From Micavibrio sp. (GTDB lineage: Bacteria; Pseudomonadota; Alphaproteobacteria; Micavibrionales; Micavibrionaceae), in NCBI GenBank assembly GCA_012960155.1, contig DUBU01000019.1, forward strand, positions 34,849 through 91,160: a stretch of DNA of 56,312 nucleotides, given 5' to 3'. This document shows positions 1 to 56,312 of this stretch, one piece after another. Made by a program: the position numbers and the translations under genes. Position 1 is the first letter of the stretch; every line of letters begins with the position of its first letter. The notes under the pieces were generated by a model, which had not been told where the DNA came from, ran no database searches, and worked only from the letters and a program-made list of their open reading frames with translations.

Positions 1-56
1 CCCGCCATATCATTGATAAGGCTATCCAGCGATTTGGCACGTATTGCGCTCGTCAT
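1..56 (-). CDS. N-terminal fragment of an unidentified protein
   Basis: An open frame begins at an ATG (complement of 54-56) and runs off the left edge. The visible peptide starts MTSAIRAKSLDSLINDMAG. A good ribosome-binding site (GGAGAG) lies 7 nt upstream, and a TATAAT-like -10 box on the same strand is at 79-84, about 23 nt upstream of the start codon. I do not recognise the family from 18 residues. The gene is real by its start signals, but its product cannot be named from this window. Confidence 0.55.
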   Translation of the reverse strand, partial: MTSAIRAKSLDSLINDMA

Positions 57-168
57 AAAACTCTCCTCACACAGCCGCATTATACGATTTCAGGCGTAAA
101 TTTTTCGTAAACAATACGGCATCGCAATAAAATCAATGTGCAAAGCCTTACCAGACAATAGATACAGC

Positions 169-208
169 TTGTCTCAAAATTGCATTTAATAAGATGAATA
201 TGAGACAA
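169..208. promoter_or_regulatory. 8-bp inverted repeat upstream of the 94-aa gene
   Basis: TTGTCTCA at 169-176 is repeated exactly inverted as TGAGACAA at 201-208, separated by 24 nt of AT-rich sequence. It ends about 10 nt before the ribosome-binding site of the plus-strand gene at 231. It could be an operator flanking a promoter or an RNA hairpin in the leader. No consensus promoter with good spacing is evident. Confidence 0.35.
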
Positions 209-230
209 TATAAGTATGAAAGGAGTTCAT

Positions 231-515
231 ATGGCAGAAAACGAGAAATCGAGAACTTTTGAACTAAAGCAGAAACTCTTGCGTCGCGCATGGGATGGAG
301 AATCCAACTTAGCGGCAAACGGCGCGGAAATGATGCTGCTAATTCAGATGCGTCTAGCTCAGTGTAAGGCAACTGAAGAACATCAGGACGTACTGACCGA
401 AAGCCGTTTAGTCGACGGTGATCAACCTAGAAGCGTAAGAATGTTAAATGCGTTAGCACGCCACAACGGTGAGGCTGAACGTTACATGGAGACCACTGGC
501 AAGACATTACACTAA
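231..515 (+). CDS. Hypothetical small soluble protein (94 aa)
   Basis: The start is placed at ATG 231 (MAENEKSRTF), because AAGGAG sits 6 nt upstream. An earlier in-frame ATG at 216 precedes that ribosome-binding site and is unlikely to be used. The product is charged and predicted helical, with no signal peptide, membrane segment or cysteine pair. I recognise no family. It stands alone between a leftward gene and a convergent O-antigen-ligase-type gene, so context gives no functional hint. An inverted repeat just upstream suggests it may be regulated. Confidence 0.6.
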   Translation: MAENEKSRTFELKQKLLRRAWDGESNLAANGAEMMLLIQMRLAQCKATEEHQDVLTESRLVDGDQPRSVRMLNALARHNGEAERYMETTGKTLH

Positions 516-530
516 CATATAGGCAATGAC

Positions 531-2495
531 CTAGCGCGTTAATTGAATGCCGTATCGAGCAGCTCTTTGGCGTGCCAGGGTTGAGAAATGGGCGTAGGCT
601 TCTGTCTCTCCCATTTGGCGCTTCATATTAGCAACAGCCACCAAGTAATTCACATCAGGGTATCCGCGCGGGCGCGGCCAAACCATACCATCATCTAAAA
701 CCTCCATGGCCTTCTTAAACTCACCATTACGTTTGTAGATATCAGACAAAGCCACACGTGAATTCACAGCCATAGGGTTCGCTTCCAAGACTTCGTGCAA
801 AATGGTGATCGCCTTATCACGGCCATCCTGCAACAGAAGCCCCTGCGCGCTGTAATATAAGCGTGCTTCTAAATCCCACAACGAAGTGAACTGTGAGTTT
901 AAACTGCGCGCCTTCTGAATGTTGGCGAGCGCAAAGTTATATAAGTCAGCACGCTGCTGCCCTTGCAAGCGCGGCCCGAAATTACCGAACTCCTGAATGG
1001 CATAACGGGCGCGGTACTCATACACACGTGAGTAGCTTGGGGGCGCAATCTTATCAATCTCATTCAACTTACTTTGCGCCGCCTGCATATCCTTCATTGC
1101 AATCTGGTCGACAGACTTCATCATATATGTAGCCATTCCCGCGCGCGCCATCCAGCCATTACCCAGCGCAAACACGATCAAAACAATCGCCATCGTCATA
1201 TATTTAAGCTTGCCCTCGGGCTTCCAGAAAAAGCGCTGCTGTTGATCTCCATAGGTTCGGAAAATCTGTTCTGTAGAAACATACCAATAAGCCAACAAAG
1301 CAGACAAAGGTATAAGCATGGCAGGCATATAGAGATGAAACGTAATGTGCGTGTGCCCTGTCAGCGCGAGCATACCGCAAAAAGGCGTCATGATTTGCAG
1401 ACGGGATTTAATATCGGAGCCCGCAAGCTTTACGGCCTTAAACGTGCGGATCAGAATACAAATCAACACACCGTAAAAGAGAATGGGCGCAAAAACACCT
1501 GTCTCCGCCCAGAACTGCAAAGGATCCATATGCGAAAAAAATCCGTCACTTGAATCCTGCGGATTACGGTACTGAGGATAAAAGAAGAAAAACGTGGCAA
1601 GCCCTGTCCCCAACCAGAAATGATCCTTCGCCATTTCCCAGGTCGAATTCCACAAATGGAAACGATCCGCCATACTCGCCATGTTAATCAGTTGCGCACC
1701 CATCAGATTTTTCTCGAGCGCTCCGCTATACATCATGTTCGTAAAAATTGGCACAGCAAAGCCTATAACAACAAGAACTGCGATCTTCTTCCAAGGAATA
1801 CCTTCCCCGTTTTTAATCATCACGAATGGAATGAGCACAAGAGTAGCAATCACAGCAGAAAACAAACCACCACGGCTCAATGTCACGATTAACGCGCAGT
1901 ACATGGCCGCGACGACAACACTCACGGCAATCTGCTGCCAGCGTTCACGCACATATAAGAAAAGTCCTATGGCAGGAAAAAGCCCAAGATTAAATAGTCC
2001 GGCAAGGTTATTCGGATTTAACATCGGGTGTTTTATACGAGGGCCATATTGCTCGTAAAGAAAGAAGAACTGTATCAGCGCCCAAAAGGCAAAACCCGCT
2101 ATCACGAGCCAAAACACAGCGGCATGAAAACGCGCCCATTTATCTGGGTTAGGCGCAAGCATTGTGACAATGAAGTACCCAGGCAGCATCGTAAATATAA
2201 ACGTAAACAGCGTACTGATATAAGGCGAGCTTGACCAGAGCTGGGCGATCCAGAAATAAATACAGAAGAAAATGATAAAGAAAAATGTGTTACTGCGCGG
2301 AATATTCCAGCCATGTTTGAAACCGGGGAAGATCGTAATAAGCGCATAAAGGCTCATACAAATAAAGGCTGGCGCGAATAGAACACTATCGGTTCCGATA
2401 AAAAACACGCTTAACCCCAGCGCCACTAAAAGAAGGGGCGTGGTTAAGAAAAGCGGCCATTGAAAGAGGGTCTTAAAAGAAAGATTTGTCGGCAT
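531..2495 (-). CDS. O-antigen ligase/polymerase-type membrane protein with TPR-like tail
   Basis: This 654-aa protein has about a dozen hydrophobic segments over residues 15-460, then a soluble C-terminal part of about 190 residues with helical TPR-like repeats (for example AMEVLDDGMVWPRP and AITILHEVLEANP). The middle contains LVTLSRGGLFSAVIATLVL and a large loop with WAETGVFAP, features of the Wzy/WaaL O-antigen ligase superfamily (PF04932). Such proteins join or polymerise lipid-linked glycans at the periplasmic face of the inner membrane. No other polysaccharide genes are nearby, so the acceptor is unknown; glycosylation of a protein is also possible in this family. The fusion to a TPR tail is common in the family. 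A 36-nt hairpin separates it from gapR upstream. Confidence 0.75.
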   Translation of the reverse strand: MPTNLSFKTLFQWPLFLTTPLLLVALGLSVFFIGTDSVLFAPAFICMSLYALITIFPGFKHGWNIPRSNTFFFIIFFCIYFWIAQLWSSSPYISTLFTFIFTMLPGYFIVTMLAPNPDKWARFHAAVFWLVIAGFAFWALIQFFFLYEQYGPRIKHPMLNPNNLAGLFNLGLFPAIGLFLYVRERWQQIAVSVVVAAMYCALIVTLSRGGLFSAVIATLVLIPFVMIKNGEGIPWKKIAVLVVIGFAVPIFTNMMYSGALEKNLMGAQLINMASMADRFHLWNSTWEMAKDHFWLGTGLATFFFFYPQYRNPQDSSDGFFSHMDPLQFWAETGVFAPILFYGVLICILIRTFKAVKLAGSDIKSRLQIMTPFCGMLALTGHTHITFHLYMPAMLIPLSALLAYWYVSTEQIFRTYGDQQQRFFWKPEGKLKYMTMAIVLIVFALGNGWMARAGMATYMMKSVDQIAMKDMQAAQSKLNEIDKIAPPSYSRVYEYRARYAIQEFGNFGPRLQGQQRADLYNFALANIQKARSLNSQFTSLWDLEARLYYSAQGLLLQDGRDKAITILHEVLEANPMAVNSRVALSDIYKRNGEFKKAMEVLDDGMVWPRPRGYPDVNYLVAVANMKRQMGETEAYAHFSTLARQRAARYGIQLTR

Positions 2496-2497
2496 TT

Positions 2498-2533
2498 ATA
2501 GACTCTTGAATATCAAAATATCCAAGAGTCTAT
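2498..2533 (-). terminator. Hairpin downstream of gapR
   Basis: ATAGACTCTTG at 2498-2508 pairs perfectly with CAAGAGTCTAT at 2523-2533, giving an 11-bp stem with a 14-nt loop. It lies just after the gapR stop and just before the start of the O-antigen-ligase-type gene. There is no clear U-tract, so it may act as an attenuating or mRNA-stabilising hairpin rather than a strong terminator. Confidence 0.5.
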
Positions 2534-2539
2534 CAGGAA

Positions 2540-2869
2540 TTATTCCATACCGATAGCGGCTTTATAGAGTTCTAACAGCTCATCTTCTTCGCGGCGCTTT
2601 TCGATTTCCATCTTACGAAGACGGATAATTTTACGCATAGTTTTTGTATCAAAGCCAAAGCCTTTAGCTTCGCCGTAAATTTCTTTGATGTCTTCGCCAA
2701 GCGCTGACTTCTCTTCTTCTAAACGCTCGATACGCTCGATATAAGACTGCAGTCTTTTACCTGTGACATTGACGTCACCGTCCGTACCTGTCGGAAACGC
2801 AGCTACATTTGTTTCCTTCACGTCATCATCCATATTATCGTCAGCCATTTCCACTGAACTCTCACTCAT
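2540..2869 (-). CDS. gapR: GapR-family (DUF2312) nucleoid-associated protein
   Basis: The C-terminal 75 residues match the DUF2312/UPF0335 family: RLQSYIERIERLEEEKSA, then GEAKGFGFDTKTMRKIIR and a short acidic helix ending LYKAAIGME. In Caulobacter this family (GapR) binds overtwisted AT-rich DNA and supports replication and chromosome structure. The N-terminal extension (about 30 acidic residues) makes it somewhat longer than the compact members I know. The start is taken at 2869 (MSESSVEM): GGAG lies 6 nt upstream of it, whereas the in-frame ATG at 2875 directly abuts that site. The gene overlaps the 3' end of the N-formylglutamate amidohydrolase gene by 8 nt, implying cotranscription. Confidence 0.88.
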   Translation of the reverse strand: MSESSVEMADDNMDDDVKETNVAAFPTGTDGDVNVTGKRLQSYIERIERLEEEKSALGEDIKEIYGEAKGFGFDTKTMRKIIRLRKMEIEKRREEDELLELYKAAIGME

Positions 2870-3764
2870 CGCCATCTCCTTTTTTAGCTTTTTCTACTAG
2901 TTTCTCAAAATAAGTGCGCTCTGCCTCGGGGTCGTGTTCTACTATCGGCCCATCGTAAAGCGTATATAAATTCTCGTCGCTGAGAATCGGATTATAACAT
3001 TCAACAAGACGGTTCGCCCAGTCGATTGACTCTTTATCTGTCGAAATCAGATCATTTCGGACTTCTACCAACGCATTTGGCAGCAAACGCGCATCAGCAT
3101 GGCGATTAACCGTCGTACCACGTAAATAGCGGGCATCATAAGGTTCGTTATCACCAACGCAATAGCCCTTATCTTCGAAATATCCGATAGTCGCCGCAGG
3201 TATACGGTCATCCTGCACCCATAAAACACCAACCTCCCAAGGCCTACGCTGGTTATAAAACACGGGCGTGAAGCTATGAATCGCAATCACCGCAGGCACT
3301 ATACCCTTTTCCAGATAACCATCAATCATGGAAGACAGCGCGTCATGAAACGGGTTGTACAACTCATCAATGCGCAGCTGCTTATCTGCTTCATTCATCG
3401 CAATATTACCAGGCACGGGCTTACCCTCGCCGGTCATAACAAAGGCTGTCGGGTGCTGGATATCACGATTTAAATCCACAACAAGGCGCGAATAATTGCC
3501 GAAGATTGCAGGCGCATCAAGTGCTTCGGACATAACTTCGGTAATCTTCTTAACGCCAATATCTACAGCATAATGCTGCTGCAGATCATCATCCGTCATC
3601 CCTAGATTGCCAAGCTTACGAGGAACAACGTTAGAGGCGTGGTCGCAGACTAAGATACAAGGCGTCTTGCCGTCAGCATTCATGATGCTGAACGCAGGCG
3701 GCTCATCCTTCTCAAGCAATGAAGAACCAATAGCGGATTGTGACTGGAAAATGCCGTCTGACAC
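2862..3764 (-). CDS. N-formylglutamate amidohydrolase family protein
   Basis: This 300-aa protein has the family hallmarks: CILVCDHASNVVP near residues 36-48, the metal-ligand stretch HYAVDIGVK, SRLVVDLNRD near residue 110 and AIHSFTPVF near 162. The family (PF05013) hydrolyses N-formyl-L-glutamate, the last step of one histidine degradation route; many members sit outside hut operons with an unknown acyl-amino-acid substrate. No other hut gene is in the window, so the exact substrate is uncertain. It starts with GTG at 3764, supported by GAGG upstream. It is followed by gapR with an 8-nt overlap. Confidence 0.8.
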   Translation of the reverse strand: MSDGIFQSQSAIGSSLLEKDEPPAFSIMNADGKTPCILVCDHASNVVPRKLGNLGMTDDDLQQHYAVDIGVKKITEVMSEALDAPAIFGNYSRLVVDLNRDIQHPTAFVMTGEGKPVPGNIAMNEADKQLRIDELYNPFHDALSSMIDGYLEKGIVPAVIAIHSFTPVFYNQRRPWEVGVLWVQDDRIPAATIGYFEDKGYCVGDNEPYDARYLRGTTVNRHADARLLPNALVEVRNDLISTDKESIDWANRLVECYNPILSDENLYTLYDGPIVEHDPEAERTYFEKLVEKAKKGDGDE

Positions 3765-3836
3765 CTTTGCCTCGTAACAATTATGATTAGTTGAATATGT
3801 TGTATGTAGCGTATTGCAGCTGCGAACTGCAAGGGC

Positions 3837-3851
3837 TGAAAACCGTTTTCA
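3837..3851. other. 7-1-7 palindrome between two minus-strand genes
   Basis: TGAAAAC C GTTTTCA is a perfect palindrome lying 14 nt past the stop of the gene ending at 3866 and about 70 nt before the amidohydrolase start. A second small stem (TTGCAG/CTGCAA) is next to it. It could be an operator for the amidohydrolase-gapR unit or part of the upstream gene's terminator. Confidence 0.3.
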
Positions 3852-3865
3852 CGAGTTTTCAATAG

Positions 3866-4597
3866 CTATTTCTTTTTAAGAACGTCCCAAGTCTCGATGA
3901 CAATGCCTTCACGACCGCCTTCAGCTACGCGTCCCAACTGCACACGGATAAACACCTTCTCGGTCAAGAATTGATCGCCTTGATTGGATGTCATTTCACG
4001 GTAATCCTGTGCGCCGACGGGCAAGAACGTCATAATCAAAGGCACATCGTAGACCCAGCGATAGACATTACCGACAACACCGGATGTACGAAGCTGCGGA
4101 ATACCGTCAATAAAGGTTTTTAGCTCATAATTATTACTGCGCATCAGCTCAACCGCCTTAATACGGCGTAGAAACTTGTTATATTCGCTAATACCGTTGG
4201 CGCTCATAAACTCTTTCAGGCTCTCCTGATGCGCCGCGTAGGCAGCTTCATCCGTAGGCGCAAAAGTCAGAGATTCGGCAACGGCCTGCATAACCCATTT
4301 ATTAATCGCGCCTTCATGCAAATGCGGCAAATTCATATCAACAGAAACGCGTTCTGTTCCCAGCGGCGTGTATTCAACACCGATACCCGCATCGCCGATT
4401 GCCTCCAACGGGCGCGCATCAGCAAATGGCGCCGTTTGTGTTTCCAGCGCCTGAATTTCTTCTTCATCAACAAACATTTCAGGGAACATGGCTTCTAACG
4501 GATTGGGAATACCGTTATTTCTTTGCACGATCGCCGCAATATTGGAAATCAATATCACAAAAGCAAACAGTGCTAGTATCAGACCTAACGTGCGCAT
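3866..4597 (-). CDS. Membrane-anchored protein of unknown function (possible DotI/IcmL-like fold)
   Basis: This 243-aa protein begins with one hydrophobic segment (residues 4-24, GLILALFAFVILISNIAAIV) and then a soluble, presumably periplasmic domain. The C-terminal third (YRWVYDVPLIMTFLP, FIRVQLGRV, GIVIETWDV) alternates like a beta sheet and weakly resembles the DotI/IcmL/TraM domain of type IVB secretion and conjugation. That resemblance is an impression, not a demonstrated match. No other Dot/Icm gene is in the window. It starts 30 nt after the COQ9 gene and is probably cotranscribed with it. Confidence 0.5.
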   Translation of the reverse strand: MRTLGLILALFAFVILISNIAAIVQRNNGIPNPLEAMFPEMFVDEEEIQALETQTAPFADARPLEAIGDAGIGVEYTPLGTERVSVDMNLPHLHEGAINKWVMQAVAESLTFAPTDEAAYAAHQESLKEFMSANGISEYNKFLRRIKAVELMRSNNYELKTFIDGIPQLRTSGVVGNVYRWVYDVPLIMTFLPVGAQDYREMTSNQGDQFLTEKVFIRVQLGRVAEGGREGIVIETWDVLKKK

Positions 4598-4627
4598 ATA
4601 TTCTTACCCCGAAATCTTCTCTATGAA

Positions 4628-5221
4628 CTAAGACGCTTTTTTGATTTTGCCAAGAATGCCACCTAATTGCATCACATTTTCTATACGACGCGAAACAAAT
4701 GCACTTACCGCATCATCATCAGGCTGTGCATCGCTCATCCAGTATAACATGGTTGAACCTATAACACCGCTTAACAAGCCCCGTTTAGTGTAATGATTAT
4801 AATCAGTCGCTGTATCACCTGCCCAATTCCAGATAGCATCTGCCGTCCGCCACAATACTTTAGACGCCCGCATACTGCGCGTTGGCAAAGACCAGAATGC
4901 CAGAGCCTGCGCCTCTGCATCACGGTTTTCAGAGACAATCTCTAACCGCGTCATCACAGCCATATGTATTTTATCTCGGATACGCATTTCAGCAGCGTTA
5001 ACTCCCTCGAGCTTTTCAAGCATGAGACGATCATTCAAATCAGCATAATGCGCCAGCACATCCGCCATACCCGTTGGGAATAACGCATGCACAGCCTGCA
5101 CGTCGTTACCACCTTTCAACGCGGCATTCTTAATGACGTCCATTGTCCAGCCGTCAAAAACCACATCCGGTAAAGCGGCATGAATAATACTGTCTTTAAT
5201 TTTTACTGCTGAATCGTTCAT
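4628..5221 (-). CDS. COQ9-family ubiquinone biosynthesis protein
   Basis: This 197-aa protein resembles the COQ9 family: an N-terminal helix set, the run FWSLPTRSMRASKVLWRTAD near residues 110-130 and WNWAGDTATDYNHYTKRGLL near 132-152. COQ9 binds lipids and assists hydroxylation in ubiquinone synthesis in mitochondria; alphaproteobacteria carry homologues. The divergent neighbour is an ABC1/ADCK-type kinase, another ubiquinone-linked family, which strengthens the call. The two genes share a 41-nt intergenic region with a perfect palindrome. It is followed 30 nt later by the gene ending at 3866. Confidence 0.8.
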   Translation of the reverse strand: MNDSAVKIKDSIIHAALPDVVFDGWTMDVIKNAALKGGNDVQAVHALFPTGMADVLAHYADLNDRLMLEKLEGVNAAEMRIRDKIHMAVMTRLEIVSENRDAEAQALAFWSLPTRSMRASKVLWRTADAIWNWAGDTATDYNHYTKRGLLSGVIGSTMLYWMSDAQPDDDAVSAFVSRRIENVMQLGGILGKIKKAS

Positions 5222-5232
5222 TTCGGTGTTTC

Positions 5233-5244
5233 TTAGAATTCTAA
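5233..5244. promoter_or_regulatory. 12-bp perfect palindrome between the COQ9 and ABC1 kinase genes
   Basis: TTAGAATTCTAA lies in the 41-nt divergent region. Its half-site TTAGAA is like that of iron-responsive Irr boxes, but the usual 3-nt centre is missing, so the factor is unknown. A TATATT box at 5251-5256 ends 6 nt before the ATG of the kinase gene, which would place transcription start at or next to the start codon. Confidence 0.4.
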
Positions 5245-5262
5245 AAAGACTATATTAGGCTT

Positions 5263-6633
5263 ATGAGCGAAAAAATCAAAGACTTAGGCGATACCAGCAC
5301 ACTTTCAGGACGCGTTGCGCGTTACGGGAAAGTCTCTACATCCATGGCAGGCCTAGCGGCTAAGCTAGCAGGCGAGAAATATCTCGGCCTTAAAATCGAG
5401 CGCGCGGAACATGCCGAGCAGCTCATGTCTGCGCTAGGCAATATGAAAGGCCCGCTGATGAAAGTCGGCCAGATACTGGCGACGATCCCCGAGGCACTTC
5501 CACCCGAATACGCCGAAGCTTTCCAGCAATTGCAATCCAACGCGCCGCCCATGGGCTGGCCATTTGTCCGCCGCCGCATGAAAACCGAGCTAGGTGCTGA
5601 CTGGATGAATTATTTTGAAGAATTCGGTCAGGAAGCTGCCGCTGCCGCAAGTCTAGGCCAAGTACACCGTGCCATTACAAAAGATGGCAAAAACGTAGCC
5701 TGTAAACTGCAATACCCTGATATGGAATCAGCCATCAAAGCTGACTTAAGCCAGTTAAAGATGGTCTTCTCTATATATGAGAAATATGACTCATCCATTT
5801 CAACAAAGCATATCCATGAAGAGCTATCAGCGCGCCTATATGAAGAGTTGGATTACGAGTTAGAAGCCAAATACGGCAAGCTGTACCAGTACATGCTGAG
5901 TGAAACTAAAAACGTTCACGTGCCCGAGGTTGTTGACAAATTGTCGACAAAGCGCCTGCTGACATCAACATGGCAAGATGGCAACAAGATCATGAGCTAT
6001 CTGGACGCCTCGCTGGAACAGCGCAACCGCATCGCCATGAATATGTTCCGCGCATGGTATGTGCCGCTTTACTATTTCGGCGTTATTCACGGAGACCCGC
6101 ATCTTGGTAACTACACCGTACGTGAAGATGACTCGATCAATCTTCTCGACTTCGGCTGCGTACGGGTTTTCCCGCCGAGCTTTATTGGTGGTGTAATTGA
6201 CCTATACAACGCCCTGCTCAAAGAAGACAGAGACCTAGCCGTTCATGCCTTTGAAACATGGGGCTTTAAAGATCTTTCCAACGAGCAAGTTGAAATCCTT
6301 AGTATCTGGGCGCGTTTCCTTTATGCCCCTGTGCTGGAAGATAAAGTACGTAAAATCGGCGAAGCTAAAGGCGGTGTTTATGGCCGCGAAACAGCCGAAG
6401 AAGTACACAAAAAGCTGCGAGAAGTCAGCAAAGACAGAGGCGGCATTACTGTACCGCGTGAATTTGTATTTATGGATCGTGCTGCCCTCGGCCTGGGCTC
6501 AGTCTTCATTCATCTGAAAGCAGAGATAAACTGGTACAAGCTTTTCCAGGAAATGATTAGCGACTTTGACGTTAAAACTCTAGAAAAACGACAATCAGAG
6601 GCGCTGAAGAAATTCGACATCAACCACCTTTAG
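5263..6633 (+). CDS. ABC1/ADCK (UbiB-like) atypical kinase
   Basis: This 456-aa protein carries the ABC1 family signatures: the KxGQ motif (LMKVGQIL, residues about 65-72), the Ala-rich nucleotide loop (AAAASLGQVHRA, near 128), a conserved Lys in ACKLQYP (near 147), the catalytic-loop equivalent HGDPHLGN (near 277) and the DFG motif in LLDFGCVR (near 297). Members act as ATPases or kinases that support ubiquinone biosynthesis at the membrane. The length and lack of C-terminal membrane helices fit the ADCK3/4-like soluble type rather than E. coli UbiB. No strong Shine-Dalgarno is seen, and a -10-like TATATT ends 6 nt before the ATG, so a leaderless mRNA is possible. msrA follows 9 nt after the stop. 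Confidence 0.85.
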   Translation: MSEKIKDLGDTSTLSGRVARYGKVSTSMAGLAAKLAGEKYLGLKIERAEHAEQLMSALGNMKGPLMKVGQILATIPEALPPEYAEAFQQLQSNAPPMGWPFVRRRMKTELGADWMNYFEEFGQEAAAAASLGQVHRAITKDGKNVACKLQYPDMESAIKADLSQLKMVFSIYEKYDSSISTKHIHEELSARLYEELDYELEAKYGKLYQYMLSETKNVHVPEVVDKLSTKRLLTSTWQDGNKIMSYLDASLEQRNRIAMNMFRAWYVPLYYFGVIHGDPHLGNYTVREDDSINLLDFGCVRVFPPSFIGGVIDLYNALLKEDRDLAVHAFETWGFKDLSNEQVEILSIWARFLYAPVLEDKVRKIGEAKGGVYGRETAEEVHKKLREVSKDRGGITVPREFVFMDRAALGLGSVFIHLKAEINWYKLFQEMISDFDVKTLEKRQSEALKKFDINHL

Positions 6634-6642
6634 GAGTTTGAT

Positions 6643-7116
6643 ATGACAGAAACAGCAATTTTCGCAGCAGGATGCTTCTGGGGCGTTGAGCACAGCTTTC
6701 GTCAACTCAGCGGTGTATCAGAAGTGATCAGCGGCTATACCAACGGGCATAAAGACAACCCGACCTATGAAGAGGTATGCCGCAAGGACACAGGACACGC
6801 CGAGGCTGTAAAAGTTACCTTTGATCCCGCAGTTATTTCTTACGAAGAACTTCTGAATCATTTTTGGAACATCCACAACCCGACAACCCTAAATAGACAA
6901 GGGCCGGATGTTGGCAGCCAGTATCGTTCTGGCATCTATTACACTAGCGAAGATCAATATCGCAAAGCTTTAGCATCGTTAAAAGCCAAAGATCAAAGCG
7001 GTGCATTCAAAGAACCTATTGTCACAGAAGTAAAAGAAGCTTCGACATTCTGGCCGGCAGAAGACTATCATCAACGCTATATTGAGAAAAATGGTGGCGG
7101 TCACTGCGCTATTTAA
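6643..7116 (+). CDS. msrA: Peptide methionine-S-sulfoxide reductase MsrA
   Basis: This 157-aa protein has the MsrA active-site motif GCFWG (residues 10-14, catalytic Cys11), then SGYTNGH, the GHAEAVKV strand, NPTTLNRQGPDVGSQYRSGI and a C-terminal GGGHCAI with a likely resolving Cys. It reduces the S-epimer of methionine sulfoxide in proteins using thioredoxin. The length is that of a minimal single-domain MsrA; no MsrB is fused or adjacent. TAGGAG lies 7 nt before the ATG. It is 9 nt downstream of the ABC1 kinase gene and likely cotranscribed. The last codons form the left arm of a strong hairpin. Confidence 0.95.
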   Translation: MTETAIFAAGCFWGVEHSFRQLSGVSEVISGYTNGHKDNPTYEEVCRKDTGHAEAVKVTFDPAVISYEELLNHFWNIHNPTTLNRQGPDVGSQYRSGIYYTSEDQYRKALASLKAKDQSGAFKEPIVTEVKEASTFWPAEDYHQRYIEKNGGGHCAI

Positions 7117-7136
7117 TGCGCAATAGACCGCCACCA
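7092..7136 (+). terminator. Long hairpin overlapping the msrA stop
   Basis: TGGTGGCGGTC at 7092-7102 pairs with GACCGCCACCA at 7126-7136 (11 bp), and an inner TGCGC/GCGCA stem forms within the loop. The left arm is inside the last codons of msrA. A short ACTTTT follows. It separates msrA from the convergent small gene and probably ends both transcripts or protects their 3' ends. Confidence 0.6.
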
Positions 7137-7151
7137 CGAAACTTTTAATTC

Positions 7152-7373
7152 TTACATTTTGTAAGGGGCAATTGTCTGAAGCTGAGCCGCTGTAGGCGTA
7201 CCTTTTACGCGGGCACAAACAACGCCTTCACAGCTTTTATCAGAACTTACAGAAGCAAATACGGCACCGCGGCCTTTCTTATCTGCTGCCGCAAATTTTG
7301 ATGAAATCGCTGAAGCGAAGTCGCCTGCTGCGGTATCTTCTGGGGCTTGCAAACGTACATATTTACCGGACAT
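7152..7373 (-). CDS. Hypothetical small protein (73 aa) with a possible RBS-hairpin leader
   Basis: The product begins MSGKYVRLQAPEDTAAGDF, has no membrane segment, and carries two cysteines in SDKSCEGVVCARV, spaced CX4C. I do not recognise a family. It has its own sigma-70-like promoter and a leader hairpin whose right arm includes part of the Shine-Dalgarno. It is convergent with msrA and downstream of, but separately promoted from, the VWA/MoxR/ankyrin cluster. Confidence 0.65.
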   Translation of the reverse strand: MSGKYVRLQAPEDTAAGDFASAISSKFAAADKKGRGAVFASVSSDKSCEGVVCARVKGTPTAAQLQTIAPYKM

Positions 7374-7382
7374 ATCAACACT

Positions 7383-7414
7383 CCTCTATTTTTATCTAGT
7401 AAAATTAATAGAGG
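7383..7414 (-). promoter_or_regulatory. Leader hairpin that can mask the ribosome-binding site of the 73-aa gene
   Basis: On the minus strand CCTCTATT (7414-7407) pairs with AATAGAGG (7390-7383), with a second weak TTTTA/TAAAA stem inside. The Shine-Dalgarno GAGGAG overlaps the right arm. AU-rich pairing around a ribosome-binding site is the architecture of RNA thermometers and other translational switches. The function is inferred only. Confidence 0.45.
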
Positions 7415-7417
7415 GAC

Positions 7418-7445
7418 TATATATGAAGTATAATTATTATGTCAA
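7418..7445 (-). promoter_or_regulatory. Sigma-70-like promoter of the 73-aa gene
   Basis: On the minus strand a consensus TTGACA (7445-7440) is followed after 16 nt by TATATA (7423-7418). It points toward the small gene at 7373 and leaves a leader of about 40 nt containing the hairpin. Confidence 0.6.
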
Positions 7446-7450
7446 ATAAA

Positions 7451-8899
7451 TTATAGAGAGGCAGTCGGTCCTGAAGGCTTCTTAAGCGCTTCAATATTGC
7501 ACTTGGTCAACAGAACTCTAAACTCATCCTTATACTTGGTCTTGTTCATGTCCTTCAGATTTAACCAGACAGTATTCACTAGCTGTTCAGAACGGCCTGA
7601 CCAATACCCTGTATCCATCATCGCCTGCAGACTATCGGTTTCCTGCAATACATCCAGAAGGCTTTTGCCACCTTCTTTAGCAGGCTGCAACAGATCCTCA
7701 TCCGTCAGATACTCGCCAGACTCCTTCAAAAGCATCATGACCTTATCAAACTGACCGTATTTAGCGGCTTTGATCAAACAGCTTTCACCATCATTACCCG
7801 ACGGGGCACGAAGCGTTTCAAGTTTGATGACTTCACCTTTAGATTTCAGAACTTCAGCCACCTTATCCATATGCTCCCAAGTCTTCTTAAGACCCAGCGC
7901 CATAACAGGCGTCGCGTGCGGCCCTGCAGCGGAATCATTGAACAAAGGCGTCAGTAGATCACTCAAATTAACATCAGGGCCAGTTAGCAGCTCGACATTC
8001 AACTGGTCTTCAATTACGCCTGTCAGAACCGCATCAATATCAATCTTAGAGGCCTGCGCATCGTTCAAACGGTTGAAAACCTCCATCAGATCGCCTGGAC
8101 GACCTTTAAAGACCTCGCGGTTAAAAATCTTATCTTCCAGATCATGCTTAAATGCTGACCCGACAATAGAGTCACGATCCCCACGTTTAAAGAAGAAAAA
8201 CTCAGGGTCCATTACCTCACCAGCCGCCACTAGAGCAGCATGAATTTTTTCGAATTTTTCCCATGAAGCTTTAGCATAAAGCGTATGATCACCTTCACGG
8301 TCTACAAGCTTCACATCATCTAATGTCAGCTGCAAACCTGCATCAGCCAACTTGGCAACGAACTTATCCAAATCCCCTGTACCAAACGCAGTACGAACTT
8401 CAGAAGTCTCTATACCCGCCTCCTTCAGCACAGCAGCACGTGTCTTTTTACCACTCAGAGCTGCAATCTTGGCCTGCAGCTCATAGAAATCTACGTCCTT
8501 GCGCTTATCTTGCTTCAATGAGAAAAACAGATTTTCAAACTCTTCAGCATGACCTTTCCAAAGCTCTGGCTCAAAAACATGCCCAATTGAATCACACTCT
8601 GCCGCCATATCGATAGCAGATTTAGAATCAGCAATCGTTTTACCTAAATCGCGGTGCGTAATTGTTTCACCGTTTTTCGCGGCGAGCTTCAAAACCTTAT
8701 CAAAAGACTCCCATGTTTTGGCGAACTGGAAAATGCTCTTGCCGTTTGGCGCTACAGAGAACATATCCGACTTACTGATCTTCCCGCCTTCTTGCAGCAG
8801 ATCACCCATATCTTCATCCAGCTCAATGCCTTCGAAGATTTCGTGGTCACGTCCAAAGCCGAGTGACATACCCAATACAAAAAGTTTCGCCTTATTCAT
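7451..8899 (-). CDS. Ankyrin-like repeat protein, last gene of the VWA/MoxR cluster
   Basis: This 482-aa soluble protein is predicted all-helical. Several stretches read like degenerate ankyrin repeats: NDGESCLIKAAKYGQFDKVM near residues 367-386, PNGKSIFQFAKTWESFDKVL near 51-70, and DGDHTLYAK-type segments, each a short turn followed by paired helices with WE(K/S)F or hydrophobic pairs. No catalytic motif, signal peptide or membrane segment is seen. Its start overlaps the stop of the 117-aa gene by 8 nt, so it is translationally coupled to the MoxR-type ATPase gene upstream. A role as substrate-recognition or regulatory partner of that ATPase is inference. It could equally be an unrelated helical-repeat protein. 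Confidence 0.65.
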   Translation of the reverse strand: MNKAKLFVLGMSLGFGRDHEIFEGIELDEDMGDLLQEGGKISKSDMFSVAPNGKSIFQFAKTWESFDKVLKLAAKNGETITHRDLGKTIADSKSAIDMAAECDSIGHVFEPELWKGHAEEFENLFFSLKQDKRKDVDFYELQAKIAALSGKKTRAAVLKEAGIETSEVRTAFGTGDLDKFVAKLADAGLQLTLDDVKLVDREGDHTLYAKASWEKFEKIHAALVAAGEVMDPEFFFFKRGDRDSIVGSAFKHDLEDKIFNREVFKGRPGDLMEVFNRLNDAQASKIDIDAVLTGVIEDQLNVELLTGPDVNLSDLLTPLFNDSAAGPHATPVMALGLKKTWEHMDKVAEVLKSKGEVIKLETLRAPSGNDGESCLIKAAKYGQFDKVMMLLKESGEYLTDEDLLQPAKEGGKSLLDVLQETDSLQAMMDTGYWSGRSEQLVNTVWLNLKDMNKTKYKDEFRVLLTKCNIEALKKPSGPTASL

Positions 8900-9245
8900 C
8901 TTTATTTACCTCGTAAAAAACGGTTTTTCCCTGCCCATGACGACTGCACACGCGTCTAATAACATTACGCGTAATCGAAGCATCCTGAGGGACGTAGATA
9001 GTTTTAATTCCAGGAGCAAAAAACGCCTGCTCCAATTCAAAGCCGTTACGCACAGTCAATGTGTCCGTATCACGGCGCAGCAGGTCACTCTCCCAACCCG
9101 CGGTAATCTCGTACAGATAAGACTCTCCGGCCTTATAAGGCACAGTGTCTGAAACTTTGGCGCGGGCAACATAAGGTGCCATATGGCGTGCTAGCTCGTC
9201 CGCAGTTCCTCTGAACGTCTTCTTTTTATTGTCGGTGTTACGCAT
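8892..9245 (-). CDS. Hypothetical 117-aa protein of the VWA/MoxR cluster
   Basis: A small, strongly basic, soluble protein (begins MRNTDNKKKTFRGTADELAR). The second half alternates hydrophobic residues in a beta-rich pattern (GIKTIYVPQDASITRNVIRR). No recognised domain, signal peptide or membrane segment. AGGAG lies 8 nt before its ATG. It sits 11 nt after the ATPase gene and overlaps the ankyrin-like gene by 8 nt, so it is a fixed member of the cluster and may be an adaptor. Function unknown. Confidence 0.65.
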   Translation of the reverse strand: MRNTDNKKKTFRGTADELARHMAPYVARAKVSDTVPYKAGESYLYEITAGWESDLLRRDTDTLTVRNGFELEQAFFAPGIKTIYVPQDASITRNVIRRVCSRHGQGKTVFYEVNKDE

Positions 9246-9256
9246 TCAGATAGCTC

Positions 9257-11866
9257 CTATAAAGGCTTCTGTTCTGCAATGCTTTCAGTCAGATATTGTG
9301 GCTTATGGTTGACCACATCACGGCTGAGAAGCAGATCACTTACGCGCTTATCGCACCAATCATCACCGTTAGTCAGGCTATTACGCATCATGAACGCGCC
9401 TTTCAAATCACGACTGGCTTCTTTCGTATCGGCACCAGCGACAAAGCGAAGACCACTGCGCAGAACCTTAACGGCTTCAGCATCATTACGATCGACATAA
9501 TATGTACGGCTGTCATTAAAGGCACGTTTAAGACTGCTATCAATCTCGCCCTCGCCGACCACAACCACACGATCCGTATGCTTGTTCCAGATAACATGAA
9601 GCGGCACTTCTTTAGTGCGATCATCACTGGCGACAGTAACCGTCGTCATGGCCAGATCAGCATCTTCATCATTATCGGCGATCATCAGACTAGTATCCTT
9701 CAATCCTTCCACGCCTTTTGAAATACCATTATGATCCGCTAATGTCTGCTTCCACAAAGATACAAGATTATGCTCACGCAACTTCGGCGCCGCCAATGTG
9801 GCAAGTAGAGAATATTGCGAAACCATAGTATCAAGACTTGGCTTATTCGCCTGTCCCTCGACCATAGCCACCTCCGTCAGAGGCTCTGATTCCAGTATTT
9901 CAGGATCACGGCTAAAGACCAGGACATTACGCTCGGCATCAAACTCGGGGGCGACATCCTCACGAAGCATATCTTCCATTGTGCGCTTCAATACGCTTGT
10001 TGGCAGAATGTCGTCATTGTCATTGCTGATCTCGGGATATTCACGACGCAGATAGTTGCACATCAAATCCTGTACAAGCATCAAACGGCCTTCAAGATCC
10101 TTATTTTCAAATGGATTTTCGTCCAGAAGCTCTGCAAATGTGCGGCGATTACTTGCCATACCTTCAATCAGATGAGGATCAACAATCCCGCATTCAGCAG
10201 CAAACTGCATCAACTGGTTGCCCAGATCATCTTTCTTACGCTCATACGTGTTGGAAATAATCCAGTCCAGAATAACGTAAGTCATATGCGTACCCATCTT
10301 ACGACGGATATCTTCAGGTGACTCGGTCACATCCATAGGATCAATCAACGGCTCGATATCAGGCGCACCCGGACCTTGCGGCGGTCTAACCGACGGCTTG
10401 TCCATGAACGCCTTATTAATAAAGAACGTAATCTTACGGAAGTCGATCGACGCTTCGCGCTTAAAGCTGTCACTAATATCATCCAGCAGCTGAGAAAGCT
10501 TACCGATCTTCTGCCAATCTGAATCAGGGTCAACCGCCTTGGCTGTCGAGTCTAGAAACTCGGCCAGATTTTCAGTTGCCTGCATCACATCCTGCCAGCG
10601 ACGTAGCATCGCGAGCTGGTGCTGTGGCACTACGCGCTCTTCACGCAACATACGCCACTCAACAAGCTTCTTACCAAACTCCTCAGGATTCTTGTCCCAC
10701 ACATCGCTTTGCGCGTTATAGAGCGTTGAGATCGGAATACCTGTCAAAATCTGACAAATACGGTGCTGCCAGCCTTGCACAGTGGCTTTAGGAATATGCT
10801 GTGGCACAATACGTGAGCTCAGCGCTTCAGGGATTTCCAGCACTTCATCACTGTCATCTTCAAGGTTACCTGTCATAAAGACAAAGTGACCTGACGCCAT
10901 CTCATCACGCTTGAAGTGAAGGTGCGTTTTACTACTATCACCCTTTTCTTTCAACGGATTACGAACGCGACAATCATCAATCTCGTTAATGATAAACTGC
11001 ATCCAGCCATGAAGAACACCGAACGTGCCACGCTTGGCGCGGTTCACCTCATCAAGGATCAGAACGCGGCCTTCTTTATAAGCTTTCCAAGCAACACCTT
11101 CTTGCGTTGCCATACCCAGCGAGTTACCGCCAAGCTTGTCCAGACCTTCTTTCGTGCTGACCTTTTTCAGGCCGTCAATCGCGCGTTCGATACTTTCTTT
11201 CGTATCAAGTTTCTTACCGTCCTCATCTTTATGTGCGTCTTTAACACCTGCCCAGTCGATACCGATCTTATGACCTTCACGAGAGAACGCATCACCCAAG
11301 CAATCCTCAAGAATATCAATCGACATCGGGTTAAAGATATGGTCTCGATCTTCCTGAGTTTTCGCGGCGTTATACTTCTCGATCTTGCTGTTCAGCGCAT
11401 CATAGAAATTGGCGTTGGCATTGAAATCCAGAACCGTTTCAAAGAACAGCTCGTTCAAATTCATATCGGTACAATCAACCTTGATCGCGCCTTCCGGTGA
11501 AATCGTCTTGCCTGACAGTTCACCCAAGAATGTTTTACCCGCACCCGGCGCACCTTTTAGGAACATCGCACGGCGCTCGTTACGCGGATCCATGGCACTC
11601 ATCACCTCATAGAAGAGCGGCAACATTTCAGGCGTAGGCATATTTCTTATAAGTGTACCTTCAATGTCGTCCAGATCGCGCTCTGAGGTAACATTTAACG
11701 GCTTATCCAACGTACCCAGAAAGCGGGTAAGCGTGCGCTTACCCTTATCATCAGTCACATAACCAACACCCATCATAGGATATGGCACGCGCGATCCGAG
11801 CGGCTTGGCTAATTTACGATAGTCTTCTGCTGTAAGTGCCTTTGCAGGCTTCTTTAAAATGCTCAC
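9257..11866 (-). CDS. Large MoxR/CobS-like AAA+ ATPase
   Basis: This 869-aa protein has one AAA+ module in its first half: Walker A GAPGAGKT near residues 105-112, sensor-type regions, Walker B VLILDEVNRAKRG near 268-280, and FVFMTGN followed by ALSSRI (sensor 1 and arginine-finger region). Walker B DEVNR and the pattern after it are typical of the MoxR/CobS branch, which work with VWA-domain proteins as metal-chelatase or chaperone machines. Usual MoxR and CobS proteins are about 300-350 aa, so roughly 500 extra C-terminal residues of unknown fold are present. The start is GTG at 11866 with AAAGG upstream. The gene lies 188 nt after the VWA gene and 11 nt before the 117-aa gene. There is no sign of cobalamin genes, so a cobaltochelatase role is unlikely. 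Confidence 0.85.
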   Translation of the reverse strand: MSILKKPAKALTAEDYRKLAKPLGSRVPYPMMGVGYVTDDKGKRTLTRFLGTLDKPLNVTSERDLDDIEGTLIRNMPTPEMLPLFYEVMSAMDPRNERRAMFLKGAPGAGKTFLGELSGKTISPEGAIKVDCTDMNLNELFFETVLDFNANANFYDALNSKIEKYNAAKTQEDRDHIFNPMSIDILEDCLGDAFSREGHKIGIDWAGVKDAHKDEDGKKLDTKESIERAIDGLKKVSTKEGLDKLGGNSLGMATQEGVAWKAYKEGRVLILDEVNRAKRGTFGVLHGWMQFIINEIDDCRVRNPLKEKGDSSKTHLHFKRDEMASGHFVFMTGNLEDDSDEVLEIPEALSSRIVPQHIPKATVQGWQHRICQILTGIPISTLYNAQSDVWDKNPEEFGKKLVEWRMLREERVVPQHQLAMLRRWQDVMQATENLAEFLDSTAKAVDPDSDWQKIGKLSQLLDDISDSFKREASIDFRKITFFINKAFMDKPSVRPPQGPGAPDIEPLIDPMDVTESPEDIRRKMGTHMTYVILDWIISNTYERKKDDLGNQLMQFAAECGIVDPHLIEGMASNRRTFAELLDENPFENKDLEGRLMLVQDLMCNYLRREYPEISNDNDDILPTSVLKRTMEDMLREDVAPEFDAERNVLVFSRDPEILESEPLTEVAMVEGQANKPSLDTMVSQYSLLATLAAPKLREHNLVSLWKQTLADHNGISKGVEGLKDTSLMIADNDEDADLAMTTVTVASDDRTKEVPLHVIWNKHTDRVVVVGEGEIDSSLKRAFNDSRTYYVDRNDAEAVKVLRSGLRFVAGADTKEASRDLKGAFMMRNSLTNGDDWCDKRVSDLLLSRDVVNHKPQYLTESIAEQKPL

Positions 11867-11918
11867 GATAGACCTTTCCCTGTTCGGCGCACCCTATTGA
11901 GCGAGTGCTTTATTTTTT

Positions 11919-11991
11919 GAGACTTCTGTCTCGGTTTTTTTAATTTTTTAGCGCTATTTTTCTTAAGCTTCCGCAGCTTAGCGCAATTTTT
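11919..11991 (+). other. Two tandem terminator-like hairpins in the VWA-MoxR gap
   Basis: Between the two minus-strand genes, GAGAC-ttct-GTCTC (11919-11932) is followed by GG and seven T, and a second structure (GCGC 11951-11954 and TAAGCT 11964-11969 paired with AGCTTA 11975-11980 and GCGC 11981-11984) is followed by AATTTTTTT. The T-tracts are on the plus strand, where no gene is read. On the minus strand the same hairpins lie in A-rich leader of the ATPase gene. They may block antisense transcription or set differential mRNA stability. Confidence 0.45.
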
Positions 11992-12054
11992 TTAAAAGTT
12001 TAAGCCTGAAATTGTATTTTTCTAATGTTTTTCAGGTCTTTTTCACTCCAGATT

Positions 12055-15000
12055 TTACTTCAGGCCTAAGTGGCGCTGAGCACGCTGGAATTCCTTACGT
12101 TTAACAGCCCACGGGACTGCAACGAAACTCTTGAAAGAACGTATTTTCTCGAACAACAAACCGATAATACCAACAGCAATGCCTTCCGCCTCGGTCGCGT
12201 GATGAATACCGATTTTCTTCTTCGGATTCATACCACGTATCTCGCGGGCGGCGTGCTCCATCTGGGTCTTTGTCTGATTCTTATTCATGATCGCAAAATC
12301 CAGCGTGGTGTAGTTGCTATATTGGAACAACGTTTCGACAGCCTTTTTCGAAGGCTCCTTATCACTGATATCTCCATCAGAGATCACCATCATATGCGTA
12401 TGACCGCTATATTTGCCGCTCTTATGCTCTGACAAAACCTTTGTAATTTTATTGATAGACGGCGCCAGATTCGTACCGCAATTAAGCCCCTTACGAGCCT
12501 TCAAAAGATTTTCACCGATCTTCTTCGGGTCATCCTTCGGCGTTGCCAACATTAGCGGCTCATCGTTACCCCACAACGCGATGAACACATTGGCATCGAC
12601 CGCCTTAGCGGCCTCATACAGCACAACACTGGACATCAGCGCGACTTCCATAGGCGTAGCTTTGCCATGAATCATGTTCGTACTATTCATACTACCCGAA
12701 CCATCAATCAACAAAACGATGTCAATTGTCGTTGGCTTATCGGCAGTCTTATCTTTTTTGAAACGGTGTAAATCTTCTTTTTCGAGCTCTTCGCCTGTCT
12801 CACGCTTGATAATCAGATTGCGGTGCGCGTCCATGTCCAGACGGTCCATTTCCATGCCTTCGGGAATCATTTCCAGCTCACGGGAACGTTTTACCGTCTT
12901 CTCAACCTGCATATCGCGTATCTTTTCCATTACGCGGCGTGTCTGGTTGATATACGGCTTAAGTTCAGCAACCATCGCGGGGTAACTCTTCCATTCACCG
13001 CTAGCAATTTCGTCCAAAGTTTTCTCGGCACCGCCATCACCGGCCTGATCGGACGCTTCATCCCCCTCGCCTTCACCGTCACCTTGACCATCAGAAGGCT
13101 TACCATCTTGACCAGGCTCTCCTTCGCCATCCCCTTCACCGTCAGCATCCTGCCCATCTTGACCATCTTGCTGCTGCTGCGCTTCTTCCTGCGCTTTCTT
13201 CATAGCTTCTTCGAGTGCTTTTTTCAGCTCCTCAATTGTCTTGGCGCGCTTGTCCTTGCTGTCTTTGCCGTCTTTTTTATCTTGACCTTGTTGCCCCTGC
13301 TGGCCTTGCTGTCCCTGTTGGCCCTGGCTTTGCTGACCGTCTGCATCTTGGCCATCGGCATCCTGACCGTCCTGCCCTGGCTCATGGCCTTCAGGCGCCT
13401 CGGAAGGTGTATCAACATCAGGCATATTCTCGTGCGAACCATCGGCCTTTTCGACATCAACCTTGTCATTTTCGTCTTTGCTTAGGCCTTCAGATGAAGA
13501 ATCAAATTCATCTCCATCACCTTGCTGCGAGTCCTCGCGGCTATTCTCACCAAACGGCTTATCATCTTGGCCGTACTGGTCATTCTGCTGCTGACCTTGT
13601 TGGCCTTGCTGATCCTGTCCCTGCTGGTCTTGACCCTGTTGATCCTGACCTTGGCCATCTTGTTGCTGGCCGTCTTGTTGCTGGCCGTCTTGCTGATCTT
13701 GAGATCCTTGATCTTGCCCGTCTTGTGGCTGACCATCTTGTTTCTGGCCATCCTGTTTTTGATTATCTTGCTGCTGGCCATTCTGAGGTTGCTGCTGTCC
13801 TGACTGGCCTTGTTGCCCTTGTTGTCCTTGCTGCCCCTGTTGGCCCTGCTGACCTTGTTGTCCATCTTGCTGCTGGCCATCTTGACCATCCTGACCATCT
13901 TGTCCGTCACCATCTTGGCCGTCCTGATCCTGACCGTCAGCATCCTGATCCTGGTTCTGCTCATCACTGAGCTGCTCATCAAGTTCTTCTTCAAGATTCT
14001 GCAGTATCTCTTGCGCCAGAGGCTCAACATACAGATCCCACATCTGCTCGATCAATTCATTACGGCTGCGCGACAGCTTACTAATCAAGCCGTCATAATA
14101 CGCCTTACCAAACCAACGATCTTTGGCCTTGGGCAATAACGATTGAAGACCGCCATCCGGTCCACACATCGCCATAAGCTGTCTAAAGTCTTCGGGCAGC
14201 TTACGACCACCACTACCCTTAGCAAAAGTCTCGGAAAGTGTCGGCGCCTTACCATCTTCATCAGGACGCTTCACAACCTTCTTAGGATCTACCCCCATTA
14301 GCTTCCAGCCATCAGGCGTATCATCGAAAAGTCCGTTATTACGATAGAAGCTGAGCTCTACAGCACGCAGAACATTGACAAAGCGCTTCTCTGGCGTATC
14401 GCCGATTTGCTTTAGAGCGCCCTTCAACTGTGAAAGCTGCTGATTGGCCAGCTGACGAATCTCGCCCGGCACTTCACTATCAGGATCATCAAGTAACTCC
14501 TGAAGCTGCTTGATTTTATCTTCAAGCTCGACGCGCATCTGCTCTTCGGCCGCATCTTGCTGATCAGCCATAGCGCCTTTACCCTGCAAACGATCAAGGG
14601 CAATGCCGCCAAAAGGCTTTATGGTCATCATATTATGATTAAGAGAATAGCCGTAATCCTGACCAGTCTTCATACCGCGCTCGACAGCAAACGCACCAGC
14701 CACCATCTTCTCGGCAGTTTCCCAGAAACGCGTGCGCATTTCCCATTCAAGGCTAGCCTTACGCAGGGCTTTGTAGTCTTTTGCCGACAAGCCGCCCCAA
14801 TCCTCTTCGCGCTTTTTCAGCGTCAGGATTTTTTCGCGCAGCTCTTTATTTTTATCAGGATAGGAAACACTGTAGCGCGCATAGCCCATCTGACGGAACA
14901 GTTCGGCATTGGCGTGTTCCAAGCCCATGATAAGGCTTTGCAGGAAATCAAACGTCACTTCACCTTCACGGCGATCATAAGCAAAACCACTTTGCCAGCC

Positions 15001-15492
15001 ACCCCAGCCAAACTTCAAACCAGGCTGACGCAATTCTTCCATCACCGCGCCTGCATTCTTGGTAAGCGTTTCAATAGCATATGGAGAGCTCTCCAACGCT
15101 AGCCACAGACGTGTGTCACCAATCCCCTTATTCATCGGGTAATCGCTCCACGTCGTCAGATTGGCACTAAGATCTTTGTTGGCATAAAGAATAGTCGCGG
15201 CCCACAATAACTGATGCGCAGGATCAGACAAATTGGCTGGCTTATCTGTATACGGATGGCCATTTTCCATGGCAAAGGCCGCATTCGCTTTTTCTTTAGC
15301 AAAGGCTTCTTTGTTGCGCGCACATTTTTCAAGGTTTTTGACGAAGGATGCATATTCATTGGAATCGATCGCCCCATTTGGCTCGGCAGCACGACGCGCC
15401 AAAGCCATACGAAGCCTCGTCAGCGGATCCGCTAAAATGTTTTCAGCACGGAACTTCTTTGCCCTGCTATGCCTTAAAAAGGCGCTCTTCAT
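12055..15492 (-). CDS. CobT-like VWA protein with long Gln/Asp/Gly linker
   Basis: This 1145-aa protein has three parts. Residues 1-510 are a helical N-terminal region of no recognised family. Residues about 511-820 are a low-complexity stretch dominated by G, Q and D triplets (DGQ, GQQ) interrupted by a charged coiled-coil-like segment (TIEELKKALEEAMKKAQEEA). Residues about 870-1145 hold a VWA domain with the MIDAS motif DGSGS (in VLLIDGSGSMN), a conserved Thr region (GLNCGTNLAP) and VISDGDISD. An acidic linker followed by VWA is the layout of CobT and of VWA partners of MoxR ATPases, but CobT is about half this length. It is first of four cotranscribed genes with the AAA+ partner next. Inferred role: metal-dependent adaptor binding a client for the ATPase. 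Confidence 0.82.
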   Translation of the reverse strand: MKSAFLRHSRAKKFRAENILADPLTRLRMALARRAAEPNGAIDSNEYASFVKNLEKCARNKEAFAKEKANAAFAMENGHPYTDKPANLSDPAHQLLWAATILYANKDLSANLTTWSDYPMNKGIGDTRLWLALESSPYAIETLTKNAGAVMEELRQPGLKFGWGGWQSGFAYDRREGEVTFDFLQSLIMGLEHANAELFRQMGYARYSVSYPDKNKELREKILTLKKREEDWGGLSAKDYKALRKASLEWEMRTRFWETAEKMVAGAFAVERGMKTGQDYGYSLNHNMMTIKPFGGIALDRLQGKGAMADQQDAAEEQMRVELEDKIKQLQELLDDPDSEVPGEIRQLANQQLSQLKGALKQIGDTPEKRFVNVLRAVELSFYRNNGLFDDTPDGWKLMGVDPKKVVKRPDEDGKAPTLSETFAKGSGGRKLPEDFRQLMAMCGPDGGLQSLLPKAKDRWFGKAYYDGLISKLSRSRNELIEQMWDLYVEPLAQEILQNLEEELDEQLSDEQNQDQDADGQDQDGQDGDGQDGQDGQDGQQQDGQQGQQGQQGQQGQQGQQGQSGQQQPQNGQQQDNQKQDGQKQDGQPQDGQDQGSQDQQDGQQQDGQQQDGQGQDQQGQDQQGQDQQGQQGQQQNDQYGQDDKPFGENSREDSQQGDGDEFDSSSEGLSKDENDKVDVEKADGSHENMPDVDTPSEAPEGHEPGQDGQDADGQDADGQQSQGQQGQQGQQGQQGQDKKDGKDSKDKRAKTIEELKKALEEAMKKAQEEAQQQQDGQDGQDADGEGDGEGEPGQDGKPSDGQGDGEGEGDEASDQAGDGGAEKTLDEIASGEWKSYPAMVAELKPYINQTRRVMEKIRDMQVEKTVKRSRELEMIPEGMEMDRLDMDAHRNLIIKRETGEELEKEDLHRFKKDKTADKPTTIDIVLLIDGSGSMNSTNMIHGKATPMEVALMSSVVLYEAAKAVDANVFIALWGNDEPLMLATPKDDPKKIGENLLKARKGLNCGTNLAPSINKITKVLSEHKSGKYSGHTHMMVISDGDISDKEPSKKAVETLFQYSNYTTLDFAIMNKNQTKTQMEHAAREIRGMNPKKKIGIHHATEAEGIAVGIIGLLFEKIRSFKSFVAVPWAVKRKEFQRAQRHLGLK
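13590..13960 (-). repeat. Minisatellite-like 9-bp repeats encoding the Gln/Gly/Asp linker
   Basis: The coding DNA here consists of imperfect 9-bp units (encoding G-Q-Q, D-G-Q and related triplets). A shorter related block is at about 13270-13340. Such arrays change length by slippage, so linker length may vary between strains. Codons vary between units (CAG/CAA, GGC/GGT/GGA), suggesting the array is old and under selection for amino-acid content. Confidence 0.75.
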
Positions 15493-15621
15493 ACTCGATA
15501 AATGCAGATGACGGAGACTTATTCTAAGCCTGTATCAACCTGTCCCTGTTCAATAACTAAAAGTTAGTTCATTTTAATTTACTCATGCTTTTTGCATGAT
15601 TGTTACCGACTCATAGCACAG

Positions 15622-15641
15622 AAAAAACAGGCCTTAAAGGC
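15622..15641 (-). terminator. Weak intrinsic terminator of the secretion/phosphorelay operon
   Basis: On the minus strand GCCTTTAAGGC (15641-15631) is followed by CTG and six T. It lies 24 nt past the stop of the last histidine kinase gene. The stem is only four pairs with a 3-nt loop, so efficiency is doubtful. The rest of the 172-nt gap before the VWA gene holds two more small hairpins (15555-15569 and 15583-15599). Confidence 0.45.
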
Positions 15642-15664
15642 GAAATATAAAAAATCAAAAAAGT

Positions 15665-17662
15665 TTACGCAGCTATTCTGCGTTCCAGATAATCGTGAAT
15701 ACGAACATATTCGGATTGAATTTGTTGATGAGCAGCATTGATATTATCAGCATCTGTTTGGCTTAAACTTTGCGCCTTATCACATAGCTGCGCCATCATA
15801 CCCGCGCCGAAATGCGAACAAGCCCCATACATTTTATGAGCGACCGCATTCCATTCATGAAAATCACCTGCCGCCAAGCTCCTCTCAAGGCGATCCATAT
15901 CTTCGGACAAGCTTTCGATAAAAATACCCAAGACATGATTCTCGGTTTCCTTATCACCCTCGGTGAATTCATCCAGATGCTTCCAATCGATAATGTCAGC
16001 CTGTGATGTTTGATGCTGTGCTGTTTGGGTCGGCACAAAATCACCGGGCAACCACTGCCCCAGTATATTGACCAGTTTATCTTTTTCTACAGGCTTGCTG
16101 ATATAATCATCCATTCCAGCCTCTCGGCATTTTGTCGCCGCGCCCTTCATCGCATCTGCCGTGACCGCTACAATAACAGGCGCCGCGCCGCTATCCTGTT
16201 TTTCTCGAATACGCCGCGCCACCTCAAAACCATCCATTTCAGGCATCTGGCAATCCAGTAAAATCAAGTCGGGATTATCGCGATCATAGAGATCAAGCGC
16301 TTCATGACCACTCGACGCCGTTTCAAATTTTGAGAAGCCGAGATCGCGCATCATCTTACGCATAAATAACAAGTTCACAGGGTGATCATCGACAATCAAA
16401 ATGCGCGCACTTAAATCCAAGCCTACGATCTGTGCGTAAGGTTCGCTGTCATCAGCCTCCGCCTGTTTCTGTGAAACTTGCAGCGGCAAATGGATCGAGA
16501 AAATTGTCCCCTCGCCCTCACGACTACTAAGCTTAATACGGCCATCCATAAGCGCCACAAGATTACGGGTGATCGCAAGCCCTAAACCTGTACCTCCATA
16601 TTTACGCGCTGTTGAACTATCCCCTTGCTGGAATTTTCCAAAAATTTTGGACTGCTTATCGCGGGGAATACCAATGCCTGTATCTCTGACTTCAATACGG
16701 GCATAGTAGATATCATCATGATCTCTCTCGCCGCTCACGCGTATTTTTACGCTGCCCTCATGAGTGAATTTAAGTGCATTACTGACCAAATTATTTAAAA
16801 CCTGCTGCAAACGTGCAGGATCGCCAACAACATATTTAGGTATATCGCGATCAAACTCACATATGAACTCTAGCCCCTTACTTTCGGCCATAGGCTTTTG
16901 CAGCTTCGCGATTAACTGTACGGTCTTCACAAGATCAAAATCAATTGCCTCGATCTGTAACTCTCCCGCTTCTATTTTAGAGAAGTCCAGAACATCATTC
17001 AGGATGATAAGCAGATTACGCGCAGACGCATTCACAGCATCCGCAAGCTCGTGCTCTTCATTTGCTAGATTGGCTTCAGCCAGCATAGCGGATAGGCCGA
17101 TAATCCCATTCATCGGCGTGCGTAATTCATGCGACATGTTCGCCAAGAACTCGCCACGGGCGCTGTTAGCACGCTCAGCCTCCTGCCGTGCTTGATCCGC
17201 AAGCTCCCGACTTTTCTGCAACATTGACTCGTAAGCCTTACGATCAGAAATATCATAGCAATAGACAATGACTGTCATATTTTCGCCGAGCCCAGACCGT
17301 GCGATAGTCTGCGCGTAGACAATGTCGTCAACAACAACTTCGCGAGTGACAACACTGCGCTCTTGAGACAAGCTAAGCACCCCATCCAGAATGTCATGCT
17401 CCAGACCGTCCTCTCGTATCTCCGGAAAGCGCGACATCGCAATAGGATTGGCGAACAAAATCTGGCCGCCAGCGGACAACTGAATTAGAGGGTACGGATT
17501 ATTCAAAGCGAGCTGGACAATTTCTTCCGTCTCGCGCTTGGCAAGCCGCAAAGCCGCGCGAGAACGGCTCAGGCTTCTACGGTACAAAAAACAAACGACC
17601 GCAAGCATCACGACAAGAATCGCAATCAATGCATAGATATAGTTTATATCTTCTATCAGCAT
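15665..17662 (-). CDS. Hybrid histidine kinase (TM-PAS-HisKA-HATPase-REC-Hpt)
   Basis: This 665-aa kinase has one N-terminal membrane helix (about residues 8-27), a PAS-like segment (40-145), HisKA with phospho-acceptor His in ANMSHELRTPMNG (near 177), HATPase_c (G boxes DTGIGIP and GGTGLGL), a receiver with Asp in LLDCQMPEMDGFE (near 470), and a C-terminal Hpt domain with His in AVAHKMYGACSHFGAG (near 607). It therefore holds all relay steps except the output regulator. It is the last gene of the eight-gene operon, 18 nt after the response regulator gene. Likely partners are that regulator and the divergent PhoB-type regulator at 31353. Confidence 0.9.
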   Translation of the reverse strand: MLIEDINYIYALIAILVVMLAVVCFLYRRSLSRSRAALRLAKRETEEIVQLALNNPYPLIQLSAGGQILFANPIAMSRFPEIREDGLEHDILDGVLSLSQERSVVTREVVVDDIVYAQTIARSGLGENMTVIVYCYDISDRKAYESMLQKSRELADQARQEAERANSARGEFLANMSHELRTPMNGIIGLSAMLAEANLANEEHELADAVNASARNLLIILNDVLDFSKIEAGELQIEAIDFDLVKTVQLIAKLQKPMAESKGLEFICEFDRDIPKYVVGDPARLQQVLNNLVSNALKFTHEGSVKIRVSGERDHDDIYYARIEVRDTGIGIPRDKQSKIFGKFQQGDSSTARKYGGTGLGLAITRNLVALMDGRIKLSSREGEGTIFSIHLPLQVSQKQAEADDSEPYAQIVGLDLSARILIVDDHPVNLLFMRKMMRDLGFSKFETASSGHEALDLYDRDNPDLILLDCQMPEMDGFEVARRIREKQDSGAAPVIVAVTADAMKGAATKCREAGMDDYISKPVEKDKLVNILGQWLPGDFVPTQTAQHQTSQADIIDWKHLDEFTEGDKETENHVLGIFIESLSEDMDRLERSLAAGDFHEWNAVAHKMYGACSHFGAGMMAQLCDKAQSLSQTDADNINAAHQQIQSEYVRIHDYLERRIAA

Positions 17663-17680
17663 GGGCTGCTAAAGCAGCAT

Positions 17681-18589
17681 TTACATCGCCGTGCGACCAT
17701 AGGCCGTGTCACGAGCCTGCTGCTTCTCCTTTATATAAGGTGATTTGTGGATGTACTGGAACATCTTGTCACGCGTAAATGGCTTGCCTACAAAGCCTTC
17801 GGCGCCAATATCGAGCGCCCGCATGATATGGCTTTTATCTTTCATACCACTGAACATAATGACATAGGCATTTGGGTCCATCTGGAATATACACTCCAGA
17901 ACCTCGAACCCGTTCATATCGGGCAAGCCAATATCTAAAAATACAGCATCGGGCGCACTCTTGGCGTAAGAAGAAATTGCCTCTTTACCGTTGGCTCCGA
18001 AGGCCAAAAGATAATCATTCTGTAAAACATTACCAACCAAGGTACGCGTAATTTGATCATCTTCAACAATCATAACCATGGGCTCACGGCGATTACGGCG
18101 ACGTTCTGCAATCGACGCCAGTAAAGCCGGATCTAATTGCTCCAACGCTTCCAAAGTTGATCTATCTGCCCCTTCTTTGCGTTCAGACTCCAGCCTTTCT
18201 GCCTCAGCCTCTTCTGCTGCAGCCATCTTGCTGCTACACAGCGCTTCAATTTTGTATTTATGGGGCCCCGCATCAAAAACATCGGCGAGCGCCAATAATT
18301 CTTCCGATTGAAATTCACGAGCAAGCTTGGTAACGAAATCTTCAAACTGGCGCTGCATGAAACCGCGCACCAATATGAAAACATCTTTGTCATTACAAAT
18401 ATAGACCTGCGCAACATAAGATTCAGGAAGCTCGTTCAAAAGCTTTAAAAAAGCTCCCAGCAATTCTTGCTTGGGGATATCGGACTTTGATAGGCCTAGA
18501 TAAAAGCATTTCAGACTGGAATCCTCTTCATCAAAATGCTGCATTTCGAGTAGTAGTCTTTTTTCCGCATTTTTAGCAATAACAATCAT
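17681..18589 (-). CDS. Response regulator with uncharacterised N-terminal domain
   Basis: This 302-aa protein has a C-terminal receiver (from about residue 165, VMIVEDDQITRTL; phospho-acceptor Asp in VFLDIGLPDMNGFE near 218; conserved Lys in VGKPFTRDKM). The N-terminal 150 residues (begin MIVIAKNAEKRLLLEMQHFDEED) belong to no family I recognise. The RR encoded at 47689-48558 has the same order and length, with a similar RR(N)RR(E/D)xxVMIVEDD junction, so this is a paralogous pair. There is no DNA-binding domain; the N-terminal part is presumably the output or sensory module. AAGGAGG precedes the start. It lies between two hybrid kinases in the operon. Confidence 0.85.
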   Translation of the reverse strand: MIVIAKNAEKRLLLEMQHFDEEDSSLKCFYLGLSKSDIPKQELLGAFLKLLNELPESYVAQVYICNDKDVFILVRGFMQRQFEDFVTKLAREFQSEELLALADVFDAGPHKYKIEALCSSKMAAAEEAEAERLESERKEGADRSTLEALEQLDPALLASIAERRRNRREPMVMIVEDDQITRTLVGNVLQNDYLLAFGANGKEAISSYAKSAPDAVFLDIGLPDMNGFEVLECIFQMDPNAYVIMFSGMKDKSHIMRALDIGAEGFVGKPFTRDKMFQYIHKSPYIKEKQQARDTAYGRTAM

Positions 18590-18607
18590 ACACCCAACCT
18601 CCTTAAA

Positions 18608-21544
18608 TTAAGCCGCCCTTCTCTCAAAAGCGCGCTCTGTTTCATTCAACATCCCTTCAACAGCAACCATTAATTTTTGAATAGTCGCCGCATCACCACC
18701 TTCACCAGCAACGATTGATTTCGCCTTATACTCAACAAGCTTGGCAAGATCACCAAGGCGCAGCGCACCCATCTGATTACTTGTAGATTTCAGACTATGC
18801 GCAGGCCGTATTGCTGCTTCGACATCGCCTTTTTCCAGAGCGGCGTTGATCTCCGCGACCCGCTCATGACAATTATCTATATAGACATCCACAGTTTCGA
18901 AATACTTATCCTTCAATACATTGCGGGCATCCTCGACGGCCTTATCGTCTAACACTTCATCCTCGAGATTAGCAGGCTGTGGAATATGCGATGGCATTTC
19001 TGACACTAAGGGCTTCCCGACTACCAATCTGTACACGACATCTTGCAGCTCACGCTTTCTGACGGGTTTAGCCAGATAGTCCTGCATTCCGGCCTCTAAA
19101 CACTTCTCCCTATCCCCCTTCATGGCATTTGCAGTCAGAGCAACAACGGGCATATCCGATCTGATCTTAGCTTGCTCTTTCAATTCAACAATCTGACGAG
19201 AAGCCTCAAAGCCATCCATCACCGGCATCAAACAGTCCATAATCACAAGATCGTAAGAACGCCTGCGCAGAGCATTGATAGCCTCCTTGCCATTAGAAAC
19301 GACGGTATAAGACGCATCCATCTCCTCGAGGATTTCTTTAATGAACACTTGGTTCACAAGGTTATCTTCTGCCACAAGAATATTTGCATCAGGAAGCTTT
19401 AGGGATTCGCTTTCTTTATATTCACGCCTAATGCCGCCCGTATCCACACGGATCAGAACATCCCGATACCCCAATTGGTACTTCTCCCAAATCACAGCCA
19501 GGCTTTCTACGAATTTCTGCTGAGCAACAGGCTTGGCGATATAAGCAGAGAAACCTTTTTCAGCAAATATATCGTCGCTAAAAGAGTTGCCGGCAGCTGT
19601 CATCAAGATCAAGCATGTATCACGCAAATAAGGGACATCGTTAATCGCACGTGCTAGCATTTCACCATTCATAACAGGCATCAAGTAATCAAGTATCACA
19701 ATGTCGTAAGGCTTCTTGTCCTTGTAAGCACGCTGCATCTTCATCAGCGCTTCCGCTCCACTCTCCGCAACAGAACATTCCATGCCTGCCACCCTGAGCT
19801 GTTCCGAAACCAGCTGACATACAATGGGCAGGTCATCAACGACTAGCACACGAATATTTTGTAAAACTGCCGGCTTAGCAGCAGAATGCGCTTCTTCACG
19901 ATTTCGAGTAAACGGAATCGTGACAATGAACTCAGATCCGTGACCTTCGACACTACTAACGCTTATCTCGCCGCCCATCATGTGAACAAGACTTTTCGTG
20001 ATAGACAGCCCGAGACCGGTGCCACCATATTTGCGCGTCGTAGAATTATCTGCCTGTGAAAATTTCTCAAAAATGCACTTTTGCGCCCCCTCACTCATCC
20101 CGATACCAGTATCTGCAACCTTGATTTTCAGACTCACCTTATCTTCTGGCATAGCCTTCATACGATCTTCATCGATCGAGATAATAACGTGACCTTTATC
20201 TGTAAATTTAATCGCATTACTAAGCAGGTTTCCAATAATTTGCCTCATTCGCGAAGGATCAGCGTATATAAACTGTTCTGTACCGGGGGCATAATGAGCG
20301 ACAAGCTCTACAGCTTTATCTCTAGCTTTGACAGAATATAAACTAGCGAGCTCATCAACTAGATCGAGTAAGTCGACCGGCATAGGATCAAGCTCTAGTC
20401 TTCCTGCCTCGATCTTCGAAAAATCTAGAATATCGTCAACAATTTGCTGAAGAGTCTCGCCGGAATTAATAATGATTTGTGAATAACCGCTAATCTGCTG
20501 CGACGGCTTTGCGTCCATAATCAGTTCAGCCATGCCTAGGATACCATTCATAGGCGTTCTGATCTCATGGCTCATGGTCGCCAAAAAATCGGATTTAAGG
20601 CGATTGGCCTCTTCAGCTTTTTGAGTAACGTTGACAAGCTTTGAGGCCATCATTTTCATCTGCCACATATACAAGACAGCCGCAGTTAGCGCTAAAAAGG
20701 CTAAAAAGATAATAAACGCTATGTAGGTGTGGCCCTCCGCCAAAAACGTTTTCGTTGGCGAATACTCAACAAATAAATTGAGATCAGAAAGCCTGGCAGT
20801 AAAACTATAACGATATGGGGCGGCATCCAGAAGATCACCGAATTGATAAACATTAATAGACGTACCGGTAGAATTTTGAGCAGTAACATCAATTGCATAA
20901 GTTTGAAAGTCTTCGCTTCCAACAACTTCACGAACAAAATATTCAAAATCAAGAATACTAAAAGCTATACCTAATAGCTCATTGTTCTCTCCTACAAAAA
21001 CAGGCTTAAATAAAAACAAATGGTACTGCTGATCACCGCCTGATATACGGTGAATATCTTTGAATAGAACATCCTCCAGAGTACCCAAAAAATGTGTTAT
21101 CTCCCGCTTATCAATTGCGGTATGCACCATATCATACAGAGCTGTATCTGGAATTATACGGCGACCTTTAAAACGGCTGTGCGTATTAGGTTCGATCTGA
21201 CGCCAGTAAAATTCGTCTTTTTTATCATTAAAACTTATCCAGCCCAGAGCATCGAAACTACCATGGTTACTAAAACTAGATTGCGTAAAGATAGAAAACT
21301 CCTGATCATCTACCGCCTCAGAAGCCAAGTATAAATTCTTAATATTTTCCAAAACATCTTCATGCCAATACAGGTTTCGAAGCACACCCGTAAAGCTCTG
21401 GCTAGCGAAGCTACGAAAACTCTCTTCGGCCCTTTTTTGCTGCGCATTTAATGCCATCCACGACATCAAAAAGGAACATCCCAAACCTAATATCAATATG
21501 ACAGCGTAAAGATATCGATCTTTACCAAGTCCCTTTATCACCAT
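18608..21544 (-). CDS. Hybrid histidine kinase with CHASE-type sensor, two REC domains and Hpt
   Basis: This 978-aa protein starts with a membrane helix (about 11-32), a periplasmic region of some 240 residues of CHASE type ([27 protein letters not shown]), and a second membrane helix (about 272-295). HisKA follows with His in [13 protein letters not shown] (near 325), HATPase_c ([15 protein letters not shown]), receiver 1 (VLVVDDLP, Asp in [12 protein letters not shown] near 618), receiver 2 (ILVAEDN, Asp in [12 protein letters not shown] near 775) and Hpt with His in [15 protein letters not shown] near 914. CHASE domains bind small periplasmic ligands, so this is the probable signal input of the operon. 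Its start overlaps the REC-HATPase gene by 7 nt. Confidence 0.92.
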
Positions 21545-22497
21545 TCCAACCGACCCTTACGGCTCATATAGGCTACAGCCTGATTGCCTTTTTCATTATA
21601 CTTTAACTTATCAAAGCTCATTGTATTAGCCTGGGCAATTCCACGGCCATGATTGTCACCTGCACGTGCCGGATCAATCGTCATATATCGCTGCCACTGA
21701 AAACCTTCACCCTGATCCTCAATTATAACATAAACACCGTCGTCCTTGTGAGCGACAGTAGCCGTCGCATAACGATTGGCATATTTATCAGACTCAAGCA
21801 TACGTTCTATTTCCGCACGCCAAGTACCATTATCAATCAGTGCTGTCTTACGCTCATATCCCAAACCAAGATTACCGTGTTCTATCGCATTAATCAGCAA
21901 TTCACCGAGACCTGATAGTACACGCTCGGTATCGGGAAAACAGTTAGCGATAAAGGCCGCCAAGCTCTCGGCTTCGGCCAAGGTTCTGAACTTGAACTTG
22001 CAAGTATCAATCAAATCAAAACTGGCTTTGTGCTTACTAAGCTCTTCCGACAACGTTCTATTTTGCTGCGCCTCACGAATAGCTGCCGCCAGTACAGAAC
22101 GCAGTATATTGTCATCTACAGGTTTGGTTAAATAATAGAAGACACCGGCATCAAGGCCTTCGGTCAATTCACCTTTTGAATCAGCACTAGTCACCATAAC
22201 GACAGGGATATTGCGCAAATCACGATTTTCTTTAATACGCATCACGGCGGTCAAACCGTCCATGACAGGCATCTCACGATCCATCAGAACAACATCGATA
22301 CTATCCTTTTGCTCGCTCAAAATACGGAGCGCTGACTCACCATCAAAGGCTTTAACAATGTTGTGCCCTAATGCTGCGATCTGGGATTCCAGAAACTGCA
22401 TAGACACATTATCATCTTCAACCGCCAGTATATTAATCGGCGCGCTGTTATCTAAAAGTCTGTAATCTACATTATACTCAAGAGCTTCACGCGCCAT
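21538..22497 (-). CDS. REC domain fused to RsbW-type serine-kinase-like HATPase
   Basis: Residues 15-140 of this 319-aa protein form a receiver (ILAVEDDNVSMQ, Asp in VLMDREMPVMDG near 71, Lys in LTKPVDD). A linker helix leads to a C-terminal ATP-binding domain of the HATPase_c_2 (RsbW/SpoIIAB) type: N box ELLINAIEHGNLG (near 200-212), G1 box EDQGEGFQW and a terminal HGRGIAQA box. There is no HisKA, so it is not a classical histidine kinase. Such REC-RsbW fusions often control anti-sigma partner switching, but no STAS or sigma partner is in the window. It lies 5 nt after the HlyD gene and overlaps the CHASE kinase start. Confidence 0.85.
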   Translation of the reverse strand: MAREALEYNVDYRLLDNSAPINILAVEDDNVSMQFLESQIAALGHNIVKAFDGESALRILSEQKDSIDVVLMDREMPVMDGLTAVMRIKENRDLRNIPVVMVTSADSKGELTEGLDAGVFYYLTKPVDDNILRSVLAAAIREAQQNRTLSEELSKHKASFDLIDTCKFKFRTLAEAESLAAFIANCFPDTERVLSGLGELLINAIEHGNLGLGYERKTALIDNGTWRAEIERMLESDKYANRYATATVAHKDDGVYVIIEDQGEGFQWQRYMTIDPARAGDNHGRGIAQANTMSFDKLKYNEKGNQAVAYMSRKGRLEW

Positions 22498-22502
22498 GGT
22501 AT

Positions 22503-23846
22503 CTACCTTTCTGTAAATGCTGTTTTCATTGAGAGATGAATAGGCTTCAACATATATTGCAGGATTGTCTTCTCCCCCGTAATTACATCCGCCATCACCG
22601 TCATACCGGGCATCACCACATTATTCGGATCATTGCCGACATAGTTTTGATCCAGCAATATTCGCCCTTGGTAAAAACGTTCCCCCTTGTCACCTTGGAA
22701 AGTTGTCGCGGAAATCTGGTCTAATGTACCTTTGACAAACCCATAGCGAGAAAAATCATAGGTACTGAATTTGACCTGCACAGGCTGTCCCACCTTTAAA
22801 TGTCCGATATCCTGCGGCGAAATTTTCACCTGTACCTCCAGCGGTTTATCTAACGGCACAACCTCCATAATGGTTTGTCCGGGCTGCACAACAGCCCCCA
22901 CCGTGTTAACGGCCAAACCTTTGACAAGACCACGCGTAGGGGCACGAATATCAAGACGCTCGATACGGTTCTCGACCTTTTTAATCAGTTCATTATTCTG
23001 CGCACGCTCGGCCAGTACATGGTCAAGTTTCTGGTTAGCATCATCACGATGGGTCGCGGTCAAAGATTCCAGACGTCCTTCGAACTCCTTGATCTCTTCT
23101 TTAGCCACAAGGATTTCATTCTGAAGCGCTTTAATTTCGCCGCGCGCACTATTCACACTACGGCGATCCTCAAGAACCTGAATATCCGACACATAACCTT
23201 TTTCATTCAGCTGCTGGCGACGCCAGAAAACATCCTGTGCAATTTTCAAATTTTGCTGCACGGTACTAAGGTCTGTTTCCAGTGATCCGATGGCTTGTTT
23301 CTTTTGTGCAATCTGATCACGAATAATCTGCTTTTCCGTCTCACGTGCTTCTGACATATCCTTGAAAAAAGCCATCTGATCATTGATCATTTTCGGCGTC
23401 GCACCCTCAGCTTCAAACTTCTTAAAGTCGGGCTGGCGGTCTTCAACAAAGGCTCGCAGACGCTCTGCCTGCATATCAAGAGATAGCTGCTTACTACGCA
23501 CGCGGCCGATATCTTCAACGAGACCGGCATCACTCAAGCTAATAAGAATCTGCCCTTCTTGAACTATCTCGCCTTCACGCACGGCAATATTTTTGACCAT
23601 ACCGCCCTCTAAATGCTGCACCGTTTGCTGGTATCCCATAGGTACGGCCTCACCGGGCGTGCGCGCAACTTCGTTGATATTTGTAAACCCTGCCCACACA
23701 AGGAAGACAACAATTGCCATGGATATCATAGCCATCGTGACCTTGATAATATGCGGGTTCACTGACTCTTCTAGCTGAATAGCTTGTGATAAATAACGTG
23801 TTTGTCTTTCACGCTTACCGGATATTTTTGCGATTGAAGTACTCAT
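22503..23846 (-). CDS. HlyD/PrtE-type type I secretion periplasmic adaptor
   Basis: This 447-aa protein has one N-terminal membrane helix (about residues 36-56), a lipoyl-like half motif (VQHLEGGMVKNIAVREGEIV near 80-99), a long coiled-coil hairpin (about 115-290), a second lipoyl half (LDIRAPTRGLVKGL, near 298-311), a beta-barrel domain (KVGQPVQVKFSTYDFSRYG) and the C-terminal PGMTVMADVITGEKTIL typical of HlyD family adaptors. It bridges the inner-membrane ABC transporter and an outer-membrane TolC-type channel. No TolC homologue is encoded in the window. Its ATG overlaps the stop of the upstream ABC gene by 4 nt. Confidence 0.92.
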   Translation of the reverse strand: MSTSIAKISGKRERQTRYLSQAIQLEESVNPHIIKVTMAMISMAIVVFLVWAGFTNINEVARTPGEAVPMGYQQTVQHLEGGMVKNIAVREGEIVQEGQILISLSDAGLVEDIGRVRSKQLSLDMQAERLRAFVEDRQPDFKKFEAEGATPKMINDQMAFFKDMSEARETEKQIIRDQIAQKKQAIGSLETDLSTVQQNLKIAQDVFWRRQQLNEKGYVSDIQVLEDRRSVNSARGEIKALQNEILVAKEEIKEFEGRLESLTATHRDDANQKLDHVLAERAQNNELIKKVENRIERLDIRAPTRGLVKGLAVNTVGAVVQPGQTIMEVVPLDKPLEVQVKISPQDIGHLKVGQPVQVKFSTYDFSRYGFVKGTLDQISATTFQGDKGERFYQGRILLDQNYVGNDPNNVVMPGMTVMADVITGEKTILQYMLKPIHLSMKTAFTER

Positions 23847-26107
23847 GCCACCTTCTCCCCGGCGTTAATTTTCTCGAACATAGTATCCCGTGCCCCTGCG
23901 ATTGGCGATGAAAGTCCGCGCAACCATACAATTGTATCTGCGAGCTTCATGTAATCATCGCGGTAGGTACAGATAATGACTGTGCGTTTTCCTTTTGCAC
24001 GTGTCAGGTACTCTTTAAGATTACGCCCCGCCTTACCGGACAAAAGCGTATTGGGTAATTCATCAATCAAAAGCACATTACCCGGGTGCAAATATGCACG
24101 CGCTAGCGAGATGCGCGTCGCCAAACTTGACGTCACTTTATCCCCGCCATGCGAGCCAATCACAGTTTGCAAACCAGATGGCATATTGCGGATATCATCC
24201 CAAGCATCTGCCAATTCAAGCGCCTTGATAATATCGTCCTCACTCGCGAGCGGATTGGCAAAGCGCATATTCTCAAGAACACTGCCATGAAACAAACTCG
24301 GCGTACGCGGCACATAAGCGATCTGCTTTCGAAGATCAGGAGCATCAAGCTGGCGAATATCAAAGCCATCAATACGAACCGTTCCGCTTGTAGCCTTATT
24401 AAGCGATTTAATAAGCTGTAAGACGGCCGCCTTACCTGTTCCGTTACCACCCGTAATCGCCACAAGGTCACCCGGCTTGGCTTCGAATGTCAGGTCGGAA
24501 AACAGCTCATCGGTTTCATCTGAATTACGGTATCCGACATGATGAAATGAAATGCGCCCGCGTATTTTAGGCAAACGAGAAAAGCTTCTCGCTTCTTCCG
24601 CTTCTGTCTCTATATCCATCAGATTATTAACCTGCGCGATACTGTTACGAAGCTGTTCCAGACGCGGCACCATTGTGCACAATGAATAAAACGGAGTCAG
24701 AATGCGCCACACCAAAATCATCGTGGCAACCAATGCGCCCGTTGTTAATGTTCCCGCCCAGATCATGTGCGCACCGAACCCGATCGTTGCCACCGCAGCA
24801 AGAACAGTCAGGGTATGCGCACACGTCTCGGCCACCATCCCGAGCCAGCCGAGATGGAAATGGGTCATCATTTCGCGGCCGGACAAGTGACGGAACTTTT
24901 CCTGCCACTTATTGCCCAGTCCGTGGCCACGAATGCCCTCAAGCTTTTCAAAAGTTTCAATCGTAAATTGCTGCCGTGCTGAACTGGCTTTTGCAGCTAG
25001 GCGGATAGCAATTTTTACACGGCTTCGTATAAAGAAAAACAAAGCAACATAACCCAGCACCATAAACAATGGCACCAACACCAATGGCCCGGCGATAAAA
25101 CCAACCGCAGCCACAGCGATAAAAACAAAGGGGGCTTCCAGCAGTGAGAGGAAAACGGAGCCGCTGAAAAAATCACGTACAGATTCGAATGTTTTGATGC
25201 GGGCAATTTGTGCAGCAACCGATGCCCGTTCAATAAGACTAGGAGACAATCCTATCAAATGCGCGAAGATGCGGTTACCGACAATATTATCAAGACGACC
25301 CGCCAACCAAGAAAGGCCGGTCGACCTGATAAGCCGTAACTTCCATTCAAACCCGATGGCAATAAAAGCCCCCAGCGCTAGCATTGGTAGTGTAGCGGGA
25401 GCCCCTGCAGCAATAACGCGGTCATAAACCAGCATAATGAACAGAGGTGTAGCTAGCGCGATGACGTTCAGGATTAACCCGGCCGTCATAACTTGTGCGA
25501 AGGTGCCCTTAAAGCGCCCCATCAAGGCGCGAAACCATGTATGGCCGCTGCCTTTTCGCATAAACTTGGATGTAGGTTGCAAATTTTCATCATATTTCTG
25601 GAAGAACCAAACGCGTCCTTGGCTATCAAAGCTCGAAGGCACATGACTGACAAGCTTTGACAAAGGATCAAAAAATCGCAATTGGCCATCAGCATCACGG
25701 CCTAGTACTACACTAGGTTCGGCGCCCTTTTCGCCAGGAATAAACAAACCGGGTAGTAACCGTTCGTCCAGATCATCAAGCTCGGACTCCGCAGGCCGGC
25801 AAATATAACCAAGATGAGCCATCGTATTCAGCACATCGGCTTCATCCATCATGCCATCATCATAAGGCAGAGCCTCAAGAATTCGGTGTACTTTGCATTG
25901 CGGTTCAAGCTTCAGGATCAAGGCACAAAGGCAGACCTCCCAAGCGCCCTTCTCTGTAAAATTTGTGCGCCCTGTCGCAGACAACATCCGCAGCATATTC
26001 AAAATTGGCTGGCTATCTACAAAGCGCTCAAAAGTATTCATACTGTGGCCCGCCGAGGCGGCTTGCTGCACTTCAAGACCACGATCTATAGTTCTTTGTG
26101 CTGTCAT
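23843..26107 (-). CDS. Type I secretion ABC transporter with C39-like N-domain and degenerate ATPase motifs
   Basis: The 754-aa protein has an N-terminal domain of about 180 residues resembling the non-proteolytic C39-like domain of RTX exporters, a membrane domain with about five or six helices (210-460) and a nucleotide-binding domain. Key motifs are altered. Walker A reads GGNGTGKAA, so the Ser/Thr after Lys is Ala. The Q-loop reads YVPRTP instead of YVPQ. The signature reads VTSSLATRISLARA instead of LSGGQ. The H-loop His is replaced (VIICTYRDD). Walker B LLIDEL keeps Asp-Glu. The gene overlaps its neighbours by 4 nt on both sides. It probably forms a heterodimer with the 578-aa ABC protein. 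Confidence 0.9.
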   Translation of the reverse strand: MTAQRTIDRGLEVQQAASAGHSMNTFERFVDSQPILNMLRMLSATGRTNFTEKGAWEVCLCALILKLEPQCKVHRILEALPYDDGMMDEADVLNTMAHLGYICRPAESELDDLDERLLPGLFIPGEKGAEPSVVLGRDADGQLRFFDPLSKLVSHVPSSFDSQGRVWFFQKYDENLQPTSKFMRKGSGHTWFRALMGRFKGTFAQVMTAGLILNVIALATPLFIMLVYDRVIAAGAPATLPMLALGAFIAIGFEWKLRLIRSTGLSWLAGRLDNIVGNRIFAHLIGLSPSLIERASVAAQIARIKTFESVRDFFSGSVFLSLLEAPFVFIAVAAVGFIAGPLVLVPLFMVLGYVALFFFIRSRVKIAIRLAAKASSARQQFTIETFEKLEGIRGHGLGNKWQEKFRHLSGREMMTHFHLGWLGMVAETCAHTLTVLAAVATIGFGAHMIWAGTLTTGALVATMILVWRILTPFYSLCTMVPRLEQLRNSIAQVNNLMDIETEAEEARSFSRLPKIRGRISFHHVGYRNSDETDELFSDLTFEAKPGDLVAITGGNGTGKAAVLQLIKSLNKATSGTVRIDGFDIRQLDAPDLRKQIAYVPRTPSLFHGSVLENMRFANPLASEDDIIKALELADAWDDIRNMPSGLQTVIGSHGGDKVTSSLATRISLARAYLHPGNVLLIDELPNTLLSGKAGRNLKEYLTRAKGKRTVIICTYRDDYMKLADTIVWLRGLSSPIAGARDTMFEKINAGEKVA

Positions 26108-27840
26108 AATCTTAGCTCCTTATAAGGACGCACATTGCTTTTTTCTGTGCTCTGCTCATCAACTTCAACCAGTGACGCGTTCTCCAATCTATAGTGGCGC
26201 TCTGTCAGACCACGCAGATTACGGTCATCAGAAACAATCACCATGGAGACTTTATTTTTAATGCGGGCGAGAAGGCTGTAAATCATGGCATAACCTTCCT
26301 TATCCAGTGCTCTGTCAGCGTTATCGAATAATATGATGCGTGGACGTGTTGCCAATACGCGCACAATCGCAATACGCTGCTTCAAGCCTTGCGTAATATT
26401 ATCGGTGTCATTGCCGCTTAAAAATGTATCGAAACCACTTGGCAACGCCGCAACATCCTTATCAACATTGAGTAATGCGGCAACTTCTCGTGCCTGACGC
26501 TCATTCGTTTGACCGAAGCAAGTGATGTTGTCGCGAATAGTGCCGCGGAAGATCAAAGGATTACTGCGTACATAACCTATATGGCGCACCAGATCTTCGG
26601 AGCGATAACCTTGAATACGCTGCCCATCTACCATTACACGCCCGTCTTCAACAGGATAGATACCCGCCATAACATTCAGCAGCGTGCTTTTTCCGCAGCC
26701 ATGGACGCCTGAAATCAGAACAGCTTCACCGCGGCGTAGCTCTAGATTGATATTTTCTAAAATGGGCTTTTCTTGCGATGCATAACGGAAAGTCGCATTC
26801 TCAAGAACAACGTGGCAATCAGGTACAATTGGTGTAAGCTCCGCAGCAAAATCCAGACCTCTGATATATTGGGGGGTCGAGAACAGCTCTTCCATATAGC
26901 CACGCGCAAGACTGTAATCCTGATAGCGCGCCCAAAGTGCCAGAGCTTTTTGAATCGGCTGCATCATACGGCCAGACAATAGTAAAATCGCGATCAGCCC
27001 ACCTGTGGTCAGCATACCGTTCAGCACGAACCACGCGCCTGCACTAATCACCGAGGCAACCATCAAATGCGAAAAAACAGCACCAATATTAAACGTGCCT
27101 GACGTTTCTTGCGTCACACGATAATTTGCTGCAGTGGAATCCTCTTCCAAAGCTTCGTAACGACGTTCAAAAAACTTCTCTAGGGCAAAAGCCTTAAGCG
27201 TGTGCACACCTTCCAATGACTCAATCAGAAAATTAAAACGCTTATCATCGACCACTTCACGATTTTTCAAAGCTTGTTGCAAACGGTAACCGCGCCAAAT
27301 AGAAATCGCGGTAAAGGCTGCCAAAATCACGGCAGGAACCACAGCCAGATAACCGCCTATATAGACGATTAACCCAAAGAACAGTGGCACCAACGCAAGC
27401 TCTGCCTTCACTGTCAAAGCATAACCATTATAAAAATCCTTGAGCTTGCTCACAGCGCTCATACGCTGCAAATGCTCGCCGATACCATAGCCACCCATTT
27501 TTGAAAGATCGGCATTCAAAACTTTTGCCATCGCATCACACGCCATGCGATGCTCGTAAGTAGCGCCTGCCCGTCCGATCACATAGGACCGCGTTAAACG
27601 CAACACCGCTTCTAAAACGATCGCCACACAGACACCCGCGATCAAAACTGACAACGTGCCTGTTCCGGGGTTCGGCAGGATACGGTCGTAAACCTGTAAA
27701 GTAAGCACTGGCAACCCTAGCGACAAAATACTAATGGCCAGGGTTGCCAGCAGTAGTGAGTACACGCTCTGACTGAAACCTTCAGGTCTCAGAACATCCT
27801 TACGATATTGTTCTCTCCCAAATCTCATCATGACAATCAC
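26104..27840 (-). CDS. Type I secretion ABC transporter, PrtD-like, lacking the catalytic Glu
   Basis: This 578-aa protein has a membrane domain with five or six helices (residues about 25-300) and a nucleotide-binding domain. Walker A GVHGCGKS is intact. The residue after the Walker B Asp is Asn (ILFDNADRALD instead of FDEA), the Q-loop Gln is missing (IGYVRSNP), the signature is ITQGLKQR and the H-loop His is Asp (VIVSDDRNL). These are changes expected to slow or prevent ATP hydrolysis. The start is taken at GTG 27840, overlapping the stop of the repeat-protein gene by 4 nt; ATG at 27831 or 27828 is also possible. It likely pairs with the 754-aa protein and exports the acidic repeat protein. 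Confidence 0.9.
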   Translation of the reverse strand: MIVMMRFGREQYRKDVLRPEGFSQSVYSLLLATLAISILSLGLPVLTLQVYDRILPNPGTGTLSVLIAGVCVAIVLEAVLRLTRSYVIGRAGATYEHRMACDAMAKVLNADLSKMGGYGIGEHLQRMSAVSKLKDFYNGYALTVKAELALVPLFFGLIVYIGGYLAVVPAVILAAFTAISIWRGYRLQQALKNREVVDDKRFNFLIESLEGVHTLKAFALEKFFERRYEALEEDSTAANYRVTQETSGTFNIGAVFSHLMVASVISAGAWFVLNGMLTTGGLIAILLLSGRMMQPIQKALALWARYQDYSLARGYMEELFSTPQYIRGLDFAAELTPIVPDCHVVLENATFRYASQEKPILENINLELRRGEAVLISGVHGCGKSTLLNVMAGIYPVEDGRVMVDGQRIQGYRSEDLVRHIGYVRSNPLIFRGTIRDNITCFGQTNERQAREVAALLNVDKDVAALPSGFDTFLSGNDTDNITQGLKQRIAIVRVLATRPRIILFDNADRALDKEGYAMIYSLLARIKNKVSMVIVSDDRNLRGLTERHYRLENASLVEVDEQSTEKSNVRPYKELRL

Positions 27841-30800
27841 CCGAACAATCCGCCGAGACTTCCGGCATCTAAATCAGGTGTTATATCAAGAGCACCGAGA
27901 CCTTCTGCCATAGTGCCGGTAGGATCAGGCAATACATCACCCTCACCTGACAGACCGCCAATAACATCATCAAATAGGCCACCGGCATCAAGGGTCGTTT
28001 CTGTCCAACTCGTATCATCAATATCGCCGAGATCAGAGACTGCGGCATTATCACCATCCAAAATGCTTAAGGCATCACTAATATCTAGGTCTGTATCATC
28101 AAATGTTGGCAAGCCACCATCACCGGAAGTTTCATCACCACCATCAATCGCTAGAACATCACCAATATGCGGGTCAAAATCATCAAGCAAGGCATCTTCA
28201 ACGCCTTCCAAGACTCCGCCGACTAACGCTTCACCAGCATCCTCGACAAAGTCGCCCAGATCAGACAGCAATGTATCATCGCCCGAACCGCCTAGACCCT
28301 CGTTCAAATCAGGATCGGCCGCATTGTTCAGAAGGTCAGTCGCAAGACCAAGATCCAGATCAATATCTCCGACAACGGCTTCAAGGGGATCAAGGTTCAC
28401 CTCGCCTAAATCAACATCAACGATATCCGTATCCAATATATCCAGATTAGCGCCAAGATTAAGGTCGGTATCTCCGGCATCGTTGCTCGTCTCGCTATCA
28501 CCCAGCAAGTCAATGCCACCATCCAATTCAAGATCAACGTCCCCAGCCAAATCCTCGACAGGATCCAGCACGACATCAATGTCATCGGTGACATTATCAA
28601 CCGCATCGACAATAGGATCGACAGCACCACCAAGCGGTGTACCGTCTAGCGCATCCACATCTAGCGCGGCAACCAGATCACTGTCATTGCCGCCATCATT
28701 GGAGACATCACCACTCCCAATGATATCCAGACCATTATCCAGAAAGTCATCAGCCGCAGCCAAGACAGGATCAGTTACATCCTCAATCCCTAGACTGTCA
28801 TCATTGATAAATGCTTCAGCCAACGGATCAAGGAACTCACCCAGACCTGTATCATCAAGAAGGTCAATACCGTCTTCACCTATTAAATTATCATCGAATA
28901 CAGTATCGGTAACATCATCAAGTGTTGGCAAGCCGCCATCACCGGAAGTTTCATCACCACCATCAATCGCCAGAACATCACCAATATGCGGATCAAAATC
29001 ATCAAGCAAGGCATCTTCAACGCCTTCCAAGACTCCGCCAACTAAAGCCTCACCGACATCCTCGACAAAGTCGCCCAAATCAGACAACAATGTATCATCG
29101 CCCGAACCGCCTAAACCCTCGTTCAAGTCAGGATCAGCCGCATTATTAAAGATATCAGTGGCCAGCCCCAGATCCAGATCAATATCGCCGACATCAGCTT
29201 CAAGAGGATCAAGGTTCACCTCGCCTAAATCAACATCAACGATATCCGTATCCAATATATCCAGATTGGCGCCAAGATTAAGGTCGGTATCTCCGGCTTC
29301 GTTGTTCGTCTCGCTGTCACCTAGCAAGTCAATGCCGCCATCCAATCCAAGATCAACGTCTCCAACCAAATCCTCGACAGGATCCAGCACGACATCAATG
29401 TCATCGGTGACATTATCAACCGCATCAACAATAGGGTCGATAGCACCACCAAGCGGTGTACCGTCTAACGCATCCACGTCAAGCGCAGCAACCAGATCAC
29501 TGTCATTGCCGCCATCATTATCACCACCAAGCAGATTTTCACCGACACCTGCCAGCACACTGTCAATCGTGTCCGAAGTATCGCTCAAAACATCATCGAT
29601 TGTCTGCGGATCAAGTAAGTCTTCGACTGTTTCGCCCAGATTTTCGACGGCATCAACGGTTTCCTCAATGGCGCCTTCGATACTACCGGCCGCAACAATA
29701 TCAATGATATCATCGACCGTTTCTTCGACGATGTTATCGTCAATGCCCACCATATCCAGAACGTCATCCGCAGTAGCGGCTGTACCATCCAATAAAAACT
29801 CGGCACTATCAGCAAGACCATCAACCGCATCAACAATTTCTTCGACGGCGCCCTCGGCGCTACCTGCTGTCAGAATATCGACAACATCATCAACTGTGGC
29901 CTCCAACACATTGCTGACTTCATCAGCTAATCCGTCCTGCAACACGCTGCCATCTAAACCGAGCGTATCTAATACGCCACCGACAGCATCGTTCACAGAA
30001 TCGACAAGATCACCCGTTGTCTGCCCCAGATCGTTGATCGTTTCATTTAGCAGAGCAATCGCCTCTTCAGGACTGTCAGCAGAGATAATACCTGTGATAT
30101 CGTCTATAACACCCTGCAGAAACTGAACAGTGCCATCCAAATCAGCCAGTGCATCACTTAGAATTTCTAGCCCCGTATAATCCGCCAGATCATTAACAAG
30201 CGTAATCGTTGGCTCAAGATTGACATCAACATTCAGATCAAGGTCCTGCAGATTACTAAGCGGTATATCAAGCTCCGTGATGATCGTATCAAGCAGGTTG
30301 ATTTCTAGGTTAAGGTCGCCGATTTCATTCAAGACATTGATAACTGTCTCTATAATATCGCCTTTAATATCGATGATCTGATTAATGATATCTGTGATAT
30401 CGATATCAGTGAGGTTATTAATGATATCGCCTAGAATTTCGGTAACATTATTGACCGTGTTGGTAATATTGGTAATGGCATCGCCAAGCTCAATAAAGAC
30501 GTTATCGATTGTTTCAAAGACATCACCTAAATCAACATCAATATCAAGACCGCCTTCTTTTGTGATATCAATATTGATCGTATCACCGCCACCGCCTGTA
30601 CCATCCTGACCATCACGGCCATCATTCCCGTTACCATTGTTGCCATCAGCACCGCTGGTGCCGCTCGTGCCGTCAATGCCGCTGCGACCATCAAAGCCTT
30701 GGTTACTATCGGCGTTAGATCGAAAGTCACTGAATGAGCCTTTGTCATTCGCAAGCTGTGACGCGCTCAGGGATCCTACCGTCGCACTGGCAAAATTCCC

Positions 30801-31208
30801 TGAGCCGCCGTCATGCCCGTTAGATCCATCAAATGTGGTTTCGTTGGGACGATCAATATCCGTGTAAGTATCATCGTCACCGAAACCGGAGGTACCGAAA
30901 CCATTATCAAGATCCGTAGCCGTATTACCACGGGCGGAGCCTAAATTCGCATTCCCCAAACCCGACAAATCGAAATCGCCACCAATGGTGTCACCACCAT
31001 TATTGAACATCGCAGAGTCTGTTTGCGAGGCTTGCAAACTAGCATAACTTAAATTACCTGAACCAAAGACGCTTTCCGTTACGCCGTCGAGATCATCCGC
31101 ACTGTATTCATCAGCGTCTAATTTATTCGTAGGTATTATAATGGGGCTATCTACATTATCTAAAGGTGCTTCGACGTTGTCCTCCGGCAGAGGCTTTTTA
31201 TTGGACAT
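27837..31208 (-). CDS. Giant acidic, Cys-free repeat protein, probable type I secretion substrate
   Basis: This 1123-aa protein is very rich in Asp, Leu, Ile, Val and Gly, and contains no cysteine. Residues 1-170 are Asn/Ser/Gly/Asp-rich. About 171-208 is collagen-like, with Gly at every third residue (GFDGRSGIDGTSGTSGAD). About 210-560 alternates aliphatic and acidic residues (for example ITNITNTVNNVTEILGDIIN), suggesting a long helical or solenoid stalk. About 563-770 and 836-1036 are two near-identical copies of a roughly 200-residue block. The C-terminus ends DAGSLGGLFG, hydrophobic and small as in type I secretion signals. There is no N-terminal signal peptide, and classical GGxGxD RTX nonapeptides are absent. 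It is first in the operon encoding its likely exporter. A surface adhesin or matrix role is inference. Confidence 0.8.
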   Translation of the reverse strand: MSNKKPLPEDNVEAPLDNVDSPIIIPTNKLDADEYSADDLDGVTESVFGSGNLSYASLQASQTDSAMFNNGGDTIGGDFDLSGLGNANLGSARGNTATDLDNGFGTSGFGDDDTYTDIDRPNETTFDGSNGHDGGSGNFASATVGSLSASQLANDKGSFSDFRSNADSNQGFDGRSGIDGTSGTSGADGNNGNGNDGRDGQDGTGGGGDTINIDITKEGGLDIDVDLGDVFETIDNVFIELGDAITNITNTVNNVTEILGDIINNLTDIDITDIINQIIDIKGDIIETVINVLNEIGDLNLEINLLDTIITELDIPLSNLQDLDLNVDVNLEPTITLVNDLADYTGLEILSDALADLDGTVQFLQGVIDDITGIISADSPEEAIALLNETINDLGQTTGDLVDSVNDAVGGVLDTLGLDGSVLQDGLADEVSNVLEATVDDVVDILTAGSAEGAVEEIVDAVDGLADSAEFLLDGTAATADDVLDMVGIDDNIVEETVDDIIDIVAAGSIEGAIEETVDAVENLGETVEDLLDPQTIDDVLSDTSDTIDSVLAGVGENLLGGDNDGGNDSDLVAALDVDALDGTPLGGAIDPIVDAVDNVTDDIDVVLDPVEDLVGDVDLGLDGGIDLLGDSETNNEAGDTDLNLGANLDILDTDIVDVDLGEVNLDPLEADVGDIDLDLGLATDIFNNAADPDLNEGLGGSGDDTLLSDLGDFVEDVGEALVGGVLEGVEDALLDDFDPHIGDVLAIDGGDETSGDGGLPTLDDVTDTVFDDNLIGEDGIDLLDDTGLGEFLDPLAEAFINDDSLGIEDVTDPVLAAADDFLDNGLDIIGSGDVSNDGGNDSDLVAALDVDALDGTPLGGAVDPIVDAVDNVTDDIDVVLDPVEDLAGDVDLELDGGIDLLGDSETSNDAGDTDLNLGANLDILDTDIVDVDLGEVNLDPLEAVVGDIDLDLGLATDLLNNAADPDLNEGLGGSGDDTLLSDLGDFVEDAGEALVGGVLEGVEDALLDDFDPHIGDVLAIDGGDETSGDGGLPTFDDTDLDISDALSILDGDNAAVSDLGDIDDTSWTETTLDAGGLFDDVIGGLSGEGDVLPDPTGTMAEGLGALDITPDLDAGSLGGLFG
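28104..28700 (-). repeat. Copy 2 of the 597-bp coding repeat in the acidic protein gene
   Basis: This segment is almost identical to 28923-29519 at a constant offset of 819 bp. It encodes the block that starts NDGGNDSDLVAALDVDAL and ends GGDETSGDGGLPT. Most differences are single synonymous or conservative changes, pointing to a recent duplication or ongoing gene conversion. Confidence 0.9.
28923..29519 (-). repeat. Copy 1 of the 597-bp coding repeat in the acidic protein gene
   Basis: Partner of 28104-28700. The 222 bp between the copies (28701-28922) encode a different spacer with a DPLAEAFINDDSLG region. The array could expand or contract by recombination. Confidence 0.9.
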
Positions 31209-31295
31209 GATCCCGTTTCCCTATTTTATTAACTTTATTTTTATTACCCTAGTATTCAATATAACTATTATAGATTGTAGTTTTATGAATTTTAT

Positions 31296-31338
31296 GTTTC
31301 AGTAGCATTATTAAATGTTTCATTACTGTTACAGTTAC
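31296..31338 (+). promoter_or_regulatory. Direct repeats upstream of the PhoB-type regulator gene
   Basis: GTTTCATTACT (31317-31327) and GTTACAGTTAC (31328-31338) are adjacent 11-bp direct repeats, and GTTTCAGTAGC occurs at 31296-31306. Eleven-bp tandem half-sites are the usual target of OmpR/PhoB regulators. The site lies 14 nt before the regulator's GTG and in the divergent region shared with the secretion operon, so it could couple autoregulation and operon control. Confidence 0.35.
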
Positions 31339-31352
31339 GGATACTTCTAGTT

Positions 31353-32066
31353 GTGGAAACGTTACTCCTTATAGATGATGATAAATCGCTTCGATATCTC
31401 TTAAGAGAGAGTCTCGAAAAAAACGACTTCGTGGTAATTGAAGCCATGAATGGTGCGCGCAGCATAGAGATCTTAAAGCAGCACCACGTCGACGCAATCC
31501 TATTAGATCTGCACCTTCCCGATGGATATGGCGTTGATTTAATTCCCCAAATTCGCGAGCTAACCAATGTGCCTCTTATTATTGTCAGTGGCGATCAGGA
31601 AAAGTCATGCCGCATTGAGGGGCTGGACGCAGGTGCAGACGACTACGTCATTAAACCCTTCAGCACAAAAGAGTTAGTGGCACGCATCAAGGCCAACTTG
31701 CGTCGCTACCATGGATTGCAAAAGCCTGGATCGAAAGACGAAAGCACAAACGACAATTCAAGCACTATTATTAGAGTCGGCAAGTGGAATCTGGACCAAA
31801 AAAAGTTCCAGATCTTCGACGACAAGAACACAGCTGGCAATCTAACTATTCGCGAATTCTTATTACTTGAAGCCTTAGTAAAAAATGCAAATTGCGCCGT
31901 TAATCGCGAAGATTTAGGGCAAGCGATTAAAACCGAGAACTACGTACCCACACCGCGCGCTATCGATGTTAAAATCACAAGGCTCCGCAAAAAACTCGGC
32001 GACTGCGCCACAGATCCGCAAATCATCAAAACAATACGCGGCGTCGGCTACATGATCTGCCTGTAA
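31353..32066 (+). CDS. OmpR/PhoB-family response regulator
   Basis: The 237-aa protein has an N-terminal receiver (LLLIDDDKSLRYLL, phospho-acceptor Asp in ILLDLHLPDGYG near 51, Lys in VIKPFSTKEL near 100) and a C-terminal winged-helix Trans_reg_C domain (TIREFLLLEALVKNANCAVNR and PRAIDVKITRLRKKLG, ending IKTIRGVGYMICL). The start is GTG at 31353. It is divergent from the secretion/phosphorelay operon across 144 nt, the classic position for a transcriptional regulator of that operon. No cognate classical kinase lies on its own strand, so the operon's Hpt-bearing kinases are the natural phosphate donors. Confidence 0.92.
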   Translation: METLLLIDDDKSLRYLLRESLEKNDFVVIEAMNGARSIEILKQHHVDAILLDLHLPDGYGVDLIPQIRELTNVPLIIVSGDQEKSCRIEGLDAGADDYVIKPFSTKELVARIKANLRRYHGLQKPGSKDESTNDNSSTIIRVGKWNLDQKKFQIFDDKNTAGNLTIREFLLLEALVKNANCAVNREDLGQAIKTENYVPTPRAIDVKITRLRKKLGDCATDPQIIKTIRGVGYMICL

Positions 32067-32067
32067 C

Positions 32068-32904
32068 TTATCTAAGACGAGGCACCGCGCTACCCACCAC
32101 CGAATAAGCCGTTCCGCCTGTGCGATCGCGCGTAGATACAACACCGACAATCTCGCGCTGATATGTGCCGCTAGCGGCGTTAAAGCGCCACGAATACAAA
32201 GGGCCGCCACTATCGCCGCGATCAACATCGCAGTTAAAGTTCAAAACCCTTCTATCCGGAAAACCTTTCGTATAACTGCACTGAAAATCACCAGTCGTCA
32301 TTTGCGTGTGATTTCGATTATTACCAACTACCGCTCCTAAATAACGGCCATTCGCCTCAGGCTTCGGATAACTTCTTGCAATTGTCTCATAGCCCAACCG
32401 ATCACCGAGATTATCTTCAAGAACCAGAAAAGCGACATCATTAAAAGAGTGCTGCGCATTATTTTTAACACCACCAAGCACCGACGTCGCAGGCGCAATA
32501 ACAGCCACAACCCTAGAACTAGCAACAGCCTTGCCGTCACTATAACCGGCATGAAATGTAAGCTGTGACGGCGCATATGTTCTGCCGCTATCACTCTCTG
32601 TGACATGATCCGCAGTCATCACAATATTAGGGCCAACCAAAACACCAGTACCATAGCTACCGGGGCCAACAATAATACGGCCAACCCTTGCAAAGCTGCC
32701 CTTTGGCAGAACCTTCAAGCGATCTTCCTCTCCTGCAATACGCTGCAAGGCGTTCGCATCAAAAACATGCGACGGGAAAGGTTCACCATAGTTTGTAAGC
32801 TTGGTTTCAAATTCGGTAATATTCATCTGGCAACCGGCAAGCGCCAGCATAGAGATTCCGGCAATCGCACCGGAAGCCTTGTTAAAAAGCTTCTTAAAAG
32901 ACAA
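32068..32904 (-). CDS. Lipoprotein trypsin/V8-like serine protease
   Basis: The 278-aa protein begins with a lipoprotein signal peptide (MSFKKLFNKASG..., lipobox LALAGC, lipidated Cys25). The chymotrypsin-fold triad is visible: His in IVMTADHV (near 98), Asp in SFNDVAFLVL (near 155) and Ser in CDVDRGDSGGPLYSW (near 231). A Cys pair (FQCSY, FNCDV) may form a disulfide. It should be anchored in the envelope and cut proteins there. The start is TTG at 32904, supported by GGGAG 8 nt upstream. It converges with the regulator gene with a 1-nt gap and is not part of the secretion operon. Confidence 0.85.
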   Translation of the reverse strand: MSFKKLFNKASGAIAGISMLALAGCQMNITEFETKLTNYGEPFPSHVFDANALQRIAGEEDRLKVLPKGSFARVGRIIVGPGSYGTGVLVGPNIVMTADHVTESDSGRTYAPSQLTFHAGYSDGKAVASSRVVAVIAPATSVLGGVKNNAQHSFNDVAFLVLEDNLGDRLGYETIARSYPKPEANGRYLGAVVGNNRNHTQMTTGDFQCSYTKGFPDRRVLNFNCDVDRGDSGGPLYSWRFNAASGTYQREIVGVVSTRDRTGGTAYSVVGSAVPRLR

Positions 32905-33035
32905 TGTGTTAGCTCCCTGTAAGAACTGTATAGTTTTTATTTATGCTGCAGCTTATCTGCCACATGCGGTTATTATTTCTGCCACAATTTCTCGCCCGCC
33001 ACAATATAAGCGCCTGAAAATTCTTACATCCAATC

Positions 33036-33060
33036 GGAACTTTTACGTATTCAAAGCGTA
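33036..33060 (+). promoter_or_regulatory. EcfG-like general stress promoter
   Basis: GGAAC (33036-33040), 16 nt, then CGTA (33057-33060) closely matches the alphaproteobacterial EcfG consensus GGAAC-N16/17-CGTT. It lies 51 nt upstream of the start of a gene resembling general stress proteins. Confidence 0.55.
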
Positions 33061-33110
33061 GGGTTAAAAGAAAATAGCATTTCATTTCACAATAAGGAGG
33101 CTGCAACAAA

Positions 33111-33641
33111 ATGGCACAGGCAATGATTAAGGAAGCCGTAGGCATTTTCGACAATAAAGAAGATCTCGACGAAGCCATCATGGAGTTAGAATCTACCGCA
33201 TTTCGTCGCGACGTTATAAGCGTCTTAGGCAACAAGAAAGCCATCGAAGACCACTTTGGCAGAGATGTTCCCGAACCGGAAAAAATCATGGATGACCCTA
33301 ACGCACCACGCGCAACCCCTGTCTACCCGGAAGAAAAAGGGATCGGCACAGGTGCCGTGGTTAGCACTGGCATTCTGGCAGGTACAGTTGGCGCACTAGT
33401 TACAGCAGGCGCAGCAATAACAGTCCCTGCAGCAGTTACCGCCGCAGTAATTGGTGGTGGATCAGGCGCGGTCGTCGCAAAGATAATCGGTGATTACTAC
33501 GATGACCAAGTACAAAACCAAATTGACAACGGCGGGCTACTTTTGTGGGTACAAACTCCTGGCCCCGACCGTGAAAAAACAGCCTGCGCTATCATGAAAA
33601 AGCATGGCGCACGCAAGGTGCATTTACACGAATTTACGTAG
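33111..33641 (+). CDS. YflT-like general stress protein with glycine-zipper segment
   Basis: Residues 5-55 of this 176-aa protein (EAVGIFDNKEDLDEAIMELE...) resemble the YflT/general-stress 17M N-terminal domain (PF11181-like). The middle (about 82-130) is a hydrophobic Gly/Ala-rich stretch (GALVTAGAAITVPAAV, VIGGGSGAVVAKIIG) that could insert in membranes. The C-terminus (GGLLLWVQTPGPDRE, GARKVHLHEF) resembles a small ferredoxin-like fold found in the same family. AAGGAGG lies 10 nt before the ATG. An EcfG-like promoter upstream supports a stress function. Biochemical role unknown. Confidence 0.7.
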   Translation: MAQAMIKEAVGIFDNKEDLDEAIMELESTAFRRDVISVLGNKKAIEDHFGRDVPEPEKIMDDPNAPRATPVYPEEKGIGTGAVVSTGILAGTVGALVTAGAAITVPAAVTAAVIGGGSGAVVAKIIGDYYDDQVQNQIDNGGLLLWVQTPGPDREKTACAIMKKHGARKVHLHEFT

Positions 33642-33694
33642 CCTTGCCTAATCAACACTATCGATGGAAAGCTGCGAAGGATTGATCATCCATG

Positions 33695-33726
33695 GCTAAT
33701 TTGATATGAGCTAATAGCAAATTAGC
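33695..33726 (+). promoter_or_regulatory. 9-bp inverted repeat abutting the RBS of the aminotransferase gene
   Basis: GCTAATTTG (33695-33703) pairs perfectly with CAAATTAGC (33718-33726), and a third GCTAAT occurs in the 14-nt loop. The right arm touches the AAGGAG Shine-Dalgarno (33727-33732). It may be an operator or a leader hairpin affecting translation. Confidence 0.4.
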
Positions 33727-33739
33727 AAGGAGCCTGATC

Positions 33740-34594
33740 GTGAGTCGCACCGTATACGTAAACGGACACTACATCCCCGAAGAGGAAGCCAAAATATCTA
33801 TTTTTGATCGCGGCTTTTTGTTTGCAGATGGTGTCTACGAAGTTACAAGCGTTTTAAACGGAAAACTGATCGACTTCGAAGGTCACGCCAAAAGATTGGA
33901 ACGCTCTTTAAACGAACTGGATATGGATCATCCCGTAAACACAGAGGAACTATTATCCATTCACCGCGAGCTTGTCAGCCGCAATAACATCGAAGAAGGC
34001 CTGGTCTATTTACAAGTCACACGCGGTGTAGCCGACCGCGATTTTGCCTATCCCAAAAGCGCAAGCCCGACACTCGTTATGTTCACGCAGGCAAAGCCAG
34101 GATTATCCAACAGTCCACAAGCGCAAACAGGTATCAAAGTTATCTCCATTCCCGATATGCGCTGGGATCGACGCGATATAAAAACAGTGCAGCTTCTATA
34201 CCCCTCCATGGGTAAAATGATGGCCAAGGCTAAAGGCGCTGATGACGCATGGATGATCGAAGACGGCTTTGTTACCGAAGGCACATCCAATAATGCCTAT
34301 ATCGTCAAAAACAGCAAAATCATTACCCGCCAAGTCGGACATGAAATTCTAAATGGCATTACACGCCGCGCCGTTTTACGTTTCGCGGCTGAACAAAACA
34401 TCGACATCGAAGAGCGCCCCTTTACTATTGAAGAAGCTTTAGAAGCAGACGAAGCCTTCATCACATCCGCGACCACTTTCGTTACGCCTGTGATCGAGAT
34501 TGATGGCACAGTCATCGGCAATGGTCAGCCAGGTAGCACAGCCACAGCGCTACGCAGCATCTATCTTGAAGAGAGCTTGAAAGCAGCCATATAA
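33740..34594 (+). CDS. D-amino-acid (D-alanine) transaminase, fold type IV PLP enzyme
   Basis: The 284-aa protein begins VYVNGHYIPEEEAKISIFDRGFLFADGVYE, the start typical of D-amino-acid transaminases, and has the PLP lysine in RRDIKTVQLLYPSMGK (near 147), the Glu-containing FVTEGTSNNAYIV (near 177) and ILNGITRRAV (near 206). It transfers the amino group between D-alanine and 2-oxoglutarate, supplying D-glutamate or D-alanine for the wall. The start is GTG with AAGGAG 7 nt upstream. Branched-chain aminotransferase or aminodeoxychorismate lyase are related alternatives, but the N-terminal signature favours D-amino-acid activity. Confidence 0.88.
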   Translation: MSRTVYVNGHYIPEEEAKISIFDRGFLFADGVYEVTSVLNGKLIDFEGHAKRLERSLNELDMDHPVNTEELLSIHRELVSRNNIEEGLVYLQVTRGVADRDFAYPKSASPTLVMFTQAKPGLSNSPQAQTGIKVISIPDMRWDRRDIKTVQLLYPSMGKMMAKAKGADDAWMIEDGFVTEGTSNNAYIVKNSKIITRQVGHEILNGITRRAVLRFAAEQNIDIEERPFTIEEALEADEAFITSATTFVTPVIEIDGTVIGNGQPGSTATALRSIYLEESLKAAI

Positions 34595-34623
34595 CCGTCC
34601 AAAAATAAAATCTTCTCAGGGGT

Positions 34624-34649
34624 GGAACTCGCCCCCATATGTATTAGTT
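34624..34649 (+). promoter_or_regulatory. EcfG-like promoter upstream of the DUF4168 gene
   Basis: GGAAC (34624-34628), 17 nt, then AGTT (34646-34649) matches GGAAC-N17-CGTT except for one base. It lies 40 nt before the ATG at 34689, an ordinary distance for a promoter with a short leader. Confidence 0.5.
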
Positions 34650-34688
34650 GTGTTCGTGTAAACCCACACAAACCCAAAGGAGCTTAAT

Positions 34689-35087
34689 ATGCTTTCAATG
34701 GAAAAAACATTTCTAACTACTGCGTTCACTTTAGGCCTGCTCTGCGCTAGCGGCATAACAACAGCGGCACTGGCACAAGATGCCAACGTGCAAACCCAAA
34801 CCGAAGTGGAAGTAGAAGCACAAACAAATATGCAGCCTACGCCTGCACAGCTGGAAGAATTTGCAGAGGCCGAGTCATCTGTTCGTGACCTGCACGCAGA
34901 ATTGAAAGCAGAAGCACAAACAATCGAGACGGAAGAAGAAGCGCAAGCATTCCGCGTAAAAATCAACAACGAAACCGTGGCCGCAATTCAGGATACAGGC
35001 ATGAGTGTTGAAGAATACAAACAGATTGCAATGGCACTGCAAGACAATCCTGAACTAAAGCAAAAATATATCGCCAAATATCACTAA
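34689..35087 (+). CDS. Exported DUF4168-type protein
   Basis: This 132-aa protein has a Sec signal peptide (residues 1-29, cleavage likely after TAALA in ALAQDA). The mature part is acidic and helical. It contains the pattern AQLEEFAEAESSVRDLHAEL and, near the end, DTGMSVEEYKQIAMALQDN followed by QKYIAKY, which fits the DUF4168 family. Function in that family is unknown. AAAGGAG lies 7 nt before the ATG. It has its own EcfG-like promoter and a good intrinsic terminator, so it is a single-gene unit, probably stress-induced and periplasmic. Confidence 0.75.
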   Translation: MLSMEKTFLTTAFTLGLLCASGITTAALAQDANVQTQTEVEVEAQTNMQPTPAQLEEFAEAESSVRDLHAELKAEAQTIETEEEAQAFRVKINNETVAAIQDTGMSVEEYKQIAMALQDNPELKQKYIAKYH

Positions 35088-35108
35088 GATATTCAGCACA
35101 AAATAATG

Positions 35109-35136
35109 AAGGACGGGCATAATGTCCGTCCTTTTT
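35109..35136 (+). terminator. Intrinsic terminator of the DUF4168 gene
   Basis: AAGGACGGGCA pairs with TGTCCGTCCTT around a TAA loop (11 bp with one G-T), and the right arm runs into five T ending at 35136. It is 22 nt past the stop and just before the tRNA gene. Confidence 0.85.
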
Positions 35137-35153
35137 GTATGCAAAATCTGAAA

Positions 35154-35230
35154 TGGCGCGCCCTGCAGGATTCGAACCTGCGGCCTTTGGCTCCGGAAAC
35201 CAACGCTCTATCCAACTGAGCTAAGGGCGC
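35154..35230 (-). tRNA. tRNA-Arg, anticodon CCG
   Basis: A full cloverleaf reads on the minus strand: acceptor stem GCGCCCT/AGGGCGC, D arm GCTC-AGTTGGATA-GAGC, anticodon arm TTGGT-TTCCGGA-GCCAA with CCG as anticodon, T arm GCAGG-TTCGAAT-CCTGC, discriminator G and an encoded CCA (complement of 35154-35156). It would read CGG codons. No integrase or direct-repeat attachment site is visible beside it. Confidence 0.96.
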
Positions 35231-35279
35231 ATGCAGTTTTTACAGATACCAGAAACCCTTATCAGTCGCAATAAAGGCT

Positions 35280-36215
35280 TTACGCACGCTTAGAGGTCAA
35301 CTGCAAGAATACGTCTTCAAGATCACTCTCATCTGTCGAAATATCAACAATACTATAGCCAGTGTCCTGAATAGCAGAAAGCATTTGTCCCACTGCTTCT
35401 TCATGCGGACTGTAAGAGCATTTAATAGAGCGGCGCCCCTGTTTTTGCGGCTTGAAGCCCTCTAGACCAGCAGGAATATCTTTGAATTCCTTATCAAGAC
35501 GGAATGTAATTTCCTTCTGATCAATGCGAGACAGAAGCGTTTCTTTTTCTTCGCAGGCGACGATTTCACCATGATTGATAATGGCGATGTAATCACACAG
35601 CTCCTCGGCTTCTTCCAGATAATGCGTAGTCAGCAAGACCGTCACGCCTTGCTTGTTCAGCGCCTTCACATTGGCCCATAGCTCTTTACGAAGTTCGATA
35701 TCAACGCCCGCTGTCGGCTCATCCAACACAAGAATCGGCGGTGTATGCACCATAGCCTTGGCCACCATCAAACGGCGACGCATACCACCGGACAAAGAAC
35801 GCGTGTAGGATTCCGCTTGTTCTTCAAGGCCGACAAGCTTCAAAAGCTCCATCGTACGAATTTCGTTTTTCGGCACGCCATACAAGCCAGCCTGAATATC
35901 CAGCAAACCGCGCGGCGTAAAAAACGGGTCGTAATTGATTTCCTGTGGCACAACACCGATCGAGGACTTGGCTTGACGTACATTCTTGTCGATATCATTA
36001 CCCCAGATCGACACATTGCCCGATGTTTTCATCACCAGACCCGCCATGATGTTAATAATCGTCGACTTTCCGGCGCCATTAGGACCCAAAAGACCGAATA
36101 TCGATCCTTTAGGAATTTCCAAATCTACGCTTTTAAGGGCAACTTTTTCCTTGGCTTTACCGCTTGCTTTGTATGTCTTATTCAAACCGCGGATTTCAAT
36201 AGCATTTTCTGACAT
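35280..36215 (-). CDS. ABC-2-type transporter ATP-binding protein
   Basis: The 311-aa protein is a canonical ABC ATPase: Walker A GPNGAGKST (near 42), Q-loop IGVVPQEINYD, signature LSGGMRRRL (near 142), Walker B ILVLDEPTAGVD (near 160) and H-loop LLTTHYLEEAEELCDY. The C-terminal 80 residues form the accessory domain seen in DrrA/CcmA-like exporters (ending DLEDVFLQLT). Its membrane partner is not adjacent: the next gene downstream is a tRNA and upstream is a hydrolase. It probably works with an ABC-2 permease encoded elsewhere. The substrate cannot be inferred. Confidence 0.9.
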   Translation of the reverse strand: MSENAIEIRGLNKTYKASGKAKEKVALKSVDLEIPKGSIFGLLGPNGAGKSTIINIMAGLVMKTSGNVSIWGNDIDKNVRQAKSSIGVVPQEINYDPFFTPRGLLDIQAGLYGVPKNEIRTMELLKLVGLEEQAESYTRSLSGGMRRRLMVAKAMVHTPPILVLDEPTAGVDIELRKELWANVKALNKQGVTVLLTTHYLEEAEELCDYIAIINHGEIVACEEKETLLSRIDQKEITFRLDKEFKDIPAGLEGFKPQKQGRRSIKCSYSPHEEAVGQMLSAIQDTGYSIVDISTDESDLEDVFLQLTSKRA

Positions 36216-36226
36216 TCTAATTCGTC

Positions 36227-37174
36227 CTAGCCGACTGTAATATTTGCTTCGTCCCCTAGATATGTAGCAAAGCCGCCTTCGGTCAACCAGTCTTTTGCGC
36301 GCTGATCACCTTTTAAATACCATTCCCAATACGCTAGCGAGCTGATCTTGATGATTTCTTCGTGAATTTTACGTTTAGGATATGTATCAAGTTTACCCCG
36401 GCTACCGGTGAAAACCATGTGATCACCGCCTTCTAGGATCATCAGCATTTTCTCATCCGCACCCGCTTTTTCGTAAACAGGCAAACGGTATGTATAATCA
36501 AAATGCTCCACGGGACTATCGTCTGCTGTGCCCGTCATATACAGCATCGGCAGGCTGATCGTGCCATACACCTTCTCAGGATCTTCATCGGTCAGATGCC
36601 CCATCGGCACAAAGCTATATAAAATACCTGCTTTAAAGCGATCTTCCTGAATCTGCTCCAGCACGCCATCTTCATTCGGGAACATCATCCCTGCCATAAC
36701 CTGCGTGGTCAGCGCGCCGAAGGAATGCCCGCACATCCCCATGACATCAAGGTTCATATGCTCGCCAATTTCAGAATTTGCAGCCTTGTATTGCTCAAGA
36801 CAATCCAGCAAAAACGGAATATCACGGAAACGATCAAGTGAAGCACTGCGTGGAATATGCGCCTTACGAATGACATCCCAAGGGTGCCCTGGCTTGCCTT
36901 CCCAAAGCCCTGTATCAGTACCTGCGTGTTGGGAATGCACAACAACATAACCGTTCGAGGCAATAAAGCGTGCCAGAAACGCCGCACCATCGCGACTGCC
37001 GCCAAGGCCGTGAGACCAGACAATGACAGGCAAATCCGTCATATCATGATTTACAGGATAATAAATCTTGTAAGGAACCACGCGATCATTACGATCAGCG
37101 TCCACAAACTCGCCCTTTTTAATCAGGACGCGATGAGGCTCATGGTCGGGATCGACATCGTCACGCCAGAACAT
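36227..37174 (-). CDS. Alpha/beta hydrolase (dienelactone hydrolase/PAF-acetylhydrolase type)
   Basis: The 315-aa protein has the oxyanion-region motif PVIVWSHGLGGSRDG (near 50-63), the nucleophile elbow GHSFGA (Ser near 149), a likely Asp in LYMTGTADDSPVEH and a His in LEGGDHMVF. It lacks a signal peptide, so it is cytosolic. The N-terminal layout resembles predicted dienelactone hydrolases and platelet-activating-factor acetylhydrolase-like enzymes; the ester substrate is unknown. It lies 14 nt downstream of sspB and 11 nt upstream of the ABC ATPase gene and is probably cotranscribed with both. Confidence 0.85.
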   Translation of the reverse strand: MFWRDDVDPDHEPHRVLIKKGEFVDADRNDRVVPYKIYYPVNHDMTDLPVIVWSHGLGGSRDGAAFLARFIASNGYVVVHSQHAGTDTGLWEGKPGHPWDVIRKAHIPRSASLDRFRDIPFLLDCLEQYKAANSEIGEHMNLDVMGMCGHSFGALTTQVMAGMMFPNEDGVLEQIQEDRFKAGILYSFVPMGHLTDEDPEKVYGTISLPMLYMTGTADDSPVEHFDYTYRLPVYEKAGADEKMLMILEGGDHMVFTGSRGKLDTYPKRKIHEEIIKISSLAYWEWYLKGDQRAKDWLTEGGFATYLGDEANITVG

Positions 37175-37188
37175 GCAATAATCCTTGC

Positions 37189-37689
37189 TTAGTCTTTTTT
37201 ACGGAATTGGTCGAGAGATACGACTTCGCCGCTCTTATCATCTTTCGGCTTATCATCATCACTGCCGTCTTCATCATCCAACTCGTCCAGCAGGCCTTCA
37301 GGATCAAAATCAGGTCCTTCTTCACCAGTAGGCTGGAATTGCAGTGCGAAGTTCACAGCGGGATCCGCAAAGATCGTTATAGCACCCAGCGGTACCACCA
37401 GATTTTCGGGAACATTGTTAAATGACAACGTTACAGACATCTTGTCTTTATCAACATCCAGATCATAGAACTGGTATTGCAACACGATCGTCATCTCTCC
37501 CGGGTAGCGGTAGCGCAAATAATCAGGGATCTGCACACCAGGGTAATCTGTCATAAACGTGATGTAGAAATGGTGATCACCGGGAAGACCATCGGCCTTC
37601 ACCTCTTCAACAGCTTTACGAACAACCCCGCGCAGGGCCTGTTCAACCATTCTGTCGTAGCGCAAAATATCATCGTCTTCGTCGGTCAT
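37189..37689 (-). CDS. sspB: SspB-type ClpXP adaptor (alpha class)
   Basis: The 166-aa protein matches alphaproteobacterial SspB: a helical start (RYDRMVEQALRGVVRKAVEE), the tag-binding core FYITFMTDYPGVQIPDYLRYRYPGEM... (residues 40-70), VTLSFNNVPENLVVPLGAI near 85-103 and FADPAVNFALQF, followed by an acidic flexible linker (FDPEGLLDELDDEDG) and the terminal ClpX-binding tail ending VVSLDQFRKKD. SspB tethers ssrA-tagged proteins to ClpXP. The gene for the tag itself, ssrA, is 1.2 kb away in this window. It heads a minus-strand group with the hydrolase and ABC ATPase genes. Confidence 0.9.
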   Translation of the reverse strand: MTDEDDDILRYDRMVEQALRGVVRKAVEEVKADGLPGDHHFYITFMTDYPGVQIPDYLRYRYPGEMTIVLQYQFYDLDVDKDKMSVTLSFNNVPENLVVPLGAITIFADPAVNFALQFQPTGEEGPDFDPEGLLDELDDEDGSDDDKPKDDKSGEVVSLDQFRKKD

Positions 37690-37883
37690 ATCTTCATTCT
37701 ATGCTGATTTGGCGTCTCGGACAAGTCGCCGCGGATTTAAGGAATACACTTCAAGGTAAAACGAACGTCTCACCGTGCGATAGATAATGATTCGCACATC
37801 CGAGTCAGTGTAATCCATCCTTCTTTGCATTATGCGCATATTTAACTGTGGAAAAAAATAAGCGACTTCTGATATAAGTGCGC

Positions 37884-38771
37884 ATGTTTACGAGTATGAC
37901 CGACACCCAAAAGGGTATTTTTCTAGCCATTATCTCATTCACAGCGTTCTCGTTCGGCGATGTGTTCATGAAATATTTAGGCCAGTTCTATTCACCGACA
38001 ACGATTGCATTCTTTATCGCAGCCTATGTCCTGACCTTTCTGACCATCCTGAATAAAAAGATGGGCGGTTTTACGGCAACACTCAAAACTTCCAAATGGA
38101 AACTGCATCTGGTGCGAGCCCTGTGCTTTGCCCTTGAGTTTTTGCTGATCATTTACGGCTTTTCAAACCTGCCGATGGCCGTCAGCTACGCCCTAATTTT
38201 CTTGGCGCCTTTTATCGCACCGCTGATTTCTATCCCGTTACTCGGCATAAAACCGACAAGACAGCAATGGGTTGCCATCGCCATCGGCTTTATCGGCGTT
38301 CTGATCATTCTAAGACCGGGATTTGTCCCGCTAAGCCTGCCTGCCATCGGCCTGTTAATCGGTGCTTTTTTCTTCGCTGCAGGCAATGTACTGGTCAGAA
38401 AAATCGAAGACGGCAAACAAACATTGCTATCTTGGGCCTTCTACGTCGAAGCGGTTACGGTACTCATCACAGGCGCGGTGTACGTGTCCAATCCAGAGCC
38501 TGTTACACTTTCCCATCTGGCAATTTTATGCGGAACAGCCGCCTTCTTTATGGTCGGACTTTTATCAATAAGCAAAGCATTCTTACTCGCAGAACCCGCA
38601 GATGCTGCGCCATTTCAATATATCCAGATATTATGGGGAATACTTTTTGGCTACTTGATATTCGGTGACATCCCCGACCAATGGACTTTAATCGGTGGCA
38701 CTGTCATCATCGGCACAGGCATCTGGCTTGTACGTCACCAAAAACGCCCCGTCATCAAAGATAATTTGTAA
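37884..38771 (+). CDS. EamA/DMT-family drug/metabolite transporter
   Basis: The protein (295 aa from ATG 37884) has ten predicted membrane helices arranged as two EamA repeats (for example IFLAIISFTAFSFGDVF at the start and LIGGTVIIGTGIWLV at the end), with the usual GxxxPxxR region GIKPTRQQWVAIAIGFIGVL. It likely exports a small metabolite; the substrate is not predictable. The start is uncertain: GTG 37878, ATG 37884 and ATG 37896 are in frame and none has a clear Shine-Dalgarno. A TATAAG box at 37873-37878 would place transcription start at the ATG, suggesting a leaderless mRNA. Confidence 0.85.
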   Translation: MFTSMTDTQKGIFLAIISFTAFSFGDVFMKYLGQFYSPTTIAFFIAAYVLTFLTILNKKMGGFTATLKTSKWKLHLVRALCFALEFLLIIYGFSNLPMAVSYALIFLAPFIAPLISIPLLGIKPTRQQWVAIAIGFIGVLIILRPGFVPLSLPAIGLLIGAFFFAAGNVLVRKIEDGKQTLLSWAFYVEAVTVLITGAVYVSNPEPVTLSHLAILCGTAAFFMVGLLSISKAFLLAEPADAAPFQYIQILWGILFGYLIFGDIPDQWTLIGGTVIIGTGIWLVRHQKRPVIKDNL

Positions 38772-38805
38772 AAATCAGATACAGATCAGATTATTTTCTA
38801 GGACT

Positions 38806-38883
38806 ATTTTATTCTGAGCAGGCATGACGAGCGACGCGTATAATACATACGCGAGCAAGGAAATAACGCACTCAGAATGAAAT
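38806..38883. repeat. Nested palindrome (possible cruciform or mobile palindromic element)
   Basis: An outer 13-bp inverted repeat (38806-38818 with 38871-38883, core ATTCTGAG/CTCAGAAT) encloses an inner perfect 7-bp repeat CGCGTAT-aatac-ATACGCG (38835-38853). It lies between the 3' ends of the EamA gene and the tmRNA. It may be a bidirectional terminator or a dispersed palindromic repeat. It does not encode a protein. Confidence 0.55.
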
Positions 38884-38901
38884 AAGACAGAAAAGAAAAA
38901 T

Positions 38902-39255
38902 GGCGGTGTTCTGTTGCTAGGTACCGCCGACCCCCACCAAATCTAGGTCAATAGAAGAGGAATTGATTTGCAGTTAATAACTACCTAATAAATTAGGCAG
39001 CGATAGCAACGAGTCCGTTGTTATCATTGGCTGCGACTTTAAAGTTGTCATTTGCAACTATAATATAGCCCGATATCGGTGGTACCATGCCGGATGCAGA
39101 CTTTCTCTTTACCACGCGTGTCGATCCTGTTTCGGCCCCGCCGTCAGTGACTAAGTATTTGATAAATAATCACTAATGGTGGAGCCGCCGGGTACTGCCC
39201 CCGGGTCCACAACGCTTATTCCAAAACGCGTTTAGCATCATAGTCAACCAAAGGC
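38902..39255 (-). ncRNA. ssrA: Permuted two-piece tmRNA (alpha type)
   Basis: On the minus strand the acceptor piece comes first and ends with CCGGCGGCTCCACCA at 39177, with T-stem CCGGG/CCCGG. A 37-nt spacer (39176-39140) follows, then the coding piece starting GGGGCCGAAACAGG at 39139. GGGGCCG pairs with CGGCTCC to close the split acceptor stem. The tag frame starts at GCA near 39055 and reads ANDNFKVA ANDNNGLVAIAA and TAA. The stop sits next to a CCTAA/TTAGG hairpin. The 3' end is the GGCGGT/ACCGCC stem followed by ATTTTTC. It releases stalled ribosomes and tags their peptides. Outer ends are approximate. Confidence 0.93.
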
Positions 39256-39266
39256 TGACAATAATG

Positions 39267-39295
39267 ATTATAGGGCACTATCCCCGTGTTTTCAA
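39267..39295 (-). promoter_or_regulatory. Strong sigma-70 promoter of ssrA
   Basis: On the minus strand TTGAAA (39295-39290), exactly 17 nt, then TATAAT (39272-39267). Transcription would begin near 39260, just before the acceptor piece of the tmRNA. Confidence 0.85.
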
Positions 39296-39320
39296 TGAAA
39301 AGCAGTTATATAAGGCCGTT

Positions 39321-40049
39321 TTAAAGCTCTAAATCTTTGCCGTAAAAAGGCGGACGCAGCGTTAATCCGACAAAATCACAGACGTGACCCCATGTTTGTT
39401 CATGAGAAAGCGCAATCAGCTTAGCGCCCGCATCCATTAAATGCTCTGCCTCATGATCACAACGATGCTGCTCTCCAACAAAGCCGATAACAGTCATACC
39501 CGCAGCCACCCCCGCCTCGGTGCCTGTCTGACTATCCTCGACAACAAGACAGTCTTCGGGCTTTACGCCGAACAATTTAGCCGCGTCCAGATACATATCA
39601 GGCGCCGGCTTGGGATTATCGACATGATCTTTAGAGAAAATATACGGCATAAAATCATCATACAGCCCTGTCGCGCGCAGCTTTTGTATCAGCTCTGTCG
39701 CGCCGCTATTGGAACACACGGCATACGGAATATTGTTATCGCGCAAATGCTGTAACAGCTCTCTAATACCTTCAATAGCCTGCGCCTCACGCAAAAATGT
39801 CTCGGTCAGAGCATTCCAGAGATCAGGCCCGAATTCCTCAGGTAGTTCATAGCCTTTACGTTCTAAGAAATCAGCGCGCACAGTCTCAATACACTTATTC
39901 TGCGGCACACCAGAGACTAGCTCGGTATACTCTTCACGCGTATAACCAAAATCATATTCGGCAAGTTTTTCACACAAAATGCGGAAACCGATTTCCTCGG
40001 TATTGATAAGCACGCCATCACAGTCGAATAATACGGCTTTTCTGGACAT
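39321..40049 (-). CDS. HAD-superfamily phosphatase, beta-phosphoglucomutase-like
   Basis: The 242-aa protein has HAD motif I FDCDGVLIN (residues 7-15, DxD), motif II YAVCSNSGAT (near 108), a conserved Lys in FSKDHVDNPKPAPD (near 142) and motif III CLVVEDSQTGTEAG (near 163). A helical cap of the phosphoglycolate phosphatase/pgmB type lies between I and II. It should dephosphorylate a small phosphorylated metabolite. The start is placed at 40049 (MSRKAVLF) since GGGAG lies upstream of it; an in-frame upstream ATG at 40085 would add 12 residues. The strong ssrA promoter lies just past its stop codon. Confidence 0.87.
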   Translation of the reverse strand: MSRKAVLFDCDGVLINTEEIGFRILCEKLAEYDFGYTREEYTELVSGVPQNKCIETVRADFLERKGYELPEEFGPDLWNALTETFLREAQAIEGIRELLQHLRDNNIPYAVCSNSGATELIQKLRATGLYDDFMPYIFSKDHVDNPKPAPDMYLDAAKLFGVKPEDCLVVEDSQTGTEAGVAAGMTVIGFVGEQHRCDHEAEHLMDAGAKLIALSHEQTWGHVCDFVGLTLRPPFYGKDLEL

Positions 40050-40082
40050 TGTTTTCTCCCTGATCTTTTGCGCTACATTAAG

Positions 40083-40150
40083 CATTTATCCCCAAGCGTG
40101 GCAAGAAATTCATTTATCCCAACTTGGAATCGCGCCGATCAATCTATAAT
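40083..40150 (+). promoter_or_regulatory. Promoter of thyA with upstream direct repeats
   Basis: TATAAT at 40145-40150 has TTGGAA at 40124-40129, a short 15-nt spacing. CATTTATCCC occurs twice, at 40083-40092 and 40111-40120, 28 bp apart. These direct repeats could bind a regulator controlling thyA and the divergent HAD gene. Confidence 0.45.
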
Positions 40151-40194
40151 GATTAAAAATACCACATCAAAATTTATCGGAATAGCGGAAGCAA

Positions 40195-41046
40195 ATGAGA
40201 CAATATCTGGATTTATGCCAAAGAATCGTGGACGAAGGCGTTTGGGTTGATAACGAACGCACAGGCAAACGCTGCCTGACCGTGATCAATGCCGATTTGA
40301 CCTATGATGTCGGCGGCGGCGAATTTCCGCTGGTGACAACACGCAAAAGCTTCTACAAATCCGCAATTGCAGAGATGATCGGCTATATCCGCGGTTACGA
40401 TAACGCCGCCGATTTCCGCAAAATCGGCACTAAAACATGGGACGCCAACGCCAATGAAAACGAAGACTGGCTGGCGAACCCGCACCGCAAAGGCGAAGAT
40501 GATTGCGGCTTTATTTACGGCAAAATCGGCCGTAACTTCCCCAAACCTGACGGCGGCAGCATAGACCTGCTGCGTAAGATCGTCGATGACCTCTCACAAG
40601 GCAAAGATGATCGCGGCGAGATTTACACCTTCTATCACCCCGGTGCATTTCATATGGGATGCTTGCGCCCGTGTATGTACAACCACCATTTTTCGCTGCT
40701 CGGCGATACGCTGTACCTGAACAGCACCCAGCGCAGCTGTGACGTGCCGCTCGGCCTGAATTTCAATATGGTGCAAGTGTACTTCTTCCTTGCCATCATG
40801 GCGCAGATCACAGGCCATAAGGCAGGCACGGCGTATCACAAAATCGTCAACGCCCATATCTATGAGGACCAGCTGGATCTGATGGTGAATGAGCAGCTAA
40901 AACGCGAACCGTTTCCCGCCCCGAAATTGATTATCAACCCCGATATCAAAACGCTGGAAGATCTGGAAACATGGGTCACAATGGATGACTTCGACATTGA
41001 AGGCTATGAGCACCACCCGCCGATTAGATATCCGTTTTCCGTTTAA
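40195..41046 (+). CDS. thyA: Thymidylate synthase, divergent ThyA
   Basis: The 283-aa protein aligns along its length to Thy[29 protein letters not shown], the active-site Cys in [11 protein letters not shown] (near 161), the dUMP-binding [15 protein letters not shown] (near 179-193, with the Asn that favours uracil over cytosine) and [19 protein letters not shown] at the end. It makes dTMP from dUMP using methylene-tetrahydrofolate. Odd points: the paired phosphate-binding arginines (RR in E. coli, 126-127) read RG here, and the residue after the active Cys is Met instead of His. DHFR and a FolB-like gene follow within 2 kb, giving the folate link. Confidence 0.92.
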
Positions 41047-41083
41047 ATTTGCATTTTCAGGATAAGGCCACTTATAAAGCAAT

Positions 41084-41746
41084 ATGCTAACCGACGCTTT
41101 TAACTTTAGTGCCTCTGACCGCGCTTTCATTGAACAAATGGATGTGCGCTTCCCGCATTTAATCAGCGCCTTTAACGAAGCTGCCGCGATCCCTGCAAAA
41201 CAGCGATACAAATGGGCAAGAAAGCGTCTTGAGAATTTACTGCGCGCAGGATACACACGCCACGGCATCCCTGATGACAAAGCAGAAACGGTACGTGAAC
41301 ATATCGATGCCAGCAAAGCGCTTGCAGCCTATTGGGCGCCAAAAGGCATGGATCTGAACCTGATCCTTTTTATGATCGAGATACACGATATCGGCGAAGC
41401 CATTATCGGTGATTTCACACCTAAAGATGATATTACGCGCGAAGAAAAAATGCGTCTGGAACGTCTGGCGGTTGAACTTATTTTCGAAAAAATGGATCCG
41501 TGCCTGAAAGAAATCTGGTTATCATTCGAAGACAAAACTTGTGCCGAAGCGCTAGTAGCGCATGACATTGAAAAAGCGCAATGCCTTTTCAAAGCGCTCG
41601 AATACGAAATAAAAGATAAAGCGCTAAAAGGCACCTTCGATGATTTCTGGGATAATCTTGAAACAAGATGGAGCTCAGACATCGGCCCTAAAATGCACAA
41701 GCACACAAAAAATGCCCGCGACAGGCTAAGAGCTACGCCGCGCTAA
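41084..41746 (+). CDS. HD-domain phosphohydrolase, YfbR/HDDC2-like
   Basis: The 220-aa protein carries HD-superfamily residues: His in VREHIDAS (near 71), the HD pair in IEIHDIGEAIIGDFTP (near 100) and Asp in LVAHDIEKAQ (near 165). The arrangement resembles YfbR-type 5'-deoxynucleotidases, which hydrolyse dNMPs. Its place between thyA and the FolB/DHFR genes supports a role in deoxynucleotide balance. The N-terminal 60 residues are an extension of unknown role. It converges with the FolB-like gene and overlaps it by 14 nt at the 3' ends. Confidence 0.75.
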   Translation: MLTDAFNFSASDRAFIEQMDVRFPHLISAFNEAAAIPAKQRYKWARKRLENLLRAGYTRHGIPDDKAETVREHIDASKALAAYWAPKGMDLNLILFMIEIHDIGEAIIGDFTPKDDITREEKMRLERLAVELIFEKMDPCLKEIWLSFEDKTCAEALVAHDIEKAQCLFKALEYEIKDKALKGTFDDFWDNLETRWSSDIGPKMHKHTKNARDRLRATPR

Positions 41747-42155
41747 GCGATTCAAAATCAGCACGCGTGATATAGGCTTCAACGCCCGCTGTCGCATGAT
41801 CATAAATTTCAGGCTTCATGATACAGGCACGGCACGCAACAACACGCTCATCCTGAAAACACAGCCCCACCAGCTCGCGCAAATAGGTCTCGATCAGCTC
41901 TGTATGCGGACGATCACGCCACGTCGCAATCTGCTGCATAACCAGATCGTAATTCACGATCGTTTCATTGGTTACCGTAAAAACGTAATCCGCCTTATCC
42001 AAAAAAAGTTCAGCCTTAATACGAACAGCCTGCCTGTTCTCCTCACCCTTTTCGTTATCATACAGACCGATAAGCAATCTTTCTTCAATATCGCAAAGCA
42101 TTACCTTCACGTAAGAGTTGATAGGCAGGGTATTAGCATCAAATGCGACAGACAT
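41733..42155 (-). CDS. folB: Dihydroneopterin aldolase-like protein (FolB superfamily)
   Basis: The 140-aa protein reads like a FolB/tunnelling-fold enzyme: VKVMLCDIEERLLIGLYDNEKG, VNYDLVMQQIATW, ELIETYLRELVGLCF and ACIMKPEIYDHATAGVEAYI. FolB converts dihydroneopterin to hydroxymethyl-dihydropterin in folate synthesis. The expected Glu-containing helix (ELIETYLREL) is present. Some positions differ from E. coli FolB, so a related aldolase or epimerase activity is possible. It is divergent from DHFR with an 87-nt gap and overlaps the HD gene at their 3' ends. Confidence 0.72.
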   Translation of the reverse strand: MSVAFDANTLPINSYVKVMLCDIEERLLIGLYDNEKGEENRQAVRIKAELFLDKADYVFTVTNETIVNYDLVMQQIATWRDRPHTELIETYLRELVGLCFQDERVVACRACIMKPEIYDHATAGVEAYITRADFESLSAA

Positions 42156-42242
42156 TTCCTATGGACTTTCCTTGGTTACCAATGGCTTTTTCTACCCCAT
42201 CATTATACAGTTCACAAGGATGATCACGACAGGAATTCAAAG

Positions 42243-42812
42243 ATGAGCGTTACCGTATCAGCCATTCTGGCGATGGCACAAAACCGCGTAATCGGCAAAG
42301 ACAACAAACTGCCATGGCACTTGCCCGCGGATCTAAAATTTTTCAAAGCCACCACCATGGGCAAACCCATTATTATGGGCCGCAAATGTTACGAATCCCT
42401 CGGCCGCCCCCTGCCAGGCCGCCTGAATATTGTGGTCAGCCGCAGCTATCAAAACCTATCGGACATCCCTGCCGCAAATATGGGCAATGATGCGAAGATA
42501 TTGTCAGACAAATCTGATACAAAAACACCTGAAAACCTGCTACTGGTGTCATCATTAGAAGACGCCATAACCAAAGCCAAAGACGTTGCCACCCAAGAAG
42601 GCAAAGATGAAATCTTTATCATCGGCGGCGCCCAGATTTATCAGGCCGCGCTTCCCTTGACCGACAAACTCTATATGACGGTCATCCATAAAGACTTTGA
42701 AGGCGATATCAGCCTGCCCCAAGAATATCTCGATGCGTGGCAGGAAACATGGCGCGAGGACCACGAAGAAGAGCTATCCTATAGCTTCTTGACCCTTGAA
42801 AAAACGGCGTAG
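42243..42812 (+). CDS. folA: Dihydrofolate reductase
   Basis: The start is set at 42243 (MSVTVSAILAMAQNRVIGKDNKLPWHLPADLKFF) because it matches the conserved DHFR N-terminus and AGGA precedes it; the open frame upstream reads through non-coding DNA. Conserved features are LPWHLPADLKFFKATTMGKP, GRKCYESLGRPLPGR and the NADPH site IFIIGGAQIYQAAL. At 189 aa it is longer than most bacterial DHFRs (about 160), through an insertion near residues 72-100 (NMGNDAKILSDKSDTKTPEN). It regenerates tetrahydrofolate, needed after ThyA. Confidence 0.93.
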   Translation: MSVTVSAILAMAQNRVIGKDNKLPWHLPADLKFFKATTMGKPIIMGRKCYESLGRPLPGRLNIVVSRSYQNLSDIPAANMGNDAKILSDKSDTKTPENLLLVSSLEDAITKAKDVATQEGKDEIFIIGGAQIYQAALPLTDKLYMTVIHKDFEGDISLPQEYLDAWQETWREDHEEELSYSFLTLEKTA

Positions 42813-42876
42813 CTTCATCATATATTAACCGTAATCCCCTATTCTTTTAGCAGAATAACTTAGAGGGCTGATTATT

Positions 42877-43323
42877 ATGGCTGATATTAAAGTAAGTGGC
42901 TTTCCGGACCTTGATCCGCAACAAGCGCGCAAACACATCGCAAAAGAATGGGATGAACGAAAAGCTGACGACCATAGTCCAGGCGGATACGGCCCTAGCG
43001 TTGAATTCAATCATTTCAATCAGATGCTACAAGGACGCAGAGATAGGATTGTCAGCGAATTAAGAGAGCTGGCAGAACGAGAGCAACCTATCCCAAAATC
43101 TCGCATTAGCGATTTAAGACAACTTGAAGCTCTTTGCTTTGAAGCATCCACTTCACCTAATAGCGATATGCGTCGCTCAGGCATGCGTGAATTAGAGCAA
43201 GGCAAAAACCCCAGAAATCCTGGCACGACAGAATGGAAGCGTTTTGAAAACATCGCCAAACGTCTGAACGACGCTGAAGATAGCTCTCCTGTAAAGGTGA
43301 CAGCCGTACACCACGAATTTTAA
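42877..43323 (+). CDS. Hypothetical 148-aa protein
   Basis: A charged, hydrophilic, predicted helical protein starting MADIKVSGFPDLDPQQARKH. No signal peptide, membrane segment or cysteine pair; one Cys in LEALCFEAS. I recognise no family. GAGGG lies 10 nt before the ATG. It overlaps the 3' end of the convergent mrp gene by 4 nt and lies 64 nt after DHFR, separated by a small hairpin, so it is probably its own unit. Confidence 0.6.
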   Translation: MADIKVSGFPDLDPQQARKHIAKEWDERKADDHSPGGYGPSVEFNHFNQMLQGRRDRIVSELRELAEREQPIPKSRISDLRQLEALCFEASTSPNSDMRRSGMRELEQGKNPRNPGTTEWKRFENIAKRLNDAEDSSPVKVTAVHHEF

Positions 43324-44387
43324 GCACTAGCTTTTTTAACGGAACTATCAGACAGCACGCCCATGATTGTTGAGGCGCAATCCTGATAATATGACGCATA
43401 TTTTGAATGCGGCTGCGCCTGTGTGATAGGCATACCTTCATCACCCTGAATACGAATATCCAGCTCTAAAGGGATAGCACCAAGGAATGTAGTTCCGGAC
43501 TTCTTAGCTTCACGTTCCGCCCCGCCATGCCCGAAAATATGGCTCTCATGACCGCATTCAGGACAAGTGAACATACTCATATTCTCAATCAAGCCCAACA
43601 CAGGCACGCCCGTCTTACGGAACATCGCCACGCCTTTGCGCGCATCCAACAAAGCAACATCTTGCGGTGTCGAAACAATGACAGCACCCGCAAGGGGCAC
43701 TTTTTGTGCCATCGTCAATTGCGCATCGCCAGTACCAGGTGGCATATCCACGATCATTACATCCAGTTCGCCCCAATCGACATCGACCATAAACTGGCGC
43801 AGCGCAGACTGGATCATAGGGCCGCGCCAAATCATCGGCGTGTCATCCTCAACCATAAAACCAATCGACATCACTTTGACACCGAATGCTTCATGCGGGA
43901 CTAATTTGTCATCTTGCATTTGAGGACGACCGGACAGCCCCATCATCTTGGGCACGGAAGGGCCATAAATATCGGCATCCATAAGTCCGACCTTAAGACC
44001 CTGCTGCGCCAGCGCTACGGCCAGATTAACAGCCACAGTGGATTTACCAACGCCACCCTTACCCGACGCCACCGCGATCATATGCTTCACATACGGCGCC
44101 AAATTTTCAATGCGTGCCGGCTGCGAGGCGATGCGTTCCGATGATTTTTCTCCACGCTTGGCCGTCAGGATCACATTTACAGTAAAATCGGAAAATTCGG
44201 TGATCAGCACCTTCTCAACATCCTGACGCACAGGCTCCATCTGCGCACCCAGCGCAGGAGACACTTCCAGAATACAAATCAAACGGTCATCCTGAAATGT
44301 CAGGCTAGAGATATCAATCCCATCCTGCGCAGCGATGCTCGCTGTTACCAGATCCTGTGCTATTTGTTGTTTGTTATCCTGACTCAT
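43320..44387 (-). CDS. mrp: Mrp/ApbC/NBP35-family Fe-S cluster carrier ATPase
   Basis: The 355-aa protein has an N-terminal DUF59-like domain (residues 1-85), a deviant Walker A in VASGKGGVGKSTVAVNLA (near 103-115), Walker B IVDMPPGTGDAQL (near 217) and the cluster-binding CPEC in MFTCPECGHESHIFG (near 276-279). It binds a 4Fe-4S cluster between subunits and delivers it to apo-proteins. The total length is typical for bacterial Mrp with the N-terminal domain. It is divergent from hflK. Confidence 0.95.
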   Translation of the reverse strand: MSQDNKQQIAQDLVTASIAAQDGIDISSLTFQDDRLICILEVSPALGAQMEPVRQDVEKVLITEFSDFTVNVILTAKRGEKSSERIASQPARIENLAPYVKHMIAVASGKGGVGKSTVAVNLAVALAQQGLKVGLMDADIYGPSVPKMMGLSGRPQMQDDKLVPHEAFGVKVMSIGFMVEDDTPMIWRGPMIQSALRQFMVDVDWGELDVMIVDMPPGTGDAQLTMAQKVPLAGAVIVSTPQDVALLDARKGVAMFRKTGVPVLGLIENMSMFTCPECGHESHIFGHGGAEREAKKSGTTFLGAIPLELDIRIQGDEGMPITQAQPHSKYASYYQDCASTIMGVLSDSSVKKASA

Positions 44388-44461
44388 CTATTGCCTTCTG
44401 TGCCAAAAAATATATTGTTATCTAGCGTCTTAAAGTAAGTGAAAGCAAGGATTTTCAATAT

Positions 44462-45619
44462 ATGGGTGACGATAAGAGAAGAAACCCCTGGGGCAATGAT
44501 AACCGTGGCGGCGATGACCGCAGAGGACAAAACCCATGGGGCAATGGCGGCAATAATAACAACCGTGGTGGTGGCAACGAGCCTGACCTCGACGAAATTC
44601 TGCGCAAAGCGCAAGAGAACCTAAAAGATTTCATGCCCGGCAATTTCCAAGGCGGCAAACTGGCAGGACTGATTATTCTGGCCATTATCGCCCTATGGCT
44701 AGCTAGCGGCTTCTATATCGTTAGCCCTGGTGAACATGGCGTTGTTCAGCGTTTTGGTGCATGGAACCACACAGAAACAACCGAAGGCCTGAAATACCAC
44801 ATGCCTTTCCCGATCGACACAGTACAACTGGTCAAAGTAAACGAGATTCGTCGTATGAATGTCGGCTTTACAGAGATGGTATCCCGTTCAGGCTCTAACA
44901 GCCGCACAACGGACATTCCTGACGAAAGCCTGATGCTAACAGCAGACCGTAACATTGTTGACCTTGATATGGTGATACAATGGAACATCAAATCAGCTGA
45001 AGACTTCCTGTTCCAGATTGAAGAGCCTGAAGACACAATCAAGAAAGTGGCTGAAAGTGCGATTCGTGAAGTGGTCGGCCAAACAGATATGTTTCCGATC
45101 ATTACAACAGGCCGTACGGCCGTTGCAAACCGTACACGCGAAATCATCCAGCAAAACCTTGATGAATATCATGCAGGCGTAAACGTAACGCAGGTTCTGA
45201 TCCAGCAAGCTGAAGTCCACCCTGATGTGCAAGCAGCCTTCCAGGATGTTCAGTCAGCAAAACAGGATGCTGATGATGCGCAAAACCGTGCGCAAGCATA
45301 CCGTGAAGGTATTGTTCCGATCGCACGTGGTGAAGCAATTAAGCTGGTACAAGAAGCCGAAGCCTACGAACAATCAGTAACAGCACGCGCCACCGGTGAT
45401 GCCGATCGCTTTAATGCAGTTCTGCAAGCCTACCAACAAGGTAAAGACGTAACAAAGAAACGCATTTACATCGAAACAATGGAAGAAGTGCTGAAAAACG
45501 CCCAGAAAATCATTTTGGACGAAAACGGCCAAGGCAGTGGCGTGGTTCCTTACCTGCCCTTGAACGAATTAAGACCTGCCGCAGGCAACACTTCATCTAA
45601 TAGAAAGGACGCTGAATAA
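44462..45619 (+). CDS. hflK: HflK, FtsH-modulating SPFH-family membrane protein
   Basis: The 385-aa protein begins with a Gly/Asn/Arg-rich cytoplasmic tail (residues 1-50; GDDKRRNPWGNDNRGGDDRR), then one membrane helix (about 67-87, LAGLIILAIIALWLASGFYIV) and an SPFH/Band-7 domain (SPGEHGVVQRFGAW, NIVDLDMVIQWNI) with a coiled-coil and a proline/glycine end. HflK and HflC form a large ring around the FtsH protease. The stop overlaps the hflC start by one base, so the two are coupled. Confidence 0.95.
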   Translation: MGDDKRRNPWGNDNRGGDDRRGQNPWGNGGNNNNRGGGNEPDLDEILRKAQENLKDFMPGNFQGGKLAGLIILAIIALWLASGFYIVSPGEHGVVQRFGAWNHTETTEGLKYHMPFPIDTVQLVKVNEIRRMNVGFTEMVSRSGSNSRTTDIPDESLMLTADRNIVDLDMVIQWNIKSAEDFLFQIEEPEDTIKKVAESAIREVVGQTDMFPIITTGRTAVANRTREIIQQNLDEYHAGVNVTQVLIQQAEVHPDVQAAFQDVQSAKQDADDAQNRAQAYREGIVPIARGEAIKLVQEAEAYEQSVTARATGDADRFNAVLQAYQQGKDVTKKRIYIETMEEVLKNAQKIILDENGQGSGVVPYLPLNELRPAAGNTSSNRKDAE

Positions 45620-46575
45620 TGAAACTTCTTCAAGGAGCATCCCTTTTAGTTTTAGCGGGCGGCCTGATTGGCCTGTCCATGTCTGTTTTCACTGTCGACC
45701 AGACACAGCAGGCTATTGTTCTGCAACTCGGTCAACCTGTAGGTGAAGTTAAGGAACCCGGACTGCACTTCAAAGTGCCTTTTGTGCAAACAGTGCGTGA
45801 ATTTGATCGCCGTATCCTGTCTGTTGATCCGGACCCAGAGCAAATGGTTATTTCCAGCCGCGCTATTGCCAAGGCACCGGCGCAGCCAGCAGAAGACACA
45901 GAAAATGAAGAAGAAGGCTTTGCCGCCCCTTCAATTGACTCTGTTACTGGTGAACCGATCGTCGTTGACAGTTTCGCGCGTTACAAAATTGTAGAACCTC
46001 TTCAGTTCCTGAAAACTTTAGGGACGCCGTTCAATGCGAACTCAAGACTGAAAAACATTTTGTCTGACGCGACTAAAGCCGTACTGGGTAAAACAACGTT
46101 GGAAGAACTGCTATCTTCTGAACGTGCCGCCGTTATGGATGAAATTCAGGCGCGCGTTAACAAAAGCATTGCCAATGACCAACTCGGTATCGAGATCATT
46201 GACGTGCGCATTGTGCGTGCTGACCTAACACCTGAACTACGACAGTCTACAGTACGTCGTATGATTTCTGAGCTGCAGGAACGCGCAACAGAGACGCGTG
46301 CCGTTGGTGATGAAAAAGCATTGGAAATCCGCTCAAAAGCAGACAAGGAACGCACAGTTATTCTGGCCGAAGCCGAGCGTGACGCCCAGATTATCCGCGG
46401 TAAAGGCGATCAAACAGCGATCAAAACCTATGCGGATGCTTTCAACAAGGACGCCGAGTTTTATGACTTCATGCGCTCTATGGAAGCCTATGGCAATACA
46501 CTAGCAACACCGGACACACGTTTAATCCTGTCTCCGGACAGCCAGTTCTTTAAGCACTTTAAAACGATTGAGTAA
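45619..46575 (+). CDS. hflC: HflC, partner of HflK
   Basis: The 318-aa protein has an N-terminal membrane helix (residues 5-23), SPFH domain (DQTQQAIVLQLGQPVGEV, VPFVQTVREFDRRILSVDPDPE), DVRIVRADLTPEL and a coiled-coil containing RSKADKERTVILAEAERDAQIIRGKGDQ. An acidic Pro/Glu insertion (APAQPAEDTENEEEGFA, near residues 85-102) lies in the SPFH domain. AAAGGA lies upstream of the ATG. It acts with HflK to control FtsH at the membrane. Confidence 0.95.
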   Translation: MKLLQGASLLVLAGGLIGLSMSVFTVDQTQQAIVLQLGQPVGEVKEPGLHFKVPFVQTVREFDRRILSVDPDPEQMVISSRAIAKAPAQPAEDTENEEEGFAAPSIDSVTGEPIVVDSFARYKIVEPLQFLKTLGTPFNANSRLKNILSDATKAVLGKTTLEELLSSERAAVMDEIQARVNKSIANDQLGIEIIDVRIVRADLTPELRQSTVRRMISELQERATETRAVGDEKALEIRSKADKERTVILAEAERDAQIIRGKGDQTAIKTYADAFNKDAEFYDFMRSMEAYGNTLATPDTRLILSPDSQFFKHFKTIE

Positions 46576-46582
46576 TGAATAG

Positions 46583-46631
46583 AGATTAATCCGAAACGGG
46601 CGCCTGTCGCCCGCTTCACCCGCGTTAATCT
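46583..46631 (+). terminator. Hairpin after hflC
   Basis: CGGGCG-cctgt-CGCCCG (46597-46613) is framed by AGATTAA and TTAATCT (46583-46589 and 46625-46631). No U-tract follows. It probably ends or stabilises the hflKC message just before the desaturase gene. Confidence 0.5.
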
Positions 46632-46643
46632 TAAAAGAAATAT

Positions 46644-47684
46644 ATGACTGAAACTATTACAACACCTGCACACAAGCATTCGGATATAAACGTCAAAGAA
46701 GTCGTTTCACACTGCGCGAATTACAAAGGCGCCGACAATAAACGTAGCGCCTTCCAGTTGATCACAACGCTGTCATTATTCGCCGCACTATGCGTGGTCA
46801 TGTATTACAGCATGAATATATCCTACCTTGTAACATTACTACTCGCTATACCTGCGGCAGGCCTTCTGACACGCATCTTCATTTTTCAACATGACTGTGG
46901 TCATGGATCATTCTTCACATCAACAAAGTGGAATACATGGACAGGCCGCGCCTTGGGTATTTTAACGGTAACGCCCTATGATTTTTGGCGCCGTGCTCAC
47001 AATAAACACCATGCGACATCAGGCGATCTAGACCGCCGAAGCATTGGCGGTATTGATACCATTACCAAAGCAGAATATGACGCCCTATCCAAACGTAAGC
47101 AGTTCTTTTACAGACTCTATCGTCACCCGCTCGTCCTGCTTATGATTGGCACGCCACTTTACGTGATAATCCTACAACGCCTTCCTTATAATCAAGCCAC
47201 AGGATTTTATAACGGTTACCAGTCATTATCAGTTAGCTCGATCTGGAAAAGCATCATGATGACCAATCTGTTCATCGTGCTGATTTACGGCACAGCATCA
47301 TTACTGATCGGCTTGCCTACTGTATTGGCCGTATATCTACCTATTCTGGTGATGACAACATGGCTCGGCGGCTGGCTATTTTATATCCAGCACCAGTTTG
47401 AAGACACCTATTGGGAAAACAGTGATAACTGGAACAGACAAGAAGCCGCCCTGCTTGGCAGTTCTTACTACCATCTGCCGCGTATTCTGCAGTGGTTTAC
47501 GGGCAATATCGGTTTGCACCATATCCACCATCTCAGCAGCGATATTCCCAATTACAAATTGCAAGATTGCATGAACGGTATGCCAGAACTGGCAGACGTC
47601 AACAGGATTACCATTAAAGACAGTTTACAAAGCCTGTCTTTGCATCTGTGGGACGAAGACAAAAAGCAACTTGTTTCATTGTAG
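46644..47684 (+). CDS. Membrane fatty-acid desaturase
   Basis: The 346-aa protein has four or more membrane helices and the three His boxes of the desaturase family: HDCGH (near 83), HNKHH (near 119) and HHIHH (near 293). These bind the di-iron centre. The sequence between boxes resembles acyl-lipid desaturases of the DesA/Delta-12 type rather than sterol hydroxylases. It should introduce double bonds into membrane acyl chains with electrons from ferredoxin or a reductase not encoded here. No clear Shine-Dalgarno is visible. It converges with a response regulator gene 4 nt away. Confidence 0.9.
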   Translation: MTETITTPAHKHSDINVKEVVSHCANYKGADNKRSAFQLITTLSLFAALCVVMYYSMNISYLVTLLLAIPAAGLLTRIFIFQHDCGHGSFFTSTKWNTWTGRALGILTVTPYDFWRRAHNKHHATSGDLDRRSIGGIDTITKAEYDALSKRKQFFYRLYRHPLVLLMIGTPLYVIILQRLPYNQATGFYNGYQSLSVSSIWKSIMMTNLFIVLIYGTASLLIGLPTVLAVYLPILVMTTWLGGWLFYIQHQFEDTYWENSDNWNRQEAALLGSSYYHLPRILQWFTGNIGLHHIHHLSSDIPNYKLQDCMNGMPELADVNRITIKDSLQSLSLHLWDEDKKQLVSL

Positions 47685-47688
47685 AGAA

Positions 47689-48558
47689 TTATAATGGCTT
47701 CGTAATATGTGGTGACTTTTTAACTGCAACCATCAAACGTTCTTTAGAAAACGGCTTTTTCAAGAACCCTGTCGCGCCGTCCTTATTGGCATTCACAATG
47801 TTCTCTTTCACTGTATCTACGCTCAACATAAACACGCAGGATTTCGGATCAATCTTGCGAATAGCCCGCAGCGTTTCCTGACCGTTTAAGCCCGGCAAAT
47901 GTATATCCAGAAAAACTACATCAGGGGCGTGCTCTATATATAAGCGAATAGCATCCTCGCCATTCTTTGCCAGCACAACATCATATTCTTTATTAAGAAT
48001 ATTGGCCGCATACGAGGCCGTAAAGCGGTCATCTTCTACAATCATAACAACCGCATCTTCGCGTCTATCGCGGCGCAAGGGAATGCTATGGACGCGGTTT
48101 GCATCCGCCATATCGTTGTAAGAATCAATCAATCCTGCGGACAGAAGCCGTTCATCTGCTAATTTTTGGAAGCCATAAATATCCTTTGCAAGATTATGCA
48201 ACTTCACAATACTCTCGCCATACACCTCCGATACCCTGACCTTTATCGCCTGCAAAGCGGTCTTATGCGCTTCATTCGTTGGACGTATGAGAGCGATGAC
48301 ATCAGAATCAGAAAAGCGATACAACATCACGCCCTCGATACTGCTCAAATGCTCTTTTAATATCGTAACGGCTTCCTGACTGTCTTGCGATAGCCTGTGT
48401 AACTTGCCCTTTATATATTCCGGTTTTTCAATGATATCGTCATGCTTCATGCGGCGTGATAACGCCACGCGCAAAGCCATCCAGCCGCTATTATCGCGGC
48501 GAACCTTTTCTAAAAAGGTCAAAAAGTGGTGCTCAGCGCTCTCTTCAATGACTTTCAT
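47689..48558 (-). CDS. Response regulator with uncharacterised N-terminal domain, paralogue of 17681-18589
   Basis: A 289-aa protein from ATG 48558 (MKVIEESAEHH); the in-frame TTG at 48564 is less likely. The C-terminal receiver has VVMIVEDDRFTASY (near 165), phospho-acceptor Asp in VFLDIHLPGLNGQ (near 213) and Lys in FLKKPFSKERL. The N-terminal 150 residues share layout with the regulator in the secretion operon, including the basic junction RRDRREDAVVMIVEDD, so the two form a paralogous family. There is no DNA-binding domain. It stands alone, with no kinase beside it, so it may be a branch point for the same phosphorelay. Confidence 0.85.
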   Translation of the reverse strand: MKVIEESAEHHFLTFLEKVRRDNSGWMALRVALSRRMKHDDIIEKPEYIKGKLHRLSQDSQEAVTILKEHLSSIEGVMLYRFSDSDVIALIRPTNEAHKTALQAIKVRVSEVYGESIVKLHNLAKDIYGFQKLADERLLSAGLIDSYNDMADANRVHSIPLRRDRREDAVVMIVEDDRFTASYAANILNKEYDVVLAKNGEDAIRLYIEHAPDVVFLDIHLPGLNGQETLRAIRKIDPKSCVFMLSVDTVKENIVNANKDGATGFLKKPFSKERLMVAVKKSPHITKPL

Positions 48559-48662
48559 AATCAAAATGCCCTAAAAAATAAGAAAACCAGCCTTTATCAA
48601 CCCTCAAAAAACTGCTATCCCATTACAACATTATTATTAGCACCAATCATTAAAATTAGGTT

Positions 48663-48680
48663 TATAAACAATAGTTTATA
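48663..48680. promoter_or_regulatory. 7-bp inverted repeat upstream of the dihydroorotase gene
   Basis: TATAAAC and GTTTATA flank a 4-nt AATA (48663-48680), 24 nt before the dihydroorotase ATG. It overlaps AT-rich promoter-like sequence and could be an operator. Confidence 0.35.
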
Positions 48681-48704
48681 GAAAAGCCTTAGATGGAGTC
48701 CCTT

Positions 48705-50039
48705 ATGAGCGCAGCAGCATACGATCTTATCCTGAAAAACGGCACGGCCGTCCTTCCAGAAGGCACACACACAGCAGACATTGCTGTCAAAGACGGCAAG
48801 ATCATGGCTATTGGCAAGATTGATGGCGAAGCCACCGAAACAATCGACTGCACAGGACTTCATATTCTACCGGGCGTCATTGATACACAAGTTCACTTCC
48901 GCGAGCCAGGCGGCACACACAAAGAAGATCTGGAACATGGCATGAAAGCCGCCGCCATGGGCGGTGTTACAGGTATCTTTGAAATGCCGAATACAAACCC
49001 GCTAACAACAACACCCGAAGCACTGCAAGACAAGCTCGGTCGTGCATCAAAAGGCGCGTGGTGTGATTACGCATTCTATTTCGGCGGCACAGCACAAAAC
49101 GCCAAAAACCTGTCCGAATGGGAAAACCTGCCGGGTGTCTGTGGTGTTAAAATCTTTATGGGCTCCTCAACAGGTGACCTTCTCTCTGCGACAGATGACG
49201 AAGTTTTAGCTGTCCTCTCGAACGGCAAGCGCGTTGTTGCAGCACATGCCGAAGACGAAATGATGATGATAGAGAATAAAAAGAACATTCTCGGCGACAG
49301 TACAGACGTAGCCATGCACCATATCTGGCGCTCAAAAGAATCCTGCCTGTCCGCGACAACACGTTTAGTAACATTGGCGCGCAAAGCCGGCCGCCGCGTT
49401 CATGTTCTGCATATTACATCCGCAGAAGAAATGGAATATTTGGCGCAAAACAAGGATATCGCCAGCGTTGAGGTTCTACCAAACCACCTAACTCTGCACG
49501 CTCCTGACTGCTATAACAAGCTCGGTACGCTGGCACAGCAAAACCCGCCAATCCGCGAAAAAGAACATCAAGATGCTCTGTGGCGCGCGATTGATGATGG
49601 CACTGTTGATATTATCGGCTCCGACCATGCCGCGCATACAATGGAAGAAAAACAAGGCACATACCCATCAACACCAAGTGGTACGCCAGGTGTGCAAACA
49701 TTAGTACCTATCATGCTGGACCACGTGAATAACGGGAAGCTGACACTGGAGCGCTTTGTGGATCTGGTCTGTGAAGGCCCGCACCGTATCCACCAAATAG
49801 CAGGCAAAGGCCGCATCACAAAAGGCTATGACGGCGATTTTACGATTGTTGATATGAACAAGACTGAAACCATCACACATGCACAGCAGCAATCCAAATG
49901 CGGCTGGACACCATATGATGGCAAGACAGTAAAAGGTTGGCCTGTCATGACCGTTGTGCGCGGCAACATCGTCATGCGTGATGGTGAACTGCAAGGAACA
50001 CCAAAAGGTCGTCCTATTGCATTCCGCGAAACCTTGTAA
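48705..50039 (+). CDS. pyrC: Dihydroorotase (class I-like amidohydrolase)
   Basis: The 444-aa protein has the cyclic amidohydrolase layout: DTQVHFREPGGTHKEDLEHG (near residue 55-74), GVKIFMGSS with the candidate carboxylated Lys (near 147), AAHAEDE, VHVLHITSAEE and IIGSDHAAH with the catalytic Asp. It would close carbamoyl-aspartate to dihydroorotate in pyrimidine synthesis. The first residue of the usual HxH metal motif is Gln (QVH), which I believe also occurs in other alphaproteobacterial members; allantoinase or hydantoinase are alternatives. The start at 48705 is chosen because GGAG lies 6 nt before it. No other pyr gene is adjacent. Confidence 0.82.
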   Translation: MSAAAYDLILKNGTAVLPEGTHTADIAVKDGKIMAIGKIDGEATETIDCTGLHILPGVIDTQVHFREPGGTHKEDLEHGMKAAAMGGVTGIFEMPNTNPLTTTPEALQDKLGRASKGAWCDYAFYFGGTAQNAKNLSEWENLPGVCGVKIFMGSSTGDLLSATDDEVLAVLSNGKRVVAAHAEDEMMMIENKKNILGDSTDVAMHHIWRSKESCLSATTRLVTLARKAGRRVHVLHITSAEEMEYLAQNKDIASVEVLPNHLTLHAPDCYNKLGTLAQQNPPIREKEHQDALWRAIDDGTVDIIGSDHAAHTMEEKQGTYPSTPSGTPGVQTLVPIMLDHVNNGKLTLERFVDLVCEGPHRIHQIAGKGRITKGYDGDFTIVDMNKTETITHAQQQSKCGWTPYDGKTVKGWPVMTVVRGNIVMRDGELQGTPKGRPIAFRETL

Positions 50040-50071
50040 TACCCTTCCCTAAACATAACGGGAGGACATTA

Positions 50072-51196
50072 ATGAAAAAGATTTTCGCTGCAGCTGCGGC
50101 GCTGACTATTATTGGCGGCGGTGCTTATTACCTGACAACACAACAAGGCAACACGCCGGCAACTGATATCACACAAACAGATATCGGTGCACAGCCACAG
50201 CCGCCCGCCCCCAGACAAGAACCTGCGGCACCACCAGCACAGGAATTATCCCCTGAAGAACGTAGCGCACAGATCCGCAGCGCCGTTGACATCAAATCTG
50301 TAACGGCTGCTTACAGCCTGCCGGAAGCGGCCGCCGAATTAAATGCAGCACTCGAAATTTCGGGTGATGACCTCGATAACAACGGCTTTCTGGCCCTGAC
50401 ATACACCGTAGCGACTGACATGGGCATGATCCGCGAAGTAGATGCGCTGGCATATTGTAATGAATTCCTCGGCAGCCGTTCTTATAATTCTGAGTGCGCG
50501 GAAGAAATTGCATGGAGCATAGCCAGAACCAACAGTGCTTACAACGGCCCCTTGGAACAGCACGTAGCTACAGATAATGCCGAACTGCGCGAGAATGCAC
50601 TGACTTCCGTGCGATGGCTGCGCACGGCCGTCGACAGCCAAGGCAATAACACCAACCTGCTACTAGTGCGCGATATTCGTGACATGGCTAGCGTTACAGG
50701 CCTGTCGCCAGATGCTTTCATTCCAGAGCCTGAAGAGGAAGAAGCTTTCCCAGATAAAAAGGAGCGCATCTTATCTTCTGTTGCCCTACATTCAGTAACG
50801 CCTGCAATGTCTGATCCGGATACTCATGCCGAACTCACAGCAGCATTTGAAGCCGAGCCGGATAATCTAACGCCATCAGGCTTCTTGAATATGTCATTCC
50901 ACGTGGCCACACGCGAAGGCACACTTGAAAATTTAGATATTCTGGCTTATTGCGAAGAATTCATCGGCAACCGTAACTACAACAATGAATGCGCAGAAGC
51001 CATCCGCCTAAAGGTCGCTGCCGTCAACAGCACCGCAGCCTTCGGTCTGGCTGCGCACTTCCCGACAGATAACCCTCAAATACGTGAAAATGCATTGGTT
51101 TCCGTGGGATGGTTACGCCGTGCCCTGGAGAATACTTCTTACGATAATTCCTATTATGTGGTGCGTGAGTTAAACACCCTTATGGGGCCACGTTAA
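50072..51196 (+). CDS. Exported protein with two tandem CX12C domains, unknown function
   Basis: The 374-aa protein has an N-terminal signal anchor (residues 1-22, KKIFAAAAALTIIGGGAYYL), a Pro/Gln/Ala-rich linker (to about 60), and two homologous domains of about 140 residues (about 67-210 and 228-372). Each carries ALAYC or ILAYC, then the second Cys 12 residues on (YCNEFLGSRSYNSEC and YCEEFIGNRNYNNEC), followed by DNxxxRENAL and VRWLR or VGWLR. The paired Cys suggest a disulfide in the periplasm. I recognise no family. GGAGG precedes the ATG. It lies 32 nt after the dihydroorotase gene and is followed by a strong hairpin. Confidence 0.7.
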   Translation: MKKIFAAAAALTIIGGGAYYLTTQQGNTPATDITQTDIGAQPQPPAPRQEPAAPPAQELSPEERSAQIRSAVDIKSVTAAYSLPEAAAELNAALEISGDDLDNNGFLALTYTVATDMGMIREVDALAYCNEFLGSRSYNSECAEEIAWSIARTNSAYNGPLEQHVATDNAELRENALTSVRWLRTAVDSQGNNTNLLLVRDIRDMASVTGLSPDAFIPEPEEEEAFPDKKERILSSVALHSVTPAMSDPDTHAELTAAFEAEPDNLTPSGFLNMSFHVATREGTLENLDILAYCEEFIGNRNYNNECAEAIRLKVAAVNSTAAFGLAAHFPTDNPQIRENALVSVGWLRRALENTSYDNSYYVVRELNTLMGPR

Positions 51197-51201
51197 AAAA
51201 C

Positions 51202-51244
51202 ACGAGCCCTCAGCGCGCTGTAGTACTGCATGATGAGGGCTCGT
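51202..51244. terminator. 11-bp hairpin after the duplicated-domain gene
   Basis: ACGAGCCCTCA (51202-51212) pairs perfectly with TGAGGGCTCGT (51234-51244) around a 21-nt loop. On the plus strand no U-tract follows. Six A precede it, so the T-tract appears only on the minus strand. It ends the dihydroorotase unit or blocks read-through in reverse. Confidence 0.55.
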
Positions 51245-51491
51245 ATATTCGACAACTCTTATATTTGTGTCAAACTTTCAGAAAATTTTAGAAAAAGTTT
51301 TTCATTCACTTTTGTTGCTTTTCAATAAGTTAGCCTAAAAACTCCAATTGAGGGCTAATAAAAATTCAGTCATTATTAATCTATTTCGGTTTATTCTTAT
51401 CCTTGGAGCGCGTTTTTTTCGGATTTTCTATTTATTCGAAATTATTCATGGGGATTTTATCCCTTTAAGGGTATTATTGAAGAAGTTTGAC

Positions 51492-53687
51492 ATGTCAAAT
51501 CTCACCAAACAGGCAACGGATATGTGGCCAGCTAAAGCTGATTCGAAGACAACTGACAACCGAAGGGCCGGTATAAGAGCTAGCTTCGGCGGGTCTTCTA
51601 CGCAAATTTGGAAAAGCCGTTTATCATGGCGCATCGCGCTTGCCGTGTTCTTGACCATCCTGACCGTACAGGTCGCCATTCTGAGCGTTAATATTGGCGA
51701 AGTACGCAAAACTCATCTTATACAGCTTGTTGAAGAAGGCCGCTCTTCTATTGTCCCTCTTATCAATAAAGGGTTTAGCAGCCAGCCATTTACAAATGAT
51801 GATCAAGTCAGAGAGATGCAAAACCTGACGCGCATTTCAGGGATCGCAATTTACGCCACTATTGACGGCCAATTACTTAAATCTTATGGACAGCCAACGG
51901 TGGCGCGCGTTACACGTGACCCTGAAACAGGCTATATCCGACTACCGCAGAATTACTATAGTAATGACGGCTCTTTCTACGACGCGCTTCTAACCCCTAA
52001 GTCAATGGGCGGCGCGCCCTCCTACATCGTTCTAAAGCTTGAGTCAAAAGACATCGAGCTCAAGGTACAAGCCTATATTGAACAAACCATTCTGATTATG
52101 CTGCTTATGTCTGCCTTTGTAACAACGGTATTGATGATTGCGCTTGGACACTGGCTTCTAGAACCAATTCTATTTATGCGCGACAATCTTGTCAGAGCCT
52201 CTGAAGACCCTGAAAATCCGCATGTCAGAGAGTCACATTATGATCCCTCGGATGAAATTGGCAGCGCGATCGAGATTTCATCACGTCTGATCAAACAGAA
52301 CGCCGATAACATTCGCCGCATCAAAAGTGCGGCCGAAGACCAGATTCACAAACTGGCTTACTACGACACATTGACGGGGCTACCGAACAGAACACTGTTC
52401 ATCCAAAAGCTAAACGAAATGACGAAAGCCGAAGGAAACGCCCCAGACAAGAAATTCGCCGTGATTGCAATGGACCTTGATCACTTCAAGGATATCAATG
52501 ACAGCATGGGCCACAATATCGGCGATGCCATTCTGCGCGCCGTTGGTAAGCGTCTACGCGCCGCCTTACCGGAAGCAGCGGTTGTAGCTCGTTCTGGTGA
52601 GGATGAATTCGCCGTTACTATGGCGCTTACAAAAGATATTAACAACGCCCGCGACATTGCTGAGCGTGTAGCAGGCGTTATCCGCTCTGAACCGTTTAAG
52701 GTCTTCAGCGAAACGTTCCAGATCCGTTCATCAGTTGGTGTTTCTACATTCCCGACAGATGGCCTTGATCCAGATCAGGTTCTAAAGAACGCCGATATTG
52801 CGCTAAACCGTGCCAAAGAAGAAGGCCGCGATACGATCAAAGAATACTCAGAAGACTTTGACCGTGCCGTCCAGCAGCGCTTCCAGATCCTGCGTGATCT
52901 GCGTGATGCAATGGAGCAGGATCAATTACTTCTGCACTTCCAGCCGCAATTCGACCTTAAAACTGGCCGTATGATTGGCGCGGAATCTCTCATTCGTTGG
53001 TGGAAACCAGATAAGAGCAAAGAAGGTGGCCATTTTATTCCACCCGTGGACTTCATTCCGATTGCCGAGCAATCAGGCCTGATCGTTCCTATTGGGGAAT
53101 GGGTGCTGCGTACAGCTTGTGAAGCTGCGGCAGACTGGCAGAAACGTGGCTTTGATATGCGTATCGCCGTAAACGTATCAGGCGCACAGTTCTTTAAGAG
53201 TGACATTGTCGCACTAACTGACCAAATTCTGCGCGAGACAGGGCTGAAGCCATCAAATTTAGAACTTGAAGTGACAGAGAGTATCTTTATGGAAGATATC
53301 TCCCATGCTATCACCACGCTGCAGAACCTGCACGCACTTGGTGTTGAAATTGCAATTGACGATTTCGGTACAGGCTATTCGTCTCTGTCATATCTACGCC
53401 AATTCCCGATCGACCGTTTGAAGATCGACCAAAGTTTCATCAGGAACGCGCTCAACAATCCTGATGATGCGGCGATTGCACGTACAATCGTCCGACTGGG
53501 CCATTCACTCAACCTGAAAGTTATCGCTGAGGGTGTTGAAACCGCCGATCACGAAGCCTTCCTGATGAGCGAGGAGTGTGACGAAGTGCAAGGCTATCGT
53601 TACTCTCGCCCAATCCCGCTGGAGGAAATTAATACGCTCGCCGCTAATTATGACGGCAAGCTCTCCAGTTTTGATAAAGCAGGATAA
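51492..53687 (+). CDS. Membrane GGDEF-EAL protein, probable c-di-GMP phosphodiesterase
   Basis: From ATG 51492 (MSNLTKQATDMW) the protein is 731 aa; an in-frame TTG at 51348 would add a doubtful extension. It has a membrane helix near 40-60, a periplasmic domain, a second helix near 195-218 and a HAMP-like segment. The GGDEF domain reads SGEDEF (near 370), so the second Gly of the signature is Glu and cyclase activity is doubtful. The EAL domain is well kept: ESLIRWW (near 498), EVTESIFMED, AIDDFGTGYSSLSYLRQFP and VIAEGVET. It likely degrades c-di-GMP, with the GGDEF part as a sensor. No partner gene is adjacent. Confidence 0.9.
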   Translation: MSNLTKQATDMWPAKADSKTTDNRRAGIRASFGGSSTQIWKSRLSWRIALAVFLTILTVQVAILSVNIGEVRKTHLIQLVEEGRSSIVPLINKGFSSQPFTNDDQVREMQNLTRISGIAIYATIDGQLLKSYGQPTVARVTRDPETGYIRLPQNYYSNDGSFYDALLTPKSMGGAPSYIVLKLESKDIELKVQAYIEQTILIMLLMSAFVTTVLMIALGHWLLEPILFMRDNLVRASEDPENPHVRESHYDPSDEIGSAIEISSRLIKQNADNIRRIKSAAEDQIHKLAYYDTLTGLPNRTLFIQKLNEMTKAEGNAPDKKFAVIAMDLDHFKDINDSMGHNIGDAILRAVGKRLRAALPEAAVVARSGEDEFAVTMALTKDINNARDIAERVAGVIRSEPFKVFSETFQIRSSVGVSTFPTDGLDPDQVLKNADIALNRAKEEGRDTIKEYSEDFDRAVQQRFQILRDLRDAMEQDQLLLHFQPQFDLKTGRMIGAESLIRWWKPDKSKEGGHFIPPVDFIPIAEQSGLIVPIGEWVLRTACEAAADWQKRGFDMRIAVNVSGAQFFKSDIVALTDQILRETGLKPSNLELEVTESIFMEDISHAITTLQNLHALGVEIAIDDFGTGYSSLSYLRQFPIDRLKIDQSFIRNALNNPDDAAIARTIVRLGHSLNLKVIAEGVETADHEAFLMSEECDEVQGYRYSRPIPLEEINTLAANYDGKLSSFDKAG

Positions 53688-53729
53688 TATTCAATTGCTT
53701 TTTGCATCAGGATTGTATTACCTGACGGC

Positions 53730-55067
53730 ATGAATAATGCACGTCCATACAAGTCTGAGCGCTCCGAAAACTTGCACGGTACTTTTGCCGTTCCGGGTGA
53801 TAAATCTATATCACACCGCACCGTCATGTTTGGCCTTCTGGCAGAAGGCACGACAACGGCAACAGACCTTTTGGAAGGCGAAGACGTCATGGCAACGGCC
53901 GCCGCAGCCACTGCGATGGGCGCTTCCGTGCGAAAAGATGATCAAGGCACATGGCACATCCAAGGCACTGGCGGTAAACTCGGCCAGCCTAAAGAGATCA
54001 TGGATATGGGTAATAGCGGCACTTCAGCCAGACTGCTGATGGGGCTAGTTTCCGGCCACGCAATTGAAGCCAGATTCACAGGCGATGCATCCCTTTGTAA
54101 GCGCCCCATGAAGCGCGTTATGAACCCCCTAACCGAAATGGGTGCAGGCTTTACCGACCATCAAGACGGTAAATTACCACTGACACTTAAAGGCAGTAGC
54201 ACTTTAAAAGCGATTACATACGAACTACCTGTGGCATCCGCTCAAGTTAAATCTGCCGTTCTCCTCGCTGGCTTAAATGCTCAAGGCACAACAACAGTCA
54301 TCGAGACAGTGCCAACGCGCGACCACACTGAAAATATGCTCAAAGGATTTGGTGTTGATATCACAACGGTTCAAAATGATAACGGTGCCTATGAAATCAG
54401 CATTCAGGGCGGCCAGACATTAAAAGCGTGCCACGTCGACGTACCGTCAGACCCAAGCTCGGCAGCCTTCCCTACTGTGGCTGCCCTCCTCTGTAAAGGC
54501 TCTGACGTTATATTAAAAAGCATCGGTATGAATGATCGCCGTAACGGCATATATAAAGTGCTTCAAAATATGGGCGCTGACTTAACACTGGAAAACGAGC
54601 GTATCGAAGCGGGAGAACCTGTTGCGGACATCCATGTCAAAGGCACAAAAACATTACAAGGCGTAACAGTTGATCCTGAAATCGTACCCAGCATGATTGA
54701 CGAATTTCCTGTTCTAGCCATGGCAGCAGCCTGTGCAGACGGCGTGACGACCATGACTAATCTAGCCGAGCTGCGCGTCAAAGAAAGCGACCGCCTTGCA
54801 ATGGTTGCCAACGGTTTGCGCGCCTGCGGGGTAGAACTGGAAGAAGGCCCGGACAGCCTGACAATTTTTGGTAACGGCACACCCCCGAGAGGTGGCGCCC
54901 TCATCGAAACAGCGCTGGATCACCGCATCGCAATGAGTTTTCTTGTGCTTGGTCTGGCAACAGAGAAGCCTGTAACAATCGATGACATTAGCCCCGTAAA
55001 TACGAGCTTCCCGGGCTTCGTTGATAAAATGGCAGCCCTCGGCGCCCACATATCGCCTGCTGACTAA
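53730..55067 (+). CDS. aroA: 3-phosphoshikimate 1-carboxyvinyltransferase (EPSP synthase)
   Basis: The 445-aa protein has the full EPSP synthase fold: PGDKSISHRTVMFGLLAEG (near 23), DMGNSGTSARLLMGLV (near 94), SLCKRPMKRVMNPLTEMGA, QVKSAVLLAGLNAQGTT, RDHTENML, RVKESDRLAMVANGLRACGV and DHRIAMSFLVLGLA. It joins phosphoenolpyruvate to shikimate-3-phosphate for chorismate synthesis. The pattern around LLMGLV recalls the class II (CP4-like) branch, but Gly is kept in GNSGT at the position where CP4 has Ala, so target sensitivity should be the ordinary type. No clear Shine-Dalgarno; the gene follows the GGDEF-EAL gene by 42 nt. Confidence 0.95.
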   Translation: MNNARPYKSERSENLHGTFAVPGDKSISHRTVMFGLLAEGTTTATDLLEGEDVMATAAAATAMGASVRKDDQGTWHIQGTGGKLGQPKEIMDMGNSGTSARLLMGLVSGHAIEARFTGDASLCKRPMKRVMNPLTEMGAGFTDHQDGKLPLTLKGSSTLKAITYELPVASAQVKSAVLLAGLNAQGTTTVIETVPTRDHTENMLKGFGVDITTVQNDNGAYEISIQGGQTLKACHVDVPSDPSSAAFPTVAALLCKGSDVILKSIGMNDRRNGIYKVLQNMGADLTLENERIEAGEPVADIHVKGTKTLQGVTVDPEIVPSMIDEFPVLAMAAACADGVTTMTNLAELRVKESDRLAMVANGLRACGVELEEGPDSLTIFGNGTPPRGGALIETALDHRIAMSFLVLGLATEKPVTIDDISPVNTSFPGFVDKMAALGAHISPAD

Positions 55068-55115
55068 CTATCAGAAAATTAATTCGAAAAACTCTAAAAA
55101 ATCAATTTTTCGCAA

Positions 55116-55177
55116 TTGACAATCATTCGCAACAACTATACTCATATCCCCATATTGAGAATAATTCTCATTATAAT
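55116..55177 (+). promoter_or_regulatory. Promoter with Fur-like operator upstream of the last gene
   Basis: TTGACA (55116-55121) is followed after 15 nt by TATACT (55137-55142). Downstream, TGAGAAT A ATTCTCA (55156-55170) is a perfect 7-1-7 palindrome of the Fur-box type, and TATAAT occurs at 55172-55177. The operator sits between or over the promoter elements, as in iron-repressed genes. The AT-rich stretch 55085-55118 before it, with a CGAAAAA/TTTTTCG inverted repeat, probably ends the aroA message. Confidence 0.6.
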
Positions 55178-55248
55178 TTGTGCGGGTAGAGAATATAGCG
55201 AGCGCTTAAACTCCCCAGTTTATAACAACAGACATTTATGGAGACATG

Positions 55249-56312
55249 ATGCAACTTCCGGGCATGCACCTTATGGGACGAACACCGACTTCTTTAGCTA
55301 GACAGGTCAAAGATATTGAAATTGCCGATTTGCGCCGCGAATTCCGTAAAGAAGTGCAGAGCTTCATCCGAGAAGCAGGTATCCCCGAAGATGCCAAGGT
55401 AAACATTCAGCCCAAGGCAAAAGACGCCTCCCCTGTTTATGTTCTGACAGGTGCAAGCTTTACCGAATATGACCCGAGATTGCACAAAGATAACGACAAA
55501 CACAGTTTCTCTGCTTTTACAGCAGAGGACGGCACTCGCTATCTGCTGAACAACACTGCTGCCATTTTTGAGAATCTGGCCAAAAGTGGTGACCGTATTG
55601 TAGTTCACACGAAAAACCCCACAGTCGTGCAGCAGATAGCCCGCCACTATAACGCCGAAGACAACATTGAGATTGTCGAAGGCCCTCTGGATGACGACAC
55701 AATCTTGCCCAAAATATACAAGGCCCTATCATCCATGACTGAAAAAGAGCCTGCCAGTACAGTACGCATGGCACTTTACCAGTCTTTCGCCCAGAATAAC
55801 GGCGAACCATTCAAACCAATGCATCGCGAAAGCGCACAAGAAGTCGAGCGCGCGGCAAACAAGCGCATACGTTTCGTCTACAATATGGCGGCAATGGGCT
55901 ATGACTTGATGATGAATCAAGGTCTGGACGATTTGCGCATCGTGTCCCTGTCAGCACTGGCATCTAGCCGTGCAACATACGGCCTGCTGGCTGACGCTGC
56001 AGACAAATACATGAACGAACTGACATGGCGTACATTCCATCACGAAGCCAACTTCTTGACAGGAAAGCCTATGACTGTGTTCCAGCTAAACCCTGGCATC
56101 ACAACGGCATGTGACGTTTACGAAAAGAACGATGCACGCCATATCGTGAAAATGGAATCTCTGGCAGATGGCTTCCCACTGGATGATGAAATCTTTTTGG
56201 GTCAACAAAACCTGCCGCAGCTATCATCAGGCGACATTGCTCTGGTAGCAGAAGCACTTCTGAAAACACCAAACGGCGCCAACCCGAACGAAGGCCTGCC
56301 TACACATATTAA
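55249..56312 (+). CDS. N-terminal 354 residues of an unidentified protein, truncated by the window
   Basis: An open frame starts at ATG 55249 (MQLPGMHLMGRTPTSLARQ); GGAG at 55240-55243 lies 5 nt upstream, while the ATG at 55246 is too close. It runs to the right edge without a stop. The visible part is soluble, mixed alpha/beta, with no signal peptide. It has segments such as RYLLNNTAAIFENLAKSGDR and TLWRTFHHEANFLTG-like helical runs near residues 255-275, but I recognise no family or catalytic motif. A Fur-like palindrome upstream suggests iron-controlled expression. Codon use looks like that of its neighbours. Confidence 0.65.
   Translation, partial: MQLPGMHLMGRTPTSLARQVKDIEIADLRREFRKEVQSFIREAGIPEDAKVNIQPKAKDASPVYVLTGASFTEYDPRLHKDNDKHSFSAFTAEDGTRYLLNNTAAIFENLAKSGDRIVVHTKNPTVVQQIARHYNAEDNIEIVEGPLDDDTILPKIYKALSSMTEKEPASTVRMALYQSFAQNNGEPFKPMHRESAQEVERAANKRIRFVYNMAAMGYDLMMNQGLDDLRIVSLSALASSRATYGLLADAADKYMNELTWRTFHHEANFLTGKPMTVFQLNPGITTACDVYEKNDARHIVKMESLADGFPLDDEIFLGQQNLPQLSSGDIALVAEALLKTPNGANPNEGLPTHI

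What the first reader, a model, noticed from the sequence alone, without database searches (positions are those of the whole stretch)
7451..15492. Four-gene VWA / giant MoxR-type AAA+ / 117-aa orphan / ankyrin-like cluster
The four genes lie on one strand in fixed tight order, with an 11-nt gap, an 8-nt overlap and one 188-nt structured gap. MoxR ATPases and VWA proteins are known partners in metal-insertion and chaperone machines. Here both are far larger than usual (869 and 1145 aa) and are joined by two genes I cannot match to any named system. No cobalamin, magnesium-chelatase, methanol-dehydrogenase or restriction genes are nearby. A dedicated AAA+ remodelling machine with a helical-repeat recognition subunit is the inference.
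Basis: partly seen in the sequence, partly recalled or inferred. Interest (0 to 1): 0.75.

Follow-up and report, generated by a model that had tools for sequence, protein, structure and literature searches.

The report
AAA+ machine with ankyrin-protein family
Bacteria related to the predator Micavibrio carry a conserved gene set for an ATP-driven protein-remodelling machine, and most genomes with it are also unusually rich in ankyrin-repeat proteins, which may be what the machine works on.

Summary
Genes, lengths and spacings are as described. The ATPase is found in 33 of 142 genomes of the order (probably Micavibrionales). VWA precedes it in 35 of 35 testable loci; the 117-aa gene follows in 33 of 36. 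The ATPase is MoxR-type (model fits NorQ best, Z 17.4). Motor and MIDAS residues are conserved. CobN was found in 0 of 33 of these genomes, so it is not a cobaltochelatase.

The fourth protein is weakly ankyrin-like. Its last ~120 residues recur as a C-terminal module on 57 of 60 fetched proteins encoded elsewhere, often in tandem arrays of conserved order. The module occurs in 29 of 33 genomes with the machine and 0 of 109 without; outside the operon it was listed only in families f160 and f162. More than 11 Ank_2 matches occur in 25 of 33 against 0 of 109; family f1 alone is not significant. Some of these genes lie beside type IVB secretion genes.

Best reading: a NorQD-like MoxR/VWA chaperone with a new third subunit, acting on ankyrin proteins through a shared C-terminal tag. 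The machine type is well supported; client and secretion roles are inferred. New variant of a known kind.

The parts
12055..15492 (-). VWA protein, 1145 aa: N-terminal part of unknown family (about 1-480), Gln/Gly/Asp-rich linker (about 481-870), VWA domain (924-1080)
   Evidence: VWA_2 E 3.8e-06; composition and motif counts
12253..12723 (-). VWA domain with intact MIDAS (D930, S932, S934, T1007, D1039)
   Evidence: D, S, S and the distal D in 27 of 27 rows, T in 26 of 27
11867..12054 (-). 188-nt spacer between VWA and ATPase genes, AU-rich and predicted structured
   Evidence: RNA fold -40.9 kcal/mol, z -3.1; 38% mean column identity among seven spacers; mostly a 4-nt overlap in f160
9257..11866 (-). 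MoxR-type AAA+ ATPase, 869 aa
   Evidence: AAA_5 E 2.5e-06; model pLDDT 82; NorQ Z 17.4, rmsd 3.0, 253 aligned
11531..11554 (-). Walker A (residues 105-112)
   Evidence: K111 in 24 of 24 rows with letters
11039..11056 (-). Walker B (residues 271-276)
   Evidence: D272 and E273 in 25 of 25 rows
9260..10177 (-). C-terminal extension of the ATPase (residues 564-869), beyond the region matched to NorQ; fold not identified, and not searched by itself
   Evidence: NorQ rows end at residues 560-563
8892..9245 (-). 117-aa third component, small alpha/beta protein
   Evidence: 27-row alignment; model pLDDT 86; no convincing PDB fold
7451..8899 (-). 482-aa ankyrin-like protein
   Evidence: 22-row alignment; profile against PDB ankyrins E 9e-05; Ank_2 alone is below cut-off, E 0.076
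7469..7837 (-). C-terminal module (residues 355-477) shared with ankyrin proteins encoded elsewhere in related genomes
   Evidence: profile-profile E 8.8e-30, 128 columns
3866..4597 (-). DotI/IcmL-like gene near the operon (context, not part of the operon)
   Evidence: PF11393 E 6.5e-07, 29.4 bits against cut-off 27.7; homologues at the same site in L055 and L059, and in L084, L085 and L195, where only the 117-aa gene is present

Best explanation
The cluster encodes a MoxR AAA+/VWA protein-remodelling machine that works like NorQ/NorD, with a new small third component. Shown by sequence and model: an AAA+ motor of MoxR fold with its catalytic residues, a VWA partner with an intact MIDAS on a long low-complexity acidic tether, and close gene linkage with the 117-aa protein. 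Inferred: the ATPase forms a ring, the VWA domain docks on it and grips a client through the MIDAS, and ATP hydrolysis remodels the client. Inferred clients are ankyrin-repeat proteins. The operon's own ankyrin-like protein is the type client or adaptor, and its C-terminal ~120-aa module is a docking tag that other ankyrin proteins in the same genome carry. Inferred with less weight: some of these ankyrin proteins are substrates of the type IVB (Dot/Icm) secretion system that the order carries, and the machine prepares or delivers them.
For: MoxR fold: best NorQ row Z 17.4 and CbbQ2 16.9, first dynein row 14.4. Catalytic residues conserved. Gene order 35 of 35 and 33 of 36. Ankyrin profile A3 in 28 of 33 AAA+ genomes and 0 of 109 AAA- (Fisher 7e-25, not corrected for kinship). 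C-terminal module in 29 of 142 genomes, all among the 33. The module lies at the C-terminus of 57 of 60 fetched dispersed proteins, with net charge +3 or more in the last 25 residues of 50 of 57. Of 10 proteins scanned (9 of them dispersed), 5 have Pfam ankyrin repeats above cut-off and one exactly at it. AAA-negative G423 has 5; its seven AAA+ congeners have 15-47. Secretion link: in G334 VWA-AAA-ANK follow the dotO-like gene on the same strand, 1.7 kb away. Module genes lie within 5 kb of that gene in 8 f160 genomes (coordinates). A DotI/IcmL-like gene lies 2.9 kb from the operon in the window. Mechanism template: NorQD, passages of PMC9976466.
Against: No interaction was tested. Counts are not corrected for phylogeny; most of the signal comes from families f160 and f162. 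In f1 the module hits listed lie in the operon gene itself, so there the co-occurrence is only the operon's own linkage; hits outside the operon are listed only in f160 and f162 (list cut). Within f1 the ankyrin difference is not significant (p 0.078). G365, G367 and G320 are AAA+ with 0 Ank_2 matches, and G328 and G334 have 1. Four f160 genomes keep VWA-AAA-ORF without the operon's ankyrin gene, and second-type operons lack it. The small gene stands alone in G303, G313 and G372 and is under purifying selection between the last two, so it does something without the machine. DotO is in 138 of 142 genomes, so the secretion system is not co-distributed with the machine; it was not found in G002, G050 or G794, which have the ATPase. 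The DotI-like gene near the window operon stays at the same site where VWA, ATPase and ankyrin gene are absent. Of 23 dotO loci scanned (not including the f160 loci L167-L170), one, the window genome's, showed an ankyrin gene and none the module.
Confidence: 0.5

Rival explanations
1. A MoxR/VWA machine of a general kind (assembly of an envelope or respiratory complex, or stress response). Its link to ankyrin proteins is only shared lifestyle and ancestry: lineages living on other cells keep both.
For: Most of the ankyrin-rich genomes are two families. Module proteins outside the operon are listed only there. VWA-AAA-ORF persists without the operon's ankyrin gene in L064, L073, L074, L075. In f160/f162 many loci share the same chromosomal neighbours.
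Against: The ankyrin-like gene is in the operon, often with overlapping reading frames. Its C-terminal module is found in 29 of 33 AAA+ genomes and 0 of 109 others, although 54 of those 109 have Ank_2 matches.
Confidence: 0.28
2. A biological conflict (defence) system of the MoxR-vWA ternary type: the small or ankyrin protein senses an invader and the pair sets a threshold for an effector.
For: Core pair plus third component resembles the ternary systems of PMC7159879 (passages). Patchy presence, 33 of 142, and paralogous operons.
Against: No PADLOC match to any of the four proteins. The VWA protein ends 65 residues after its VWA match, with no C-terminal effector domain found. The ATPase has no match in plasmids, phages or viral contigs. 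f160 and f162 ATPases form one supported clade and many of their loci share neighbours, which speaks for vertical descent there.
Confidence: 0.12
3. A cobalamin or metal-insertion chelatase (CobS/CobT-like).
For: Same general architecture, AAA plus VWA with an acidic linker (recalled). A CobD/CbiB-family membrane gene lies one or two genes upstream of VWA in 10 f160/f162 loci (the one scanned, in L064, has PF03186 E 3e-19).
Against: CobN family PF02514 found in 0 of 33 AAA+ genomes, while 5 of 14 control genomes rang. CobT_C matched 2 of 27 VWA rows, at E 0.017 or weaker.
Confidence: 0.03

Closest known systems
NorQ/NorD (MoxR AAA+/VWA insertase of nitric oxide reductase)
   Same: MoxR AAA+ fold (Z 17.4, 253 aligned, 16% identity); separate VWA protein with N-terminal domain, flexible linker and C-terminal VWA with MIDAS (PMC9976466 passages)
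   Different: ATPase 869 aa against 30 kDa for NorQ, with long insertions and a C-terminal extension; VWA protein 1145 aa; extra third component; the linked fourth protein is ankyrin-like
CbbQ/CbbO rubisco activase
   Same: AAA+ fold nearly as close (6l1q Z 16.9)
   Different: No third component known to me (recalled); client differs
MoxR-vWA ternary systems (VMAP, iSTAND, FtsH, beta-propeller, TERNS3)
   Same: MoxR plus vWA plus a third conserved protein (PMC7159879 and PMC8195603 passages)
   Different: No effector domain found after the VWA; third component is a 117-aa alpha/beta protein encoded 3' of the ATPase; linked family of ankyrin proteins with a shared C-terminal module
Ankyrin effectors of Dot/Icm secretion (Legionella, Coxiella)
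   Same: Ankyrin proteins in bacteria with a type IVB system, some encoded beside dotO; that ankyrin proteins are type IV effectors I know from recall and from a reference title seen
   Different: Translocation untested here; a shared ankyrin-derived C-terminal module and a linked AAA+ machine are not part of that picture as I recall it

Membership tests
MoxR-class AAA+ ATPases | Walker A, Walker B, sensor 1 Asn, arginine finger | tested here: met
   Lys 24 of 24, Asp-Glu 25 of 25, Asn 25 of 25, Arg 25 of 25 rows with letters; motif names recalled
MoxR-class AAA+ ATPases | fold closest to solved MoxR proteins | tested here: met
   the ten top rows are NorQ or CbbQ, Z 15.4-17.4; the next row is dynein at 14.4, so the best stands 3 and the last 1 above it
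MoxR-class AAA+ ATPases | helix-2 insert | tested here: inconclusive
   the model has two short strands at 194-197 and 200-203 inside a long insertion between Walker A and B; not superposed in detail
MoxR/VWA pair | adjacent VWA gene with intact MIDAS | tested here: met
   35 of 35 loci; MIDAS residues in 26-27 of 27 rows
NorQ/NorD or CbbQ/CbbO proper | sequence family membership | tested here: inconclusive
   no NCBIfam hit for ATPase or VWA; no NorQ or CbbQ among PDB sequence matches; fold only
Cobaltochelatase CobNST | CobN large subunit in the genome | tested here: not met
   0 of 33 AAA+ genomes
MoxR-vWA ternary conflict systems | effector domain C-terminal to the vWA | tested here: not met
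   65 residues follow the VWA match (924-1080 of 1145), no domain found there
MoxR-vWA ternary conflict systems | VMAP, iSTAND, FtsH, propeller or TERNS3 third component | tested here: inconclusive
   no hit above cut-off for the 117-aa protein in Pfam or NCBIfam and none in PADLOC; not compared with those profiles directly
Ankyrin-repeat proteins | window protein (7451-8899) matches an ankyrin model | tested here: inconclusive
   Ank_2 E 0.076, below cut-off; profile A3 against PDB ankyrins E 9e-05
Ankyrin-repeat proteins | dispersed module proteins have ankyrin repeats | tested here: met
   Pfam Ank families above cut-off in 5 of 10 proteins scanned, one more exactly at cut-off, two below it, two with no hit
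Dot/Icm effectors | translocation by the type IVB system | not testable with these tools
   only gene neighbourhood was examined

The most novel reading that the evidence does not exclude
A dedicated AAA+/VWA loading machine for type IVB secretion: in this order of bacteria, known for predators of other bacteria (recalled), ankyrin effectors carry a C-terminal loading module that the VWA-ATPase-117-aa complex recognises and hands, remodelled, to the Dot/Icm apparatus. To my knowledge no effector chaperone of that system built on a MoxR/VWA pair is described.
Probability: 0.2. Interest if true: 0.85.

Novelty: new variant of a known kind. Interest (0 to 1): 0.62.

Why it matters
MoxR/VWA pairs are widespread but few have a known client (recalled). 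Here a client family is suggested by the genomes: a conserved module on many proteins, found only in genomes with the machine. That gives a short testable list of interactions, a new third component, and a possible link to the great expansion of ankyrin proteins in part of this order. If the secretion link holds, it adds a new step to how type IVB systems handle substrates.

Tried and rejected
Cobaltochelatase was rejected by the missing CobN. Named defence system: no PADLOC match. Mobile element: the ATPase has no match in plasmids, phages or viral contigs; the other three genes were not searched there. The TerD-like look of genes beside the lone small gene in L084 was my own reading and was not borne out for the one gene scanned (Pfam none, protein 10). 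Relation of the 117-aa protein to a part of the ATPase or VWA: none. PDB folds for the 117-aa protein: Foldseek gave no match at E 0.001 or better; best VIA-align Z 4.7, below what unrelated models reach. Ankyrin genes beside dotO as a rule of the order: not so. The A1 profile search of 398 genomes of the phylum, at E 1e-10, matched only the window genome. A single-protein class sample gave 5 of 289, the window genome included, one of them weak (E 8e-4). The ~620-aa downstream gene of the second-type operons looked like a replacement fourth gene; in L091 it reads as an ABC transporter (my reading of the sequence) and it was dropped. Of the genes upstream of the operon in the window (two-component and type I secretion), the kinase and regulator were used as queries and do not lie beside the operon in the other loci. 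Papers: PMC7159879, PMC9976466, PMC9418006, PMC8195603 and PMC4686830 were seen as passages only; others as search listings. That I found nothing in print describing this system rests on searches in one open-access library (two returned no paper).
Full report
Check of the observation. The four genes are at the stated places, on one strand, with gaps of 188, 11 and -8 nt. The window lies in a 2.58-Mb genome of 39 contigs. Named records fetched with the ATPase alignment include Micavibrio sp. UBA6147, Micavibrio sp. UBA2020 and a Micavibrio aeruginosavorus MAG, beside records titled only Alphaproteobacteria, Rhodospirillales or Rickettsiales.

Conservation. The ATPase has a relative in 33 of 142 genomes of the order. 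A class sample gave 5 of 289, window genome included and one weak; a profile search of a phylum sample at E 1e-10 gave only the window genome, 1 of 398. In 38 loci (window included) VWA is the next gene upstream in 35 of 35 where a gene is called. The 117-aa gene is next downstream in 33 of 36, followed at once by the ankyrin-like gene in 22. By profile the 117-aa family has 44 hits in the order; by coordinates 40 lie beside an ATPase hit and 4 do not (G303, G313, G372 and G328:C32). It was not found in the AAA+ genomes G289, G334 and G320. In a tree of 25 ATPases the first-type f160 and f162 rows form a supported clade, second-type f160 rows another, and f1 rows do not form one clade. The ATPase has no match in plasmids, phages or viral contigs.

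What the proteins are. Of named families, only AAA_5 and VWA_2 pass a curated cut-off for these four proteins; PADLOC gave nothing and PHROGs weak hits. The ATPase model (pLDDT 82) fits NorQ (Z 17.4, rmsd 3.0, 253 aligned) and CbbQ2 (16.9), ahead of dynein at 14.4. Walker A Lys, Walker B Asp-Glu, sensor-1 Asn and the arginine finger are conserved, as is the MIDAS of the VWA. The VWA protein has a Gln/Gly/Asp-rich stretch between its N-terminal part and the VWA domain. The 117-aa protein is a small alpha/beta protein without a convincing fold match. It stands alone in G303, G313 and G372, beside the same UbiB, COQ9 and DotI-like genes as near the window operon, with no remnant of the other three genes found by tblastn in L084 and L085 or L195. 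Its copies in G313 and G372 differ with dN 0.05 and dS 1.13, so it is maintained without them.

The ankyrin family. The fourth protein is weakly ankyrin-like (Ank_2 E 0.076; profile against PDB ankyrins E 9e-05). A profile of it hits 28 of 142 genomes, all among the 33 with the ATPase, and up to 11 places in a genome, mostly over its last ~125 positions (the number scored per genome is capped). I fetched 20 regions with such hits. They hold 60 proteins, 57 of which carry this module at their C-terminus; 50 of 57 have net charge +3 or more in the last 25 residues. Of 10 proteins scanned, 5 have Pfam ankyrin repeats above cut-off and a sixth exactly at it. By reciprocal best hits of the N-terminal parts alone they form 12 orthologous groups of two or more, several kept in the same gene order across genera of f160. 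So these arrays look old and stable, not fast-changing. The module profile is homologous to the last repeat of the operon protein (E 8.8e-30) and hits 29 of 142 genomes, all with the ATPase. In f1, G328 and G334 the places listed are in the operon gene itself; places outside the operon are listed only in f160 and f162, in 18 genomes (list cut). As a control for ankyrins in general, Ank_2 has matches in 84 of 142 genomes. This is not corrected for kinship. For f1, 7 genomes with against 107 without (the latter including some non-f1 genomes) gave p 0.078. In genus g263 the one genome without the ATPase, G423, has 5 matches; the seven with it (G420, G421, G422, G340, G331, G343, G424) have 15-47.

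Secretion context. A type IVB system is shown in G334 by DotN above the NCBIfam cut-off and DotI and DotH above the Pfam cut-off, with DotG and DotF below their cut-offs; in the window genome DotI and DotH are above cut-off. The DotO, DotE and DotP labels are mine, from gene order and similarity to L143; the library match of the DotO-like protein is only a weak one to TraC. DotO-like genes are in 138 of 142 genomes. That Micavibrionales hold this system type is in print (PMC9418006, passages). In G334 the order dotI-dotH-dotG-dotF-dotE-dotP(x3)-dotN-dotO-153 aa-346 aa-VWA-AAA-ANK runs on one strand, with 1.7 kb between dotO and VWA. In f160, module genes lie within 5 kb of dotO in G415, G416, G417, G418, G419, G337, G427 and G325 (coordinates), probably one ancestral arrangement. 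In the window a DotI/IcmL-like gene lies 2.9 kb beyond the ankyrin gene, but it is also at that site where VWA, ATPase and ankyrin gene are absent. Against a general rule, 23 dotO loci scanned (f160 loci L167-L170 not among them) showed an ankyrin neighbour only in the window genome. I noticed these adjacencies after the fact, so their weight is limited.

Mechanism. By analogy with NorQD (PMC9976466 passages) the ATPase ring would drive a VWA-bound client. The operon's ankyrin-like protein is the first candidate client or adaptor, and the shared C-terminal module the tag. The motor, VWA and linkage are shown; ring, client, tag and secretion roles are inferred. VWA-AAA-ORF persists without the operon's ankyrin gene in four f160 genomes, so the machine can have other clients.

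Verdict. Not ordinary and not an artefact: a conserved MoxR/VWA system with a new third component and a linked ankyrin family. New variant of a known kind.

Noticed in passing
L085:8469-8870, L084:8129-8578, L195:5809-6159: The 117-aa gene stands alone beside UbiB, COQ9 and DotI-like genes in genomes without VWA, ATPase or ankyrin gene, and is under purifying selection between G313 and G372.
   Followed up: partly
window 3866-4597: DotI/IcmL-like gene (PF11393 E 6.5e-07) in a UbiB-COQ9 neighbourhood seen in six loci, away from the main type IVB cluster on another contig.
   Followed up: partly
L172:14430-17440: Row of about five ~200-aa genes that look alike near dotO in G327, without Pfam match for the one scanned (L172:15640-16221).
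   Followed up: no
L171:13829-15046: Ankyrin protein (406 aa) third gene after dotO in the window genome, opposite strand, without a match to the operon's ankyrin profile.
   Followed up: partly
L165:9560-11097: Three DotP-like genes in a row in G334 (label mine).
   Followed up: no
L064:14046-15008: CobD/CbiB-AmpE family membrane gene just upstream of VWA in f160/f162 loci, next to a DksA-like gene (DksA label mine).
   Followed up: partly
window 11867-12054: Structured AU-rich spacer between VWA and ATPase genes (z -3.1), weakly alike in related loci.
   Followed up: partly
L092:10704-11936: Fourth gene of a paralogous operon: leucine-rich-like N-terminus by eye (no Pfam hit), with part of the ankyrin module near the C-terminus.
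   Followed up: no
window 15665-31208: Two hybrid histidine kinases, two response regulators, an HlyD protein, two ABC exporters and a 1123-aa protein without Pfam match at 1e-5 upstream of the operon.
   Followed up: no
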